Assembly: GCA_021927905.1 (NCBI GenBank)
Contig: BLLK01000038.1
Location: forward strand, 1,674,001-1,738,000
DNA length: 64,000 nucleotides
Reading direction: 5' to 3'
DNA from: Chaetoceros tenuissimus
Taxonomy: Eukaryota; Bacillariophyta; Thalassiosirophyceae; Chaetocerotales; Chaetocerotaceae
Numbering within the stretch: position 1 is the stretch's first letter; every line of letters starts with the position of its first letter. Below, piece after piece: positions 1 to 64,000 of the stretch. A program made the translations under genes and the position numbers. The notes below the pieces were generated by a model. The model did no database searches, had not been told where the DNA came from, and saw nothing but the letters and a program-made list of their open reading frames with translations.

Positions 1-184
1 CTCCGCAGTAATCACACGATGGATAATCTGGAACTTCGGGGATTTTACGCATATCTTGCTTGCTTGAGTTTCCTACTTCTCCTTCCTCTGCAAGTTCTTT
101 CTGTTCAGTTTCAGAGTCTTCTGCGCTTTGGAGTTGAGCAGCTTTGGCTGCCAATGAGGATGTGCTGTAGTCGCTGTCTGCCAT
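1..184 (-). CDS. MYND zinc-finger protein, copy 0 (exon 1, cut by window edge)
   Basis: This stretch matches 4922-5105, exon 1 of the MYND gene ending at 3715, base for base as far as I compared. The reverse-strand start codon is at 184-182 and the frame runs off the left edge inside the first half of the zinc finger. Visible product: an acidic, Ser/Glu-rich N-terminus, then PDYPSCDYCG, the first Cys pair of the MYND finger. MYND fingers are usually protein-protein interaction modules. Everything after the first Cys pair lies outside the window, so it cannot be said whether this copy is intact. Confidence 0.75.
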   Translation of the reverse strand, partial: MADSDYSTSSLAAKAAQLQSAEDSETEQKELAEEGEVGNSSKQDMRKIPEVPDYPSCDYCG

Positions 185-440
185 TATGCTTGTCTCTTTG
201 CGTGCGCTATCGACTTCTATACTGCTATCTACCTTGGATCACTGTGCAAGAAGTGTAAATAGGAGTATTAATCAAATATATATACCTGTAGATGGTGAAA
301 TGAGTACACAAAAGATGCTTTTTTTTTACATTAGTAAGGTATTCACGGTGACTGCCTCAGTGTGTCTGTCTTGCATTGACGTCATTTTAGGCTATTTATC
401 TTGTCAATAATTCAGCATTGGTTTTCTCATGAAGCTATCG
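185..440 (-). promoter_or_regulatory. MYND copy 0 upstream region with TGACGTCA box
   Basis: Nearly identical to 5106-5370, except that about 26 bp present in that copy (near 5279-5304) are absent here (near 357). It holds the palindrome TGACGTCA at 377-384, followed by a block reading AGGCTATTTATC, which is conserved upstream of the other copies. TGACGTCA is the classic CRE/bZIP site. Homology with the other copy fades after about 440. Confidence 0.6.
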
Positions 441-1259
441 TTAGTTATCATGTAATACTCAATAGGGTCCTAATCTCAGTTTTCTCTTTTGATTTCGAGC
501 TCAGCTGATCTCTTCACTACTCCTACTAGCTCGTAAAGTAATACTCGGCTTCTATCTTGATACTCCTCAGCCAAGTAATCATGCTGGGTTTCCCATCTCT
601 TCGAAATACGATTGGAAGTTGCAAAAGCGTAACGTAACAGGGCTTCTCTCCCTAAGAACTCTTTGTCTCACTCAAATGCTCAAATAGGTTGATCGTGATC
701 CAAAAATCTGATAGTTGGTAGGTGCCTATCTGAGTTTCTCGTTTACCAAACTCTTTGAGCTTCTCTCTTGTCGAGCCCTTCTGAACCCTTAAGTACTACT
801 TGGCTTCTCTCTTGCCTAATCGTTTTTCTCTAAAGTACTGCAGATCATGTAGTAAATTACAGCTCTCGGTAGTGCTGGGTTTCCCCTTTGTTCGGAGTAG
901 ATTGAAAATTTGGCCAGCACGACTTGAGCAATTTCTATTTTTACATTGCCTTCTCTGTCAAGTAAGGCCTAATTCCTATCCTTTTTATCAATGTTCTCAT
1001 GTAATCTCAAAATATTATTCGTTATATTAGTGAAGAAAATAAATAATCAGACTATTTTCTGTATAAAGGATTGAGATTTTAAATAACTGGACTTTTCAAT
1101 AAAACTGTAATTCCTCTTTTCCGGAAAAATAAGAAGGGAAACCCATTTGATCTGACCAAGAAAGAAGCGTTCCGAGCTTACCTAAGGCAATCATCACATA
1201 AAAAGTTGTTTTCAAAGAAAAGCTTTCTCTCATAATTTTTCAAATCTCCAAAAGTAATC
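441..1259. repeat. Intergenic region with degenerate repeats
   Basis: No gene seen. A degenerate unit with GGGTTTCCC and 'agtactgca...agtaaattaca' occurs near 580 and 826-975 and again at 7168-7359. From about 1130 to the start codon at 1260 the sequence is a close copy of 8474-8601, the promoter of the paralogous gene, so this part is a duplicated promoter. Confidence 0.5.
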
Positions 1260-2840
1260 ATGAAATTCTCTACTCTCTTGTTCGCAGCATCTGCTGCTTT
1301 GCTTCCAACCTCCTTTGCAATCGAGGTAAGTATATGATGTGCTTGTCTGAACCAAACAAACAAATATAATGGGGAGATTTCATACCTTTAACTAACACTT
1401 TTGATTTATTGATTCATTATGCTTTAGGGATCTGCAAAGAAGTACCTTCGTAGTGGTGCTCTTTCTGCAATCAGTCCTTCTGATAGAAGCTTGGGTTCCC
1501 TTGATGATTGGTGCCCAGACGGCTTCACTGATCAGCTATGCATCAAATCAGGCAAACCTGGTGATTCTAATAATGTTGAACACCATGCTGCTTTTGAAGT
1601 TGTTCATAATACTAACACTGGTAATTACGATTGGAGCATTGACTTTACTGATTCTGCGGCCATTGCTCAAGATCTCGTTGGCAGTGACGCAGTCGCATTG
1701 AAGTATGCCATTATTCCTTCTAATGAATTCAGTATAGATGATACCTACTTCAATTATGGTGGAGGTTGCAAATTCAATCAGGGTGATGACTCCTCATGCG
1801 TCACAAATGTGTATCAGATCAGTGAAGTTAATGCTTGGGATTCTGTTGACCGCATAGCCTCTGGAACTCTCGCTCCAGGAGAGACTCTCGTGTGGTACCT
1901 TCACATTAACTTGGAGGTAAATGGTTCATCAGAAACTTCCTTTGCCCTGCCTTGTGCCACTGCAACAACAGTTGATCCAGACCTTGGTACATTTGGTGAC
2001 CAGATAGGTGTCTTAACCCTTCCAAGTCCACATCCAAGTACTTTGACGTTTACCGATACTACAGATGGTAGCAGTTATGATTTGACATTTGTTGATCCAT
2101 CTGATGGCGAATATCATTTCGATCATGTTAAACGTAATTCCCATGGATGGGGGTGGAATCTTTATTACACTGCTCCAACTGACCCTTGTACTACTCCTCC
2201 TGACGATCCTGAGCCTCCTGAGAATCCTCAACCTCCTCAGTGTAAGCCAGATGTTGTTATTGATAATTTCTGTACATCCAACATCGAAATTTTTGCTGGA
2301 CAGCACATCCCAGTGGGTATAGTCACTTTGGAAATGGCATACGGTGTTGGAGAATATTTATACACCGTTACCTTAAGTTTATTGGGTGAAGTCCCTAATG
2401 CATATCTCGAAACCAATCAGGAATCTTGTTCCATCAAACCTTATGTGGAGGATGGTGAAGAAGGCATCTGCGAGAATGTCAAGACTCAAAGTGGAGATTT
2501 GAGTAAGCCCATCAACAAGTTACCTATTGGAAAGTATGCCGATAAGTGTTGCCTTCCTCAAGAAGATATGTCTGCTTATGATCCTATTTTGATTGCGGAG
2601 GGTTCTGTAACTTATGGTAATCCTTCATCATTCCCTCTTGTAGTTCATTTGGATCTTATCATCGGATGTGTGGAGGATGACCCCGAAGGTGGTGAAGAAA
2701 ATAAATTTTATTATGAGACTGGATTCGCAATGGGCCCTCCTGACGGAGACTGTCCTTTCACAGGTGTGGAACTTCCAGTGAAACATGGATGGGGAATGGG
2801 AATTGAAATTGATACATCGACTCCAACTCTTACTCGTTAA
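1260..2840 (+). CDS. Secreted protein of unknown function, signal peptide plus two Cys-containing domains
   Basis: Two exons are proposed: 1260-1325 (22 codons; donor GTAAGT at 1326) and 1428-2840 (acceptor TTTAG ending at 1427), phase 0, giving 492 residues. Exon 1 encodes a hydrophobic signal peptide ending near SFAIE. Exon 2 begins with a KKYLRS segment, possibly a propeptide, then a first domain with paired Cys residues (DDWCP, DQLC, YGGGC). A Pro/Asp/Glu-rich linker (about residues 245-265) follows, then a second domain with several Cys including a CC pair. I recognise no family. A start-to-YGGNC paralogue lies at 8602, sharing promoter, signal peptide and intron position. The product is likely secreted or cell-wall associated. 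Confidence 0.8.
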
Positions 2841-3714
2841 GTCTCTTCTTTCCTAACTCCTCAATCCTCTTGTCTTCTTTGAAGCCTTGATGATTCGACT
2901 CATTTTGCATTAATACATATTTGACCCGCATACTGCCAAAGACTTACATTTAAATACTTAGTAACACAACCGATTATCCAAAAAGTAGCTTTGTAGCTAA
3001 GGTTTGAAACCTTCACCACGACAACACGTTAGAATTAATTTGTTGGATTCTTCATGTGTGGCGATCAATGTCTAGTCGATACTTCTCAGAAAGTCTTGAC
3101 TAGACAAGTTCCTTCTGAATCAAATGACACGACGCTGTGTTGTATGAGAAGAAGAAGTATCGTAAGCTATGGCAAAACTACGGAAGCGCTGCAATCTGAA
3201 TAGAGCAGCTTCGACAGCTAGTGATGTGTCTTTTGATTTCCAGTCATGATTCCACCTCCATATTTCTTTTTCCAATCGTCACCTGCACTAAGTCACAATT
3301 CTCGTTCTAGATAAGCTGATGATGTTAGTAGGAGTATTTGTTTGGAATATAAACTTTATTAGAGAAGTTTTGATGTTTCCTTTTTTTCTTTTTTTCATGT
3401 TCTCTTGTTGACAAGTCACTCTATAGGCTATTTTCACGTTTGGACAGGTAGGAAGGACCCTTCAGCATGTGTTTATCCAAATGGATTTTGGAACTGCATG
3501 ATTTTACAATAATGATGACTTGAATAAAATACAATACACTTATTACATATGATTGTTCCTATAGATAAAAAAGTAATGATTTCATCTTATTCAATCTCGA
3601 GCAATTGACCCCTTCATTCGAAATAGAATTTCCCGTTCAACTGATTTCCGACAATGCATATTATTCTCTATGTAAAGTATTACAAATGACATGAATCCAA
3701 TACAGTATTCAATT
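2841..3714. other. Intergenic, nothing recognised
   Basis: Convergent-gene spacer of about 870 bp between the secreted-protein gene and the MYND copy 1 gene. It holds T-rich runs near 3370-3400 but no coding frame, RNA gene or clear repeat that I can support. Confidence 0.5.
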
Positions 3715-5105
3715 TCACTTCTTTCTATTCTTTCCCCTCTTCCTTCCCTTTTTACCACCTCGGGCACTTTTGGTTCCGACTGTAGTCTTTCTCCCTTTGG
3801 AAAAGAAGTTCTCTCTAATCTGTCTCATCTCATTTGAATCTAAATCACCCCCTTTCTTGATAAACCCCTTTCCTAAAGTAATTGCCATACATTCATAAAT
3901 TTCTTTCTTTGATGTATCGAGTTCAAATAACTGCGTAATATCTCCAATGTCAATACCAAATTCTTTCATTCGTAATTCAATCATTGCAGTGAAGATGAGT
4001 GTTTGACTTTCAACATTAATCTCATCCGGGGTATCCCTCGATGAAAAATTGTTGATTACATCTTTCATTTGAGCAATGATCCATTTTGCTTGCTCTACAG
4101 CTTTCTCGTCTGCTTCTTTGGAAGATCCGAGTAAAATTGCCTTGGCTGCTTTCTTGTTGGCGAATACAAACGTCCATCCGTTTGCAATATCTTTGGCAGC
4201 CTTTTGGATTCGCCAGAATTTATCCATATCATTATTTCGTACAGCCTGTGCACCCAAGGTCTGAAAGAGTTCAATGACCTTTAGGGATGCTCTAAACCAT
4301 GTTTCAAATGCCTCATCATTGCTTCTCAGATATTGTTTGACGCGATACCCATCGATACAACTAAAAATGTTACCCGGAATGTTTCGTTTACCGCGAAAAA
4401 GGGTACACTGAACACACTGGACAATACTTACAGGAATGCCACGTTCAAAACGGTATTTGACATCGGTGAGATCACAAGAGAATATATTCATTAGCTTTTC
4501 ATTCAGCCCCAAGTCCAAAGCTTTCTTGTAGGGACCATTTTCATCTAATCCTTTTAGTAATCCATTTTCCATGAGATTCTGAAATGTCATGATGGTTTCT
4601 ACATGAGGCGCAGGTAAAGGACACATTTCACTCAGGTTTTTGTGAAATACACTGGTACAATATTCATCGCATAATGAGATAAACGATTCCGCCTTGGTTT
4701 TGCATATCTCTCTTCCATCTTCAAACAATTGGCTTTATGCCCATTCGGAGCTTTCCAATGCTTCTTTTGGCATTCCTACAGTAACGATGACAGAATGGGA
4801 ATGAGAGAGTTTCTATTCGGAATAAAGGCTTATTCGTTCACAGCAAAAATCGGTTCACTTACCTTGGAACAGTAATATGCGCTGCGACATTGTGAACAAA
4901 AGAGTTTCCCAGCGAATTCTTCTCCGCAGTAATCACACGATGGATAATCTGGAACTTCGGGGATTTTACGCATATCTTGCTTGCTTGAGTTTCCTACTTC
5001 TCCTTCCTCTGCAAGTTCTTTCTGTTCAGTTTCAGAGTCTTCTGCGCTTTGGAGTTGAGCAGCTTTGGCTGCCAATGAGGATGTGCTGTAGTCGCTGTCT
5101 GCCAT
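3715..5105 (-). pseudogene. MYND zinc-finger protein, copy 1, frameshifted
   Basis: Exon 1 is 5105-4863 (81 codons), intron 4862-4776 (GTAAGT...TGTAG), exon 2 4775-3715. Exon 1 has CDYCG and FCSQC; exon 2 opens with ECQKKHW and GHKANC, completing a MYND finger (C-x2-C, C-x2-C, YC-x3-C, HW, H-x3-C). A helical domain of about 300 residues follows, shared by copies 2 and 3 and not assigned to a known family, then a Lys/Arg-rich tail. The summed exon length is 3n+2. Copies 2 and 3 read KMEEICKTKA or KMEKICKTKA here, while copy 1 has two extra bases (within about 4707-4713). The finger frame therefore stops near 4632 and the long downstream frame is left without an ATG. Either a recent pseudogene, an unrecognised splice, or a sequencing error. 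Confidence 0.7.
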
Positions 5106-5365
5106 TATGCTTGTCTCTTTGCGTGCGCTATCGACTTCTATACTGCTATCTACCTTGGATCACTGTGCAAGAAGTGTAAATAGGAGTATTAATCAAATAT
5201 ATATACCTGTAGATGGTGAAATGAGTACACAAAAGATGCTTTTTTTTTACATTAGTAAGGTATTCACGGTGACTGCCTCTTTCGCAGTGTGTTTGGCAGC
5301 GTTCGTAGTGTGTCTGTCTTGCATTGACGTCATTTTAGGCTATTTATCTTGTCAATAATTCAGCA
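4922..5365. repeat. Direct repeat of 1-418
   Basis: This segment repeats the first about 418 bases of the window (exon 1 and promoter of the MYND gene), offset 4921, with one 26-bp length difference near 5279. It is evidence of a recent tandem duplication whose unit includes the secreted-protein gene region. Confidence 0.85.
5106..5365 (-). promoter_or_regulatory. MYND copy 1 promoter with TGACGTCA box
   Basis: TGACGTCA lies at 5325-5332, about 220 bp upstream of the start codon at 5105, followed by the shared AGGCTATTTATC block. The same pair is found at 377-384 and 13505-13512. Confidence 0.55.
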
Positions 5366-6090
5366 TTGGGTTCTTTCATGAAGCTATCGCGAGTTGGTCG
5401 GCTAGATAAAACCCCTCATGAAATATCTTAAAATACTAATCAAATTGCTTTCGAGCAAGAGTTAAGCCAATATGAGACTTCAAAAAGGAACAAATAGATG
5501 CGTTCATGTATGTGTCAAATGCATTATTTCATAAAGTATGTCTTTTTCATTTTCAAAAATGTTTAGCTGACGATAGACAATACTGAAACCTTTCATTATT
5601 TTATGTGCAATCTTTGGAATAGCCTCAATCAAATTCTCTAAAAAAACAAAATGATATAAGTGATTGAATCAAACAAGAAATACGCTCATCATTCTTATGG
5701 AGTCAACAGTCTCCTATCAATGTCCATATCAACAAAGAGCAGTTGTTGCTATACTTTGACGCATGTAAGATGAAGTGTAGTTCGTATCATGATAGTTATC
5801 CGAGTGATGAGAATTCCTTTCAGTTGGAAATGGCCTTTTCGTAACGCTATTGAAACGTGCGAACCCTTCCTGGGTTTCCCCTTCCATTGGGTTTCTCCTT
5901 TTGTAGGGTTTCCTTATCGATCGTGCAGTAGAAAGATTAGTACCGTACTTACTCATCAGTCCCCTCAAATAATGAAACGAAAGAAGGAAACATTTCAATC
6001 GTAATTGAACATAAATACTTATCTCCCCTAAACAATTTTAACTCCAATATCGACCTCAAAAAAAAATAATATCCGAAAATAGAAAGTAAA
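5366..6090. other. Intergenic, repeated GGGTTTCC motif only
   Basis: No gene seen. At 5870-5915 the word GGGTTTC occurs three times in close succession. The same word recurs near 584, 880 and 7215 in other spacers. The last 80 bp are the presumed promoter and 5' leader of ISCU. Confidence 0.45.
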
Positions 6091-6785
6091 ATGTTGTCAA
6101 AGTTATCCACAGTCTCAAGAATTGCAACTAGAGAAACATCACGTCTCGCAGCAAGAAGTTCCACATCTACTTTGATGAAAAGAGGTTACCACGATAGTAT
6201 TGTAGAGCACTATGAAAACCCAAGAAATGTTGGATCTCTTGATAAGAATGATGATAATGTTGGTACTGTAAGTTTAAATCTCTATACAAGATACTAATGA
6301 GAGATGAGATGGCGAGTTGAGAAGTATCGAGTTGTGTGATGTAGTGTTGGTTTCAAGATGTTCCGATTGTTGTACAAAGCGATACTTTTTTCCGCTACGG
6401 AAGAAATGTATATATTTCTGTCATTATACCTTGACATATGCCATGTAGCACTGACAATCTCTTCTTCTTTCTACAGGGACTTGTAGGAGCACCAGCATGT
6501 GGTGATGTAATGAAATTGCAAATTAAAGTAGACGATGACGGAAATATTGTGGAATCAAAATTCAAGACATTTGGTTGTGGTTCTGCAATCGCTTCATCCT
6601 CTTTTGCAACTGAATGGGTAAAAGGAAAGACTGTAGATGAGGTACTTGCAATCAAGAATTCAGATATTGCAGCACATTTGAAGCTTCCTCCAGTAAAGCT
6701 TCATTGTTCCATGTTGGCAGAGGATGCAATTAGAGCTGCTGTATCTGATTTGAAAAATAAACAAGAGAAAAAGAAGAGTGTATGA
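6091..6785 (+). CDS. ISCU: Mitochondrial iron-sulfur cluster scaffold protein ISCU
   Basis: Exons 6091-6267 and 6477-6785, phase 0, 161 residues; intron 209 bp (GTAAGT...CTACAG). ISCU is the scaffold on which [2Fe-2S] clusters are built in the mitochondrial matrix by NFS1/ISD11 with frataxin. Evidence: an Arg/Ser-rich N-terminus typical of a mitochondrial presequence, then HYENPRNVGS, GAPACGDVMKL (first cluster Cys), FKTFGCGSAIASSS (second), and LPPVKLHCSMLAEDAI, which joins the LPPVK chaperone-binding motif to the third Cys. Length and motif order are normal for the family. The C-terminus is Lys-rich. The cysteines are all present, so it should be functional. Confidence 0.97.
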
Positions 6786-7352
6786 AAAACCCACACCATA
6801 CATTTTAGATTGATGATTACATATGATTTGAAGAAGCATTGATTTATTTCAAAATGGCAAGGTACAGATCGGATCAAAGATTAGGTATTTTATTACTACT
6901 TACATTAGCCGTAGGAATATTAAAGTGTTGGTCAAAATTCAAAGATTACAGTGGCCAACTTTCACATTTTTATATTTAATTATACTTTTCTTTTCAGTTA
7001 TATGATAAGTATCTTTAGATCGTAGACAACAATATTGGCGATCTATGAGCTTGCTCATGATTTTGATTTATTTTTACAAATGTTGTCTATTTCTCACAAT
7101 GTCGTATCAGACCCTTCTCTCTAGCCGGGTACTTCTTTCCCCTTACTCGGTTTCTCTCCTCCCAAATGCTAAAAGTACTGCAAAAGTGGAGTAAATTACA
7201 CTTGCTTGTTATTCTGGGTTTCCCATTTCTTATTGTGATTGAAATTGGATAAGAACTGTAATGTAGTACTGCAGACTTTTTTCATCCGCCAGCAGCTGCT
7301 CTACACTCTACACCTTGGATTGACCTCTTTACTTATCGCCTTCTCTATCAAG
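6786..7352. other. Intergenic with copy of degenerate repeat
   Basis: No gene. 7168-7359 resembles 826-975, including a shared end 'gccttctct.tcaagtaaggcc'. In this copy the segment is interrupted by the insertion element beginning at 7360. Confidence 0.5.
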
Positions 7353-7399
7353 TAAGGCCGCCCGTCACCGTGGGCGATATTTTTTATTTTTTATTTTCA

Positions 7400-7480
7400 A
7401 AAATGTCCTCCCCAGCAAAACGATTTCTTCTGAATGACAAAATGTATATTTTGCAAACCGTTTGCTGAGGAGCACATTTT
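7400..7480. repeat. Hairpin 1 inside the TIR element
   Basis: 7400-7422 (AAAATGTCCTCCCCAGCAAAACG) pairs with 7459-7480, with a few mismatches, around a 36-bp loop. It sits directly inside the left terminal repeat. Confidence 0.6.
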
Positions 7481-7494
7481 CATCACCAACAACA

Positions 7495-7568
7495 AAAATA
7501 TGGCACCCCCCTCGCCTCGTCGTATTTTTTCCAAAAATACGACAGCAAGAAGGGGGGTGCCATATTTT
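7495..7568. repeat. Hairpin 2 inside the TIR element
   Basis: 7495-7512 is an exact 18-bp inverted repeat of 7551-7568, and an inner 11-bp stem (GTCGTATTTTT / AAAAATACGAC) extends it. RNA transcribed here would fold into a long stem. Function unknown. Confidence 0.75.
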
Positions 7569-8277
7569 TTCCAAGCCGAGCGTACGTATCTTACATACTA
7601 AGTTTGCAACACATCTTTTCATTTTTCATCAAACAACATCAATACATTGTTCATATCCATCTTGTTTTTTAATATATAAATGTGCATTGCAACTGCTTAT
7701 CTTGAGTTCTAATCGGCTCCTTGAACATTCAATCGATGGTGGGGCTTTCCAAGTGTTTCAATTGGAGAAAGTAGAAAAACTAGAGAAAGAAACAAAGCTG
7801 TCGTTCAACTTGTTCTTGTTCGCTCAACAAGAAGTCGCTTTTTCAGCAAATAGAAATATTATATCACTACCTCTAAATCATGTCTTCAGTTTATCTATAC
7901 ACTAGGATATCTGAAGAATAAAGAATCGTTCCTGGATCCACTTTTAGTACCAAATTTCTAAGCAAATACATCCCAACATACCATTGAAAATTGAACGTCG
8001 GCTTGACTTATGATGATTTACTACGAAGAATACTATCAAAACTATTCATTCTAAATTGATGTTTATTGACAAACAAATTCAATATACCTTACTATGTGTA
8101 TGTCTAGTGTTATTGCATGTGATTATTTCAATATCAACCAACGGTCATCAGATGGGTGAAATAAAAAAAGAAAAAATATCGGCCACGGTGTCGAGGACGG
8201 TTTTGAGGAGGGGAATATTTTTTTTTTTAAAATAAAAAATAAAAAATATCGCCCACGGTGACGGTCGGCCTAAGGCC

Positions 8278-8601
8278 TCAGTCCTGTCATTTCGTCGTAT
8301 CTTCTGGAGAGATTTATCCACTTTCTGGATTTCTAAGCTATTTTCTTCTCATGTAAAAATCGTTGGACCTTCTTTTGAAGGCAACTTTTTTAGAGAAACT
8401 CAATTCAATCTGTCCAAAAAAGAAGCGTTTGAAATATTTCAGTCAAACTTTGATGAGGTGCCATGAAGTTTGAAAAGGGAAACCCATTTGATCAGACCAA
8501 AAAAGAAGCATTCGGAGCTGTACCTAGGGTAATCATCACATAAAAAGTTGTTTTCGAAGAAAAGCTTTCTCTCATAATTCTTCAATCTTCAAAAAGTAAT
8601 C
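8278..8601 (+). promoter_or_regulatory. Duplicated promoter of the secreted-protein paralogue
   Basis: 8474-8601 is a close copy of about 1133-1259, including a conserved run up to AAAGTAATC just before the start codon. A shorter, diverged version of the same words (GTCCAAAAAAGAAGCGTTT) lies just upstream at about 8413, so the promoter segment was itself partly duplicated. Confidence 0.5.
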
Positions 8602-9170
8602 ATGAAATTCTTGTTCGCAGCATCTGCTGCTTTGCTTCCGACCTCCTTTGCAATCGAGGTAAGTACATGTTGTATTGTTCGATCAAGCAAATACATTTGT
8701 TGAGGAGCGAGATATCATACCCTGAACTAACACATCCATTCTTCAATCTCTAGGTCCCTGTAAAGAAGTACCTTCGTAGTGCTCTTTCTGTTTTGAGTCC
8801 TTCTGATAGAGGCTTGGGTTCCACTGATGATTGGTGCCCTGGCTTCACTGATCAGTTTTGCATCAAAACAGGCAACCCAACTGATGAAGGACCAGTTGAA
8901 TACCATGCTGATTTCACCGTCTCTCCTCTTAATTCTGATGGCAAATACGATTGGGTCGTTGAATTTAGTTCCACAAATAATGCTGATTTTGTATCAAACC
9001 TTTCTACTGGTACGGATCCGATCATGCTCAAGTATGCTATTATTCCAGCTGGTGAAAGCATTGACGCTTCGTACATCAAGTATGGTGGAAATTGCCAGAA
9101 TAGTCAGGAGGATAAATCCTACAGCCGATTCCGCTCCTGCTCCAGATTCTTCTGCTTCCGATACTGCTGA
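8602..9170 (+). pseudogene. Truncated paralogue of the 1260-2840 secreted protein, fused at its 3' end to a beta-propeller gene
   Basis: Exons 8602-8658 (19 codons) and 8754 onward; same intron position and near-identical signal peptide (ending SFAIE) as the gene at 1260. Exon 2 follows the paralogue (KKYLRS, DDWCP, DQFC, YIKYGGNC) to about base 9096, where similarity stops. The frame then runs on through unrelated sequence to a stop at 9168-9170. From about 9115 a different frame (+1) encodes a beta-propeller protein. The natural reading is a recombination junction that put a new promoter, signal peptide and N-terminus in front of the propeller gene but out of frame. A very short intron could restore the frame (AG at about 9125), but no good donor is visible. 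Confidence 0.65.
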
Positions 9171-11245
9171 TACAGAAACTACCGAGACGGACTTTGGAAC
9201 CAATAATCAAGTACAGGGAGTAGACGAAGCGGATCTTGTCAAGTCGGACGGAGATTATATCTATGCAGCGTATGGAAATCAAGTTAAAATTTGGAGAAAG
9301 GATGGGAATCATACTCTTGTCAAGCCCATCGTTATTCCAGAAGAAGATGATGACGGTATTGGGATTTGTGATTCTACCGTGGAAGAAGAAGAAGAAGAAG
9401 TGGAATACTGTTATGATCGTGCTCATAGGTATTGGTATGCCTGGTGGTATGATCCTACCCCCATCAAGATTCAAGGTCTCATGCTTCATCAAGATCGACT
9501 TGTAGTCATTGCTTCGTCCGATTATACCCTCAAGGCGAATGGACAAGATGCTCAAAAGTACTTGGCAAATGATAAACAGACTCGTGTTTTCATTTATGAT
9601 ATTTCTAAAAATGTAGATGGAGTCCCTAATATGGATCTTGTATTGAGAAAAGATTTACAAGGAAAGTTTCAAACTGGTAGATCTATTGAAGAAGCGGGAC
9701 ATATTGTTACTCATTCTAATGTTGCTTTGGAGCCTATTTTACGGAAAACTCTTCATCCATATGGGGATAATAAGGATATTTTATCCGATTTGTGTGAAAC
9801 AGAGTATCGTGAGGCCGCATACCAAGTCTTGATGGATAACGTGGAAGACATTGCAGATGGTTTGACTCTAGAGCTTGCGTACATGCTTGGTGTGGATGAG
9901 ACGGATTGTACCAAGCTTTCCAAACTTGCTCTCATGCTCAAACAGGCGAAAGGAAAGACTGATGTGCTACCTACCTTTACCACAAGTTCCATCCTCAAAA
10001 AGTTGACAGCTGTGCATTCTTTTGATATATTGCAAGCTCCAATTGTTGGAGAGAATGCTACTCCACGCCTTGGGACGAGTTCCTCTGCGATCTTCTTTTC
10101 TGCGCCATCCTACACCAACAATGTCTATGCATCCACTACAAAGATTGTTGTTGCAGGTGATACTTACGTTCAAAATGCGACCACGGGTGACTACGACGAG
10201 CATACTATCTTGCTAGTTTATGACCTCGATGGTACTACTTCTACTCCAATTTCCATTGGAGATATTCCAGGATCCCTTTTGAATCAGTTTAGTATGGATC
10301 ATGCCATAGTAGATGGAGTAGATTACCTCAGAGTTGCCACGACCTCATGGGGAAAATGGGGATGGATAGAAGATGAAGAGAGATGGGGACAAACAGTCTT
10401 GTCGGAGAGTCAGGTCTCTGTGTTGAAAATGGAGACTGCAAATGGTGTCATGGAAATTGTAGGACAACAAAAAGAGATTGGACTCGGAGAACGTATCTTT
10501 GCTTGTAGATTCTACGGAGATAAGGCCTACGTTGTAACATTCCGTCAAATTGATCCATTCTACACTTTAAACATGGTAAGTATGCCCTTGTTTATTTTGA
10601 ATAAACCTTGATTTCTCCTTACAATCATTCACACTCTCATTATACCCTTAGACCGATCCAACAAACCCTTTCATCGCAGGAGAGCTCAAGATTCCAGGAT
10701 TTTCCAACTACCTCCATCCAGTCACTGATAATCTCATTCTTTCCATCGGTCGTGCAGCAACTGACGAAGGAAGACAACTTGGCCTCAAGATTGAACTTTT
10801 CAACGTGACAAATTTCTCACAACCAGAATCTGTGAATCAATATGTCGAAGAGGACGATTCAGCTGGAAGCGATGCACAATTCGATCATAGAGCATTTCGT
10901 TATCTAACCGAGTCGCAGTTATTGATTGTTCCTTTGAATATCAACGCATACTGTGGATGGAAAGAAGCATTTGATGGTTTTGTAGTCTATGACGTTGACT
11001 GGACCAAAGACTTTAGTAAAAAGTTCAACATTTCACACATTGATGGATATGACTTGTGTGGATGTTGGAGCGAGTACACTTTGTCTCCAAGAAGTTTAGT
11101 ATTTGAGGGTGATGTCATGACTCTCAAGGGCCATAGTGTGAAGAGCACTGATCTTGATAATGGTGAAGAGTATTGGTCTTTTGAAGTCGATGATGGTTTG
11201 AGCAAGTGCTTTTATTCGTGGTATCCTATGCCAAGGGTATTTTAA
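9115..11245 (+). CDS. Secreted-type beta-propeller protein (Pfam Beta_propel-like), 5' end replaced
   Basis: Exons: open frame from about 9115 to 10575, intron 10576-10651 (GTAAGT...CTTAG), exon 10652-11245, phase 0. The frame starts with an Ala/Ser/Asp/Thr-rich stretch. It then has NNQVQGVDEADLVKSDG and YIYAAYGNQVKIW, the hallmark opening of the extracellular beta-propeller family known from bacteria and archaea (Pfam Beta_propel, distantly WD40-like). After the intron come DPTNPFIAGELKIPG and a LHPVTDNLILSIG blade. About 630 residues. Its own start codon and signal peptide are not visible; the upstream sequence belongs to the secreted-protein paralogue in another frame. Calcium or peptidase roles are sometimes guessed for such propellers, but none can be shown here. 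Confidence 0.8.
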
Positions 11246-11330
11246 TCCATTTGTAAAACGCTTTCAATATAAAGATAGAATAAAATACTAGTAATTACTA
11301 CAAAAGAACCACTCATTGCTTATCATTGAT

Positions 11331-11729
11331 CTAGGAATTATTATTTCCTCCTTTCCCTTCATCTGTAAATATGATTTGAGTAATCCTCTCGATAAACCCA
11401 TCTTTACGTAGTGCCTGCTTACTTGTCACTCTCTTACGACACAATGGGCATTCTTTCCCATACTCTTTAATGGAATTTTTAATGCAAGAAGTACAAAAGC
11501 GGTGGCAGCATTCAGGTACTATACATGGATCCTCGAAGGGATCGAGACAGATAGGACATTCAAGTTCAGATAATAGATCATCTGGTATCGCTTTTGCTAC
11601 TTGTTTTGAGCTTGAAACTTTTGCCTTTGATAGCTCTTGCTGCAATCTTTCGATCTCCTCTTTCTGTGATTTGATAGTCGCATCCTTGGATATGATGTCT
11701 TTTTCTAACTGATACTATTCTACCGACAT
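11331..11729 (-). pseudogene. Coiled-coil RING-finger protein with in-frame stop near the start
   Basis: The reverse frame from ATG 11729 to the stop at 11331 is 133 codons with one TAG at 11717-11715 (fifth codon). After the TAG comes a short coiled coil (LEKDIISKD, KEEIERLQQELSKAK), then a C3HC4 RING: CPICLDPF, C-x(5)-CCHRFCTSC, ECPLCRKRV. RING domains of this type act as E3 ubiquitin ligases. No other in-frame ATG precedes the RING. Either a nonsense mutation has hit a small RING gene (about 132 residues), or the true 5' exon lies further upstream and is spliced in after the TAG. The gene ends 86 bp from the propeller gene, tail to tail. Confidence 0.6.
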
Positions 11730-11975
11730 GAGCTTTTGTATGATATCGATTAATAATCACTTTAGGTAATAACCTCTCATTTTTATTTACACTAAACTAC
11801 AATACCCAGTAATAGAATGAGAACAAAATTCATTTCAATGAATGTAGAAATTGCAACGAAATGCCATACCTTACATCCCCTTCTTAATGGACTTTCTCAA
11901 AAGATTCTACAGATGATATGATCCCAAATCTACTTCCTTTTCCCCTTGTTCTTTTTCTTCCCCTCTTTGCTGCTG

Positions 11976-13289
11976 CTAGTAGTACTCCCCCAGATGACTT
12001 TTTCTACACATAACAAGGTATTGCTGCGTAATCTGATTGTTTTCATTTGTATCAAGAGGCCTCCCTTTCTTGATGGTAGCCTCTGCCAATGGAATAGCTA
12101 AATACTCATACCTGTTCTTCTTCCCACCCTTGACTTCAAGCAACTGCACAAAGTCTCCAATATCAATACCAAATTCTTCTATTCGCAGTTGCATGAGTGC
12201 AATAAATATATTGGTTTGGCCTTCCACTACATTATTGTCTGGTGTTTCAATGCTTGTAAAATTGTTTAGGATAGCTTTCACCTGAGTGATGATCCACTTT
12301 GCACGCTCGTTAGCTGTATCATCTACTTCCTTTGAAGATCCTAATAGAATGGCCTTGGCTGCTTTCTTGTTGGTGAATACATGCATCCAACTGCAACTAA
12401 TACCATAGGCAACCTTTTGAATTTCCCAAAATACATCTAAATCATTTGATTTGACAGCATCCATACCTTGGGTTTGAAACATTTCAATGACTATTAGGGA
12501 TGCTCTAAACCATATTTCAAAAGCTTCTTTATGGCATCGTACATATTGCTTGACACGATATCCATCGATGCAACTGAAAGTGTTACCGGGAGCATTTCTT
12601 TTACCGCGGAACAGGAAGCAGTGGACATTGTATACAATACTGACGTATAAACCCAATTCGAAGCGTTGTTTGACATGGCTGCGTTCAAACATGAACAATT
12701 GATATAGACAATTGTTCAGTCCCAAGTCCAAAGCTTTCCTGTAGGGACCGTTATCACCTAGGCCTTTAAACTCTATGATCAGATCTTTAAATGAATACAA
12801 TGGTCTCAACATATCTCTTTTATCAATGAAAGTACAAAAGACATCAGCTCCAAACTCGTTGCATGCATCAATAAATGATTGCGCCTTTGTTTTGCATATC
12901 TCTTCCATCTTGGAACACTTGGCTTTATGTCCATTCGGAGCTTTCCAATGCTTCTTTTGGCATTCCTACAGTAAAGATAAGCAAGTGTGAATAAGCATCT
13001 GTTTGGAATGAGGGTTTATTTTCACAGCAAACGGCATTTCGCTTACCTTGGAGCAGTAATATGCACAGCGGCATTGCGAACAAAAGAGTTTTCCAGCGAA
13101 TTCATCTCCACAGTAATCGCACGATGGATAATCTGGAACGTCGGGGACTGAATTCACATCTTTCTTACTTGCATCTGCTGCTTCTACTTTTTCCTTTGAT
13201 TCTTTCTGTTCAGTTTCAGAGTCGCCTGTGATGTGGAGTAGAGCAGCTTTGGCTGCCAATGAGGATGTGTCTTCTCTGTCAGTCGTCAT
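11976..13289 (-). CDS. MYND zinc-finger protein, copy 2
   Basis: Exon 1 13289-13047 (81 codons), intron 13046-12966, exon 2 12965-11976; 410 residues, phase 0. The complete MYND finger spans the intron: CDYCG, FCSQC, YYCSK | ECQKKHW, GHKAKC. The helical domain that follows keeps the blocks shared with copies 1 and 3 (KALDLGLN, CIDGYRVKQY, KKAAKAILLGSSKE, EFGIDIGD). The gene stops after HLGEYY. Skipping one G of the GGGGG run near 11992-11996 would open the frame into SSKEGKKKNKGKRK and a stop at 11930, matching the basic tail of copy 1. The basic tail therefore seems lost by a one-base slip. Role unknown; MYND fingers usually bind proline-rich partners. Confidence 0.8.
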
Positions 13290-13560
13290 GTTCCTTCTCT
13301 CTTTGCGTTAGATCTACCTACTTGCCTACTATTACACACCCTAGATCACTATGCTCTTTCTAGATGAAATAGAAGTCTTTTGTATGATATGGATTGTCAC
13401 AAATTGTCTAGATGTTCAGATGAAGGCTCATACTTTGCCACAACGAACCTGCTGCGACGGTGATAGGTACCGTGATGTTCGTCCAATCTGGACGAACGTT
13501 GCATTGACGTCATTTCAGGCTATTTATCTTGTCAATTTTTCAGCATTGGGTTTTCCTTAA
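13290..13560 (-). promoter_or_regulatory. MYND copy 2 promoter with TGACGTCA box
   Basis: TGACGTCA at 13505-13512 is followed by TTTCAGGCTATTTATCTTGTCAAT, closely matching the blocks at 377 and 5325. The stretch 13355-13430 (TTTCTAGATGAAATAG...TTTTGTATGATATGG) is the uninterrupted version of the copy 3 promoter that carries the insertion element at 15268. Confidence 0.6.
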
Positions 13561-13931
13561 AGATCTAAGCTTTCGACGAGAACAACAACTCCCAATTCTT
13601 GTTTAATTTTGTCCTTTATTTTCTAGGATTATTTCTCTCTGACGCTCACGTTTTGTTTGGTTTATAGTGTGTTATCCCCCATGTTGGTCTAAAAAACTCC
13701 ACTAGATATACTTCTAATAATTATGGTATTGCTGAATGTATAATTATAAAAACATTTACTATATACATCACTTATGTATACTATGAGCTACTTAGCAATG
13801 GTGTGAGTCCATGTTGCTTATTCCTGTAAATTGCAGCAAGCCCACTTTTCCCATGATTCGAGATTCAAAAATGATATTGTCCAAGATTTCTCGAGATTCT
13901 AAAAATGATATTATCCAAGTATTCCCCCTTT
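13561..13931. other. Intergenic with a short tandem repeat
   Basis: No gene. At about 13857-13924 a 33-34-bp unit ('cgagattc.aaaaatgatatt.tccaag') occurs twice in a row just before the 3' end of MYND copy 3. Confidence 0.5.
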
Positions 13932-15181
13932 CTAGAGATATGACTCTGCAAATGGAATAGATACAGTCTCATACAATGTCTGCTTGTCGTCCTTGAGATC
14001 AAGTAACTGAAAAAAGTCACCAATATCAATACCAAATTGTTGCATTCGCAGTTGAATCATTGCAGTGAAAAGGACAGTTTGGGACTCCACGATCTTCTCA
14101 TCTGGTAAAATGATGCTTGGAAAATTGTTGATGGTGGAACTCATCTGAGCCATGATCCACATCGCGCGTTCCTTAGCAGTATCATCAACTTTCTTCGAAG
14201 ATCCCAGTAGAATTACCTTGGATACTTTCTTGTTTTTGAATACACGTTCCCAGCCACAAGTAACGGCAAGGGCAGCTTCTTGAATTTCCCCAAATTTATG
14301 CAAATCATTGCTTTCCGCAGCATCCAGACCTTGCGTTTGAAAGATTTCAATTACTTGCAATGATGCTTTAAACCATATTTCAAATGCTCTATCGTTACTT
14401 CGTAGATACTGTTTGATACGATACCCATCAATAGAGTACCCATCAATAGATTTCAAAGCACTGTCAGGGATATTTCTTCCACCGCGGAACAAGGTAAAAA
14501 AAATCCATGGTACAATGCTGATATAGAGGCCACGTTGGAAGTTTTGTTTGACATGGCCGAGTTCAAAAGTGAACAATTGAAGTAGTTTCTCATTCAGCCC
14601 CAAGTCCAAAGCTTTCTTGTAGGGACCGTTTTCACCTAAGCCATCTAATTCTCCACTCAAATCCTCAAATGAGCTCAGTGCATATCTTTCATCAATGAAA
14701 TTACCAAAGACATCAGCCCTAAATTTGCCACATGCACGAATAAACGACTCCGCCTTGGTTTTGCAAATCTTTTCCATCTTTGTACACTTTGCTTTATGCC
14801 CATTTGGAGCTTTCCAATGTTTCTTTTGACATTTCTACAGAATAGATATCTGAATGTGAACTAAAAATGATGATAGAAGCAAGTTCATACTTTCACAGCA
14901 AACGTCATTTTGCTTACCTTGGAACAGTAATATGCACAGCGGCATTGCGAACAAAAGAGTTTCCCAGCAAATTCTTCTCCGCAGTAATCACACGATGGGT
15001 AATCTGGAACTTCGGGGACTCTATTCTTTTCAAATTCAGCACTTGCTTTTCTTACAATGTCTGCCACTGCTTTCTTTTTGTTGATTTCTGAATCTTGTGT
15101 ATGTTTAGTCAAATGTTCATCGATGCTAAGTAGAGTAGCTTCGACTGACAATTCTGATTTTGCGTCAGCACTGTCTGTCAT
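13932..15181 (-). CDS. MYND zinc-finger protein, copy 3 (C-terminally short)
   Basis: Exon 1 15181-14918 (88 codons), intron 14917-14835, exon 2 14834-13932; 388 residues. The MYND finger is complete (CDYCG, FCSQC, YYCSK | KCQKKHW, GHKAKC). The N-terminal tail is longer and more diverged than in copies 1 and 2. The helical domain is conserved up to IPFAESYL, where a stop removes the last about 40 residues, including the basic tail seen in copy 1. A short in-frame duplication (IDGYS before IDGYR) is present near 14440. Its promoter is split by a 732-bp insertion. Confidence 0.8.
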
Positions 15182-15267
15182 GTTGCTTGTCTCTTTGTGT
15201 GCGCTACCTATTTGTCTACTGCTATCTACCCTAGATCACTATGCTCTTTCTAGATGAAATAGGATTC

Positions 15268-15999
15268 TACCTACCGCTACATTGCCAGTCGTGTCCAGTC
15301 GTGTTTGAGGGCTATTGTACGAAGTTGGTGCGACAAAGTGAAAATTTTCTACCATTTCCTTTAGGGATAACAAAAGGTATGTTCAATACGTACAGATGTC
15401 GTATGAAAAATCCAATGACTGCATTAAAAATAGAAAATCATAAAATACAAATGGTGTACAAAATATTTTTTTCCTTTCTGCTCGGCAATGTATTCTTCAC
15501 CATCTCCTTTGTATGTCAGAGGGCAGAAAGGAAAAATTTCATTGAAAATTGCATAAGATATTTATCACTACATCTGCACTATAGAGTTTTGCTTATGAAA
15601 ATCATATATCAACAAAATTCTATATTGAACACTTCCACGATGCTCTTTAATATATAATATCGATTTACGCATAGTTTGATTTGATTGTCATACAAAAAAT
15701 GAAAAAATAATGATCACTTGATTTTTACATTTTTTTGTGTGAAGGTGAGTCCTGCGAAGTTGGTTCTCACTTGAGCTGAAAAATCTAATAAAAAAAATAC
15801 CTATGACAAATCCATCCTGCTTCTTCAGTAGGTAAGAGTCGATAAAAACATATCATTGATTGTAGCAGGTTCTATTATCATAGTTTCATTAGGAATACAA
15901 TGTTTTTCAATGCTAACCAACTTCGTTTTGAAGAAAATGTCGTAGAAATAGCACTTTACTTAAGCCCCTTTCAGTCCCATAAAAATCTAGCGGCAGGTA
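15268..15999. mobile_element. Non-autonomous TIR element, 732 bp, in the MYND copy 3 promoter
   Basis: Ends are TACCTACCGCTA (15268-15279) and TAGCGGCAGGTA (15988-15999), inverted repeats with one mismatch in 12. GATTC flanks both sides (15263-15267 and 16000-16004). The copy 2 promoter is the empty site: GAAATAG-AAGTC-TTTTGTATG there corresponds to GAAATAG-GATTC-TTTTGTATG here, so exactly 5 bp were duplicated. Inside there is a further inverted word (CGAAGTTGGT / ACCAACTTCG) near both ends. No transposase frame. Superfamily not assigned. Confidence 0.85.
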
Positions 16000-16004
16000 G
16001 ATTC

Positions 16005-16211
16005 TTTTGTATGATATGGACTGTCACAAATTGTCTAGATGTTCAGATGATGATAACGAAACTCAAAAATCTTTTGCTCTCTCTTCTGCGCTGCTTGTTG
16101 TGCGTCCTCTGTCTTCCCATCTCTCGTGTCAATTTAGGCTATTTATCATGTCTTTCTCCCAGCATTGGCTTGTATCTCTCAACGCAAAGAATTAATTATA
16201 CTTTATAATCT
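16005..16211 (-). promoter_or_regulatory. Displaced distal part of the MYND copy 3 promoter
   Basis: 16005-16045 continues the promoter shared with copy 2 (TTTTGTATGATATGGACTGTCAC). 16127-16155 keeps the AATTTAGGCTATTTATCATG block, but the TGACGTCA just before it is not preserved. The insertion moved this region from about 320 bp to more than 900 bp from the start codon. Confidence 0.45.
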
Positions 16212-17690
16212 TCACTCTATCTCTTTTCTCTCACTTATCAACTCCTTCAGAGGTAAACAATCATTGCACATAGAACGCCTACGTACCATGTGAAAGTCCA
16301 CCAATTCTGATGACCAATCTTGAAGTAAATATTCTATATCATATATGAAGTAATTGTTGTTCATGGTTTCAGAAATCGTTTTATTTTCCAATGCATTTCC
16401 CATGATATTTTCGACCATTTCATCTGCATCTAGAATCGATACATGAGGATATTTACTTCCGTCATTGATCATGGACATGATTTGTTCTCTATAATCTACA
16501 TCTTTCTCGTCACTTGTAAATAAGAGAGTAAGTTTTCTACCTAAACTTTCTGTTCCTTGCAAAGAGCATTGAAAGTATTCTTCTATCCGTTCAAGTCTAG
16601 TATCACATTCACCAATGGCATCACCTCGTCGTATATGCAAATGTCCAATCAATGAATCGGCTTGTATCCGGTTACGAATACTTTTTTCCAAACTCTCTTT
16701 CATTGCTTTGAGATAATGCGTATCAACTTCATCGTTTGTATATACGCATCCTTTGCAATCTTCTGACCGTATTCCATTCATACCACAATACACTCCGGAA
16801 AATGGTTTCATTCTTGGTCGAAACACAGACCTCCACTTTTGATCAGTAGTCACATTGAAATGCTTTTTGAATATATCTTTTGAAGGTCCTCTCAATGGTG
16901 TTTCGTACAAATCTGAATCATACAATGCTCCTTTTATCTCCCATATGAAACCACGTTCTTCATCTTGATGTAAAAATGAATAATCTCGTATTGTTTCAAA
17001 ATCATCCTTCCATTCACCATACTTGCTAACAACATGCTTCCAATTCTTATATTTGCCATCCGATTGAGTATCAAATAGAGGTATATCTCGCCAATCTTGA
17101 AAATCTAAACCAAACTCGACTCGAGCCGATTTGACAGCTGGTTCATGACCAAGTATATACGTTAAATTGTAGAAATCTTGCCATTCCAATTTCTTACTCA
17201 CACGCTTGCCATTATTATGTTTGGGTGTGAGTAAATGTTCGGGTGGTGGAAGAAGAAGATCTGCACATAAGAAAGCAGCCAAATGTGAGAGTTCATCCAT
17301 CATTGTTTTTCGATCACCTAACCCTGCTGCATTGTCTACATAATAAATCTTGTTGTTTACTTTCCGCCTAGGGCAAACTCTTTGACATGAATCATTTTCT
17401 TTGGTTTGAGATAGATGACTGATTGTATGTTTACTCATATTCTCTTCATTTGGGGTACCACCTTTCTCTACGAATAGCAGAGTATCAATCATTTTGGAAC
17501 ATGCCATGAGAACCAAACATAATATTGTGACTAATGATGCCAACTTTCTAGAATCTGAGTACACCGTGCTTCTTCTCGAAAAAGTTTTTCTGATATGAGA
17601 GGTACTCTCGCTGTATTCGTCGTCACAAAAGACTTGTCGTGAGGAGTCTGAATTTAGCATTCCTTTCTCAAGGAAGACATGAAATAGCAT
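16212..17690 (-). CDS. Type II membrane glycosyltransferase-like protein (fucosyltransferase-like fold), copy A
   Basis: 492 residues, no intron seen, ATG at 17690. A cytoplasmic N-terminus with Ser/Arg is followed by one membrane span (about residues 50-66, SLVTILCLVLMA) and a lumenal part. The lumenal part has a GLGDR-type motif with a LAAFLCADLLLPPP helix-strand (about 120-145) and HLHIRRGD (about 348-355). This pairing resembles the start and the H-x-R-x-x-D peptide of the GDP-fucose-using GT-B families (GT11/23/65/68). The C-terminus has FHMVRRRSMCNDC. It shares this layout with the divergent neighbour at 18098. The Golgi is the likely site. Sugar donor and acceptor cannot be read; the class assignment is tentative. 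Confidence 0.7.
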   Translation of the reverse strand: MLFHVFLEKGMLNSDSSRQVFCDDEYSESTSHIRKTFSRRSTVYSDSRKLASLVTILCLVLMACSKMIDTLLFVEKGGTPNEENMSKHTISHLSQTKENDSCQRVCPRRKVNNKIYYVDNAAGLGDRKTMMDELSHLAAFLCADLLLPPPEHLLTPKHNNGKRVSKKLEWQDFYNLTYILGHEPAVKSARVEFGLDFQDWRDIPLFDTQSDGKYKNWKHVVSKYGEWKDDFETIRDYSFLHQDEERGFIWEIKGALYDSDLYETPLRGPSKDIFKKHFNVTTDQKWRSVFRPRMKPFSGVYCGMNGIRSEDCKGCVYTNDEVDTHYLKAMKESLEKSIRNRIQADSLIGHLHIRRGDAIGECDTRLERIEEYFQCSLQGTESLGRKLTLLFTSDEKDVDYREQIMSMINDGSKYPHVSILDADEMVENIMGNALENKTISETMNNNYFIYDIEYLLQDWSSELVDFHMVRRRSMCNDCLPLKELISERKEIE

Positions 17691-18097
17691 CGTCACTCTT
17701 GGAGAGATGCTGTAGAAGAAAGACTTTTTGTAAATATGCGATGTGCTGAAGTGTTACTAACAATGAGTTCTTAGTGTTTTTTTCGCTTTTGAGATTAGGT
17801 TCATGCATGATGAGAGGAAGGAAGAAGATAGTCAAAAGCGAGCGATAGAGGATGTGGTACGATGATACCTACATATGCACAATACGAGAGTATTTGAAAT
17901 TTTGAAACAAATCCACGATTGAAGTTGAAGTCAATAGGCACGAATGAAGTAAATACATTCAATTTAATTGGGAGACAATTTTTAAAATTTTGAAGTAGCT
18001 GCTGCTTCTTGCCTCTTGCCTCTTTCTCTCTCCTACGGTATTATCAACATGTGGGTCATGGTCATGATTCATCTAAACTCCATTCATCATTTATGCA
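17691..18097. promoter_or_regulatory. Divergent promoter between the two glycosyltransferase-like genes
   Basis: A 407-bp spacer between head-to-head paralogues, with no coding frame. It could serve both genes; no specific site is recognised. Confidence 0.4.
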
Positions 18098-19546
18098 ATG
18101 ATATACAAAAGATGTTTTCTCTCACCTTCACATGTTTTAGCATGTTGCGTAGTTTCCATCCTCATTTTGTGTCTCTTACGTGAACATTTGATATCTAGAC
18201 TGGAAACAGAAGTTCAAGAGGCGCAATCATCGTCTACTGTTCGAATTGCAGCAAAAGTTACATTGTCAGCTGGAAAAGGGAATACAGTTGAACACATCAA
18301 GACTCTCAGAAATTCCAATATGTCACATACAAAACATACAAAGTATCCAAAGGGATATTGGATTCAAAAGAAGAAAGAACAAGAAGAAGCAAAGAAAAGA
18401 GCTCCACCTCCAAAAATATATCATGTGCCTAAATTATCAATGAGTATCAGTCAAGATGCTACAATAGATACATTGTTGGAATCATTGATAAATACAAAGC
18501 GGAAAACTTTCCAGCAAAATGCTCCAGATTGTTATTGTCCAAATGGAAGACCGAATTATATCTATTATACCAATTGTCCCCGAGGTCCAAATAATTTGAA
18601 TAGAGGAGCTGGGATCAAGGATAGAATGAATATATTACGAAATCTAATGTGGTATGCTGATGAATTATGTGCCAAAGTTGTACTTCGATGTACGCCTAAC
18701 GTATGGCTCTCCGAAGCTCATGGCTGTTATTCACCGGAAGATGCAATATGGGATTCTTACTTTACTCCAGTCCGAAATGTGAGTGGTATGGTTGGAAAAG
18801 CAGATATACTCGTGGAAACTGACAATCCACAAGAATTATTCAAAGGGTTGGATAAAATTGATGATGAACCAAGCATTGCAGAATATGAAATGTTGAGTGA
18901 CCGAATGAAGACTAACAGCAAACCATTTTACTGGGTGTTTGATGAGAACTTCTGGTCTACCGATCTGTATACTCCTAAAAATATTTGGCCAGGGCAGATT
19001 CTAAAACATGGTGCTTACAGCGAACAATGCAGTATGGTTGATTTGGATACTTCGGAAGAATTGCTAAATATCGGAGAACTCATGTTGAATTCTGTTGGAC
19101 TAAAACGAAGTGAAGAGTACGCAACTCTCCATCTTCGTCAAGGGGACTTCAACGGAGATTTCAATGGATGTGATACAACTCCTAGTACTGTACTTGAATA
19201 TCTGAAGTGTTCTTTAGATGGACATAATGTCGACAACGTTGTGGTTATGACTAATGGAAACGAGAGCTATTTCAATGCATTGAAAAGAGAATTTTCAATA
19301 GCTTTTCCTGAAAAGAGGCTGATTCCATTGGATCAAAAAGTACAATCCAAATCATTTCTTGAACAGCTGAGTAGTCATAATACAACGCGATCTCATCATG
19401 GAGAAAAGTTCTTGAAAGATAATTGCTATCTATTCAGTGCTGAGAAAGTTCTAGTATCATTCGCGAAATTTCATTTAGAGCGCGGACATGTTTACTGTAG
19501 ACAATGTGATAAAGGTGGATCCAAAAATGCTGCAGCAATCATATAA
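18098..19546 (+). CDS. Type II membrane glycosyltransferase-like protein, copy B
   Basis: 482 residues, single exon, ATG at 18098. One membrane anchor lies at about residues 10-28 (VLACCVVSILILCLL), then a Lys/Glu-rich stem and a lumenal domain. AGIKDRMNILRNL with a following ADELCAKVVL (about 170-200) matches the GLGDR block of copy A. HLRQGD (about 345) corresponds to HIRRGD, followed in both proteins by ECDT/GCDTT and a Y-[FL]-[QK]-C-S-L segment. The C-terminus FHLERGHVYCRQC matches FHMVRRRSMCNDC. The fucosyltransferase-like assignment rests on these motifs only. The second Arg of the HxRR motif is Gln here, so specificity or activity may differ. Confidence 0.7.
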   Translation: MIYKRCFLSPSHVLACCVVSILILCLLREHLISRLETEVQEAQSSSTVRIAAKVTLSAGKGNTVEHIKTLRNSNMSHTKHTKYPKGYWIQKKKEQEEAKKRAPPPKIYHVPKLSMSISQDATIDTLLESLINTKRKTFQQNAPDCYCPNGRPNYIYYTNCPRGPNNLNRGAGIKDRMNILRNLMWYADELCAKVVLRCTPNVWLSEAHGCYSPEDAIWDSYFTPVRNVSGMVGKADILVETDNPQELFKGLDKIDDEPSIAEYEMLSDRMKTNSKPFYWVFDENFWSTDLYTPKNIWPGQILKHGAYSEQCSMVDLDTSEELLNIGELMLNSVGLKRSEEYATLHLRQGDFNGDFNGCDTTPSTVLEYLKCSLDGHNVDNVVVMTNGNESYFNALKREFSIAFPEKRLIPLDQKVQSKSFLEQLSSHNTTRSHHGEKFLKDNCYLFSAEKVLVSFAKFHLERGHVYCRQCDKGGSKNAAAII

Positions 19547-19607
19547 AGCATTTATTTAAATATATATCATGTCTAGCATAAGGAGAATAAAGTGTGTGTA
19601 ATCAATC

Positions 19608-20579
19608 TTAAACACGAAAGTTCACAACTTGCTTCGAATTTGGTCTACACATATTCTCAGCAATTTGCTTCTTCTTTAGGAATAGTGCCCAAGAAGGCCA
19701 CCAATTTGCAAAGATATTTCTATGTGGAAGAGGTTCCTTCACCCATGACACATAGTCATCCCAATACTCGGTTGGTTCACCATCTTTGTCCAATACTTTT
19801 AGCCATTTGTACATAAATTCAATCTCCTGCTCTCCTTCTTCGCCCTATATAAATAGAAAGAGTATCAACAATAGTTGAGTATCAATTCAATGAATATCTT
19901 GCCCCATGCCATAAAAGTTTCGTCCATCACTTACCGGGTTGCTTTTGTAATGAATCTTCCACCACTCATCATCATTTACTCTGTAAACAATCTGAATTCC
20001 TTCGCCTTTAGCTCCATGAACAGTGCAGATTCCATCTCGCAAATTCATTCTTCCGACAGCCTTTGCAGTTTCCTTATTCCCCCAAATGCTGAATACAAGT
20101 CCAAAGAACGCATTCTCTCTTGTCCAGTTGTGTCTAAGTGGACGTTCCCAGTGACCATATCCATCGGTACCATCTTCATTAAAAGTTCCAATAAAGTTCG
20201 CATCACCAAAGATAGTTACAAGTTCCTCTGGTGCATGATTGTACTTGAGCCACCACAGACCTTTCATGGAATCTGGACATCTCGAGTTGGAAGGGTTCTC
20301 GAGTTGTTTCTTCCAAACTTCTTTATTATCGGCATCAATCACTTTGTGCTTTGCAATCAAGCGAAGAATAGGATTTAAGAAGCAGAGGAAATAAGTACGA
20401 GTATTCCACCAGTCCAACAGTCTTGATAAGATTCCACCTGGTGGTTTGAAGAGATCTAGTTGGACTGGAGAGAATTCTTTAGGCTTCGTTCTCGCATCCC
20501 ATGGAAAGGTCTTTGCTTCTTCTGCCTTGGCGCGGTCTTCATCTGTAAAGGTACCGTATGTAGAATTAGGATTAGACAT
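19608..20579 (-). CDS. Unrecognised 293-residue protein
   Basis: Exon 1 20579-19935 (215 codons), intron 19934-19845 (GTAAGT...TATAG), exon 2 19844-19608, phase 0. The start MSNPNSTYG has no signal peptide. A hydrophobic patch (YFLCFLNPILRLI) lies at about 64-76. The middle is rich in Trp, Gly and Tyr (GLWWLKYNHAPEEL, FGDANFIGTF, YGHWERPLRHNW, VFSIWGN), suggesting a beta-rich, lipocalin-like fold, but this is a guess. The C-terminus is NWWPSWALFLKKK and basic. It is divergent from the P450-like gene at 21064 (484-bp spacer), so a shared substrate pathway is possible but unproven. It ends 61 bp from the glycosyltransferase-like gene, tail to tail. Confidence 0.75.
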
Positions 20580-21063
20580 TTTCTCAAAGGAATATATAAA
20601 ACGTATTATATGGTCTTATTCAGTAGGGTGATGTTGGTGTTTTTACTTCGAAAAGGTATCTTTACCCGAGAACGCTCCCAACCCTTTCAGTTTGGAAAAG
20701 AGAGAAGATAGAACGTTTGCGACTTACAGTATTGAAGCCAGAATGGCAGATAGATGGCAGATGGTATATGTATGGTACTAAATTGATCAAAATATGAACC
20801 AATTAGCCCATTCTTAGTCGGAAAAGTCTATTTTTACTTAAGCCCTTTAAACCGTTGGGAAGCAAAGAAGTCTGAAAAACTGAAAAAGCGATCGAGTGCC
20901 GTCGTCGTTTCATGAAAGATCCAGATCGAGAATCGAGAAACCAGAGGGCGAACACAGAAAACACACTAAACTCCCAATCAACACTTCCATAATTTCCATA
21001 GTGATCCCTTTTGGTTAGCCAACGCTTTCAAATCCTATCTATATCAAAGGAATATAAAGAATT
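20580..21063. promoter_or_regulatory. Divergent promoter of the 293-residue gene and P450 copy 1
   Basis: The P450-proximal part (about 20880-21063) is a diverged copy of 28315-28513 and 33413-33611, the promoters of the other two P450 copies. Strongly conserved words include ACTCCCAATCAACACTTCC and ATTTCCATAGTGATCC just before the start codon. Confidence 0.5.
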
Positions 21064-22457
21064 ATGACTTTTACAGAGGACATAGCTCATAAGCTGCAAT
21101 TGCTTAACCTGAACCATGCCTGGTACAACATTTTCGCCTATCTTCTCAAGCCTATCACCGCCTTCATCACCTTGTACCAAAGTAAGCCGGCAAATACTGC
21201 AGTTTACCTCCACCAGAAACGTATCCGTTATGGAAAGAACTTTGCATGTGCTGGTGGTCTATGGATGAGCGACTTTGAAGAGGTCAAGAAGAATCTACTT
21301 GAACCACAAGCTAGGGCATATAAACTTGCACCTTCCCAACTTCGTAAAGAAGTCCTACCAAAGAGTTTTCTTTTGTCACTTTCTCAAGCAGGCGCAGGTG
21401 GTAATGGAGACTGGGAAGCATATAGAGCTGCTGTAAACGAAGTCATCTTTGATGATTCTGTCAAGGAACGTTGGGGAGATTCTACTGCTCGGAAGTTGAT
21501 TGATGATTTGGCAGAGGAATATAAAACCCTAAATATGGATGATAAGCTTGATATCTTTTTCGAGCCTAACGATTCTGGATTGAATATGTTTCTTGCAAAG
21601 TATCTTCACTACGTTATTTTTGGAATTGATCCGTCGAATGAAGAAGCTATAAAGGCAATTGTGAAGTTTCATTACGAACTCAAGTCCGCTGCATATCATA
21701 TCAATGTAATTAGTCAAATTCTTTTCAGAAAGAACGAGAGTGAAGTTGAGCAGGCATTATCAAAGGTAGCAAAAATTTATGAGGATAGTCCAACTATCTC
21801 TAAAATGAATGAAAATGAAGAGCGTTACAAGAATATGACCAAGAAAGAACTCTCTCTACTTATGGTCAGCATCATGGTACGTGAATAAGTATACTTACTT
21901 TTTCTGTTGAATTTCAAACATTATTTCTAAACTGTTGTTCCTAGTCCCTTGCTGGAATGGTTGGACCGCAAACTCTAGCAACCATTGTGCTAGGAAACAG
22001 GGGTCTACCAGAATATGAAGGAAAGAAAACTGGATCTATTAAAGTAGAAAACATCTGGGACACTATCGATCTTAACGATCGTGATGAGGTTTTGAAATAC
22101 ATGTTGGAATGTGGAAGACTTAGACATCCAGTCTCAAACACTCACAAAATTGCTCAAGAACCATTCACTGCAGAAGTCAATGGAAAGAATGTCAAGTTTC
22201 CAAAGGGTACTTTAATTTACATTCCTATGCAATTAGCAAGTCTTGATGAGTCTGTCTATGGAGCTGATACATTCGAGTTTAATCATAATCGTGAGAACTT
22301 GTGTCCATTCAGCACAATCTTCCATTCCTTTGGAAATGAGACAAATGGTCGCATCTGTCCTGGAAAAGCAGTAGCGGAAACCATGATTGTTGATGTTCTT
22401 ATTGCATTGGGTAAAGTTCGCCGTGGATTGACTGACCAAGCTTATGGAGCCATGTAA
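21064..22457 (+). CDS. Cytochrome P450-like protein, copy 1
   Basis: Exons 21064-21876 and 21945-22457 (intron 68 bp, GTACGT...CCTAG), phase 0, 441 residues. P450 hallmarks: an I-helix-like AGMVGPQTL segment at the exon junction, the K-helix ExxR as ECGR (about residue 326), and a heme-binding loop FHSFGNETNGRICPG with the axial Cys at about 409. The protein is short for a P450 and has no clear N-terminal membrane anchor. The I-helix lacks the usual acid-Thr pair, and the heme loop (FGNET...CPGK) is somewhat reminiscent of CYP74-type enzymes that rearrange fatty-acid hydroperoxides without O2. That subfamily hint is weak. About nine residues differ from copies 2 and 3. Confidence 0.8.
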
Positions 22458-22605
22458 TGTTCATCTTGAGACTGTAAAGAGGCCGTTCAAATTCTTCAAC
22501 CTAATCACAAATATATAAACTTTACAATTTCATCTTTTCATATCTAGCTTTCATTTTGAAAACATGCTTTTATGATATATGTATTTTGTGCAAACCATTG
22601 GAATT

Positions 22606-22960
22606 TCATCGAATTTGATGAATTACATTCTGCAATATGTAGAGTGCTTCTGAAGAACCAGCCTCGTTTTCGTAATGACACCAATCTTTCGGACTATCCC
22701 AAAGTGGAGAAATTATAAAGTTCGTATCTATATATTCGGCATTACTTTCTTCTGCCACTTCTTTCAGTACTTTGTTGTATAAATCAATGACATGAGGAGA
22801 TCGCCAATCCGTTGGTGGCTAACATAACATTAGTGAGTCAATAAGAAATGTATCAAAAGGAACAATATTCATCATTGTTTACTCACGCATTGACCAACCA
22901 TATCTCCAATGGGAATGTAATGAACAGATCTCAAAATGATATGTTGCACAGAAGGCACAT
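22606..22960 (-). pseudogene. 3' relic of an SGNH/PC-esterase-like gene
   Basis: 22606-22818 equals the last exon (71 codons) and 22887 to about 22958 the end of the preceding exon of the genes at 30054 and 35152, separated by an intron with donor GTGAGT. Coding similarity stops near 22958 (after a segment encoding VQHIILRSVHYIPIGDMVGQC). The first about 400 codons, including the GDSH motif, are missing. P450 copy 1 plus this relic is therefore an older, decayed version of the P450 + esterase pair. Confidence 0.8.
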
Positions 22961-24726
22961 TGTTTTGCAGATTTCAATTTTCTGGTAAACTCCAAACTCT
23001 ACCTTGTAGGACGTATTTACTTACATTATTATAAAATGAATAAATCTATTTGATATTGCTAATACTTAATATTACACATTTGGTCATTTTGTTGTCAAAT
23101 GGATATGAAAATCAGAATCATCAAAAAGATTCATTAGTTTTGTGAGATTATATCTTACGGTTAATTTACCGCTACAAGATTAGTTAGGAGGAGGTAGGCT
23201 CCCTTCTTCTTCATCCACCCGGTAAGTTTATTAATTAAATGTACGTACGTACAACATAATCATCAGCACTGGCAGCAAAACTATCATCACTATTATTACA
23301 CTACTAAGGGTACACCTACACCAGAAGAAAACATCTTTTTTAAATTTCCTAGTCGATACATTCGTAGATGCAGCAACTTAGTACCTTACATTTGTTGAAA
23401 AGAACCAATCTCTATTGCGAGAAGGCAGATGCAAAAAGTGCCAAGAATGAGGGAGGAAGAAGTTAGGCTAATGTGAATCTTCTACACCTATCTAGTTATT
23501 CTTGCTACATGTAAGTGATTTCAACACTCTGAAATGTTGCATAGTTTCAAAATGATTTTAGGTTGTACTCAGCAGATTTATTGATAGACAAATAGAGAGA
23601 ACATCCTTCCCTTCTTCATAATAATCAATGGCTTGAAGATTATTTGCTAGCTATCGGGTCAACAACGGTATAAAACTCATTGTAGCTACTTCTAGATTTT
23701 GTAATACTTGAGATACAAGAAAGTGTGATTAAGGATGAATTGAATGAAGAAGTCGGAACTATCCATCATCTTGTAGTCATCGCCAAATATCCATCTACAA
23801 TCAAAATGGAAAAAGCATTACAGTAAAGATCTGCCTTGAAAAAGAAATAAAGGTCGACCAAATATCAACATCGAATTACTCCGACTGTGCGAAGCCTCTT
23901 GATGATGGATTGATATTTCGTTGACAGATTACTCCGATACAAAAAGAACCCTCGTAGAAGGAATGATGCATCAAGTTTGCAATCAACTGTTGAATGCCTT
24001 CTCACTCTTCTCAAAATTTGGGTTCGAGAAATGTTGAAACAATTATTTAATGGCCAAGTGTACCATCGGATTAATTCAAGAAACGAACCCATTTCAAACC
24101 TACTCCATTCACTTGTACAATTGTCACTGTATGATCAAGGATCATTATTTAGAGCTTAAGATATGCAGAAAACAATGAAGGATAGAGCAGTATGCACTTT
24201 GTAATGGATGAGGATGTGGATGTAATTGAAATTATTTCCAGTGATTGTGATTGGATTATTTATATGATTTGAGATTGATTGATTGGAAAAGAAGCCTAGC
24301 CAACTATGTCAGTGCAAAGCAGTAAGTAGTTAATAAAATGAAGGTATCAGAACACCGCAATCAACATTTCATTTAGTGTGATACCCTTCCAGTCGCCCGT
24401 TACTCGCAACGCAATCTGCAATCAGAACTACAGCACTAAATTCAAATACTATCAGCACTACTACTCGTACACCAAAAGAAAACATCTTTTTAAATTACCT
24501 ATTCGTTACATTCAGTGCTAGCTAGGTGAAACTAAGTATCTATGTTATGATAGCATCATTTTCTAAAAGATGGGACTTGAACCTCGTTGGAAAGGAGGAT
24601 CGCCGAATAGGCTAAATGCTAGCAAAATAGCCCGCTGAAATCCTTGCCCCCATTTTTCCTCTTTTTTTACCACCATATTTCAATTCACAATCTCACACAT
24701 TGTACTTCTAATCAACTTGAACAACA
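22961..24726. other. 1.7-kb intergenic stretch without recognisable gene
   Basis: No coding frame above chance length. About 23280-23365 and 24440-24520 share a diverged direct repeat (words 'acacca.aagaaaacatcttttt' and 'cgt/gatacattc'). A GTACGTACGTAC palindrome lies near 23243. The last about 60 bp are the leader of the Cys-rich gene. Confidence 0.45.
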
Positions 24727-27719
24727 ATGAATGCATTCTTAAAGATATACTTTGCAATTTTAGCATTTATGCTCCCTGCTACGATCAATGCAGAATGTAT
24801 AGATAACGCTACCTTTACTTTCATCACAAAGGCTGGATTTGAACAGGATTGTAATTGGATTCAAGAGAAAGTTGAAAGAGCAGAGAGATACTGCGTCTCT
24901 ACGCATCCTTATTATAATTTCAACGTCTACAAGAACTGCCCATTGGCTTGTTCGAATGTTCCATCAGTTACGTATACAGATACGGACGGTCATGAGTTTC
25001 CTCTCATTCACAGTGGGGACATGCGCCCTTGTTCATGGATCACATATAATTCAGAACGTAAAGAAAAAAGAATGGATAAGTATTGTAACTTTGATAAGCA
25101 GATGATGTACTGTCCAGCGACTTGTGGATGTGCTGCTAATGATGATGATGCACCAACCACGTCACCGTCCGAGTTAAGATGTACTGATTTGCCAGAGACA
25201 TACAAATTCAAAGCTGTGAGAGGAGGCGAAGGTCCATATACATGTGGATGGCTTACTCAGAGTAATAAAGAGGATGCAAATCAAAGAAGAAAAGAATTGT
25301 ACTGTACCGAAGAGCATCAACTTTACGCATGTGCCAAAACATGCGGCTTATGTACCAAGGAACCATCTTCTGCACCAACAACAGAGTGTCGTAAAGATAC
25401 TACATCATTCTTTTTCGAGCTTGAAAATGGCAAAGTCAAGAATTGTGAATGGATCACCAAGAACGATGCAAATTTTAAAAAGCGCTTTGATAAATATTGT
25501 TATCGGGGTCATGTAAAAGGAGCTTGTGGTTCTAGCTGTAATTTTTGCAATTGTGAAGATAATGATGAGTTCAGATTTTCAACAAATAGAGGAAAGCAAG
25601 TCGGATGTACTTGGCTTACAGAGAAAGATGATAAAATTGATGGACGCATCTCTAAATATTGTTACGAAAATAGTAACCCCCAAGTAGCAACTCAGATCGG
25701 AAATGAATGTGTTTCGAGTTGTGGTTTCTGTTCAGAGTCTTCAGATACTCCGTCCGATGTACCTTCGGATCAGCCTAGTTTGAGCCCGTCTGATCAACCA
25801 AGTGATGATACTGATCCAAGTACTTTGTCACCAACTAAAGCACCTACAAGAGGACCTACACCACGCCCTACAAGCAGACCAACCAGCAGCCCATCCAATT
25901 GTCCAGTAACATGTGGACTATGCGGGTAAGAATCCTCTAAGTATTTTGAATCATGTCCAAAATTTTTAAAAAAGTCCACTAATCCATTTTTCCCTATGCA
26001 GAGAAAGACCATCTTCGTCACCTACCATATCTGCTGTTCCAAGTGGTGAGTAAATGGATGTAATGAAGAATGATAGTAGAAGCATTGTCGCTAGTTTTTG
26101 AAGGATTTTTGCCATCGAAAAGTTCTTTTTTGTTGCACTGGATCGTTGCAAAAATGTTCATTTACTGATGATGTTGCTGCTTCTGCTGCTGCTACTTTCG
26201 ATTTCATCATGCACTATTCTATACGACTTACATTTTACTAACTCCTTTCTTTCGTTTCTACTTCTGCTCAATAGACCAACCTTCACCAACGCCTTCAACT
26301 CTACCGTCAACTCAACCATCTATCTCTTTGGCGCCATCCTCAAATCCAACTGCAGAACCCTTGAAATCTGAAGTTGTTTTCACAATATGTAGCGACCAAT
26401 GTCTGACCGACTTGACTGTAGACCAAAAGGCTGCTTTTGAGAATACAGTTAAGGTTTATGGATTGAATGGAGAATTCGGCGATGCTATTCTAGAAATCAA
26501 TGCTCAAAGTCAAACGGATACTTGTGGCACGTGTCAAGGATCCAGGAGATTTCTACAAGATAATAGTGGAACATCAGAAAGTATAATATCTGTTAAGTTT
26601 ACTGTGGCGAATGTTGAAACAGCTACATTACCTAAAGCAGAAGAAGTCACCGTCAATATGGAAGCTCAAAAAACAAATATCACAGACAGTTTACAAGCAG
26701 ATACAGGTTTCAGTGTTTTAGAAGTGACTGAAATTCAACATTTCAGTGAAGTACCTTCAAGCGTACCGAGTTCAATGCCTTCTAGTCAGCCTTCTCAATT
26801 ACCAACAGCAACACCAAGTGTTTCTCCCTCGAGACCACCTTCACCAATGCCGAGTCCTACTCCCACAATGCGTCCGAGTATTTCTCCCTCGAGACCACCT
26901 TCACCAATGCCGAGTCCATTTCCCACAATGCGTCCAAGTATTTCACCATCGCAATTCCCAACAGCAACACCAACTGTTTCTCCCTCGAGACCTCCTTCAC
27001 CAATGCCGAGTCCATTTCCCACAATGCGTCCAAGTGTTTCTCCCTCGAGACCACCTTCACCAATGCCGAGTCCATTTCCCACAATGCGTCCAAGTATTTC
27101 ACCATCGCAATTCCCAACAGCAACACCAACTGTTACACCCTCGAGACCACCTTCACCAATGCCGAGTCCATTTCCCACAATGCGTCCAAGTATTTCACCA
27201 TCGCAATTCCCAACAGCAACACCAACTGTTACTCCCTCGAGACCACCTTCACCAATGCCCAGTCCATTTCCCACAATGCGTCCAAGTGTTTCACCATCGC
27301 AATTCCCAACAGCAACACCAACTGTTTCTCCCTCGAGACCACCTTCACCAATGCCGAGTCCATTTCCCACAATGCGTCCAAGTGTTTCTCCCTCGAGACC
27401 ACCTTCACCAATGCCGAGTCCATTTCCCACAATGCGTCCAAGTATTTCACCATCGCAATTCCCAACAGCAAATCCAACTGTTACTCCCTCGAGACCACCT
27501 TCACCAATGCCGAGTCCATTTCCCACAATGCGTCCAAGTGTTTCTCCCTCGAGACCACCTTCACCAATGCCGAGTCCATTTCCCACAATGCGTCCAAGTA
27601 TTTCACCATCGCAATTCCCAACAGCAACACCAACTGTTACTCCCTCGAGACCACCTTCACCAATGCCGAGTCCATTTCCCACAATGCGTCCAAGTGTTTC
27701 ACCATTGGAATCACCTTGA
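24727..27719 (+). CDS. Large secreted protein: repeated Cys modules plus Ser/Pro-rich repeat stalk
   Basis: Exons 24727-25925, 26002-26045 and 26275-27719 (introns 76 and 229 bp), 895 residues. A signal peptide ends near INAEC. Five copies follow of a Cys module of the form F-x(n)-C-x-W-[IL]-x(6-9)-R-x(3)-YC-x(n)-C-x(2-3)-C-x(2)-C, for example NCEWITKND, KRFDKYC, CGSSCNFC. After a first Pro/Ser/Thr linker comes a globular segment of about 140 residues (EVVFTICSDQC, DTCGTCQGSRRFLQ, ISVKFTVANVET). The last about 310 residues are repeats of PSRPPSPMPSPFPTMRPS and SPSQFPTATPTV, a likely O-glycosylated stalk. The layout fits a cell-wall or matrix protein. No catalytic motif. The gene's 3' end is the left edge of a 5.1-kb duplication. 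Confidence 0.85.
26815..27706 (+). repeat. In-frame Ser/Pro minisatellite
   Basis: Two alternating units: about 60 bp encoding SPSRPPSPMPSPFPTMRPS[IV] and about 36 bp encoding SPSQFPTATPTV. About ten long units are present with very few third-base changes, so the array is young or homogenised. A shortened copy lies at 32560-32817. Confidence 0.9.
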
Positions 27720-28071
27720 CGGACTTTAGTCTTTTGATGTACAAACTTCATTCAAATGGTATTTTGACATTTCATATTGGTCAATTCGGAGATTTAACCT
27801 GCGAATGGTATTTGATAAGTTAACTTCATGTTTCATCTTTATTATTTTTAGACTTCGCAACATATTTTATTCCTTTACTCTACATTGATTTCATTTGCTA
27901 AATAAATCGCGATAGGTAAAATGTCTATTTTTTAGTATATAAAGTCTCAATAATCGTATATCACAATTTTAAATTATGAACGTGATTTTACCGCTGTCGC
28001 TTGATTTCATACATTATCTGTAACTCATTGATTATAGTCATTACCCTAATAATATAAATGAAATTCATAGA
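27720..28071. other. 3' region of the Ser/Pro gene, no gene
   Basis: AT-rich spacer of 352 bp between the Ser/Pro gene stop and the eIF4A relic; repeated at 32818-33169. Nothing recognised. Confidence 0.45.
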
Positions 28072-28271
28072 TTAGATCAAATCCTTCACATTCTTTGGCA
28101 ATTCCTCAATTTGAGTGGCATAGAACTGTTACAGTGAAAAGGTTGATGGATACACCTTTACGTCCAAAACGTCCAGATCTACCGATGCGATGAATGTAAT
28201 TCTCGCGATTCATAGGCAAGTCAAAGTTAATCACAAGAGGACCTGCTGAATATCAATACCACGAGCAAGAA
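28072..28271 (-). pseudogene. Relic of the eIF4A (DEAD-box helicase) 3' end
   Basis: The reverse strand encodes, in broken frames, [10 protein letters not shown], then [20 protein letters not shown] and [11 protein letters not shown] (helicase motifs V and VI), then the eIF4A C-terminus [18 protein letters not shown] followed by a stop at 28074-28072. One base is missing after QQV, and part of the segment before QFYATQ is deleted. No start or N-terminal half. It sits directly upstream of the P450 promoter. Confidence 0.85.
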
Positions 28272-28513
28272 TAATATAGCCTATTTAGTCGGAATGCCCT
28301 TTAATAAAAAGCATGAGAAGTCTGAAAAAGCGATCAGAGTGCCGTTTCAGAAGATCCAAGATCCAAAAAGAGCGAACAACTGCGAATTACATTCAACATG
28401 CACAGACAACACACAGTAAACTCCCAATCAACACTTCCATAATTTCCATAGTGATCCTTTTTGATCAGCAAACGCTTTCAAATCATATCTATATCGAAGG
28501 AATATAAAGTACC
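28272..28513 (+). promoter_or_regulatory. P450 copy 2 promoter
   Basis: Related to 20830-21063 with small indels and identical to 33370-33611. The junction with the eIF4A relic lies near 28272, beside the shared word TTTAGTCGGAA. Confidence 0.45.
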
Positions 28514-29906
28514 ATGTCTTTCACAGAGGACTTAGCTCATAAGCTGCAATTGCTCAACCTGAACCATGCCTTGTACAACATTTTCGCCTATCTTCTCAAG
28601 CCTATCACCGCCTTCATCACCTTGTACCAAAGTAAGCCGGCAAACACTGCAGTCTACCTCCACCAGAAACGTATCCGTTATGGAAAGAACTTTGCATGTG
28701 CTGGTGGTCTATGGATGAGCGACTTTGAAGAAGTCAAGAAGAATCTACTTGAACCACAAGCTAGGACATATAAACTTGCACCTTCCCAACTTCGTAAAGA
28801 AGTCCTACCAAAGAGTTTTCTTTTGTCACTTTCTCAAGCAGGAGCAGGTGGTAATGGAGACTGGGAAGCATATAGAGCTGCTGTAAACGAAGTCATCTTT
28901 GATGATTCTGTCAAGGAACGTTGGGGAGATTCTACTGCTCGGAAGTTGATTGATGATTTGGCAGAGGAATATAAAACCCTAAAGATGGATGATAAGCTTG
29001 ATTTCTTTTTCGAGTCTAACGATTCTGGATTGAATATGTTTCTCGCAAAGTATCTTCACTACGTTATTTTCGGTATTGATCCGTCGAATGAAGAAGCTAT
29101 CAAGGCAATTGTGAAGTTCCATTACGAACTCAAGTCCGCTGCATATCATATCAATGTAATTAGTCAAATTCTTTTCAGAAAGAACGAGAGTGAAGTTGAG
29201 CAGGCATTATCAAAGGTAGCAAAAATTTATGAGGATAGTCCAACTATCTCTAAAATGAATGAAAATGAAGAGCGTTACAAGAATATGACCAAGAAAGAAC
29301 TCTCTCTACTTATGGTCAGCATCATGGTACGTGAAGATATGTCTTCTATTTCTCTTGATTTTTTAGACATTATTTCTAAACTGTTGTTCCTAGTCCCTTG
29401 CTGGAATGGTTGGGCCACAAACTCTAGCAACCATTGTGCTAGGAAACAGGGGTCTACCAGAATATGAAGGAAAGAAAACTGGATCTATTAAAGTAGAAAA
29501 CATCTGGGACACTATCGATCTTAACGATCGTGATGAGGTTTTGAAATATATGTTGGAATGTGGAAGACTAAGACATCCAGTTTCAAACACTCACAAAATT
29601 GCTCAAGAACCATTCGCTGCAGAAGTCAATGGAAAGAATGTCAAGTTTCCAAAGGGTACTTTAATTTACATCCCTATGCAATTAGCAAGTCTTGATGAGT
29701 CTGTCTATGGAGCTGATACATTCGAGTTTAATCATAATCGTGAGAACTTGTGTCCATTCAGCACAATCTTCCATTCCTTTGGAAATGAGACAAATGGTCG
29801 CATCTGTCCTGGAAAAGCAGTAGCGGAAACCATGATTGTTGATGTTCTTATTGCATTGGGTAAAGTTCGCCGTGGATTGACTGACCAAGCTTATGGAACC
29901 ATGTAA
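28514..29906 (+). CDS. Cytochrome P450-like protein, copy 2
   Basis: Exons 28514-29326 and 29394-29906 (intron 67 bp), 441 residues, with the same ECGR and FHSFGNETNGRICPG motifs as copy 1. Against copy 1 about nine residues differ (for example W20L, A/T in QARxYKL, I/F and P/S near 160). Unlike copy 1, the intron has no in-frame stop before it runs into the next exon. An unspliced message would therefore read on to 29467 in the wrong frame. It pairs tail to tail with the esterase gene at 30054 (147-bp gap). Confidence 0.8.
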
Positions 29907-30053
29907 TGTTCATCTTGAGACTGTAAAGAGGCCGTTCAAATTCTTCAACCTAATCACAAATATATAAACTTTACAATTTCATCTTTTCATATCTATCTTT
30001 CATTTTTGAAAAACATGCTTTTACGATATATATTTTGTGCAAACGATGGAACT

Positions 30054-31616
30054 TCATCGAATTTGATCAATTACGTTCTGTAATATGTAGAGTGCTTCTG
30101 ATGCACCTGCCTCGTTTTCGTAATGACACCAATCTTTCGGACTATCCCAAAGTGGGGAAATAATAAAGTTTGTATCTATATATTGAACATTACTTTCCTC
30201 TGCCACTTCTCTCAGTACTTTGTTGTACAAGTCAATGACATGAGGAGATCGCCAATCCGTTGGTGGCTAATATAATATTGGTGAGTCAAATATGAGAAAC
30301 GTTTCAAAAGAGACAATAAATACACATTATTGACAACTTACACATTGACCAACCATATCTCCAATGGGAATATAATGAACAGATCTCAAAATGATATGTT
30401 GTACTGAAGGCACATATGTTTGAATATTACCGACAACCTTCAACATGTCTTCTTTATACTGTGGAAGCAAGGTTGGCAAACCAGTAGGCCAACCAGCAGT
30501 CCATTGACCTAATGCAACAATCACAGTATTACATCCTTTAGCCTTGACTTTATTATACAAGAATATATCCTTGACTTGATGTGGAAATTGTGCATCAGCC
30601 CAATGAAATTGTATTCCTTCCTTGATTTCGCTAACATTCTTTGCAGATGATTCCATTTCTTGCATTTTTGTTTTGAATATTTGATTCCAATGATTGACTA
30701 GTACACGATTATGACTATCTCCCAGTGCACATATTGCAGTACCATTGCTATTCTTTTGGACAAGTTCCTTCAATTGACGTTCGTTCCATAATGTTTTTTC
30801 AGAGTTATGCCATTCAAAATGGTATGGTTCGAAGCGATCAATACTTGTTTTATCAGCACATCTCGGTTCCTTCTGTTCATTCTTTTCACGACAATTTTGA
30901 GGTTGATATCTTGTCCATAATGGTTTTGAATTTGTTTCATGGGATATCCATTGACCAAACAAAGAATCTCGTTTGCGAGTAGAATCCATATTTCTTGAAC
31001 TTTGTATTGTATTGATGTGTGCATCGTCCATTGTAATTCTATTATTCCCAGGATCTTCTAGACAAATAGAAGTGAAATTCAAATCAAATGTAAATTCATT
31101 ACAGAATAAAGCTATGATTTCCACAAAATACTTTTTGCCAATCTGTACATTTTGATATGCACCATTGATTATATCCTGATCTTTGTTTGTGGAATAATCA
31201 TAGGTCCACTCTAACATGTGTAGTGATGGTCCAGATAGTCTTCCTCTGAGTACTGGTTTGAAGCATTTACGATTTGCCTTGAGATGAATGTTTATCTTTT
31301 GTTTATGAGGCAAATGAACTATTTTCAAAATGTCATTTATCAAAGTTGCATTTAGATTCATGTGAATGACTTCCTCCAAAGTAGAATGATCGTCTTTTGA
31401 ATCAGGTATAGAGTAATTTTCCAAAGATGGCATATGTTCATGCTGAGATTTTGGAAACGACTGGTTGGCTAGTTCCTGTTTGTTCTTTGGTACATCTTGG
31501 ACGAGATGAACATCTTCTTCTTCCAATAGACTTGAGAATTGACTGATGAAACATAACGTAGAAAAGAGAACAATGAAAATAACAAGAAAGTATTTCATTG
31601 CTAAGCTCTGTTTCAT
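30054..31616 (-). CDS. Type II membrane SGNH / PC-esterase-like protein, copy 1
   Basis: Exon 1 31616-30342 (425 codons), intron 30341-30267 (GTAAGT...TTTAG), exon 2 30266-30054; 495 residues. One N-terminal membrane anchor (YFLVIFIVLFSTLCFI). The first lumenal half (about 100-215) looks like the Ig-like region of NXPE/TBL-type proteins. GDSHNR (about 298) is the SGNH nucleophile block. VALGQW follows, and DWCHY in exon 2 (about 473) can supply the catalytic Asp-x-x-His. Related plant TBL proteins O-acetylate cell-wall sugars. Substrate here unknown; a surface-glycan role is inferred. Convergent with the P450-like gene. Confidence 0.8.
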
Positions 31617-32048
31617 CCTTTATTATAACATGTCTGTATATATACGTAGTAGCTTTTAAATAGGAATACTGCTTTGCAACAGAGACTAATATTCTCGTAG
31701 CGATAGAGGATGTTTGTTTTGCAGTTTTGCAGAGAATGTTTGACCGTCATTGGAGAATCAGTGAGAGGTCGTCATAACGGCCATTTAACCTTTTTGATAG
31801 TCTCATTCTTTCATGTCAGGACAAGTTGTTTGGTTGTTTGTGAATACAAGTACTGATCGGAACTTGAAGTAAAGCATAGACAAACAAAACAAAAAATGTG
31901 GCATTTTATGGGTGAAAAAGTATAATTAATGCTCAGATTGAGTACTAGATTATTTTCATCAAACAAAACTTTGTGACATGAAAACCATCTCACCTCTTTC
32001 AAATTTCAATGAAAGAATATTTGATTCTTCTACTATTCTAGCGGTTGC
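31617..32048. other. Spacer between esterase gene and BTB relic
   Basis: 432 bp upstream of the esterase gene and downstream of the BTB relic; repeated at 36715-37146. A TATATA-rich stretch lies about 20 bp upstream of the start codon region (31635-31645). No gene. Confidence 0.4.
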
Positions 32049-32557
32049 CTATACTCTTGGTCTTGGTGCTATCAAAATAGAGGAATCATGCCAACGAGCA
32101 ATTATTTGATCATTGGTGAAATCCCATTTTTCTAAATCTATATCCTGTTCACTAAGACAATGCGCCCATGTATTATCAGTACAAAATCGCACAAAACGCC
32201 CGTCAGCGTCACGATGCCTAATTTTTTCCAGATATACCGTACCATCGACATCATAGTTGTATTTTAAGCTGAACTGCTCAACTTTTGCTAATGCAAACTT
32301 ATCCAACACATGCTTAAATTTTGTATCGGTTGTTTCATCCACGGCGATGTAAACATAAGTATCTTCGCCTATAGAGGCAGTTTGATCCAAGAATCGAATA
32401 ACCTTTGGAGGAGAAACTTCAAACGCATTGCGTTTTCTTGATGGTTTCTTCTTGGAAGGTGGTTTTTTGAATTCTTTTGATTGGATAGTACTCTTCAGTT
32501 CATTTGACTTTGCTGCCTTTTTCGAGAAGTAAGTCTCTATTGCTCTAGATTCAAGGC
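32049..32557 (-). pseudogene. 3' fragment of the BTB gene at the duplication junction
   Basis: Identical to 37147-37655, the last about 170 codons of the BTB gene (KKPPSKKKPSRKRN, SIGEDTYVYIAVDE, stop at 32049). Upstream of 32557 the reverse frame runs by chance into the antisense of the Ser/Pro minisatellite. No BTB domain and no promoter remain. It is a by-product of the tandem duplication. Confidence 0.85.
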
Positions 32558-32559
32558 TA

Positions 32560-32817
32560 CCAACAGCAACACCAACTGTTTCTCCCTCGAGACCACCTTC
32601 ACCAATGCCGAGTCCATTTCCCACAATGCGTCCAAGTGTTTCTCCCTCGAGACCACCTTCACCAATGCCGAGTCCATTTCCCACAATGCGTCCAAGTATT
32701 TCACCATCGCAATTCCCAACAGCAACACCAACTGTTACTCCCTCGAGACCACCTTCACCAATGCCGAGTCCATTTCCCACAATGCGTCCAAGTGTTTCAC
32801 CATTGGAATCACCTTGA
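32560..32817 (+). pseudogene. 3' fragment of the Ser/Pro-repeat gene
   Basis: About 86 codons of the repeat stalk ending at the same stop (SPLESP) as the gene at 24727. It lacks signal peptide, Cys modules and promoter. It differs from the parent array by loss of about one compound repeat, as expected for exchange within the minisatellite. Confidence 0.8.
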
Positions 32818-33169
32818 CGGACTTTAGTCTTTTGATGTACAAACTTCATTCAAATGGTATTTTGACATTTCATATTGGTCAATTCGGAGATTTAACCTGC
32901 GAATGGTATTTGATAAGTTAACTTCATGTTTCATCTTTATTATTTTTAGACTTCGCAACATATTTTATTCCTTTACTCTACATTGATTTCATTTGCTAAA
33001 TAAATCGCGATAGGTAAAATGTCTATTTTTTAGTATATAAAGTCTCAATAATCGTATATCACAATTTTAAATTATGAACGTGATTTTACCGCTGTCGCTT
33101 GATTTCATACATTATCTGTAACTCATTGATTATAGTCATTACCCTAATAATATAAATGAAATTCATAGA

Positions 33170-33369
33170 TTAGATCAAATCCTTCACATTCTTTGGCAAT
33201 TCCTCAATTTGAGTGGCATAGAACTGTTACAGTGAAAAGGTTGATGGATACACCTTTACGTCCAAAACGTCCAGATCTACCGATGCGATGAATGTAATTC
33301 TCGCGATTCATAGGCAAGTCAAAGTTAATCACAAGAGGACCTGCTGAATATCAATACCACGAGCAAGAA
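33170..33369 (-). pseudogene. Relic of the eIF4A 3' end, second copy
   Basis: Identical to 28072-28271 at offset 5098, with the same missing base and deletion. The decay therefore predates the tandem duplication. Confidence 0.85.
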
Positions 33370-33611
33370 TAATATAGCCTATTTAGTCGGAATGCCCTTT
33401 AATAAAAAGCATGAGAAGTCTGAAAAAGCGATCAGAGTGCCGTTTCAGAAGATCCAAGATCCAAAAAGAGCGAACAACTGCGAATTACATTCAACATGCA
33501 CAGACAACACACAGTAAACTCCCAATCAACACTTCCATAATTTCCATAGTGATCCTTTTTGATCAGCAAACGCTTTCAAATCATATCTATATCGAAGGAA
33601 TATAAAGTACC

Positions 33612-35004
33612 ATGTCTTTCACAGAGGACTTAGCTCATAAGCTGCAATTGCTCAACCTGAACCATGCCTTGTACAACATTTTCGCCTATCTTCTCAAGCC
33701 TATCACCGCCTTCATCACCTTGTACCAAAGTAAGCCGGCAAACACTGCAGTCTACCTCCACCAGAAACGTATCCGTTATGGAAAGAACTTTGCATGTGCT
33801 GGTGGTCTATGGATGAGCGACTTTGAAGAAGTCAAGAAGAATCTACTTGAACCACAAGCTAGGACATATAAACTTGCACCTTCCCAACTTCGTAAAGAAG
33901 TCCTACCAAAGAGTTTTCTTTTGTCACTTTCTCAAGCAGGAGCAGGTGGTAATGGAGACTGGGAAGCATATAGAGCTGCTGTAAACGAAGTCATCTTTGA
34001 TGATTCTGTCAAGGAACGTTGGGGAGATTCTACTGCTCGGAAGTTGATTGATGATTTGGCAGAGGAATATAAAACCCTAAAGATGGATGATAAGCTTGAT
34101 TTCTTTTTCGAGTCTAACGATTCTGGATTGAATATGTTTCTCGCAAAGTATCTTCACTACGTTATTTTCGGTATTGATCCGTCGAATGAAGAAGCTATCA
34201 AGGCAATTGTGAAGTTCCATTACGAACTCAAGTCCGCTGCATATCATATCAATGTAATTAGTCAAATTCTTTTCAGAAAGAACGAGAGTGAAGTTGAGCA
34301 GGCATTATCAAAGGTAGCAAAAATTTATGAGGATAGTCCAACTATCTCTAAAATGAATGAAAATGAAGAGCGTTACAAGAATATGACCAAGAAAGAACTC
34401 TCTCTACTTATGGTCAGCATCATGGTACGTGAAGATATGTCTTCTATTTCTCTTGATTTTTTAGACATTATTTCTAAACTGTTGTTCCTAGTCCCTTGCT
34501 GGAATGGTTGGGCCACAAACTCTAGCAACCATTGTGCTAGGAAACAGGGGTCTACCAGAATATGAAGGAAAGAAAACTGGATCTATTAAAGTAGAAAACA
34601 TCTGGGACACTATCGATCTTAACGATCGTGATGAGGTTTTGAAATATATGTTGGAATGTGGAAGACTAAGACATCCAGTTTCAAACACTCACAAAATTGC
34701 TCAAGAACCATTCGCTGCAGAAGTCAATGGAAAGAATGTCAAGTTTCCAAAGGGTACTTTAATTTACATCCCTATGCAATTAGCAAGTCTTGATGAGTCT
34801 GTCTATGGAGCTGATACATTCGAGTTTAATCATAATCGTGAGAACTTGTGTCCATTCAGCACAATCTTCCATTCCTTTGGAAATGAGACAAATGGTCGCA
34901 TCTGTCCTGGAAAAGCAGTAGCGGAAACCATGATTGTTGATGTTCTTATTGCATTGGGTAAAGTTCGCCGTGGATTGACTGACCAAGCTTATGGAACCAT
35001 GTAA
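33612..35004 (+). CDS. Cytochrome P450-like protein, copy 3
   Basis: Exons 33612-34424 and 34492-35004, 441 residues, translation identical to copy 2, including ECGR and the axial-Cys loop. Its promoter (33370-33611) is also identical to that of copy 2, so both copies should be expressed alike if the duplication is real and not an assembly artefact. Confidence 0.8.
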
Positions 35005-35151
35005 TGTTCATCTTGAGACTGTAAAGAGGCCGTTCAAATTCTTCAACCTAATCACAAATATATAAACTTTACAATTTCATCTTTTCATATCTATCTTTCA
35101 TTTTTGAAAAACATGCTTTTACGATATATATTTTGTGCAAACGATGGAACT

Positions 35152-36714
35152 TCATCGAATTTGATCAATTACGTTCTGTAATATGTAGAGTGCTTCTGAT
35201 GCACCTGCCTCGTTTTCGTAATGACACCAATCTTTCGGACTATCCCAAAGTGGGGAAATAATAAAGTTTGTATCTATATATTGAACATTACTTTCCTCTG
35301 CCACTTCTCTCAGTACTTTGTTGTACAAGTCAATGACATGAGGAGATCGCCAATCCGTTGGTGGCTAATATAATATTGGTGAGTCAAATATGAGAAACGT
35401 TTCAAAAGAGACAATAAATACACATTATTGACAACTTACACATTGACCAACCATATCTCCAATGGGAATATAATGAACAGATCTCAAAATGATATGTTGT
35501 ACTGAAGGCACATATGTTTGAATATTACCGACAACCTTCAACATGTCTTCTTTATACTGTGGAAGCAAGGTTGGCAAACCAGTAGGCCAACCAGCAGTCC
35601 ATTGACCTAATGCAACAATCACAGTATTACATCCTTTAGCCTTGACTTTATTATACAAGAATATATCCTTGACTTGATGTGGAAATTGTGCATCAGCCCA
35701 ATGAAATTGTATTCCTTCCTTGATTTCGCTAACATTCTTTGCAGATGATTCCATTTCTTGCATTTTTGTTTTGAATATTTGATTCCAATGATTGACTAGT
35801 ACACGATTATGACTATCTCCCAGTGCACATATTGCAGTACCATTGCTATTCTTTTGGACAAGTTCCTTCAATTGACGTTCGTTCCATAATGTTTTTTCAG
35901 AGTTATGCCATTCAAAATGGTATGGTTCGAAGCGATCAATACTTGTTTTATCAGCACATCTCGGTTCCTTCTGTTCATTCTTTTCACGACAATTTTGAGG
36001 TTGATATCTTGTCCATAATGGTTTTGAATTTGTTTCATGGGATATCCATTGACCAAACAAAGAATCTCGTTTGCGAGTAGAATCCATATTTCTTGAACTT
36101 TGTATTGTATTGATGTGTGCATCGTCCATTGTAATTCTATTATTCCCAGGATCTTCTAGACAAATAGAAGTGAAATTCAAATCAAATGTAAATTCATTAC
36201 AGAATAAAGCTATGATTTCCACAAAATACTTTTTGCCAATCTGTACATTTTGATATGCACCATTGATTATATCCTGATCTTTGTTTGTGGAATAATCATA
36301 GGTCCACTCTAACATGTGTAGTGATGGTCCAGATAGTCTTCCTCTGAGTACTGGTTTGAAGCATTTACGATTTGCCTTGAGATGAATGTTTATCTTTTGT
36401 TTATGAGGCAAATGAACTATTTTCAAAATGTCATTTATCAAAGTTGCATTTAGATTCATGTGAATGACTTCCTCCAAAGTAGAATGATCGTCTTTTGAAT
36501 CAGGTATAGAGTAATTTTCCAAAGATGGCATATGTTCATGCTGAGATTTTGGAAACGACTGGTTGGCTAGTTCCTGTTTGTTCTTTGGTACATCTTGGAC
36601 GAGATGAACATCTTCTTCTTCCAATAGACTTGAGAATTGACTGATGAAACATAACGTAGAAAAGAGAACAATGAAAATAACAAGAAAGTATTTCATTGCT
36701 AAGCTCTGTTTCAT
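35152..36714 (-). CDS. Type II membrane SGNH / PC-esterase-like protein, copy 2
   Basis: Exons 36714-35440 and 35364-35152, 495 residues, identical in translation to the copy at 30054: N-terminal anchor, Ig-like half, GDSHNR block and DWCHY. Same convergent arrangement with a P450-like gene. Confidence 0.8.
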
Positions 36715-37146
36715 CCTTTATTATAACATGTCTGTATATATACGTAGTAGCTTTTAAATAGGAATACTGCTTTGCAACAGAGACTAATATTCTCGTAGCG
36801 ATAGAGGATGTTTGTTTTGCAGTTTTGCAGAGAATGTTTGACCGTCATTGGAGAATCAGTGAGAGGTCGTCATAACGGCCATTTAACCTTTTTGATAGTC
36901 TCATTCTTTCATGTCAGGACAAGTTGTTTGGTTGTTTGTGAATACAAGTACTGATCGGAACTTGAAGTAAAGCATAGACAAACAAAACAAAAAATGTGGC
37001 ATTTTATGGGTGAAAAAGTATAATTAATGCTCAGATTGAGTACTAGATTATTTTCATCAAACAAAACTTTGTGACATGAAAACCATCTCACCTCTTTCAA
37101 ATTTCAATGAAAGAATATTTGATTCTTCTACTATTCTAGCGGTTGC

Positions 37147-38904
37147 CTATACTCTTGGTCTTGGTGCTATCAAAATAGAGGAATCATGCCAACGAGCAAT
37201 TATTTGATCATTGGTGAAATCCCATTTTTCTAAATCTATATCCTGTTCACTAAGACAATGCGCCCATGTATTATCAGTACAAAATCGCACAAAACGCCCG
37301 TCAGCGTCACGATGCCTAATTTTTTCCAGATATACCGTACCATCGACATCATAGTTGTATTTTAAGCTGAACTGCTCAACTTTTGCTAATGCAAACTTAT
37401 CCAACACATGCTTAAATTTTGTATCGGTTGTTTCATCCACGGCGATGTAAACATAAGTATCTTCGCCTATAGAGGCAGTTTGATCCAAGAATCGAATAAC
37501 CTTTGGAGGAGAAACTTCAAACGCATTGCGTTTTCTTGATGGTTTCTTCTTGGAAGGTGGTTTTTTGAATTCTTTTGATTGGATAGTACTCTTCAGTTCA
37601 TTTGACTTTGCTGCCTTTTTCGAGAAGTAAGTCTCTATTGCTCTAGATTCAAGGCTAGAACTAGCATCATGGCAATCATTTATCTTCTCCCTCAATTCTT
37701 TTTGGAATTGTGTACTGGACTTGCAGCTTTTTCCCCTGTGGAAATTAGGTTGACAACATCTTTTCTTGATGAGGAAATTGTTTCTATTTATCTGCATGCA
37801 GAGATCTTTTGCAGTGGATGAATCCAATACGCAACCACAATCTAGAACGACAACTACATCATTCAGCACTTTCTTACTAAAGTCACATCTCAACTTGACA
37901 GCTCCTGATAATGATGCCAAATCCTTGATTGTAGAGCTAAATAAAGGTGGCAACTTCTCAAACTTCTCAATAGCTGGTAAGAGCCAATTCAAAAGTTGAT
38001 GTTTTGGTATAACACTGAAATCTACAATCGATAACAAGCTCTGTACATGAAAAGGTGATGTAATGTCATTATCTTCAATATAGTCCAATATCAGAGCGGC
38101 AAAATCTGTTTCCGAAATGGTACCTGGTATAAAACGCGTAAGCAAATCGGCAAAGATGTCTATAGGTATATTGCTCCTTGCACTTCGAGTCATTTCTGCC
38201 AAGTATTCACCAAGAAAAAACAGAATATGTGCCTTTTCCTCATTGATGATTTTTTTCTCTCTTGAAAATGGATGGTACATCAAGAGAGAAAGAGCCTCCA
38301 GCATATCACTACTTCCATCATCTAGCCATAATTCGATATGATCAGCAAAAAATGAAGATCTCTTCATAGGTAATCTTTCGTTTGCAGCTTTTATGCACTC
38401 CTCATCACTAGCTTCTATTCCGTAAAAGACTATATTTGCATATGCCAAGCCATTATCAAGCTGAGTTCTCCAATAGTCCAGAATCACCTGTCGTAAACTA
38501 TCACATTGCATATAATCTGCAAACTTGCACAAAGGAACTAAACAATCTGCGTGAGGATACGGTTTCCAAGAATCATCAACTTCCAATATTCCATCATAGC
38601 AAAACCTTAGAAAGCGATCAATTTCATTGAAGCAATCTGTTGATAAATGAATATTCATTTGTCCATTGGCAGATTCAGCAAATCGATCTCCTTCAAATGT
38701 AAGTTTGACAAGGTCGCATGAAAGAAGAAAACTTTTATGTGCATGGATGCGTCGAGTTCTAGCTTCTTCTACTTTTTCTTTGTTGCTTTTGGCCTCTTTT
38801 CTTGAACCAAGCTGTTCATGGAATATCAGTTCGATATCAGAACCTCCTAGTGTCTTATCTAGAAGACGATCGAAATGAGACTTTGGAGTTTTCAAGAGGA
38901 TCAT
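37147..38904 (-). CDS. BTB/POZ-domain protein A
   Basis: Single exon, 585 residues, ATG at 38904. BTB fold at about residues 20-120: SDIELIFHEQ, IHAHKSFLLSCDLVKLTFEG, an IDRFLRFCYDGIL helix pair. After it comes a helical region with a BACK-like flavour (about 130-350), a Cys cluster (CGCVL, KKRCCQP), a Lys/Arg-rich stretch (KKPPSKKKPSRKRN, possibly a nuclear signal) and a conserved C-terminal domain (SIGEDTYVYIAVDE). BTB proteins often act as substrate adaptors of cullin-3 ubiquitin ligases; that role is family knowledge, not shown here. It is the intact parent of the fragment at 32049 and a divergent paralogue of the gene at 39524. Confidence 0.85.
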   Translation of the reverse strand: MILLKTPKSHFDRLLDKTLGGSDIELIFHEQLGSRKEAKSNKEKVEEARTRRIHAHKSFLLSCDLVKLTFEGDRFAESANGQMNIHLSTDCFNEIDRFLRFCYDGILEVDDSWKPYPHADCLVPLCKFADYMQCDSLRQVILDYWRTQLDNGLAYANIVFYGIEASDEECIKAANERLPMKRSSFFADHIELWLDDGSSDMLEALSLLMYHPFSREKKIINEEKAHILFFLGEYLAEMTRSARSNIPIDIFADLLTRFIPGTISETDFAALILDYIEDNDITSPFHVQSLLSIVDFSVIPKHQLLNWLLPAIEKFEKLPPLFSSTIKDLASLSGAVKLRCDFSKKVLNDVVVVLDCGCVLDSSTAKDLCMQINRNNFLIKKRCCQPNFHRGKSCKSSTQFQKELREKINDCHDASSSLESRAIETYFSKKAAKSNELKSTIQSKEFKKPPSKKKPSRKRNAFEVSPPKVIRFLDQTASIGEDTYVYIAVDETTDTKFKHVLDKFALAKVEQFSLKYNYDVDGTVYLEKIRHRDADGRFVRFCTDNTWAHCLSEQDIDLEKWDFTNDQIIARWHDSSILIAPRPRV

Positions 38905-39523
38905 GAATGCGAACTATGGAGATTTACTCGTCCCTACTTGGAAAATTCAACAGGCAAATTCTTTCGCTTTACTTGATGGTGTATATTGTTGTTGTTGAGA
39001 TGCTATTTACCTTTTTTATCATATATCAGTACGTCATCTCTCTACCTATGTCATTGGAGAATCAGTAACGGTTGGATAACCTTCTAAATTGCTCTCATTT
39101 TTCCAAATTATTGCTGACATGGGAAAATGAAGATTTTTTAATCAAGTCTCCAAAGAGTTGTGAAGTATAATTTGAAGTGCAGATGAGAGTACCTACCGTA
39201 TATACTGATTGAACTTCAAGAGATTATAAATGGAGCAGGATAAAAATATCATCTTCGTACGTACTTACTAAACTTTTTGTATTGAAGTTCATTTGTTCAT
39301 GTACGAGTATTATATTTGCCATCTCATCACAAAACCATCAATTATTCTAGGTAGGTATTACCTCTTCACTGAGACCATTATCTACATTAGAACTTGCATC
39401 CTATTTAATGACTTTCGTATGAATTCGTGAAAGTAGGCTGTCCGTTGGTTTTGAGGCGAATAGGTGATATAGGTGACAATCATAAATAATATCTTCTACC
39501 ATTATCAAGAAGCTTTACATACA
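38905..39523. promoter_or_regulatory. Divergent spacer between the BTB paralogues
   Basis: 619 bp without a coding frame, AT-rich, probably holding both promoters. The word 'gtcattggagaatcag' near 39052 also occurs at about 31748 and 36846. Confidence 0.4.
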
Positions 39524-41218
39524 ATGACTCAATTAAAATCTCCCAAGACGCATTATGAACTACTTCTAAAGAATGCTCTAGGAAGTTCTGATATCGAATT
39601 GATATTTCATGAACAACTCCCAGATTCTCAACGTAAACCTACAGAAGCTAGAACTCGAAGCATCCATGCCCACAAAATATTTCTTCATTCATGTGATCTC
39701 GTGAAACTTACATTTGAAGGAGATCGATTTGCTGAATCTGCTAATGGACAAATGAATATTCATTTATCAACAGATTGCTTTAATGAAATTGACCGCTTTT
39801 TAAAGTTTTGCTATGATGGAATATTGGATGTTGATGACTCTTGGACACCGTATCCTCATGCAGATTGTTTAGTTCCTTTGTACAAGTTTACAGATTATAT
39901 GCAGTGTCATAATTTACGACAGGTGATTCTTGACTATTGGAGAACTCAACTTGAGAATGGCTTGGCATATGCAAATATTATATTTCATGGATTAGAAGTT
40001 GGAGATGAGGAGTGCATCAAAGCTGCGAATGAAAGATGGCCAATGAATAGATTTAGATGTTCGCAAATGAGGGTTATTTCCGATCATAACGAATTATGGC
40101 TAGATGATGGAAGTAGTGCTTTGCTAGAGGCTCTCTCTCTCTTAACGCATCATCCATTTTCAAAAGAGAAAAAAATTATCAGTGTTGCGGACGAGGCATA
40201 CATTCGCCATGTTCTTGGTGAATACTTGGCAGAAATGACTCGAAGTGCAAGGAGCAATATACCTATAGACATCTTTGCCGATTTGCTTACGCGTTTTATA
40301 CCAGGTACCATTTCGGAAACAGATTTTGCCGCTCTGATATTGGACTATATTGAAGATAATGACATTACATCACCTTTTCAAGTACAGAGCCTGCTTGCGA
40401 TTGTAGATTTCAGTGTTATACCAAAACATCAACTTTTGAATTGGCTTTTACCAACTATCGAAAAGTTTGAGAAGTTGCCACCTTTATTTAGCTCCACAAT
40501 CAAGGATTTGGCATTACTATCGGGTGCTGTAAAATTGAGATGTGACTATAGTAAGAAAGTGCTAAATATCCAGGACAGAGTCATCTTTCTAGATTGCGGT
40601 TGTGTATTATCAGAAGACATTGCACTAAAACGCATTCAACAAAAGACAACAAAGAGTGTGTGTAGTCATCCCCATGTTCACAAAAAAACAGGTCGACAAA
40701 GTGTAAAGGTACTCCGAGAAAAGTGCAATGATAAAACTGAAGATAGTGTTGAATCGGCAGCGATTCGGTCTTACTTTGAGCGAAAGGAAGCCAAGAAGGA
40801 TGCTCTAAGAGCTATCCTACATTCGAAAGAGTTCAAGAAGACGACATCTCAGAAGATTGCTTCGAGAAAACGTAATCTATCCGACATTTTACCTCCAAAG
40901 GTTATGCGGTTTTTGGATCAAACCGCTACGATAGGCGAAGATACCTATGTTTACATCGCGCTAGATGAAGATGTCGATACAAAATTCAAGCATGTATTTC
41001 AGAAGTTTGCAAAAGCAAAAAAAGTACAGTATAGGTGGAAATATACATTCGATATTCCTGTGGATGTTTTACTGAAAAATCATCTGCGATTCGGCATTGA
41101 TGACAACAGAACTTGGTGGTCACAAGCACCTAATCCTCGTGATAAAGAAGAACTAATAGCGGAGACATGGAATTTTCACAATGACATCATGACAGCGCGT
41201 TGGGACCAACGAGGATAG
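39524..41218 (+). CDS. BTB/POZ-domain protein B
   Basis: Single exon, 564 residues; ATG at 39524 aligns with the start of paralogue A (LKSPKTHYELLL against LKTPKSHFDRLL). BTB domain at about 20-115 (SDIELIFHEQ, IHAHKIFLHSCDL, FLKFCYDGILDVDD). The middle is nearly identical to paralogue A over SARSNIPIDIFADLLTRFIP and PKHQLLNWLLP. C-terminal SIGEDTYVYIA-like domain (IGEDTYVYIALDED). The Cys cluster is reduced. The two genes are an inverted duplication; divergence is greatest in the C-terminal 150 residues. Confidence 0.85.
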   Translation: MTQLKSPKTHYELLLKNALGSSDIELIFHEQLPDSQRKPTEARTRSIHAHKIFLHSCDLVKLTFEGDRFAESANGQMNIHLSTDCFNEIDRFLKFCYDGILDVDDSWTPYPHADCLVPLYKFTDYMQCHNLRQVILDYWRTQLENGLAYANIIFHGLEVGDEECIKAANERWPMNRFRCSQMRVISDHNELWLDDGSSALLEALSLLTHHPFSKEKKIISVADEAYIRHVLGEYLAEMTRSARSNIPIDIFADLLTRFIPGTISETDFAALILDYIEDNDITSPFQVQSLLAIVDFSVIPKHQLLNWLLPTIEKFEKLPPLFSSTIKDLALLSGAVKLRCDYSKKVLNIQDRVIFLDCGCVLSEDIALKRIQQKTTKSVCSHPHVHKKTGRQSVKVLREKCNDKTEDSVESAAIRSYFERKEAKKDALRAILHSKEFKKTTSQKIASRKRNLSDILPPKVMRFLDQTATIGEDTYVYIALDEDVDTKFKHVFQKFAKAKKVQYRWKYTFDIPVDVLLKNHLRFGIDDNRTWWSQAPNPRDKEELIAETWNFHNDIMTARWDQRG

Positions 41219-41332
41219 ATGTTTTAACTTTTTTGGATGTAGTAAATAAAAAGAGTGAGATAGGTAGGGTATATCAAGGACTACAGTAGTATGCAGAAAC
41301 GCATTAAATTTGAAGACCCCATTATAAAAATA

Positions 41333-44300
41333 TTAGTTCACGTTCTGTAAGGCTTCACGTCTCCCACGACGTTGATGCTTTGCTGGAGTTCCCTTCTCCA
41401 ATTTAGATGGGGCGGCGTCTGCAGTATTTTCATCATCAAACTCCATTTCTTCCTCCTCCTCAGACACGTCATCCTCTTCTTCCTCCTCAGAAACCTCATC
41501 CTCCTCTTCTGAAGATTCCTCCTCAATCTTCTTCTTTTGGTTCTTTCTCCTTTGAACTCTCTTTTTAGCTTTCTCAGCCTTCTTCTTTGCCTCCTCGTCT
41601 TCTAATCCTGCATCAGATTGCTGCTTCAACTTCTCTTCCCATTCTTCAATTGCTTGTTTCAGCTCAGGCTTGGCGAATTTCTTAGACTTGAGTGCAATCG
41701 ACATAAAGTTCTTCAAAACATCCTCGTCAAACAGAGCATCCTTGTAAAGGTTGAAGTGATCGTTGAGAATCTTGATACATTTTTCATTGCACTTGACATT
41801 GGCAAGACAGTATGCAATGTTTGCTTTTTGCGAAATTGAGGTGCTTTTCGGGAATCGTTGACAGAGCTTGTCTACCAACATCTCTGTCTGACGTTCCTTC
41901 TTGATAAAGTTCAAAAGGAAGGACATGATTGCTCTAAAGTCCTCTTTCTTGACAGACATGCTACTGAGCCTACTAACAATCTCTGGTAACAAGTTGTAAA
42001 TTGGATTGTTACTTCTCTTGCTCAACTCATGGAACAAAAGTCTTGCCATATCTCTGATTCTGACTTCTTCATCCCTCAAGCACATTGCAATCTCACATAC
42101 TTGCCCCTTCACCTTTACCATATCGTTGAGGATAAGATGAGTGAGAACCATCAGAGTGTGCAATCTGACACGGATGGAGTCATCTCTGAGACACGAGTAG
42201 ATTCTTGATGTGTAAGGTTCAACCTCATTAGGGAAACGAAACGCCAAGTCTCCAAGTGCAATAACAGTGTTTGCGCGCAGAGTGACATCCTTCTCCGGTG
42301 CCTTTGCCAGAGCAGTAAAGAGAAGTGGTAGATGCTTCTCACAAAAGGATCTCGAGATACACATGAACTTGCAGAGAGTCAAAACTGAAGTCTGCATCAA
42401 AATTTCAGAGGAGAAGACTCCACTCTCGTTTGCAACTACTCGAAGAACAAGAGGTGTGAAGAGGTCAATCATTCCTCTTCCAATAATCTCCTTCTCTGCA
42501 ATTTCTGCAACCTTATTTTCAGTTTCAGCCTCCGCAGCTTGTGCAACTCCGAGTTCCTTCTCAATGTCATCTTCGTCGTCAGATCCATTCTCTCCAGCCT
42601 TTGCCATCTTGGCCTTATCTGCCTCTTCTTGCTTTGCTACAGTGCGAGCAGCATTTGCACTGCGTACAGAACCGCTAAGTGCCTCGGAGTAGACTAGAAG
42701 CTTAAGTGCAATGTGTCCAAGCACAAAGAAGAAACGTGAAAGACGCAAGGAATGGCATTGATTGCTTCCAAATGTTGAAGCTTGCATTGCGGTAATGATG
42801 ATCTTGCACACTTGTTCAGGTGCAGGACAGACTGCAAAAATAGCATTAATACCCTCTTCTGCAGCACCAAACCATTCACGAGTATCGTTCTCATTCTCGT
42901 CATCGCACCAATCACCTTGAATGACGAGGCACAATCTTTCAACAATCTGCTCCAAGACAAGAAACTTTGCTGATGTAATATCTGGCTTGACTCTGGAGAC
43001 TCTCTGCAACGCATACGCAGCAGACTTTGCTGTGGCCCAATCTCTATGCTCTTCAGTATAATCTCCAAGACCTGCTTGAAGAAGATGACGCAATCTACTT
43101 GCACTATCAACAATGCCAGAATCAGAAGTTGCCCCCATAGAAAGAATCGTCATTGCAATGGATCTTGCTCTTCCGGATGCTTTTGCTGCAATAGACCACA
43201 AAATTAGGAATACTTCTGCTGGGATAACTTCTTCCTTTACCAATCTAGAAATCGCCTCTTCAATAGAAGTCTTTTCACTGGCATTTGCCTTGCCTACAAG
43301 TCTCAATAGATTATCCACGATTTGCTTTGGAGGTAACTTTCCACTTCCATTGGTTCCACAAATAAAAACATCAATAAATGCAGTCATGACTTCATCTTGT
43401 ACACTCTTTTCATCGGACCACATGAGTGAAAGTGCTTGCTTGATACCAGTCACTGCACATGGAAGTTGAAAATGACGAGCTCTTACAAAGAAACGAAGCG
43501 CCTCAGTGACATCACTCTTGTTGGAGGATAAAAGCATACTCTCGAATGCTTCATTTGCATTCTCAAATGTATCAATAAAGTCCAAAGCAGAAGAGAGAAA
43601 CTTGTACACTTGGAGTTTCTGGATAAGTTCCTTTTGTGCTTCATCGTTGCTTTCTTGAAGCGAGTTATTCGTTTCATACTCGGCAATGGTTGCTTTGATT
43701 GTGGCATTTTCAATCTGATACTTTTCATCCTCGTCATCCTCTTCCAAAGCTTCAATAGTTTCCTTCATTGCATCCTTCATATTGGATGGCAAGTTGTCCA
43801 AAATAAATTCTCTTACTTCCGCCATCTTTTCCTTATATGGAGCTGGACTCAATGAGTCTGTGAATGGATTATTTTCAAGAACAAGAGTCAAGACCTGAGA
43901 GGAATGAGGGTTAGATAAACGACTCTAAACAACACTTCACATACAACAAATTCACTCACTTGCATAGCACTTCTTCGAACCATGACAGTCTTGTCTTGAA
44001 GACGATCAATCGCGAGCTGAGTAACAGGAATCAACTTTTCAATAGGAAGGCACTGAGCTTGAATGATGGAAGCCCAAGTCTTCATAACTGCAACACGAGT
44101 ATATGAACTGACATCATAAATGTGTTCCAAAAGGATATCGTACAATTTATCCTTCAAGTCTGCCAATTTCTTCTTCTTCAATTGATCGTCACCAATGATT
44201 TCTTCATTATCATCTTCATTTCTAGAAACAATTTCCGTCTCTTCTTTGCAACTCATCAATAAGTGTCCAATGGCGACAACAATGGCAGATCTCAAGTTGT

Positions 44301-45466
44301 AAGGTTCAGACTGCAAATGTGGCATTACAAGGGAAATATTCTCAAGAACAAGTTGAGGCTTCTTTTCAGCAAGTTCATTGAGGAACGGAGCAACATTACG
44401 AATCCCACTTGCTTTTCCAGTTGCATCAGAAGAGGAAGCACTCCCATCAAGTCTTCCAATTTCCCTCAAGAGCTCAATCGACAATTTATCCTCACTGTCA
44501 TGAAAGAACCCACATAATTCCGCAGCAAGAGGTGCCATGTGTTCATAAGAATGCATCATATCAACCAAAGCCGCAACAACGGTATTCAACAAAACATCAC
44601 TCGTTTTCAAAGTCATTCCAATCATTTGCAACGCTACATCTCCAAACGCCGCTTTTCTCGCCGTAGCCCCTGTACAATTCTCCAACATTTGATAAGCAAT
44701 ACGACATGGAATCGCAATGACACTTTCATCGGGTACACCCCTTTTCCATAAATTAGCATTACAGTTCGACATGGCTTTACAAGCAGTCATCATGGCATGT
44801 GCACATTGTTCTCTAGTAGATTGAATCATGGATTGAAATTCCTTTTCTTGCGATTTGGAGAGTGTCTTGCCAGCCTTCATTTCTCCCTCTGTGAAAATCA
44901 TGATTGTGTATAGCATGTATAGGTGACATGCGAGTGCATCTCTGAATGCTTGTGGTACAATGTACACATTTGAATTTTGAGAATTGATTTGATTTGCTGT
45001 TTGTTCACTGCATGAAGTTAGGATCGAGCTTAATTTGACAACCGCTTTGCAAATGGCTGTAATGAGTCTTGTCCGTGTGGAAGTCGCCAAGGATGACGAT
45101 TTTCTATTTTTGGAAATTCATTAGCATAATATTTGAAAAAGGAGAATACAGCAAACGACGAGAATGAAGCTGTGTACAAACTGCTTACCTGACGAGAGTA
45201 TAAAGGGCTTGAATACGATCTTCACAATTCCAAGGCTGACTGTCATCTGCGTCAAAGGAATTTCCTTCGACAGTCTTTTCAAAAAGTTCAATGCCTCCAC
45301 TGGAAAGAGTACGATTTCCCTGTTCCAATAATATAACCAGCTGTACGAATGAATCGGCTCTGGTAGCTTCGTCATCATCTGCAAAGCCTACTGGATAAGG
45401 AAGAAGGTCATATGGGTCTCGTTCCAACTCTTGAAACGATGATGGTATTGGAAAACTTGATTCCAT
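41333..45466 (-). CDS. NCAPD2: Condensin complex subunit 1 (CAP-D2)
   Basis: Exons 45466-45189, 45103-43960 and 43894-41333 (introns 85 and 65 bp), phases 2 and 0, 1327 residues. CAP-D2 is a HEAT-repeat subunit of condensin I, which with SMC2/SMC4, CAP-G and CAP-H compacts mitotic chromosomes. The clearest signature is the Cnd1 core at about residues 1040-1110: MVLTHLILNDMVKVKGQ, CLRDEEVRIRDMARLLFHEL, NLLPEIVSRLS. It is followed by a Lys/Glu linker, an acidic run (SSEEEDEVSEEEEE) and a basic end (RRGRREALQNVN). Alpha-helical HEAT pairs fill the rest. Length is normal for the family. Confidence 0.95.
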
Positions 45467-45972
45467 CTTTTTTTTGAATCAGAACTTGCTGGAGGACTCC
45501 TTCTCCTTTTCTATTGTAAATTCAAATTGAGATATTTATAGACAGCAAAGGTTACTTCTACGTATTAGTAATTGCTACTATTCAAGTAAAAGAACAACCG
45601 ATGTGAGTGTCAAAGAGAAGAAGGTGTTTTTGAAATGAATGAATTCAAAAAAGTAACGGTTTTTTAGAAAGATTCAGAAGCAAAAGAAAAGAAGAAGAGG
45701 AGAGAAGAAAGAAGATTTTTGTAGATGGGACTAAAAAGGCTATGTTTCTATCCTACTCTTGTTTATTTAGCCATGATTGGCACAAACATGCAAAAATTGT
45801 TACCGGAAAATCTGTACCATTTGAATACTCTTTCAACTGTACTAGAAAAGAAAGTGTTCCCTTAGTGAAGAAGTTTCTTACTTTACGAGACTACAATACA
45901 CTGTAAAAAGCAGACTCAATTCTCCAAAATTTTCAATTTCTTATTTGATGAAATACAGGCAAAGAAATAGCA
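45467..45972. promoter_or_regulatory. Divergent spacer NCAPD2 / sulfotransferase
   Basis: 506 bp, purine-rich near 45660-45720, no coding frame. Presumed promoters of both genes; no specific site recognised. Confidence 0.4.
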
Positions 45973-47016
45973 ATGATGAAGACGAATTATGCAAAAGATG
46001 AAGAAGAGATAGATGCCTTTGTAGGAAAGAGAGAGCATCTAACTCAAATTGAGTCAAAAAAGAAATATTTCCTTCTTGGTGCAACTTTCATTTATATATT
46101 TGTATTTGCTGTGATTATGATATCATTCATATGGTATGGCAACCTCCACAACATGATGAATACAACAAAGCAACAAGAGGACTTTCAATATCCCCTCTTC
46201 AACTCATTCAACCCACATCAAAACTCATGGTGCCCTTATGCGGAATGCAATAACAGTCCATTATGCAAGCCATGTAATCAACGATTTCTATTCATCTTGT
46301 CGCCTGGAAGAGCTGGTTCTACATCACTCTTGACTACATTTAACTTACTACCATATGTTCGACTATCTGGTGAAAACAATGATGCGATATTCCATGCCTA
46401 TGAAATTATGCATGCTCTTGATCAAAAACAAAAAAATTTTCAATATGATGAAGGAAATGAAGACGGGCCATGGATGCATAATGCGATTCCAAAACAAAGT
46501 CTAGCTTGTACGTCTCAAAAGATCATGTCTACCATCAACCCTCCAAAACATGAGTTTCTAACTGATCTGAGCAACGAAAGAGAGTTGAAAACACATGAAG
46601 ATGATACAATCATTGGAGCAAAGATGATTCGGCTACAATCGAGTGAGTGGGATGCACAACATGCTGTCTCATACTTTAAGGAACATTTTCCATGTGCAAA
46701 GTTCATTGTAAACTCTAGAGACCCAAAAGCAATTCAGTCTTCGAGGATTAAAGTTGGTTGGAAACAAGATTTACCGAGTATTAAACAGGAGTATCAATTT
46801 CTCAAAAGATTTGCAAAGCTGATGGGTGATGACAGAGCGGTCTTTTTGAAGATGGAAGAGTGGAGTAATGATGTGAGCAATTTAAATGATGTAATTGAAT
46901 GGTTAGGATATGAAGACTGCAAGCTAAGTCATGTACAACATCAGAATTTTGATGGATATGGAAAGGATACGTCAAACCCACTTTCTGGTGAATGTAGGCT
47001 TCGAGGAGCGAGTTAG
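45973..47016 (+). CDS. Type II membrane sulfotransferase
   Basis: 347 residues, single exon. Cytosolic N-terminus, one membrane span at about 35-57 (LLGATFIYIFVFAVIMISFIW), then a lumenal catalytic domain. LSPGRAGSTSL (about 108-118) is the PAPS 5'-phosphosulfate loop. NSRDPKAIQSSR (about 245-256) is the 3'-phosphate site. Two CxxC-like pairs (CNNSPLCKPC) precede the P-loop. The family transfers sulfate from PAPS to glycans or other acceptors in the Golgi. Acceptor unknown. Confidence 0.85.
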   Translation: MMKTNYAKDEEEIDAFVGKREHLTQIESKKKYFLLGATFIYIFVFAVIMISFIWYGNLHNMMNTTKQQEDFQYPLFNSFNPHQNSWCPYAECNNSPLCKPCNQRFLFILSPGRAGSTSLLTTFNLLPYVRLSGENNDAIFHAYEIMHALDQKQKNFQYDEGNEDGPWMHNAIPKQSLACTSQKIMSTINPPKHEFLTDLSNERELKTHEDDTIIGAKMIRLQSSEWDAQHAVSYFKEHFPCAKFIVNSRDPKAIQSSRIKVGWKQDLPSIKQEYQFLKRFAKLMGDDRAVFLKMEEWSNDVSNLNDVIEWLGYEDCKLSHVQHQNFDGYGKDTSNPLSGECRLRGAS

Positions 47017-47338
47017 GGTGATGAATCATTGATTGAGTAGTTATTTGACAATAACAACAAAATGTCTCTTAAGTATAAGAATAAAGATGGGAAATAATTC
47101 CTGTAATGATTGCAAGCTCACTTTGACATTTTTCAATTTGATGTATTCTATATAACACGTGCTGTCGTTTCCATCTCTTCTACTCTTTTTCCATTATTTT
47201 CATTTGCCTCTAAATCTGTCACGCATGACCAAATACAAAAAGGACGACGAACAAAGAACTATCCTAAAAAATAGCAATCCATTGCATACGTGTATTTTTT
47301 TCTTCTATTTCATTTCATAGAGGTTCCAAAGACTTACA
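47017..47338. other. Intergenic, no gene seen
   Basis: 322 bp between two co-oriented genes. It should hold the 3' end of the sulfotransferase gene and the promoter of the phosphoesterase gene; no motif stands out. Confidence 0.4.
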
Positions 47339-49486
47339 ATGAAATTAAAAGTACCACTGATACTCAAATTATTAGCATTACATAGAAAAGCATTTGCTAC
47401 ATCTCCCAATGACGACGATGGCACATCTTTCTTAGTGATTGCAGATATGCATTCCATGTCGGACTTTGCATTTGAAGATCAATGGCCATCAGATTCTGAT
47501 TATTTGCAACAGACATGGAATGACTTGACTTCGATTGTAGAAAATATCAAGCACAATTATGCTGATACCGAAATAGTTTTAGCTCCTGGAGATATAACAA
47601 CATTTGGAAAGATGAGCAATTACAAGATTCAAAACATGACTGGCATCGAGGATGAAAATGATGCAGTCTATCATGCAACCAAGACAACTTTTCATAAAAC
47701 CAATGAATTGTATCAAGAGGCAGGATTTACTACATTTCTCCCATGTTTAGGAGACCATGAGATTGGTGGAAACAAAGGGTTTCGTGTCGATGGAAAACGA
47801 ACCAAATTTTCTTCCATAGATTCTTATCGTCAGGCTTGGATTGACAGTTTCATTAAGAAAAGTGGAACAAATGCATTCAAGTTTCAAACAGATATTAATG
47901 GAGTGTCATCTAGACCAAATGATACAGATTTTGAAGGAACTTCCTATGCATATAGACATAAAAATTCACTCTTTATCACGTTGGATATCTTCTTGACAGT
48001 CAACAATGGAGCAGAAAACTATTTTGATCGAGAAAATGGATATGGAGGCGAAGGAGCCATTACATGCTCACTACAAGGAAATCATCTGCAATGGTTTGAG
48101 AATATTTTGATTGCTGCGAGAAGCGATGACTCCATCAAACATATCTTTGTACAGGCGCATGTACCAATACAACATCCTGTTCGTAAAGCTAGATGCTCAG
48201 GGCAATTTCTAGATGATCAGACCGAGAGTGACTTGTGGAAACTTATGGAGAGGTACAATGTCGACATTTATTTTGCAGGAGAAGTACATGCCACAACTGC
48301 TACAAAGTCAAAGTCTTTTGGATCATCTCTTGTTCAAATTGTATCACAAGCAAAGTTTATGTCAGGATTCTTGACCGTGGATACTTCAGATGATACTATT
48401 ACTGTGAAGCAATTCAAAGAAATTGGATCCAAGCAAAAATATAACAATGAATATAGTCAGAATGGATTCTTGACTATCAACAAGTCAGATGCTTCAAATG
48501 TACAGATATCATCTGGGGGTGAATTAGAAATTCTTGACGATGCAGTTCCTCTTATTCATTTTGACTTTGAGGCTATACACGATATGTCTGAAAGACAAGT
48601 CGATGGAATGCAGAATGATGATAGCTTGATTGCTTATAGTGAGGTGGTTGGTAATATGGTGTGTACGGAAAGCATTCACAACAATGGTTCATTTGGTCAG
48701 CAGTACGATTCACAGATTACAAACATTGATATTGTCCAAGGACGCAATGAAAATACATTGGCGGGAAAGTTCTCACAATCCAGCCGTATGGGGGTTCATA
48801 GTGTTGGGCCATTCACTGCTGGAATGGTACATTCCATTTCCTTCTGGATGAAAACAGGCGAGGCATCAAAGGAGATGGTTCTACTTTATTTTGGACCAGA
48901 CTACAAGAGCAGCAATAAAGATTCGCTACGCGTCACCTTAAACAACGGAAATCTTGAAGTCCGATTTACTCGCTCGTCTGCGCGATTCCGTTTGGTTGAG
49001 GAAAAGATGCTATCAGATAATCAGTGGCATAAAATTGTGATGAGTATGCCTAACAAAAGCTGTAAATACTCAGAGGTTGATATTTACATTGATGGTAAAA
49101 AGTACGAATCTGAACAAATAAGAGGGGAAGATAATTACATATTCTTCCACACTGATGGAAGACTCAACGTAGGAGGCTATGGATATGCAAAGTATACGAA
49201 TGTAGATGATTCGATGGAAAATTTCGTTGGAGAAATGGACGACATAAAGATGTGGTCAAAGTCTTTTGAAAAGGCAAAGTCTCCAACAGTTCAATCTCCT
49301 TGCTGGAACAAGAAACAATATAGATTTATAACCTCAATTGGTGAAAAATCGTGTAAATGGCTTTGTCGAAGCAAAAAGGAAGCAAAAGTCAAAAGACGCC
49401 AAGTGAGATATTGCAAGGGTGATGTATCTAGCAGTTGCTGCGAGGCTTGCAACGCAGGTCCTCGATGCCGGGAGATTACTAGTTAA
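47339..49486 (+). CDS. Secreted calcineurin-like phosphoesterase with LamG-like domain and C-terminal Cys module
   Basis: 715 residues, single exon. N-terminal signal peptide (LILKLLALHRKAFAT). Metallophosphoesterase domain at about 28-350 with the metal-binding blocks in order: ADMHS, APGDI, LGDHE, QAHVP and GEVHA. In the usual family these read DxH, GD, GNHE, H and GHxH, so the third and fifth are variants (GDHE and GEVH). A concanavalin/LamG-type beta-sandwich follows at about 395-645 (FWMKTGE, DNQWHKIVMSMP, DIYIDGKKY, GEMDDIKMWSKS), which usually binds glycans. The last 60 residues are a Cys module (CKWLCRSKKE, RRQVRYC, CCEAC) of the kind repeated in the protein at 24727. Likely an extracellular phosphatase or phosphodiesterase. 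Confidence 0.88.
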   Translation: MKLKVPLILKLLALHRKAFATSPNDDDGTSFLVIADMHSMSDFAFEDQWPSDSDYLQQTWNDLTSIVENIKHNYADTEIVLAPGDITTFGKMSNYKIQNMTGIEDENDAVYHATKTTFHKTNELYQEAGFTTFLPCLGDHEIGGNKGFRVDGKRTKFSSIDSYRQAWIDSFIKKSGTNAFKFQTDINGVSSRPNDTDFEGTSYAYRHKNSLFITLDIFLTVNNGAENYFDRENGYGGEGAITCSLQGNHLQWFENILIAARSDDSIKHIFVQAHVPIQHPVRKARCSGQFLDDQTESDLWKLMERYNVDIYFAGEVHATTATKSKSFGSSLVQIVSQAKFMSGFLTVDTSDDTITVKQFKEIGSKQKYNNEYSQNGFLTINKSDASNVQISSGGELEILDDAVPLIHFDFEAIHDMSERQVDGMQNDDSLIAYSEVVGNMVCTESIHNNGSFGQQYDSQITNIDIVQGRNENTLAGKFSQSSRMGVHSVGPFTAGMVHSISFWMKTGEASKEMVLLYFGPDYKSSNKDSLRVTLNNGNLEVRFTRSSARFRLVEEKMLSDNQWHKIVMSMPNKSCKYSEVDIYIDGKKYESEQIRGEDNYIFFHTDGRLNVGGYGYAKYTNVDDSMENFVGEMDDIKMWSKSFEKAKSPTVQSPCWNKKQYRFITSIGEKSCKWLCRSKKEAKVKRRQVRYCKGDVSSSCCEACNAGPRCREITS

Positions 49487-49740
49487 GAATACATGATTCT
49501 CGATTTTGGAAGATTTCCATCTTCATGACTCTTACGTAACAAAATAATCTTCTTATGAATATTCAAATGCAGTATTTGCGTTGACATACATTTATGTATC
49601 ATCTAGTCATGAGTATTGGACGTAATCGTGGTGACTATCCTAGTCGCTACAAATCAACTGCCATTCTTGTAGTATTACATTTTCGTTTTCCTCCGCCAAT
49701 GATGATGAAAATGGAATTTTTTCATCTCCTTCAATCGTAG
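49487..49740 (+). other. Spacer and possible 5' exon of the STING-like gene
   Basis: The frame of the STING-like gene is open from 49644 but holds no ATG before TM1. An ATG at 49610 opens a different frame (MSIGRNRGDYPSRYK) ending at 49740. A weak donor (GTGGTG or GTGACT near 49630) with the AG at 49739-49740 would join it in frame. Unproven. Confidence 0.3.
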
Positions 49741-50884
49741 AGACAGAGAATGCAACCTTGGAACAGTTCTGGTTCGACTATTTCCAGTGGGAACCGAAAG
49801 TGCCATATGTAATTCGTGAATTTATCAACCAGCCCAAGGCGCCTTTCCTCAAACGAAATTCAGGAATAGCAAGAGAACTAGTCTTTTTCTTCTCATTGAT
49901 TACTATTGGATCCATCATAGTAGGATATAGATGGGAAATCATTAATCAAAAAGAATTCCTAGCTTCCATGTTTTTCGCATCTGGCTTCATTCCAGCTGTA
50001 CAGATGGCACTCTTTGAAATACTACCTCGGAAATTGAAAAGAAGAAAAGTAGAGGTCGATGATTACCTATCTGGACTGTTGGCATAGCCTTTCTTTCAGT
50101 GGCACTGGCAGTGTATCCTATTCCAGAAGAAGAAGAAGATGCCTGGATCGTGGTTGTCGGAAAAACGTTATTTGAAGCTGGACTCATTTACTTTGTGACA
50201 CGAGTATTATTCTTTGTTCCAAATCCAAATAATGAAGTTCGAGATCTAAAAGAAGAAATCACAGCCCTAAAACAATCAATGGCGATTGGGCTTGCTGATG
50301 GATACTTTTGGAATCTCGTCAAGGAAATTGCAATTGACATTCGTGATGCAAATGGACCACAAAATAGCTTAAAGTTGGAGTATCCTAGACAAGGTGAAGC
50401 ATTCAAGCTAATCAAACAATTTTTGGTGATCGTACCAAGATCTCTTGATTGGGAGAAAGAGGATCCAATTGCCGATTTCATTAAAGGTATGAAGAATGAA
50501 GGATACTTCAAAGATTGTCGCATTGAGAAAAGTCTCATGCATGGAGACAGCTCTAGAATTAAGTGGGTGACAGATGTCAATTTGGATCCTAAAGCTGTTG
50601 CTAGTAGTGATGGTGTTCAAAGAGGTATCGTTGTCGATATTCCAACAACGCTTACTGCTCTGCTCATGAACTTGAAGTCTCAAGCAACATCATCTACTGA
50701 AAAAAAAAAATTTACACTTGAAGCTAGTTCATTTAGTTATCGAATTTCATGGCAACTAAAGAAAAGTAATCTTGATTCTATTGTAAAAGTTGTGGAAGTG
50801 GAAAATTTAAATGATCTTTTGGGAAAAATACGTGATGTCGACCAACTCTTGAATTCAACTGATCAATTTATCGACAATCAGTAG
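49741..50884 (+). CDS. STING-like protein: four membrane helices plus STING-type cyclic-dinucleotide-binding domain (one frameshift)
   Basis: The first open frame (to the stop at 50085-50087) encodes TM1 (LVFFFSLITIGSIIVGY) and TM2 (SMFFASGFIPAVQMALFEIL), ending in KLKRRKVEVDD. The second frame, open from 50063, encodes TM3 (IWTVGIAFLSVALAVYPI) and TM4 (VVGKTLFEAGLIYFVTRVLFF). A soluble domain of about 215 residues follows. It shows STING features in order: GLADGYFWNLVKEI (like the GLAWSYYIGYL helix), AFKLIKQFLVIVPRS (like the KLHILLPLDC strand), RIKWVTDVN (lid region), and GIVVDIPTTLTALL (like VLEYATPLQTLF, whose Glu and Thr contact the ligand in animal STING). The two frames overlap by about 25 bases with no plausible intron, so a frameshift, sequencing error or decay lies near 50060-50082. 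The assignment is by eye. Confidence 0.6.
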
Positions 50885-50952
50885 AAATTCTTAGTTTTGT
50901 GACAGATTCCTTTGGAAACAATTTTAAATACAATTCTCTAATATATTAATGT

Positions 50953-52875
50953 TTACTTATCCAAGAAATCGACTGGGAACTCCGCATCACTTGACTCCCA
51001 TAGTTTACAAAACTTTCGATGACGACCGCAAAATGAATTGCACATGATCTCACCTATCGGTTGCCAATAACACTTGGATTCGGTATTAGTTTCGAAGAAC
51101 GAGCAGTTAACTGTTTCGCTAGACCTTTTTCCGTTCTTCAACTGAAACGTATGAGTACGATCTACGGGGCAGAGTCCATCTTTTCGGAGCTTATTCCTTA
51201 GCTTCTTTCTTAGTGTATTGTATGTTTGAAAATCAGTGGAGAGCAAATTTTGTTTCTCCCCAATATCATCTTTGAGATTGTACAATGCTTCCCATTTCAA
51301 ATGGTAATCTCGAATGAATTTATAATTTCCATATCGCATTGCTGCTTGGTGTTTGCCTTTCTTATTTTGATGCCTATACACTGGCAAATATGTTCTTGGA
51401 GGGTTGGCGGAACTTGAGACTGCATATTCCATGAAACTTTTGGAATCCTGTGCCGAATATTCGTCTATTGTCACGTCTATGAAATCCCCTATGGTTGCAT
51501 AGATGTCCGCTAAAGAAATGAAATGCTCGTTGCGTATTTCACCTGCTGGTAAAACATTGTCGTATCTCATTACAAATGGAACTCTGGTTGAGGCAGCAAA
51601 GTAAACTTGAGCAGAGACAATAAAAATCAACAACAAAATAAGTACTAGAGAGTCAAAACGCACCTATGACCTCCTTCATACATAGATCCTTTATATCCCC
51701 GAAGCAAAGGATTAGGATTATTCATGTTCAAACCTCCATTGTCACTGGTAAATATGATGATTGTATCTTCGATTTGGTTCGTTTCTTCCAACTTTTTCAA
51801 TAAAGATCCTATGATGAGATCCATTTCATACAACAAATCTAGATGTGGATCTCCATACTTTCCAGCAACTTTTGTTCCATTGAAATAATTATCAGGAGGA
51901 GTATGAGGAATATGCACGCTTCCAAGTGCAAAGTACATGAACCATGGCATGTCTGGATGGTTGTCAATATGATTATCGAGAAACTTTTCTGCCTTTCGAA
52001 ATATTTTCTTATTGTACAAAGTGCTATCCCAATGAATCATACCCTAATGTAATACAGCGCCACACGTTAGAGCACAAGAAATGCTAAATTTGTTCATTTG
52101 AAAAGTGGTGATGCTTCAATACTCACTTCACCACTACGCAATATCTCAATGTCATTTCCTGCTAAACTAATGTGTTCTCCTTTTTCCCAATACTCTATTT
52201 CATCTTCTTTCCCAACGAGTTTGCCATTTCGGAAGAATGCATATGGTGCAGCCTGAATTCCAGAAACAGAGTAAAATGAATCATCAAAGCCGTGGTCACG
52301 AGGGCCTAGCAAGATATTTTACGGTAGGTGTGTGTCAATAACAAATATTCTTTGCATTCATTCATTCCTTTCATCCAACGATACGTACCATTCAGCAATC
52401 GGCCATTCTCCCAATCTTGAGAGCTCAAAAATTTATCTCTATCAAATGTACCTGGAAGACCGCCACCAATATGCCATTTGCCAAACATACTTGTACGATA
52501 TCCACCAGTTTTCATCATGGATGCAATACTTTTCTGCCTTCCATAGAATTGACTTTGTCCTTTACGATTGATATCCCATGTTCCAAAAGGTAAGGTTCCG
52601 CGATGTGGAAAATTACCACTGAGTAGCATATATCTACTTGGTGCACATAGAGATGTACTATGTGCATCCATAAATGTGACACCCTTCTCTTGAAGTGCAC
52701 GTATATTTGGCATATCCACAATTTCATTTCCCCAGCCTGGAACATTTTCAGTGCCTACATCATCTGCCAGAATTATCAAAACGTTTGGTTTCTTGTCTGT
52801 TTGTCCAACTACTCCTGTGACGATTAGGAATAGTAGTATTTGTATGACCAAAGATAAAGTGAAGAGTGTATTCAT
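50953..52875 (-). CDS. Secreted sulfatase (formylglycine type)
   Basis: Four exons: 52875-52389, 52305-52127, 52043-51664 and 51583-50953; introns 83, 83 and 80 bp; 558 residues. Signal peptide (LVIQILLFLIVTGVVG). Sulfatase blocks in order: LIILADDVG (metal Asp pair), LCAPSR (Cys that becomes formylglycine), FGKWHIGG, HIPHTPP, FTSDNGG and GGHRVPFVMR. The family hydrolyses sulfate esters of glycans or steroids. The C-terminal about 75 residues are Cys-rich (CPVDR, NCSFFE, MCNSFC) and loosely recall the Cys module of the proteins at 24727 and 47339. Arylsulfatase-like; substrate unknown. Head-to-head with the ABC1 kinase gene. Confidence 0.93.
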
Positions 52876-53342
52876 TTTGAAAGAGCCCCAAGTATGATTG
52901 TCATGAAATTAAAAAAATATCAAAACGTTTTTGGGCCTTCTTTCAACTACGCAATCTTTGCTATGAATAGAATTTATTTGCTATGAGAACCGTACTATCT
53001 AATAAAATATGCTCTTCTTGACAATTCTTGAAGTTATGTTTCTCCTTGGTTTCTCGTTTTATCGTTATTTTTCTGAATTGGAATTTATTTAAATGGGACT
53101 AAAATGTACATTTAGTCCCATACTGACAAAAAAGAGTTCAATTACGGTTAGAAGAAGAAAGGGCAGTTATGTTGAAACAGCTCAGACAAAGAGCTCAGAC
53201 ACTCTTTCCACATCATCTCGCCACTGCCACACTAAGTATTCACACACACAACAAAAGTTTTCTTCTTTTCTTTCAATCCATTCAATTCTATTGCTCTACT
53301 CAAAGTGCATTCATTCACTATTCATTCTTCCCTCTCAGAACA
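52876..53342. promoter_or_regulatory. Divergent spacer sulfatase / ABC1 kinase
   Basis: 467 bp. The kinase frame stays open upstream to about 53169, but the signal-peptide-like Met at 53343 is the better start. No specific regulatory site recognised. Confidence 0.4.
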
Positions 53343-55997
53343 ATGAGACTGAACCTATCCTTGTCTAGCTTAGTGGCTCTGCTAGCACTGAGTCCATTGT
53401 CCTGCGATGCATTCGTATCTCCAAAGACAACAACAGGCAGCACATATCGAGAAAGCAACCGAGTCACTCCCTTGTCTCTCTCTGTGTCAGATGTCATCAA
53501 TGCGATTCCCACTGAAATCATTAATTCAAGTCAACTCACTGCAGTATCTGAATCTCTAGCAGCGACATCAGTACCAGTCGCTCCTATAGCAGCAGCCTCT
53601 TCCATCTTTTCCGTTCTCTATGCACTCAGTTTCCCACCTGAGAATTACATTGTCGGCAATGAACCATACCTTCGAGGAAACTACGATCCAATTCAAGCTC
53701 GTCAATTCTACTCTCGGAAACCTTTGTTGGTACTCAGAAGATCTCTTCAACTCTTTCGTCTATCCAACGGATTCCTATTCAACATTCTATGGGATAAATA
53801 CATCCTTAGAGATTCAGAAAAGTACATTGAACAACGTGCACAAGAATTATTAGAATTGATTCAGAAAATTGGTCCAACGGCGATTAAAGTCGGTCAAGCG
53901 CTAAGTGTCAGATCTGATTTAATTCCAGAAGCATATGCACGGGAATTGAGTCAGTTGCAGGATAATGTCCCGCCGTTTGATTCTGCACAAGCGCAACAAG
54001 TTTTGAAACAAGAATTGGGAGAGGAGGGGTATCGTAAATTGAAAAAGATTGATTTGGATAAACCTGTGGCGTCAGCTAGTATTGGACAGGTTTATAGAGG
54101 TTTTGCGGATGTAAATGGTCAAGAGGTTGAATGTGCTATCAAGGTTCAGAGGCCAAATGCGCTTGCGGAAATTGCTTTGGATTTATTCATTGTCAGGGAA
54201 TTTGCACCTTATTATCAAAAGTTGACTGGGTCTGCTACAAATTTACAAGGATTAGCTAATGAATGGGGTCGTGGTTTTATTTATGAATTGACCTATGATG
54301 AAGAGCGAAAGAATACCAAACGTTTCAATGAGGAAATGAAGAATAAGGGGTTGAATGCTGTCACTGCACCTACTGTTATTGACGAGTTATCCACCAATAG
54401 AATTTTGACTACGGAATGGGTGAGAGGATGCAGATTAGATAAAAGTCAAGAAAATGATGTTGCTAGATTGTGCGGAGTTGCTTTGAATGCGTATTTGGTC
54501 ATGCTATTGGAAACGGGATGTTTGCATTGTGGTAAGTAGAGTTGTACTGAACTTTGTTCGTCATGCTTTCTTGATATTTCGAGGATCATATTGCTCACAT
54601 ACCTTTAACCAATAGATCCGCATCCGGGTAACCTCATTCGTCGTGAGGATGGAAAGCTAGTCATTCTCGACTTTGGAATGGTATTGGATACACCGCCGAC
54701 TTTGCAATACAGTCTGTTAGAGTTCATTGCTCACTTGACAGCGGAGAACTTCGAACAAGTACCACAAGATTTGATTAATTTGCAATTTTTGAAGGAGGAA
54801 AAGGCTGATGTAATTGTGAAATCTGGAGCATTGGAACCATTGTATTACTTTTTGAAACAAGCAAATCAAGGAGGTGGAGGATCCAAAGTACGCGAAAGAA
54901 TCTATGAAGAATATCGCGAAAAGTATCCAGGTGCAGATGATGAAGAATTGCGTACCTATATGAGAGCAGAAATGAAGGCTCAGAGTGAAAAGATTGCTGA
55001 AAAGGCTAGTGCTGTGACTGGTATTACTATGAAGGTGGAAGATTTGCAGAGAGAAAATGCTTCTGCATTCACTATTCCAGAATGGTTTTTGTATACTTCC
55101 CGTGCATTCCTTACTCTAGAGGGTATCAGTTTGCAAGCTGATTCTGACTTTAGTATCATCAAATCTTGCTTCCCGTATGTTGCAAAGCGTTTGATTGGTG
55201 ATAATTCTCCAAGATCACAACAAGCACTTCGTGATTTGATCTATGGACAAGATCAAAACCTTAATGCTGAGAAGATTTCGGATCTTGCAGATGGATTCAC
55301 AAAGTATACAACTACAACCAAAATTGTAAGTCAAGGAAAGGCCGGTGCATCCACTGCTAATAATGGCTTTGGATCCGATGCTGCCCTCACATTGGCAAAG
55401 GATAGTGCAGATATTTTACTTGCAGAAGAAGGAAACCTAGTTCAAAACTTATTGATTGAAGAAAGTGCAACAGCTGTAAATGCAAATGTCAAGGACGTGC
55501 TTCGTGAAATACTACTAGAGAATCCAGAACGTATTCGTTCGAGTTTACCATTTGGAGTAGGCAACATCCTTCCAAAGGGTCCAGTGAAGGAGGTTGAGAA
55601 GTTTCTAGGCAAATCGGAGAAAGAAATTCAAGTTCAGAACCTTTTACAAAAGTTTTCATTACCTGATGCTCCATCTCCTCAGGAGTTTGCAGGTATGATT
55701 CGCTCTATGGGAGGTAGTACATCCACAGCATCTACAGTAGAGGGTATGTCGCCAGAAGAGATTGCCATACTGTGGAAGTCGGTAAGAGAAAATGCTCCAG
55801 TGTATGGACCGCGCCTCGCATCATTAGGGGGGAAGTTTGCTTCAACAGTGTTGGACAAGGTTAGTGACAACATCGAGCATGTGATTTCTACATCTGAGAC
55901 CAGTACAGATTTTACCGAACAAGTGGTTAGATCTTCGGCTCGAGGAATGTCAGAAGTTGCAAAGAGTGCTTCTCAGGCGTTGAAATCGACTAGGTAG
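53343..55997 (+). CDS. Plastid ABC1/UbiB-family atypical kinase (ABC1K)
   Basis: Exons 53343-54531 and 54616-55997 (intron 84 bp, GTAAGT...AATAG), phase 1, 856 residues. The N-terminus is a signal peptide ending CDA|FVSP, the A|F-type site of complex-plastid import, followed by a Ser/Thr-rich transit peptide. Kinase blocks: AIKVGQALSVRSDLIP (KxGQ, about 182), PVASASIGQVYRG (Ala-rich nucleotide loop), CAIKVQRP, DPHPGN (about 397) and ILDFGM (about 412). ABC1Ks act in prenylquinone metabolism, in plastids often at plastoglobules. The C-terminal about 400 residues are long, helical and low-complexity toward the end (ARGMSEVAKSASQALKS). Confidence 0.93.
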
Positions 55998-56277
55998 TAA
56001 GGTAACATGAAAATACAATTACAAGTTTAGTGTCTTCATCATTATTTAGTAGAAGAAAAGTGGAGTCTACCTGCATCCAAATAACAGATATAATGTGTCA
56101 TTGTTTTTATACGTCCGTTACATTGCGGTTTCGACAAAGGGAAGGTCTGGACGTCTGGACACAGCGAAAAGATTTTTCAATACATTACACATTACACATG
56201 AACATTACGTGAAAGCATTTAGACTGCTTCCTTCACTCGTACATAGTATCTTTCAAAGCACTAGTCAATCATCTAAA

Positions 56278-58311
56278 ATGTCATCCGGTCAAAGGCTTTC
56301 AGGTTCAGAAGGTTCAACACCACAGCTATCGGCTCAGGAGTTACGTGCTCGAAGACTAGCTGCATTATCAGGAGGAGCAGCTTCTACACCTATGGCTAGT
56401 AGTACTGCATCTTCTACAACAAGAACCCCAGTAGATGAAAGTCCCAAAGAAGCAGCAACCTTGCAAACGTCACAAAAAGAAGATGAAGAAAAGCTTGAGC
56501 AACAGCAGCAATACTTAACCTCTCAATTTTTAAATGACTTTTTCAAACTCTTGTTTGATCCCAATTCAACAACAGAAGCAGATCGCATGCGATGGTTCGA
56601 ACAGCCAATCCATACAAAATACATGAAACACATTTCCGAACAGAAACCCTGTGACAATAAAAATGAAAACATGTGGGGACTCAGTCAGCAACAGGGAGGA
56701 CCCTGCGGAGTCATTTCCAGCATCCAAGCGGAAATTATCAAAAGTTTAAAACTTTATGAAAACTTGAAGAGAAAAATCACTGAAAATGAAGCACGGATCG
56801 CGTTATGTGATGCACTTGCTGTCATTCTTGCAAGAGCAGCCTTGGCTCCTCCATTGAATTCCGACAAATTATCTGATAAATCTACTTCTTCCAAAACTTG
56901 TGTGACTATCGTTCTAGCGTCTGATCAAGCATCGATACAAGATTTTACATTGTGCAAAGGGGATACATTTACAATCCAAACGATTGAATTGTCACCATCG
57001 ATAAGGAAACAAACTACAAAAGATAAAATTCAACAATTGACGGAAAAAACTCGATCCTATTTACTTGAAAATGAAGTATATCTACAATTTGCAAAGCCAT
57101 TTGGATGTATTTTATTTCTATTGAGTCTAGTCACATCGCGAAATATGGAAATTATAAAACAAGACATGGATGATGAACATAATAGTTTCACAGGACAATT
57201 TGGTCATAGTAGTCAAGAATTGATTAATTTGATGTTGACAGGTCAGGCTACTTCCAATACGTTTGATCATTCTGTTACTTTGGCAGGAGGGTCTTTAGCA
57301 TGTCATGGTATTCAATCGCAAGCGGATATTGGATATTTGACTCAATTGGAAGCATTGAGGTATTGTTCTGTTGGGAGTTTTTATAAATCGCCTAAATTCC
57401 CGATATGGTTGGTGGGGAGTACCTCTCATTTTACTGTCTTGTTTGGTTCACCTTGTTCTTTGCAAGAAAGTGAAAGTGATTTACTTTTGGAAAAATGTCG
57501 AAGAGCCTTCAAGAGTATAGATCATGCAGAAGAGAATGGATTCATTCCTGTCTCGGAACTAGGTAATGTTTTGATGAAATTGGAATTGGATATGGGAGAT
57601 AAATTGGATACATTGGCTGCGCATTTGGAAATGGCTGGCAGTGGAATTATTATTTGGGCATCCTTTTGGAAAAACGTTTCCAGATTATTGACTGGTGCAT
57701 CGTTGGAGAATGTCTTACAAACTAGTCCAAGTAGCACGGAAGCAAATAGTGATTTAAGTGATTTGCCATTACTGATTACGCAAAATGGAGAAGAAAGTAG
57801 TGGACCTAATCGAATGGAAAGTGATGAAGAGATGGCACGAAGATTAGCTGCAGAATGGGGCACAAGTGAAATGAGTAATCCTACCGAAGAAAGTAAAAGT
57901 GATGAGCAATTGGCACGGGAACTGCAAGCACAATTTGAAGCAGATTCAGAAGTTGCCATGATCAATAGTACATCATCACCTTCTTCCATGATAGAATCGT
58001 CGGCACAATCTATCAAGTCTTCTACAGCAACCTCCAAAAAGAGTAATTCTATCGGAGGCATGGATGTTGAATCGTATCAAAATGAATCATTTGATATTCA
58101 TCATTACAATAATTTACGAGAAGGAGAACTTACATCCTTTACCATAACAAGATTACGATCAGAAGAAGCAGTTGGGAGCGATGTGCCTTTGACTCCCAGT
58201 GGTGTTTCGGGAGGATCTCACTTTGGCGGTGGAGAATTTGAAGCAGTAATTAGGACGAAATTTCAATCCTGCAAAATCCATTGGGGAAATGGTATTCCGT
58301 CATTACATTAA
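56278..58311 (+). CDS. MINDY3: MINDY3-like deubiquitinase with inserted ubiquitin-binding-like motifs
   Basis: 677 residues from the ATG at 56278; the open frame continues upstream to 56095 without another ATG. MINDY enzymes are Cys proteases that prefer K48-linked ubiquitin chains. Catalytic blocks: QQGGPCGVISS (Gln and Cys, about 135-146) and SHFTVLFG (His, about 384), preceded by GYLTQLEALRYCSVGS and KSPKFPIWLVGS, which match MINDY3 closely. An EF-hand-like segment follows (ARRAFKSIDHAEENGFIPVSE-type, about 405-430). Extra compared with the animal protein: about 130 residues with two DEEMARRLAAEW / DEQLARELQAQF motifs (about 515-555) that resemble MIU/UIM ubiquitin-binding helices. The C-terminal HYNNLREGE domain is typical. 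N-terminus Ser/Ala-rich. Confidence 0.9.
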   Translation: MSSGQRLSGSEGSTPQLSAQELRARRLAALSGGAASTPMASSTASSTTRTPVDESPKEAATLQTSQKEDEEKLEQQQQYLTSQFLNDFFKLLFDPNSTTEADRMRWFEQPIHTKYMKHISEQKPCDNKNENMWGLSQQQGGPCGVISSIQAEIIKSLKLYENLKRKITENEARIALCDALAVILARAALAPPLNSDKLSDKSTSSKTCVTIVLASDQASIQDFTLCKGDTFTIQTIELSPSIRKQTTKDKIQQLTEKTRSYLLENEVYLQFAKPFGCILFLLSLVTSRNMEIIKQDMDDEHNSFTGQFGHSSQELINLMLTGQATSNTFDHSVTLAGGSLACHGIQSQADIGYLTQLEALRYCSVGSFYKSPKFPIWLVGSTSHFTVLFGSPCSLQESESDLLLEKCRRAFKSIDHAEENGFIPVSELGNVLMKLELDMGDKLDTLAAHLEMAGSGIIIWASFWKNVSRLLTGASLENVLQTSPSSTEANSDLSDLPLLITQNGEESSGPNRMESDEEMARRLAAEWGTSEMSNPTEESKSDEQLARELQAQFEADSEVAMINSTSSPSSMIESSAQSIKSSTATSKKSNSIGGMDVESYQNESFDIHHYNNLREGELTSFTITRLRSEEAVGSDVPLTPSGVSGGSHFGGGEFEAVIRTKFQSCKIHWGNGIPSLH

Positions 58312-58829
58312 ATCATGACATTATAAATATTTTTTAGAAGCGAAATTACTTACTTCTATTGTAGCTGTCGAAGATGCAAATATCCCAAATATTGCATCAT
58401 GCATCCTCGTACACATATTCCCTTCCTTCTGCATAAGTATTAAAAGTGGATTCTACAATCTTATTCGTTAGAAACAATACATAGAGAGCATCTCCATGGA
58501 CGCCATTCGCCATTCGATTCCTGCTGAGTAACAGTTCTCGATCTAACATTATGAAATTTCTAATTGGAATTGGAGTTGAGTATTAGAGTGCAATTGGGAG
58601 TATCTAGTAGGAAATCTATTGATTGTCGATTGCGTTTTTGTTCGCTTTCCTCCTAATGTTTGGTCTTCTTCTAAGTTTCGAAAGGTGCTAAGTTTTGGCA
58701 TTTTAGCAAGATTCAAAATGTGTAGCTAATTGAATTTGATTTTCGTTTCTTTCCAAGGAACTATTTATCGATTCATTTGTTTGGATACTCAATTTCTTGA
58801 CTTGCATTATTGAAAGAAGTATTATAAAG
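58312..58829. other. Intergenic, no gene seen
   Basis: 518 bp between two co-oriented genes, AT-rich, no coding frame or repeat recognised. Confidence 0.45.
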
Positions 58830-59480
58830 ATGTCATCATTGAAATATCCAACTGTTGGTGTTCCAAAACAGCTAAGAGAGGCGGTTGATGGGAAAGTGAG
58901 TATCAGAGTAGCCGATGGAGTCGATCCAAACTCTTTCATTGGTGTTCATCAATTGGGTATGCATCAAGATATCAAAAGAAAGATAAACGGTATGGGCTGG
59001 TATCAGAAAGATGCTTTTAAAGAAAAATCTCTTGATGAAAAAGAGGTATTAATGAATAAAATGCAGACACACATCAAGACGAAGAAAACCAAATTATTTG
59101 ATCATGTCCGTGAAAAGATCGATGAATGTATTGAATCAGGAGATCCAATTCCATTAAGTGCTTTTGCCGAAAAGAAATTTGACAAGTTTTTGGAATCAGA
59201 CACTGGAAAGACTGGTGCTGGTACTGATCTAGAATCTGATCTATCTACTGTAGATGGTCAAGTTGACTTGCTTGAAAAATTGACCAGATTTGAATTGACT
59301 GAAGAAGATAAGAAGAAAAAAGGTGGGAAGGTCCATATCAAGTTCCTTGATGGAAATGATATGTGTGGACTGTCGAAAACTAGAGTGAAGAACGTTGCTC
59401 AACAAATGAATGAGTATCGTACGGAAGAAAGACAAACTGTTGCAAGAACAAGGGTAGAATTACTTAAGTCTTTGAAGTAA
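58830..59480 (+). CDS. Unrecognised basic, helical 216-residue protein
   Basis: ATG at 58830 (an open frame extends 11 codons upstream without better context). No signal peptide or membrane span. Lys/Glu-rich and probably mostly helical, with HVREKIDECIE, AEKKFDKFLESD, KLTRFELTEEDKKKK and a C-terminal MNEYRTEERQTVARTR. A Gly/Met-rich stretch (GVHQLGMHQD, INGMGWYQKD) lies at about 40-60. Cytosolic by default; family not recognised. Confidence 0.7.
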   Translation: MSSLKYPTVGVPKQLREAVDGKVSIRVADGVDPNSFIGVHQLGMHQDIKRKINGMGWYQKDAFKEKSLDEKEVLMNKMQTHIKTKKTKLFDHVREKIDECIESGDPIPLSAFAEKKFDKFLESDTGKTGAGTDLESDLSTVDGQVDLLEKLTRFELTEEDKKKKGGKVHIKFLDGNDMCGLSKTRVKNVAQQMNEYRTEERQTVARTRVELLKSLK

Positions 59481-60394
59481 ACTCTTCCAAAACTAAATAG
59501 TAACTATAAATCTAGAATTCTCAACTACAAAAATATTGAAGGTAATCATTTGCCATAGAAGAAGATAGACCTATATCAAACTTAGCAGAATTGATCAAGC
59601 CAGAAACTAATAGCAACATCAGTTGCTGATGCGAATCTTCCAATTACATCATCGGACCTGGGATTCCATATTTACAAAGATATCAAACTGCCTCCCAATT
59701 TGGCCAGAAAATTAAAAGAAGAAAGTGATCATGAAGACAGTTCATATTTCCAACAACAGGAGGAAAGCATTGACAACTTATTCATACACACTTCTCTGAG
59801 CTTGGCAAGAATCCCAGAAGATGTAGAATCTTCAACAGGATTTCAAGATTTATCTGTGGGTGAATATAGTTCTCTGACTAGTAGATCATTGAGAATGAAA
59901 GCTTCTGATGTTGATATAGGTGAAAATGATCACAAAGAAAATGAAGTAGGAACGAAAGACTTTTGTCGTCAAGACTGAGAGCATAAATAAGGCTGATGCA
60001 GAGTATAAGATGCTCTAACTTTAAGGAGTTATTTTTAACAAACTTGGTCTAAGTTGTAGTTAAAGCAACAAAAGTTTTCAAAATGAATTGAAAACATGAA
60101 CATGTTATTGAAAAGCAAATGCTCATTCGAGTAAATTAGTTCGGGGGTGTCTGGCATAAATTCGAGATGCGTCATTGTGGTTCTTTATCTCTCTAAGGGT
60201 GGGAAATGTCATTTTGGGTTGAAGTTGAAGTTGAAGTTGAAAAATGAGTTTTGCAACTTGAACTTGGAAACAATCTACACAACATAATCTGACCTACAAT
60301 ATGTTCTACGAGTAAAAGAGGAATAAAGAAGTTGTCGTCATCTAAACAAAATCAGTAAGGAGGAGACGGATCAGGAAAAAGTGATTCAACAGCA
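59481..60394. other. Intergenic with a weak reading frame and a hexanucleotide repeat
   Basis: 914 bp. A frame without ATG is open from about 59599 to 59978 (listed separately). GTTGAA is repeated four times at 60218-60241. The last about 90 bp lead into the LNR gene. Confidence 0.45.
59599..59978 (+). pseudogene. Possible exon or gene remnant, acidic, no start codon
   Basis: About 126 codons open without an ATG before residue 90. Content is Ser/Glu/Asp-rich (LPPNLARKLKEESD, SIDNLFIHTSLSLARIPED). It could be a 3' exon of an unseen gene or a decayed gene. No homology recognised. Confidence 0.25.
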
Positions 60395-61771
60395 ATGAGA
60401 CTGCCGCAGCACGAAAAGGACTATGAATCAGGAGGAGGTGCACAAGATGACGAGAAGCCCCTCTTGTTAACCGAGGCAAGAGCCAAAGAAATGCAGGATG
60501 AAGCTATTGAAGAGCTACAGAAGAACTTTCGAATGCAAATAGAAAGTATAAAAGGAACCTTTCAAAAGCGACTGGATGATATAGAGAACAATGGAAAAGT
60601 GAAAGACGACACTAAAGGTCAACAAGAGGATATTGACGAAGAAGATAAAAAAAGATCAAGCCATGACGAGTTTGAAGACGATGGAAATACAGAAAGAGAA
60701 AGTTATAATACTGTGAAGCTCGAAGAAGACACATTTTCCCTAATGATGATCAGTCGTTGGAACAGTTGGCCATATCTCTTTGGTATATTGACGTTCATCT
60801 TTCAGACTGTGCTCATTGCTATTATTATTCGCTCCCAACTAGATGCATCCTTTCGGTCTACACCCTTCAATATACCTGTACGCGTGAAATGGTATGTGCG
60901 AATAGGTCAATATCTAGCTGCATTGCTAAGTATCTGGTTTCAAAATGATCTACAAACAAGCTTTCATGTATTATTGCTACTATGGACTATTCCAGAAAAT
61001 AGAAGTACTCCATTTCGAGGAATCACAACTTCTTCAACTCATTCACATTATTGGTTGAGCTTGATATTGCCCAATGTTATCAAAATGGTTCAAGGATCTT
61101 TGGTGTTAGGTCTGTCTCTCATCCTCATTATTCAATATGATAACATTGTTGATATCATGACGAATTTCACAGCTCTTTACTTCATCTCAGATATTGATAA
61201 CATTCTTTTCACTGTTGCATCGAAAGGCTACTTCTGCTCCACGGCTCTAAGAAAGAAGACCGAAGAGGTAAAGACCGTAATATTTTCGGACCATGATACG
61301 TATTCATACTACAGTAGAACATCAATGTGGTGTAGAAATGCTTTGATAGTTGCCGTTATGACAATTATGTTATCGATTTTATCATATGTGGCGATTCTTC
61401 AGAATCAAGGTTACTTTTTCAAACAGCTCTATCCAAATTGTCAGGTAAATCCAGAGATACTTCTTAAATTTCTGGATAACACTCTAACCAACGAAGACGA
61501 AGAATTTTTCGGTATGAAACATGTTGGTGATGGTAACTGTGATCTCCTTCTGAACACTCCCGAATGCAAAAATGACGGCAATGATTGCGAATGGTTCAAT
61601 TCAAATTATCCTGATTGTATGGTGCCATTTCCCGATTGGATAGGTAATGGTAGTTGTGATGGGGAGTTCTCATTTTTTGATAGCGTCACAGGAGAACTAG
61701 TCAATGGCACGTACAACACTCAAGAATGCGGTTGGGACGGAGGGGACTGTATAGAACATAATCAAAAGTAA
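60395..61771 (+). CDS. Multi-pass membrane protein with two LNR (Lin-12/Notch) repeats
   Basis: 458 residues, single exon. Acidic coiled-coil N-terminal cytosolic part (about 1-115). Four to five membrane spans at about 125-148, 170-195, 225-255, 265-280 and 310-330. Then an extracytoplasmic tail with two LNR-type repeats (GDGNCDLLLNTPEC...NDGNDC and GNGSCDGEF...ECGWDGGDC), each with the Asn-x-x-Cys-Asp and Asp-Gly-x-x-Cys pattern that binds calcium in Notch. Diatoms carry many LNR proteins. Role unknown, perhaps surface sensing. Confidence 0.8.
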   Translation: MRLPQHEKDYESGGGAQDDEKPLLLTEARAKEMQDEAIEELQKNFRMQIESIKGTFQKRLDDIENNGKVKDDTKGQQEDIDEEDKKRSSHDEFEDDGNTERESYNTVKLEEDTFSLMMISRWNSWPYLFGILTFIFQTVLIAIIIRSQLDASFRSTPFNIPVRVKWYVRIGQYLAALLSIWFQNDLQTSFHVLLLLWTIPENRSTPFRGITTSSTHSHYWLSLILPNVIKMVQGSLVLGLSLILIIQYDNIVDIMTNFTALYFISDIDNILFTVASKGYFCSTALRKKTEEVKTVIFSDHDTYSYYSRTSMWCRNALIVAVMTIMLSILSYVAILQNQGYFFKQLYPNCQVNPEILLKFLDNTLTNEDEEFFGMKHVGDGNCDLLLNTPECKNDGNDCEWFNSNYPDCMVPFPDWIGNGSCDGEFSFFDSVTGELVNGTYNTQECGWDGGDCIEHNQK

Positions 61772-61792
61772 CAGAACCATTCAATCTTGTAT

Positions 61793-61865
61793 GTCATCAC
61801 ACGACGAAGAAAGGTGACGTTGACAGTATGGCTGACACTGCTATGAAAAAGTTCTGTTTCAGCAT
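61793..61865 (-). pseudogene. Relic of the sulfotransferase 5' end
   Basis: The reverse strand reads MLKQNFFIAVSAILSTSPFFVV then a stop, clearly related to the first 21 residues of the next gene (MLKKSLFIAVSIILSTLPFV). Only the signal-peptide region and a little flank are recognisable. It is a leftover of a tandem duplication. Confidence 0.7.
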
Positions 61866-61992
61866 GATGTTCAGAGATGCGGTTGTACAGCTGATACACT
61901 AGAAGTTTTTGTGCAGTATTAGCTGTCCATATCATAGAATAATGCTTATATAGCGTATTCGATTTCATGTTTTCAAATTGTTTATTATACTA

Positions 61993-63045
61993 CTATTGTA
62001 TATTTTCAACATCGCTGTCATCGTCATTGTCGAAGATTTTGAATTCCTCAAAATGAAAATAGGGATTGTGCAAGTCCTTTGCATACCGATTCTCAACAAT
62101 CTTTTCCAATTCTGGAGTGTAGAACTTCTTCTCTGCCTTGGTTTTACTTGCTCCAGTTTGATGATTTGTTGGTTTGGCTTCTAGAAATGCACGAGAGTCA
62201 CCAGAATCCTCACATCCATGTTTTTTAAAATCTGCTCCCCAGCCATGCTTTCCTATGCGATCCCAAGCACTCACTCCATCAACAGAAGATTTGACTGACT
62301 TGAGCAATATTTCTGCATCTTGACTGAGGTTTTTCATGGTTGAAATAAATGTCATGTATTTCCACCACTTCTTGTCGATATAATCATAACATGGTAGCCA
62401 ATGCGCATTGTCATGTAAAGTCACTGTCATTTTCTTTACAAAGAAATCAAAGTCATGTCTCCTTTCAATACACTCCTTCTCATCACCACCTGCGCTAACA
62501 TAGGCCGGACAGAAATTCCGAAACCAATCTGCATTATGGCTCTTATCTAAAAATGCAGATAGTACTCGTTTTTTCGGTTCTCGAACAAAGATGGCTCTGG
62601 TCCAGTCTTTACTCGTCATCATATGTGTTTGCTCTTCTAATGTATAGTCAGACATGAATTTGATATTCTCATGTTTGATGCTATGAATGCCATGTTCGTA
62701 TCCATTTGAACACCACAGTGGTGAGTTATTCAATCTCATAAAGAATCTGACCCATTCTGTACAAGCCGTTTTGGCAATTGGGAAAAAGATGAATTTGAAC
62801 TCTTGATTGACAAACACTTCATTTGAGAAATCCCCTTGTTGCACTACAGGATATTTTGGTGGATATTCTAGCTGCCGAAAAGGAGAAGTGTCATTTGAAG
62901 AGATATGCATCTCTTTTTCTACTTTGTTTAATTTCCTTCTTCGTATCATGTGCAAATCATTTTTCTGTAGTATGTCATCACCCAAGACGAAAGGTAACGT
63001 TGACAGTATGATTGAAACTGCTATGAATAAGGACTTTTTCAGCAT
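61993..63045 (-). CDS. Carbohydrate sulfotransferase (Sulfotransfer_2-like)
   Basis: 350 residues, single exon, ATG at 63045. Signal peptide or anchor at about 1-22 (SLFIAVSIILSTLPFVLG). IFFPIAKTACTEWVRFF (about 85-101) is the 5'-phosphosulfate-binding block of the HNK-1/chondroitin-type sulfotransferases. AIFVREPKKRVLSAFLDK (about 150-167) is the 3'-phosphate block. A Cys-Glu-Arg segment (KECIERRHDF) and a late YxxDL-type end (NRYAKDLHNPY) are also typical. Transfers sulfate from PAPS to sugar hydroxyls in the Golgi or secretory path. The C-terminus is acidic (DNDDDSDVEN). Confidence 0.9.
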   Translation of the reverse strand: MLKKSLFIAVSIILSTLPFVLGDDILQKNDLHMIRRRKLNKVEKEMHISSNDTSPFRQLEYPPKYPVVQQGDFSNEVFVNQEFKFIFFPIAKTACTEWVRFFMRLNNSPLWCSNGYEHGIHSIKHENIKFMSDYTLEEQTHMMTSKDWTRAIFVREPKKRVLSAFLDKSHNADWFRNFCPAYVSAGGDEKECIERRHDFDFFVKKMTVTLHDNAHWLPCYDYIDKKWWKYMTFISTMKNLSQDAEILLKSVKSSVDGVSAWDRIGKHGWGADFKKHGCEDSGDSRAFLEAKPTNHQTGASKTKAEKKFYTPELEKIVENRYAKDLHNPYFHFEEFKIFDNDDDSDVENIQ

Positions 63046-63982
63046 AATTTTAGTAGAGATTTTTTATAGTTGGCTTTCATATCTTGTTTTTTTCATTTCA
63101 TGAAGAATCAACAAGAAGGTACCATAGTAATGCTGTGAAAAAGTGCAAAGAATTCAGGGTTCTTTTTTACAAAGCGTTGCAACAGCAAATTTCTCCGTTT
63201 CCTTGAAATTTGCCATATTATTGAGCTAATCGTACTTGATCGTATTACTAATTTATTAAAACAATGTATCTGCTGACGAGTTACTGACGTCATCATTACA
63301 TCCTCAACTTCCGACAAAATCTGAGAGTTAACGAGTTATAACTGCTTCTTTGCCATTCGTTTTGTTGGTCCAGTTCAAAAGATTCCACACACCAGTCGCC
63401 AGCACACACAACAAAAGAGGAAGCCGTCTCGCTCATAGCAGCTATCACTAATAATAGCAAAGGCAAAGACTAGCAAAGAAGCATTGTTTGAAATTATATG
63501 CAGGAAAAGTGCTTCTACGTCTTTGTTGGTTGCTATTTCTCTCACTTCATCTGGGTTCCACTGTCTATTGATTCTTGTAAAGAAGCAAACTGAGCATTTT
63601 AGGCGAATCTGAGTCTTTCAAACATCTCTACTTCAACAAGTAAGGAGGATACTATTACTCGTTACTCACTAGCCAACAATACAAACCAAGCAACGAACTC
63701 TGTGAGAACGCAAAAGAGTTCTCGATATTTTCATCATCATCATTTTACGATCACCTCTGTGTGTTCCACTCTACACTTCTAGCTAGTGTACTACTTTTCA
63801 CTTCAAGACCTATTTTCTCTATTCTAGGTCTTGAGGTCTTGCTAAGACGAACTGCCTTTTGCTAGGGCATCGACATTTATATTTAAACACTAGGCATAGG
63901 AAAGAATACCCAACACACATATATAGAAATACCTTTCTAAGAACTCATAGCTACACATCATATATACTACATATACCTATCA
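63046..63982. other. Intergenic with TGACGTCA
   Basis: About 940 bp without a supported gene. TGACGTCA occurs at 63285-63292, about 240 bp upstream of the sulfotransferase start at 63045. This is similar in spacing to the MYND genes, but the AGGCTATTTATC block is absent. Confidence 0.4.
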
Positions 63983-64000
63983 TGAAGAATAGAAGCGGAG
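63983..64000 (+). CDS. Possible start of a gene cut by the window end
   Basis: ATG at 63983 with six codons visible (MKNRSG). It follows a TATA-rich stretch (63905-63980) that would suit a promoter and leader. Too short to judge. Confidence 0.2.

What the first reader, a model, noticed from the sequence alone, without database searches (positions are those of the whole stretch)
49741..50884. A diatom STING-like protein with animal-type topology
Four hydrophobic helices followed by a soluble domain showing, in order, several STING features: the GLA-x-x-[YF] helix, the 'hhLIKxFLhhhP' strand, an Arg-rich lid region and a 'VVDIPTTL' segment matching the ligand-contact 'VLEYATPL' of animal STING. 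Known: STING domains sense cyclic dinucleotides in bacteria and animals, and scattered bacteria-like STINGs are reported in protists. Inferred: this gene could be a cyclic-dinucleotide receptor in a diatom immune pathway. No cyclase gene is seen in this window.
Basis: partly seen in the sequence, partly recalled or inferred. Interest (0 to 1): 0.85.

Follow-up and report, generated by a model that had tools for sequence, protein, structure and literature searches.

The report
Bacteria-like STING gene in a diatom
A diatom chromosome carries a single-copy gene for a membrane-anchored STING protein whose sensor domain resembles the bacterial version, so this alga may sense bacterial cyclic dinucleotides; the assembled gene, however, contains a reading-frame break that must be resolved before it can be called intact.

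Summary
The gene is real and the STING call is right. The 273-codon frame 50063-50884 matches Pfam prok_STING (PF20300) at E=1.9e-8, 34.9 bits against a cut-off of 27.1. No other family comes near, and animal STING (PF15009) does not match. A fold predicted with 19 bacterial STINGs fetched here matches only STING structures at the top (Z up to 14.7). The host is a diatom (silicon transporters). The gene is single-copy on a 2.47 Mb contig with an intron-bearing neighbour.

"Animal-type" needs correcting. Four N-terminal hydrophobic helices are present as in animals, but the sensor is bacteria-like (GLADGYF, lid RIK, VVDIPTTL). That combination is the published "bacteria-like STING" (blSTING) class, already reported from stramenopiles.

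Caveat: helices 1-2 and helices 3-4 plus the sensor lie in different frames. No GT-AG intron joins them, so there is a frame break between 50063 and 50084 (assembly error, frameshift allele or recent pseudogene).

No cGAS/Mab-21, SMODS or GGDEF cyclase was detected in the genome (the Mab-21 search lacked a working positive control). Best reading: a membrane-bound receptor for 3'3'-cyclic dinucleotides, probably bacterial c-di-GMP. Ligand and output are inferred. New member of a known kind.

The parts
49644..50084 (+). Open frame (no in-frame ATG) encoding the N-terminal segment with hydrophobic helices 1 and 2; stop TAG at 50085-50087. The 5' end of the gene is unresolved; candidate acceptors at 49740/49746 with an upstream ATG are possible.
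   Evidence: Six-frame translation, hydropathy, intron enumeration
49866..49922 (+). Hydrophobic segment 1, IARELVFFFSLITIGSIIV (mean Kyte-Doolittle 2.0)
49956..50012 (+). Hydrophobic segment 2, FLASMFFASGFIPAVQMAL (1.65)
50063..50084 (+). Interval in which the reading frame must change (-1); overlap of the two open frames. No GT-AG intron gives the right phase and no slippery heptamer was seen by eye.
50066..50122 (+). Hydrophobic segment 3, PIWTVGIAFLSVALAVYPI (1.82)
50141..50221 (+). Hydrophobic segment 4, AWIVVVGKTLFEAGLIYFVTRVLFFVP (1.66 at best window)
50063..50884 (+). Main open frame, 273 codons plus stop: segments 3-4, linker, STING cyclic-dinucleotide-binding domain, C-terminal helix; no animal-type C-terminal signalling tail
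50282..50707 (+). Pfam PF20300 prok_STING match
50288..50308 (+). GLADGYF stem-helix motif; F82 (50306-50308) is at the position of the base-stacking F92/F171 of FsSTING/PcSTING and Y167 of human STING
   Evidence: alignment; residue roles from PMC8748872
50555..50563 (+). Lid motif R165-I-K, nearest to the class II RXR lid of bacterial STING
   Evidence: class definition PMC8748872
50630..50653 (+). VVDIPTTL; D192 (50636-50638) is taken, by motif, as the counterpart of the guanine-specificity residues D169 (FsSTING) and D252 (PcSTING)
   Evidence: residue roles from PMC8748872

Best explanation
This is a diatom nuclear gene for a bacteria-like STING (blSTING). Four N-terminal membrane helices anchor a cytosolic STING domain. 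By homology it forms a dimer that binds a 3'3'-linked cyclic dinucleotide, most likely c-di-GMP from associated or invading bacteria. In this model F82 stacks on the base, D192 reads guanine and lid residues R165/K167 close over the ligand; lid closure drives oligomerisation at the membrane. Output would have to be independent of the animal C-terminal tail, which is absent. Shown here: STING domain homology, STING fold in a homology-assisted model, conservation of key pocket positions, four hydrophobic segments, single copy, diatom host. Inferred: dimerisation, ligand, membrane location, defence role. Unresolved: whether the frame break at 50063-50084 is an assembly error or a real lesion.
For: PF20300 at 34.9 bits against a cut-off of 27.1, E=1.9e-8, with no competing family. 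A bacteria-only HMM gives 3.6e-8 against 0.48 for the best of 1000 shuffles. Invariant L77, A78, Y81, P125, F224 and near-invariant N84, D192, P194 across 19 bacterial STINGs. AlphaFold2 with that alignment gives pTM 0.64, with much of the domain core at pLDDT 70-94. The top 50 Foldseek rows are all STING. VIA Z is 14.7 to bacterial STING and 12-13 to coral, human and choanoflagellate STING. Host is a diatom: 11 silicon-transporter matches, best E 2.3e-211. Single copy on a 2.47 Mb contig; the neighbouring condensin gene has a canonical intron. Published blSTINGs have the same architecture and domain affinity and occur in stramenopiles (PMC10732462). Choanoflagellate STINGs without a cGLR bind c-di-GMP at about 1 uM (PMC12424679). 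No SMODS or GGDEF was found in the genome, which favours an external ligand source.
Against: The frame break and missing in-frame ATG could mean a non-functional gene. The lid motif is RIK, neither the c-di-GMP-specific RX(Y/F) nor an exact RXR, so the ligand prediction is uncertain. The structure model depends on the bacterial alignment: the same protein folded alone gives pLDDT 34. The lid (residues 157-180) is below pLDDT 50. The Mab-21 and OAS searches had no ringing positive control, so a cGAS-like enzyme is not excluded. No expression or relatives in other diatoms could be examined.
Confidence: 0.7

Rival explanations
1. A decaying or recently inactivated blSTING: the -1 frame break at 50063-50084 is real, so only fragments (two-helix peptide, or a two-helix plus STING domain protein from an internal start) could be made.
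For: No canonical intron joins the frames and there is no in-frame ATG upstream. Most silicon-transporter matches in the same assembly are over 1.3 kb without stops, so base accuracy is generally good.
Against: The 273-codon and 147-codon frames on either side are both open, and the pocket residues are intact, which argues against long decay. A single missing base is a common assembly error.
Confidence: 0.2
2. A receptor in an endogenous pathway: the diatom makes its own cyclic dinucleotide with a diverged CD-NTase, as in some choanoflagellates and animals.
For: Some choanoflagellates have a cGLR next to STING (PMC12424679). Mab-21 and OAS searches here lacked a working positive control.
Against: No SMODS (control genomes ring), no Mab-21 domain, only a sub-threshold Mab-21_C scrap with two stops, and no cyclase among the flanking genes examined. 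Published blSTINGs typically occur without CD-NTases.
Confidence: 0.15
3. A recent transfer of a bacterial transmembrane-STING, with helices gained independently or from the donor.
For: Bacteroidota carry short STINGs with N-terminal hydrophobic segments (several loci), and the diatom sensor domain is bacteria-like.
Against: No bacterial sequence is close: identity 17-24%. The tree places the diatom on a long branch with weak support. The published class has four helices against two in bacterial TM-STING.
Confidence: 0.07

Closest known systems
Eukaryotic bacteria-like STINGs (blSTINGs) of stramenopiles, haptophytes, Rhizaria, Amoebozoa and choanoflagellates (PMC10732462)
   Same: Matches PF20300 and not PF15009; four N-terminal helices; sensor closer to bacteria than to animals; no CD-NTase detected in the genome.
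   Different: No diatom is named in the main text (the word does not occur); the species lists are in supplements that I could not open. The gene here has a frame break in the assembly.
Choanoflagellate STINGs without a cGLR (Stephanoeca, Diaphanoeca; PMC12424679)
   Same: Bacteria-like sensor domain; no detected cyclase partner.
   Different: Those were shown to bind 3'3'-c-di-GMP; the ligand is untested here.
Bacterial CBASS STING (TIR-STING and TM-STING; PDB 7un9, 8hwj, 6wt4, 7ebd)
   Same: Sensor domain fold and pocket motifs, including the D-[IFM]-P-T-T-L segment.
   Different: Four helices rather than TIR or two helices; no neighbouring CD-NTase; longer lid loop and an extra C-terminal helix; lid RIK.
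Animal STING (TMEM173)
   Same: Four N-terminal helices; same fold (Z 12-13).
   Different: No PF15009 match; bacterial-type pocket motifs; no C-terminal signalling tail.

Membership tests
blSTING / STING superfamily | PF20300 prok_STING domain above curated cut-off | tested here: met
   34.9 bits against 27.1; same in whole-genome search, 35.7 bits
blSTING / STING superfamily | STING monomer fold | tested here: met
   Foldseek and VIA: Z 14.7 to SfSTING, on a model helped by bacterial relatives; without them no usable model
blSTING / STING superfamily | V-shaped homodimer | not testable with these tools
   Only monomer prediction was on offer
blSTING / STING superfamily | Base-stacking aromatic, lid Arg and DxPTT pocket residues | tested here: met
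   F82, R165, D192, P194-T195-T196 aligned; lid third position is K, not R/Y/F
blSTING / STING superfamily | Binds a cyclic dinucleotide | not testable with these tools
   Needs a binding assay
blSTING | Four N-terminal membrane helices in one protein | tested here: inconclusive
   Four hydrophobic segments present but split over two frames with no GT-AG intron
Animal STING (TMEM173, PF15009) | PF15009 STING ligand-binding domain match | tested here: not met
   No hit at E up to 10 for the protein; the genome search was also empty but without a ringing control
Animal STING (TMEM173, PF15009) | C-terminal tail with TBK1/IRF3 motifs | tested here: not met
   Protein ends with the last helix, model residues 250-272
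CBASS STING operon | Adjacent CD-NTase gene | tested here: not met
   Pfam on flanking ORFs within 41-58 kb gives condensin, sulfotransferase, metallophosphatase/laminin G, sulfatase, ABC1 kinase, MINDY and one ORF without a match

The most novel reading that the evidence does not exclude
Diatoms carry a working, cyclase-free, membrane-anchored STING that senses bacterial c-di-GMP through a hybrid pocket (class II-like basic lid RIK with a bacterial DIPTTL reader) and signals without a C-terminal tail; this would be a molecular receptor by which diatoms monitor their bacteria.
Probability: 0.35. Interest if true: 0.75.

Novelty: new member of a known kind. Interest (0 to 1): 0.5.

Why it matters
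How diatoms perceive the bacteria they live among is poorly known (general knowledge), and whether and how bacteria-like STINGs work without CD-NTases is an open question stated in PMC10732462. If this gene is intact, an alga offers a direct test. It also adds to the documented spread of STING across eukaryotes. The class itself is already published; no paper found in the library searched here reports a diatom case.

Tried and rejected
phmmer of the protein against PDB sequences found no STING; a profile with bacterial relatives was needed. Protein scans of viral contigs and genome contigs found no relative by tblastn. The single plasmid tblastn hit (E=5) lies in a resolvase-like ORF and was rejected. 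The NCBIfam MreC hit (E=0.044, 13 bits against a cut-off of 407) was rejected. The second genomic match on C43 (E=0.3) was rejected as noise. The sub-threshold Mab-21_C scrap on C38 has two stops and is rejected. Folding the protein alone gave pLDDT 34, useless. A tree with bacterial sequences leaves the diatom unplaced on a long branch. Considered and rejected: an intron at the frame junction (no GT-AG pair in phase; the only GC-AG options start at 49984 inside helix 2) and programmed -1 slippage (no slippery heptamer seen). Literature searches for a diatom STING found none.

Full report
What is there. The window lies in a 41.0 Mb, 68-contig assembly, on a 2.47 Mb contig. The genome has 11 silicon-transporter matches (best E 2.3e-211), including a triple transporter frame, so the host is most likely a diatom. 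Neighbouring genes are eukaryotic: the condensin subunit gene at 41333-45090 has a GTATGT...CTCTCAG intron. G+C at the locus equals that of its surroundings (0.37-0.38), so this is not a bacterial contaminant.

STING identity. The frame 50063-50884 encodes 273 residues. Pfam prok_STING matches at 34.9 bits, E=1.9e-8, above its curated cut-off; nothing else matches, and animal PF15009 does not. PADLOC and NCBIfam give nothing credible. The gene is the only PF20300 match and the only copy found in the genome.

Comparison with bacterial STINGs. I used a 16S-type pattern to reach Bacteroidota genomes and fetched 19 PF20300 loci. Aligned with the diatom protein they share L77, A78, Y81, P125 and F224 throughout, with N84, D192 and P194 nearly invariant. 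An HMM built from the bacterial proteins alone finds the diatom protein at E=3.6e-8; the best of 1000 shuffled versions reaches 0.48.

Pocket. By the crystal structures in PMC8748872, an aromatic residue stacks on the base (F92 FsSTING, F171 PcSTING, Y167 human), an Asp (D169 FsSTING, D252 PcSTING) and a lid Arg set guanine specificity, and the lid motif divides class I, RX(Y/F), c-di-GMP-specific, from class II, RXR. The diatom has F82, D192-I-P-T-T-L and R165-I-K, so a class II-like basic lid. The assignment of F82 and D192 to those residues is by motif. The loop around the lid is longer than in most bacterial relatives and is modelled with low confidence.

Fold. With the bacterial alignment AlphaFold2 gives pTM 0.64, with much of the domain core at pLDDT 70-94 and membrane segments and lid low. 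All 50 top Foldseek and all 50 top VIA rows are STING (one VIA row carries an uninformative title). Bacterial chains lead (Z up to 14.7, 164 residues, 3.2 A); coral, human and choanoflagellate chains follow at Z 12-13. The protein folded alone gives no usable model, so this evidence is not independent of the alignment; the Pfam match is.

Topology and the frame problem. Hydropathy finds four segments, the architecture reported for blSTINGs. But segments 1-2 are in the frame open from 49644 to 50084, and segments 3-4 with the sensor are in the frame open from 50063. The frames overlap for 22 bases and differ by -1. Enumerating GT-AG, GC-AG and AT-AC introns gives no GT-AG solution; remaining options would remove coding membrane segments or use non-standard sites. 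The first frame also has no ATG; an upstream ATG with an intron ending at 49740 or 49746 is possible but unsupported. Most silicon-transporter matches in this assembly are intact, so the assembly is good but not perfect. I cannot tell an assembly indel from a frameshift allele or young pseudogene.

Mechanism. PMC10732462 defines blSTINGs as eukaryotic STINGs with PF20300, mostly with four N-terminal helices, found in stramenopiles and other protists in which CD-NTases are typically not found, and suggests that they detect exogenous cyclic nucleotides. PMC12424679 shows that two choanoflagellate STINGs from species lacking a cGLR bind 3'3'-c-di-GMP specifically. Here, SMODS and GGDEF searches of the genome are empty while control genomes ring. 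Mab-21 and OAS searches are empty but without ringing controls; Mab-21_C gives one sub-threshold scrap. None of the flanking ORFs examined is a cyclase. I infer a membrane-anchored receptor for bacterial 3'3'-cyclic dinucleotides, probably c-di-GMP. The absence of a C-terminal tail means that animal interferon-type signalling is not expected; the output is unknown, oligomerisation at the membrane being the likeliest step.

Verdict. Real STING, correctly spotted; better called bacteria-like with four helices than animal-type. New member of a known kind, in a group where the held literature names no case; intactness and ligand are open.

Noticed in passing
window 27462-37700 (approx.): Tandem duplication of about 5,098 bp: ORF starts at 28514, 29406, 30327 and 32049 recur exactly 5,098 bp downstream; a 300-nt unit at 27462 recurs at 32560 with 99% identity, so the duplication is recent or an assembly artefact.
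   Followed up: partly
window 27054-27761: Array of repeats with alternating 60 and 96 nt spacing ahead of the tandem duplication.
   Followed up: no
window 47339-49486: Protein joining a calcineurin-like phosphoesterase to a laminin G domain and a Cys-rich tail, an unusual-looking combination, directly upstream of the STING gene.
   Followed up: partly
window 45973-47016 and 50953-52875: A sulfotransferase and an N-sulphoglucosamine sulphohydrolase-like sulfatase flank the locus.
   Followed up: no
G000:C17:442278-446357 (L149, L150): Three silicon-transporter units in one 1,459-residue frame; the third match carries one TGA and one TAG.
   Followed up: no
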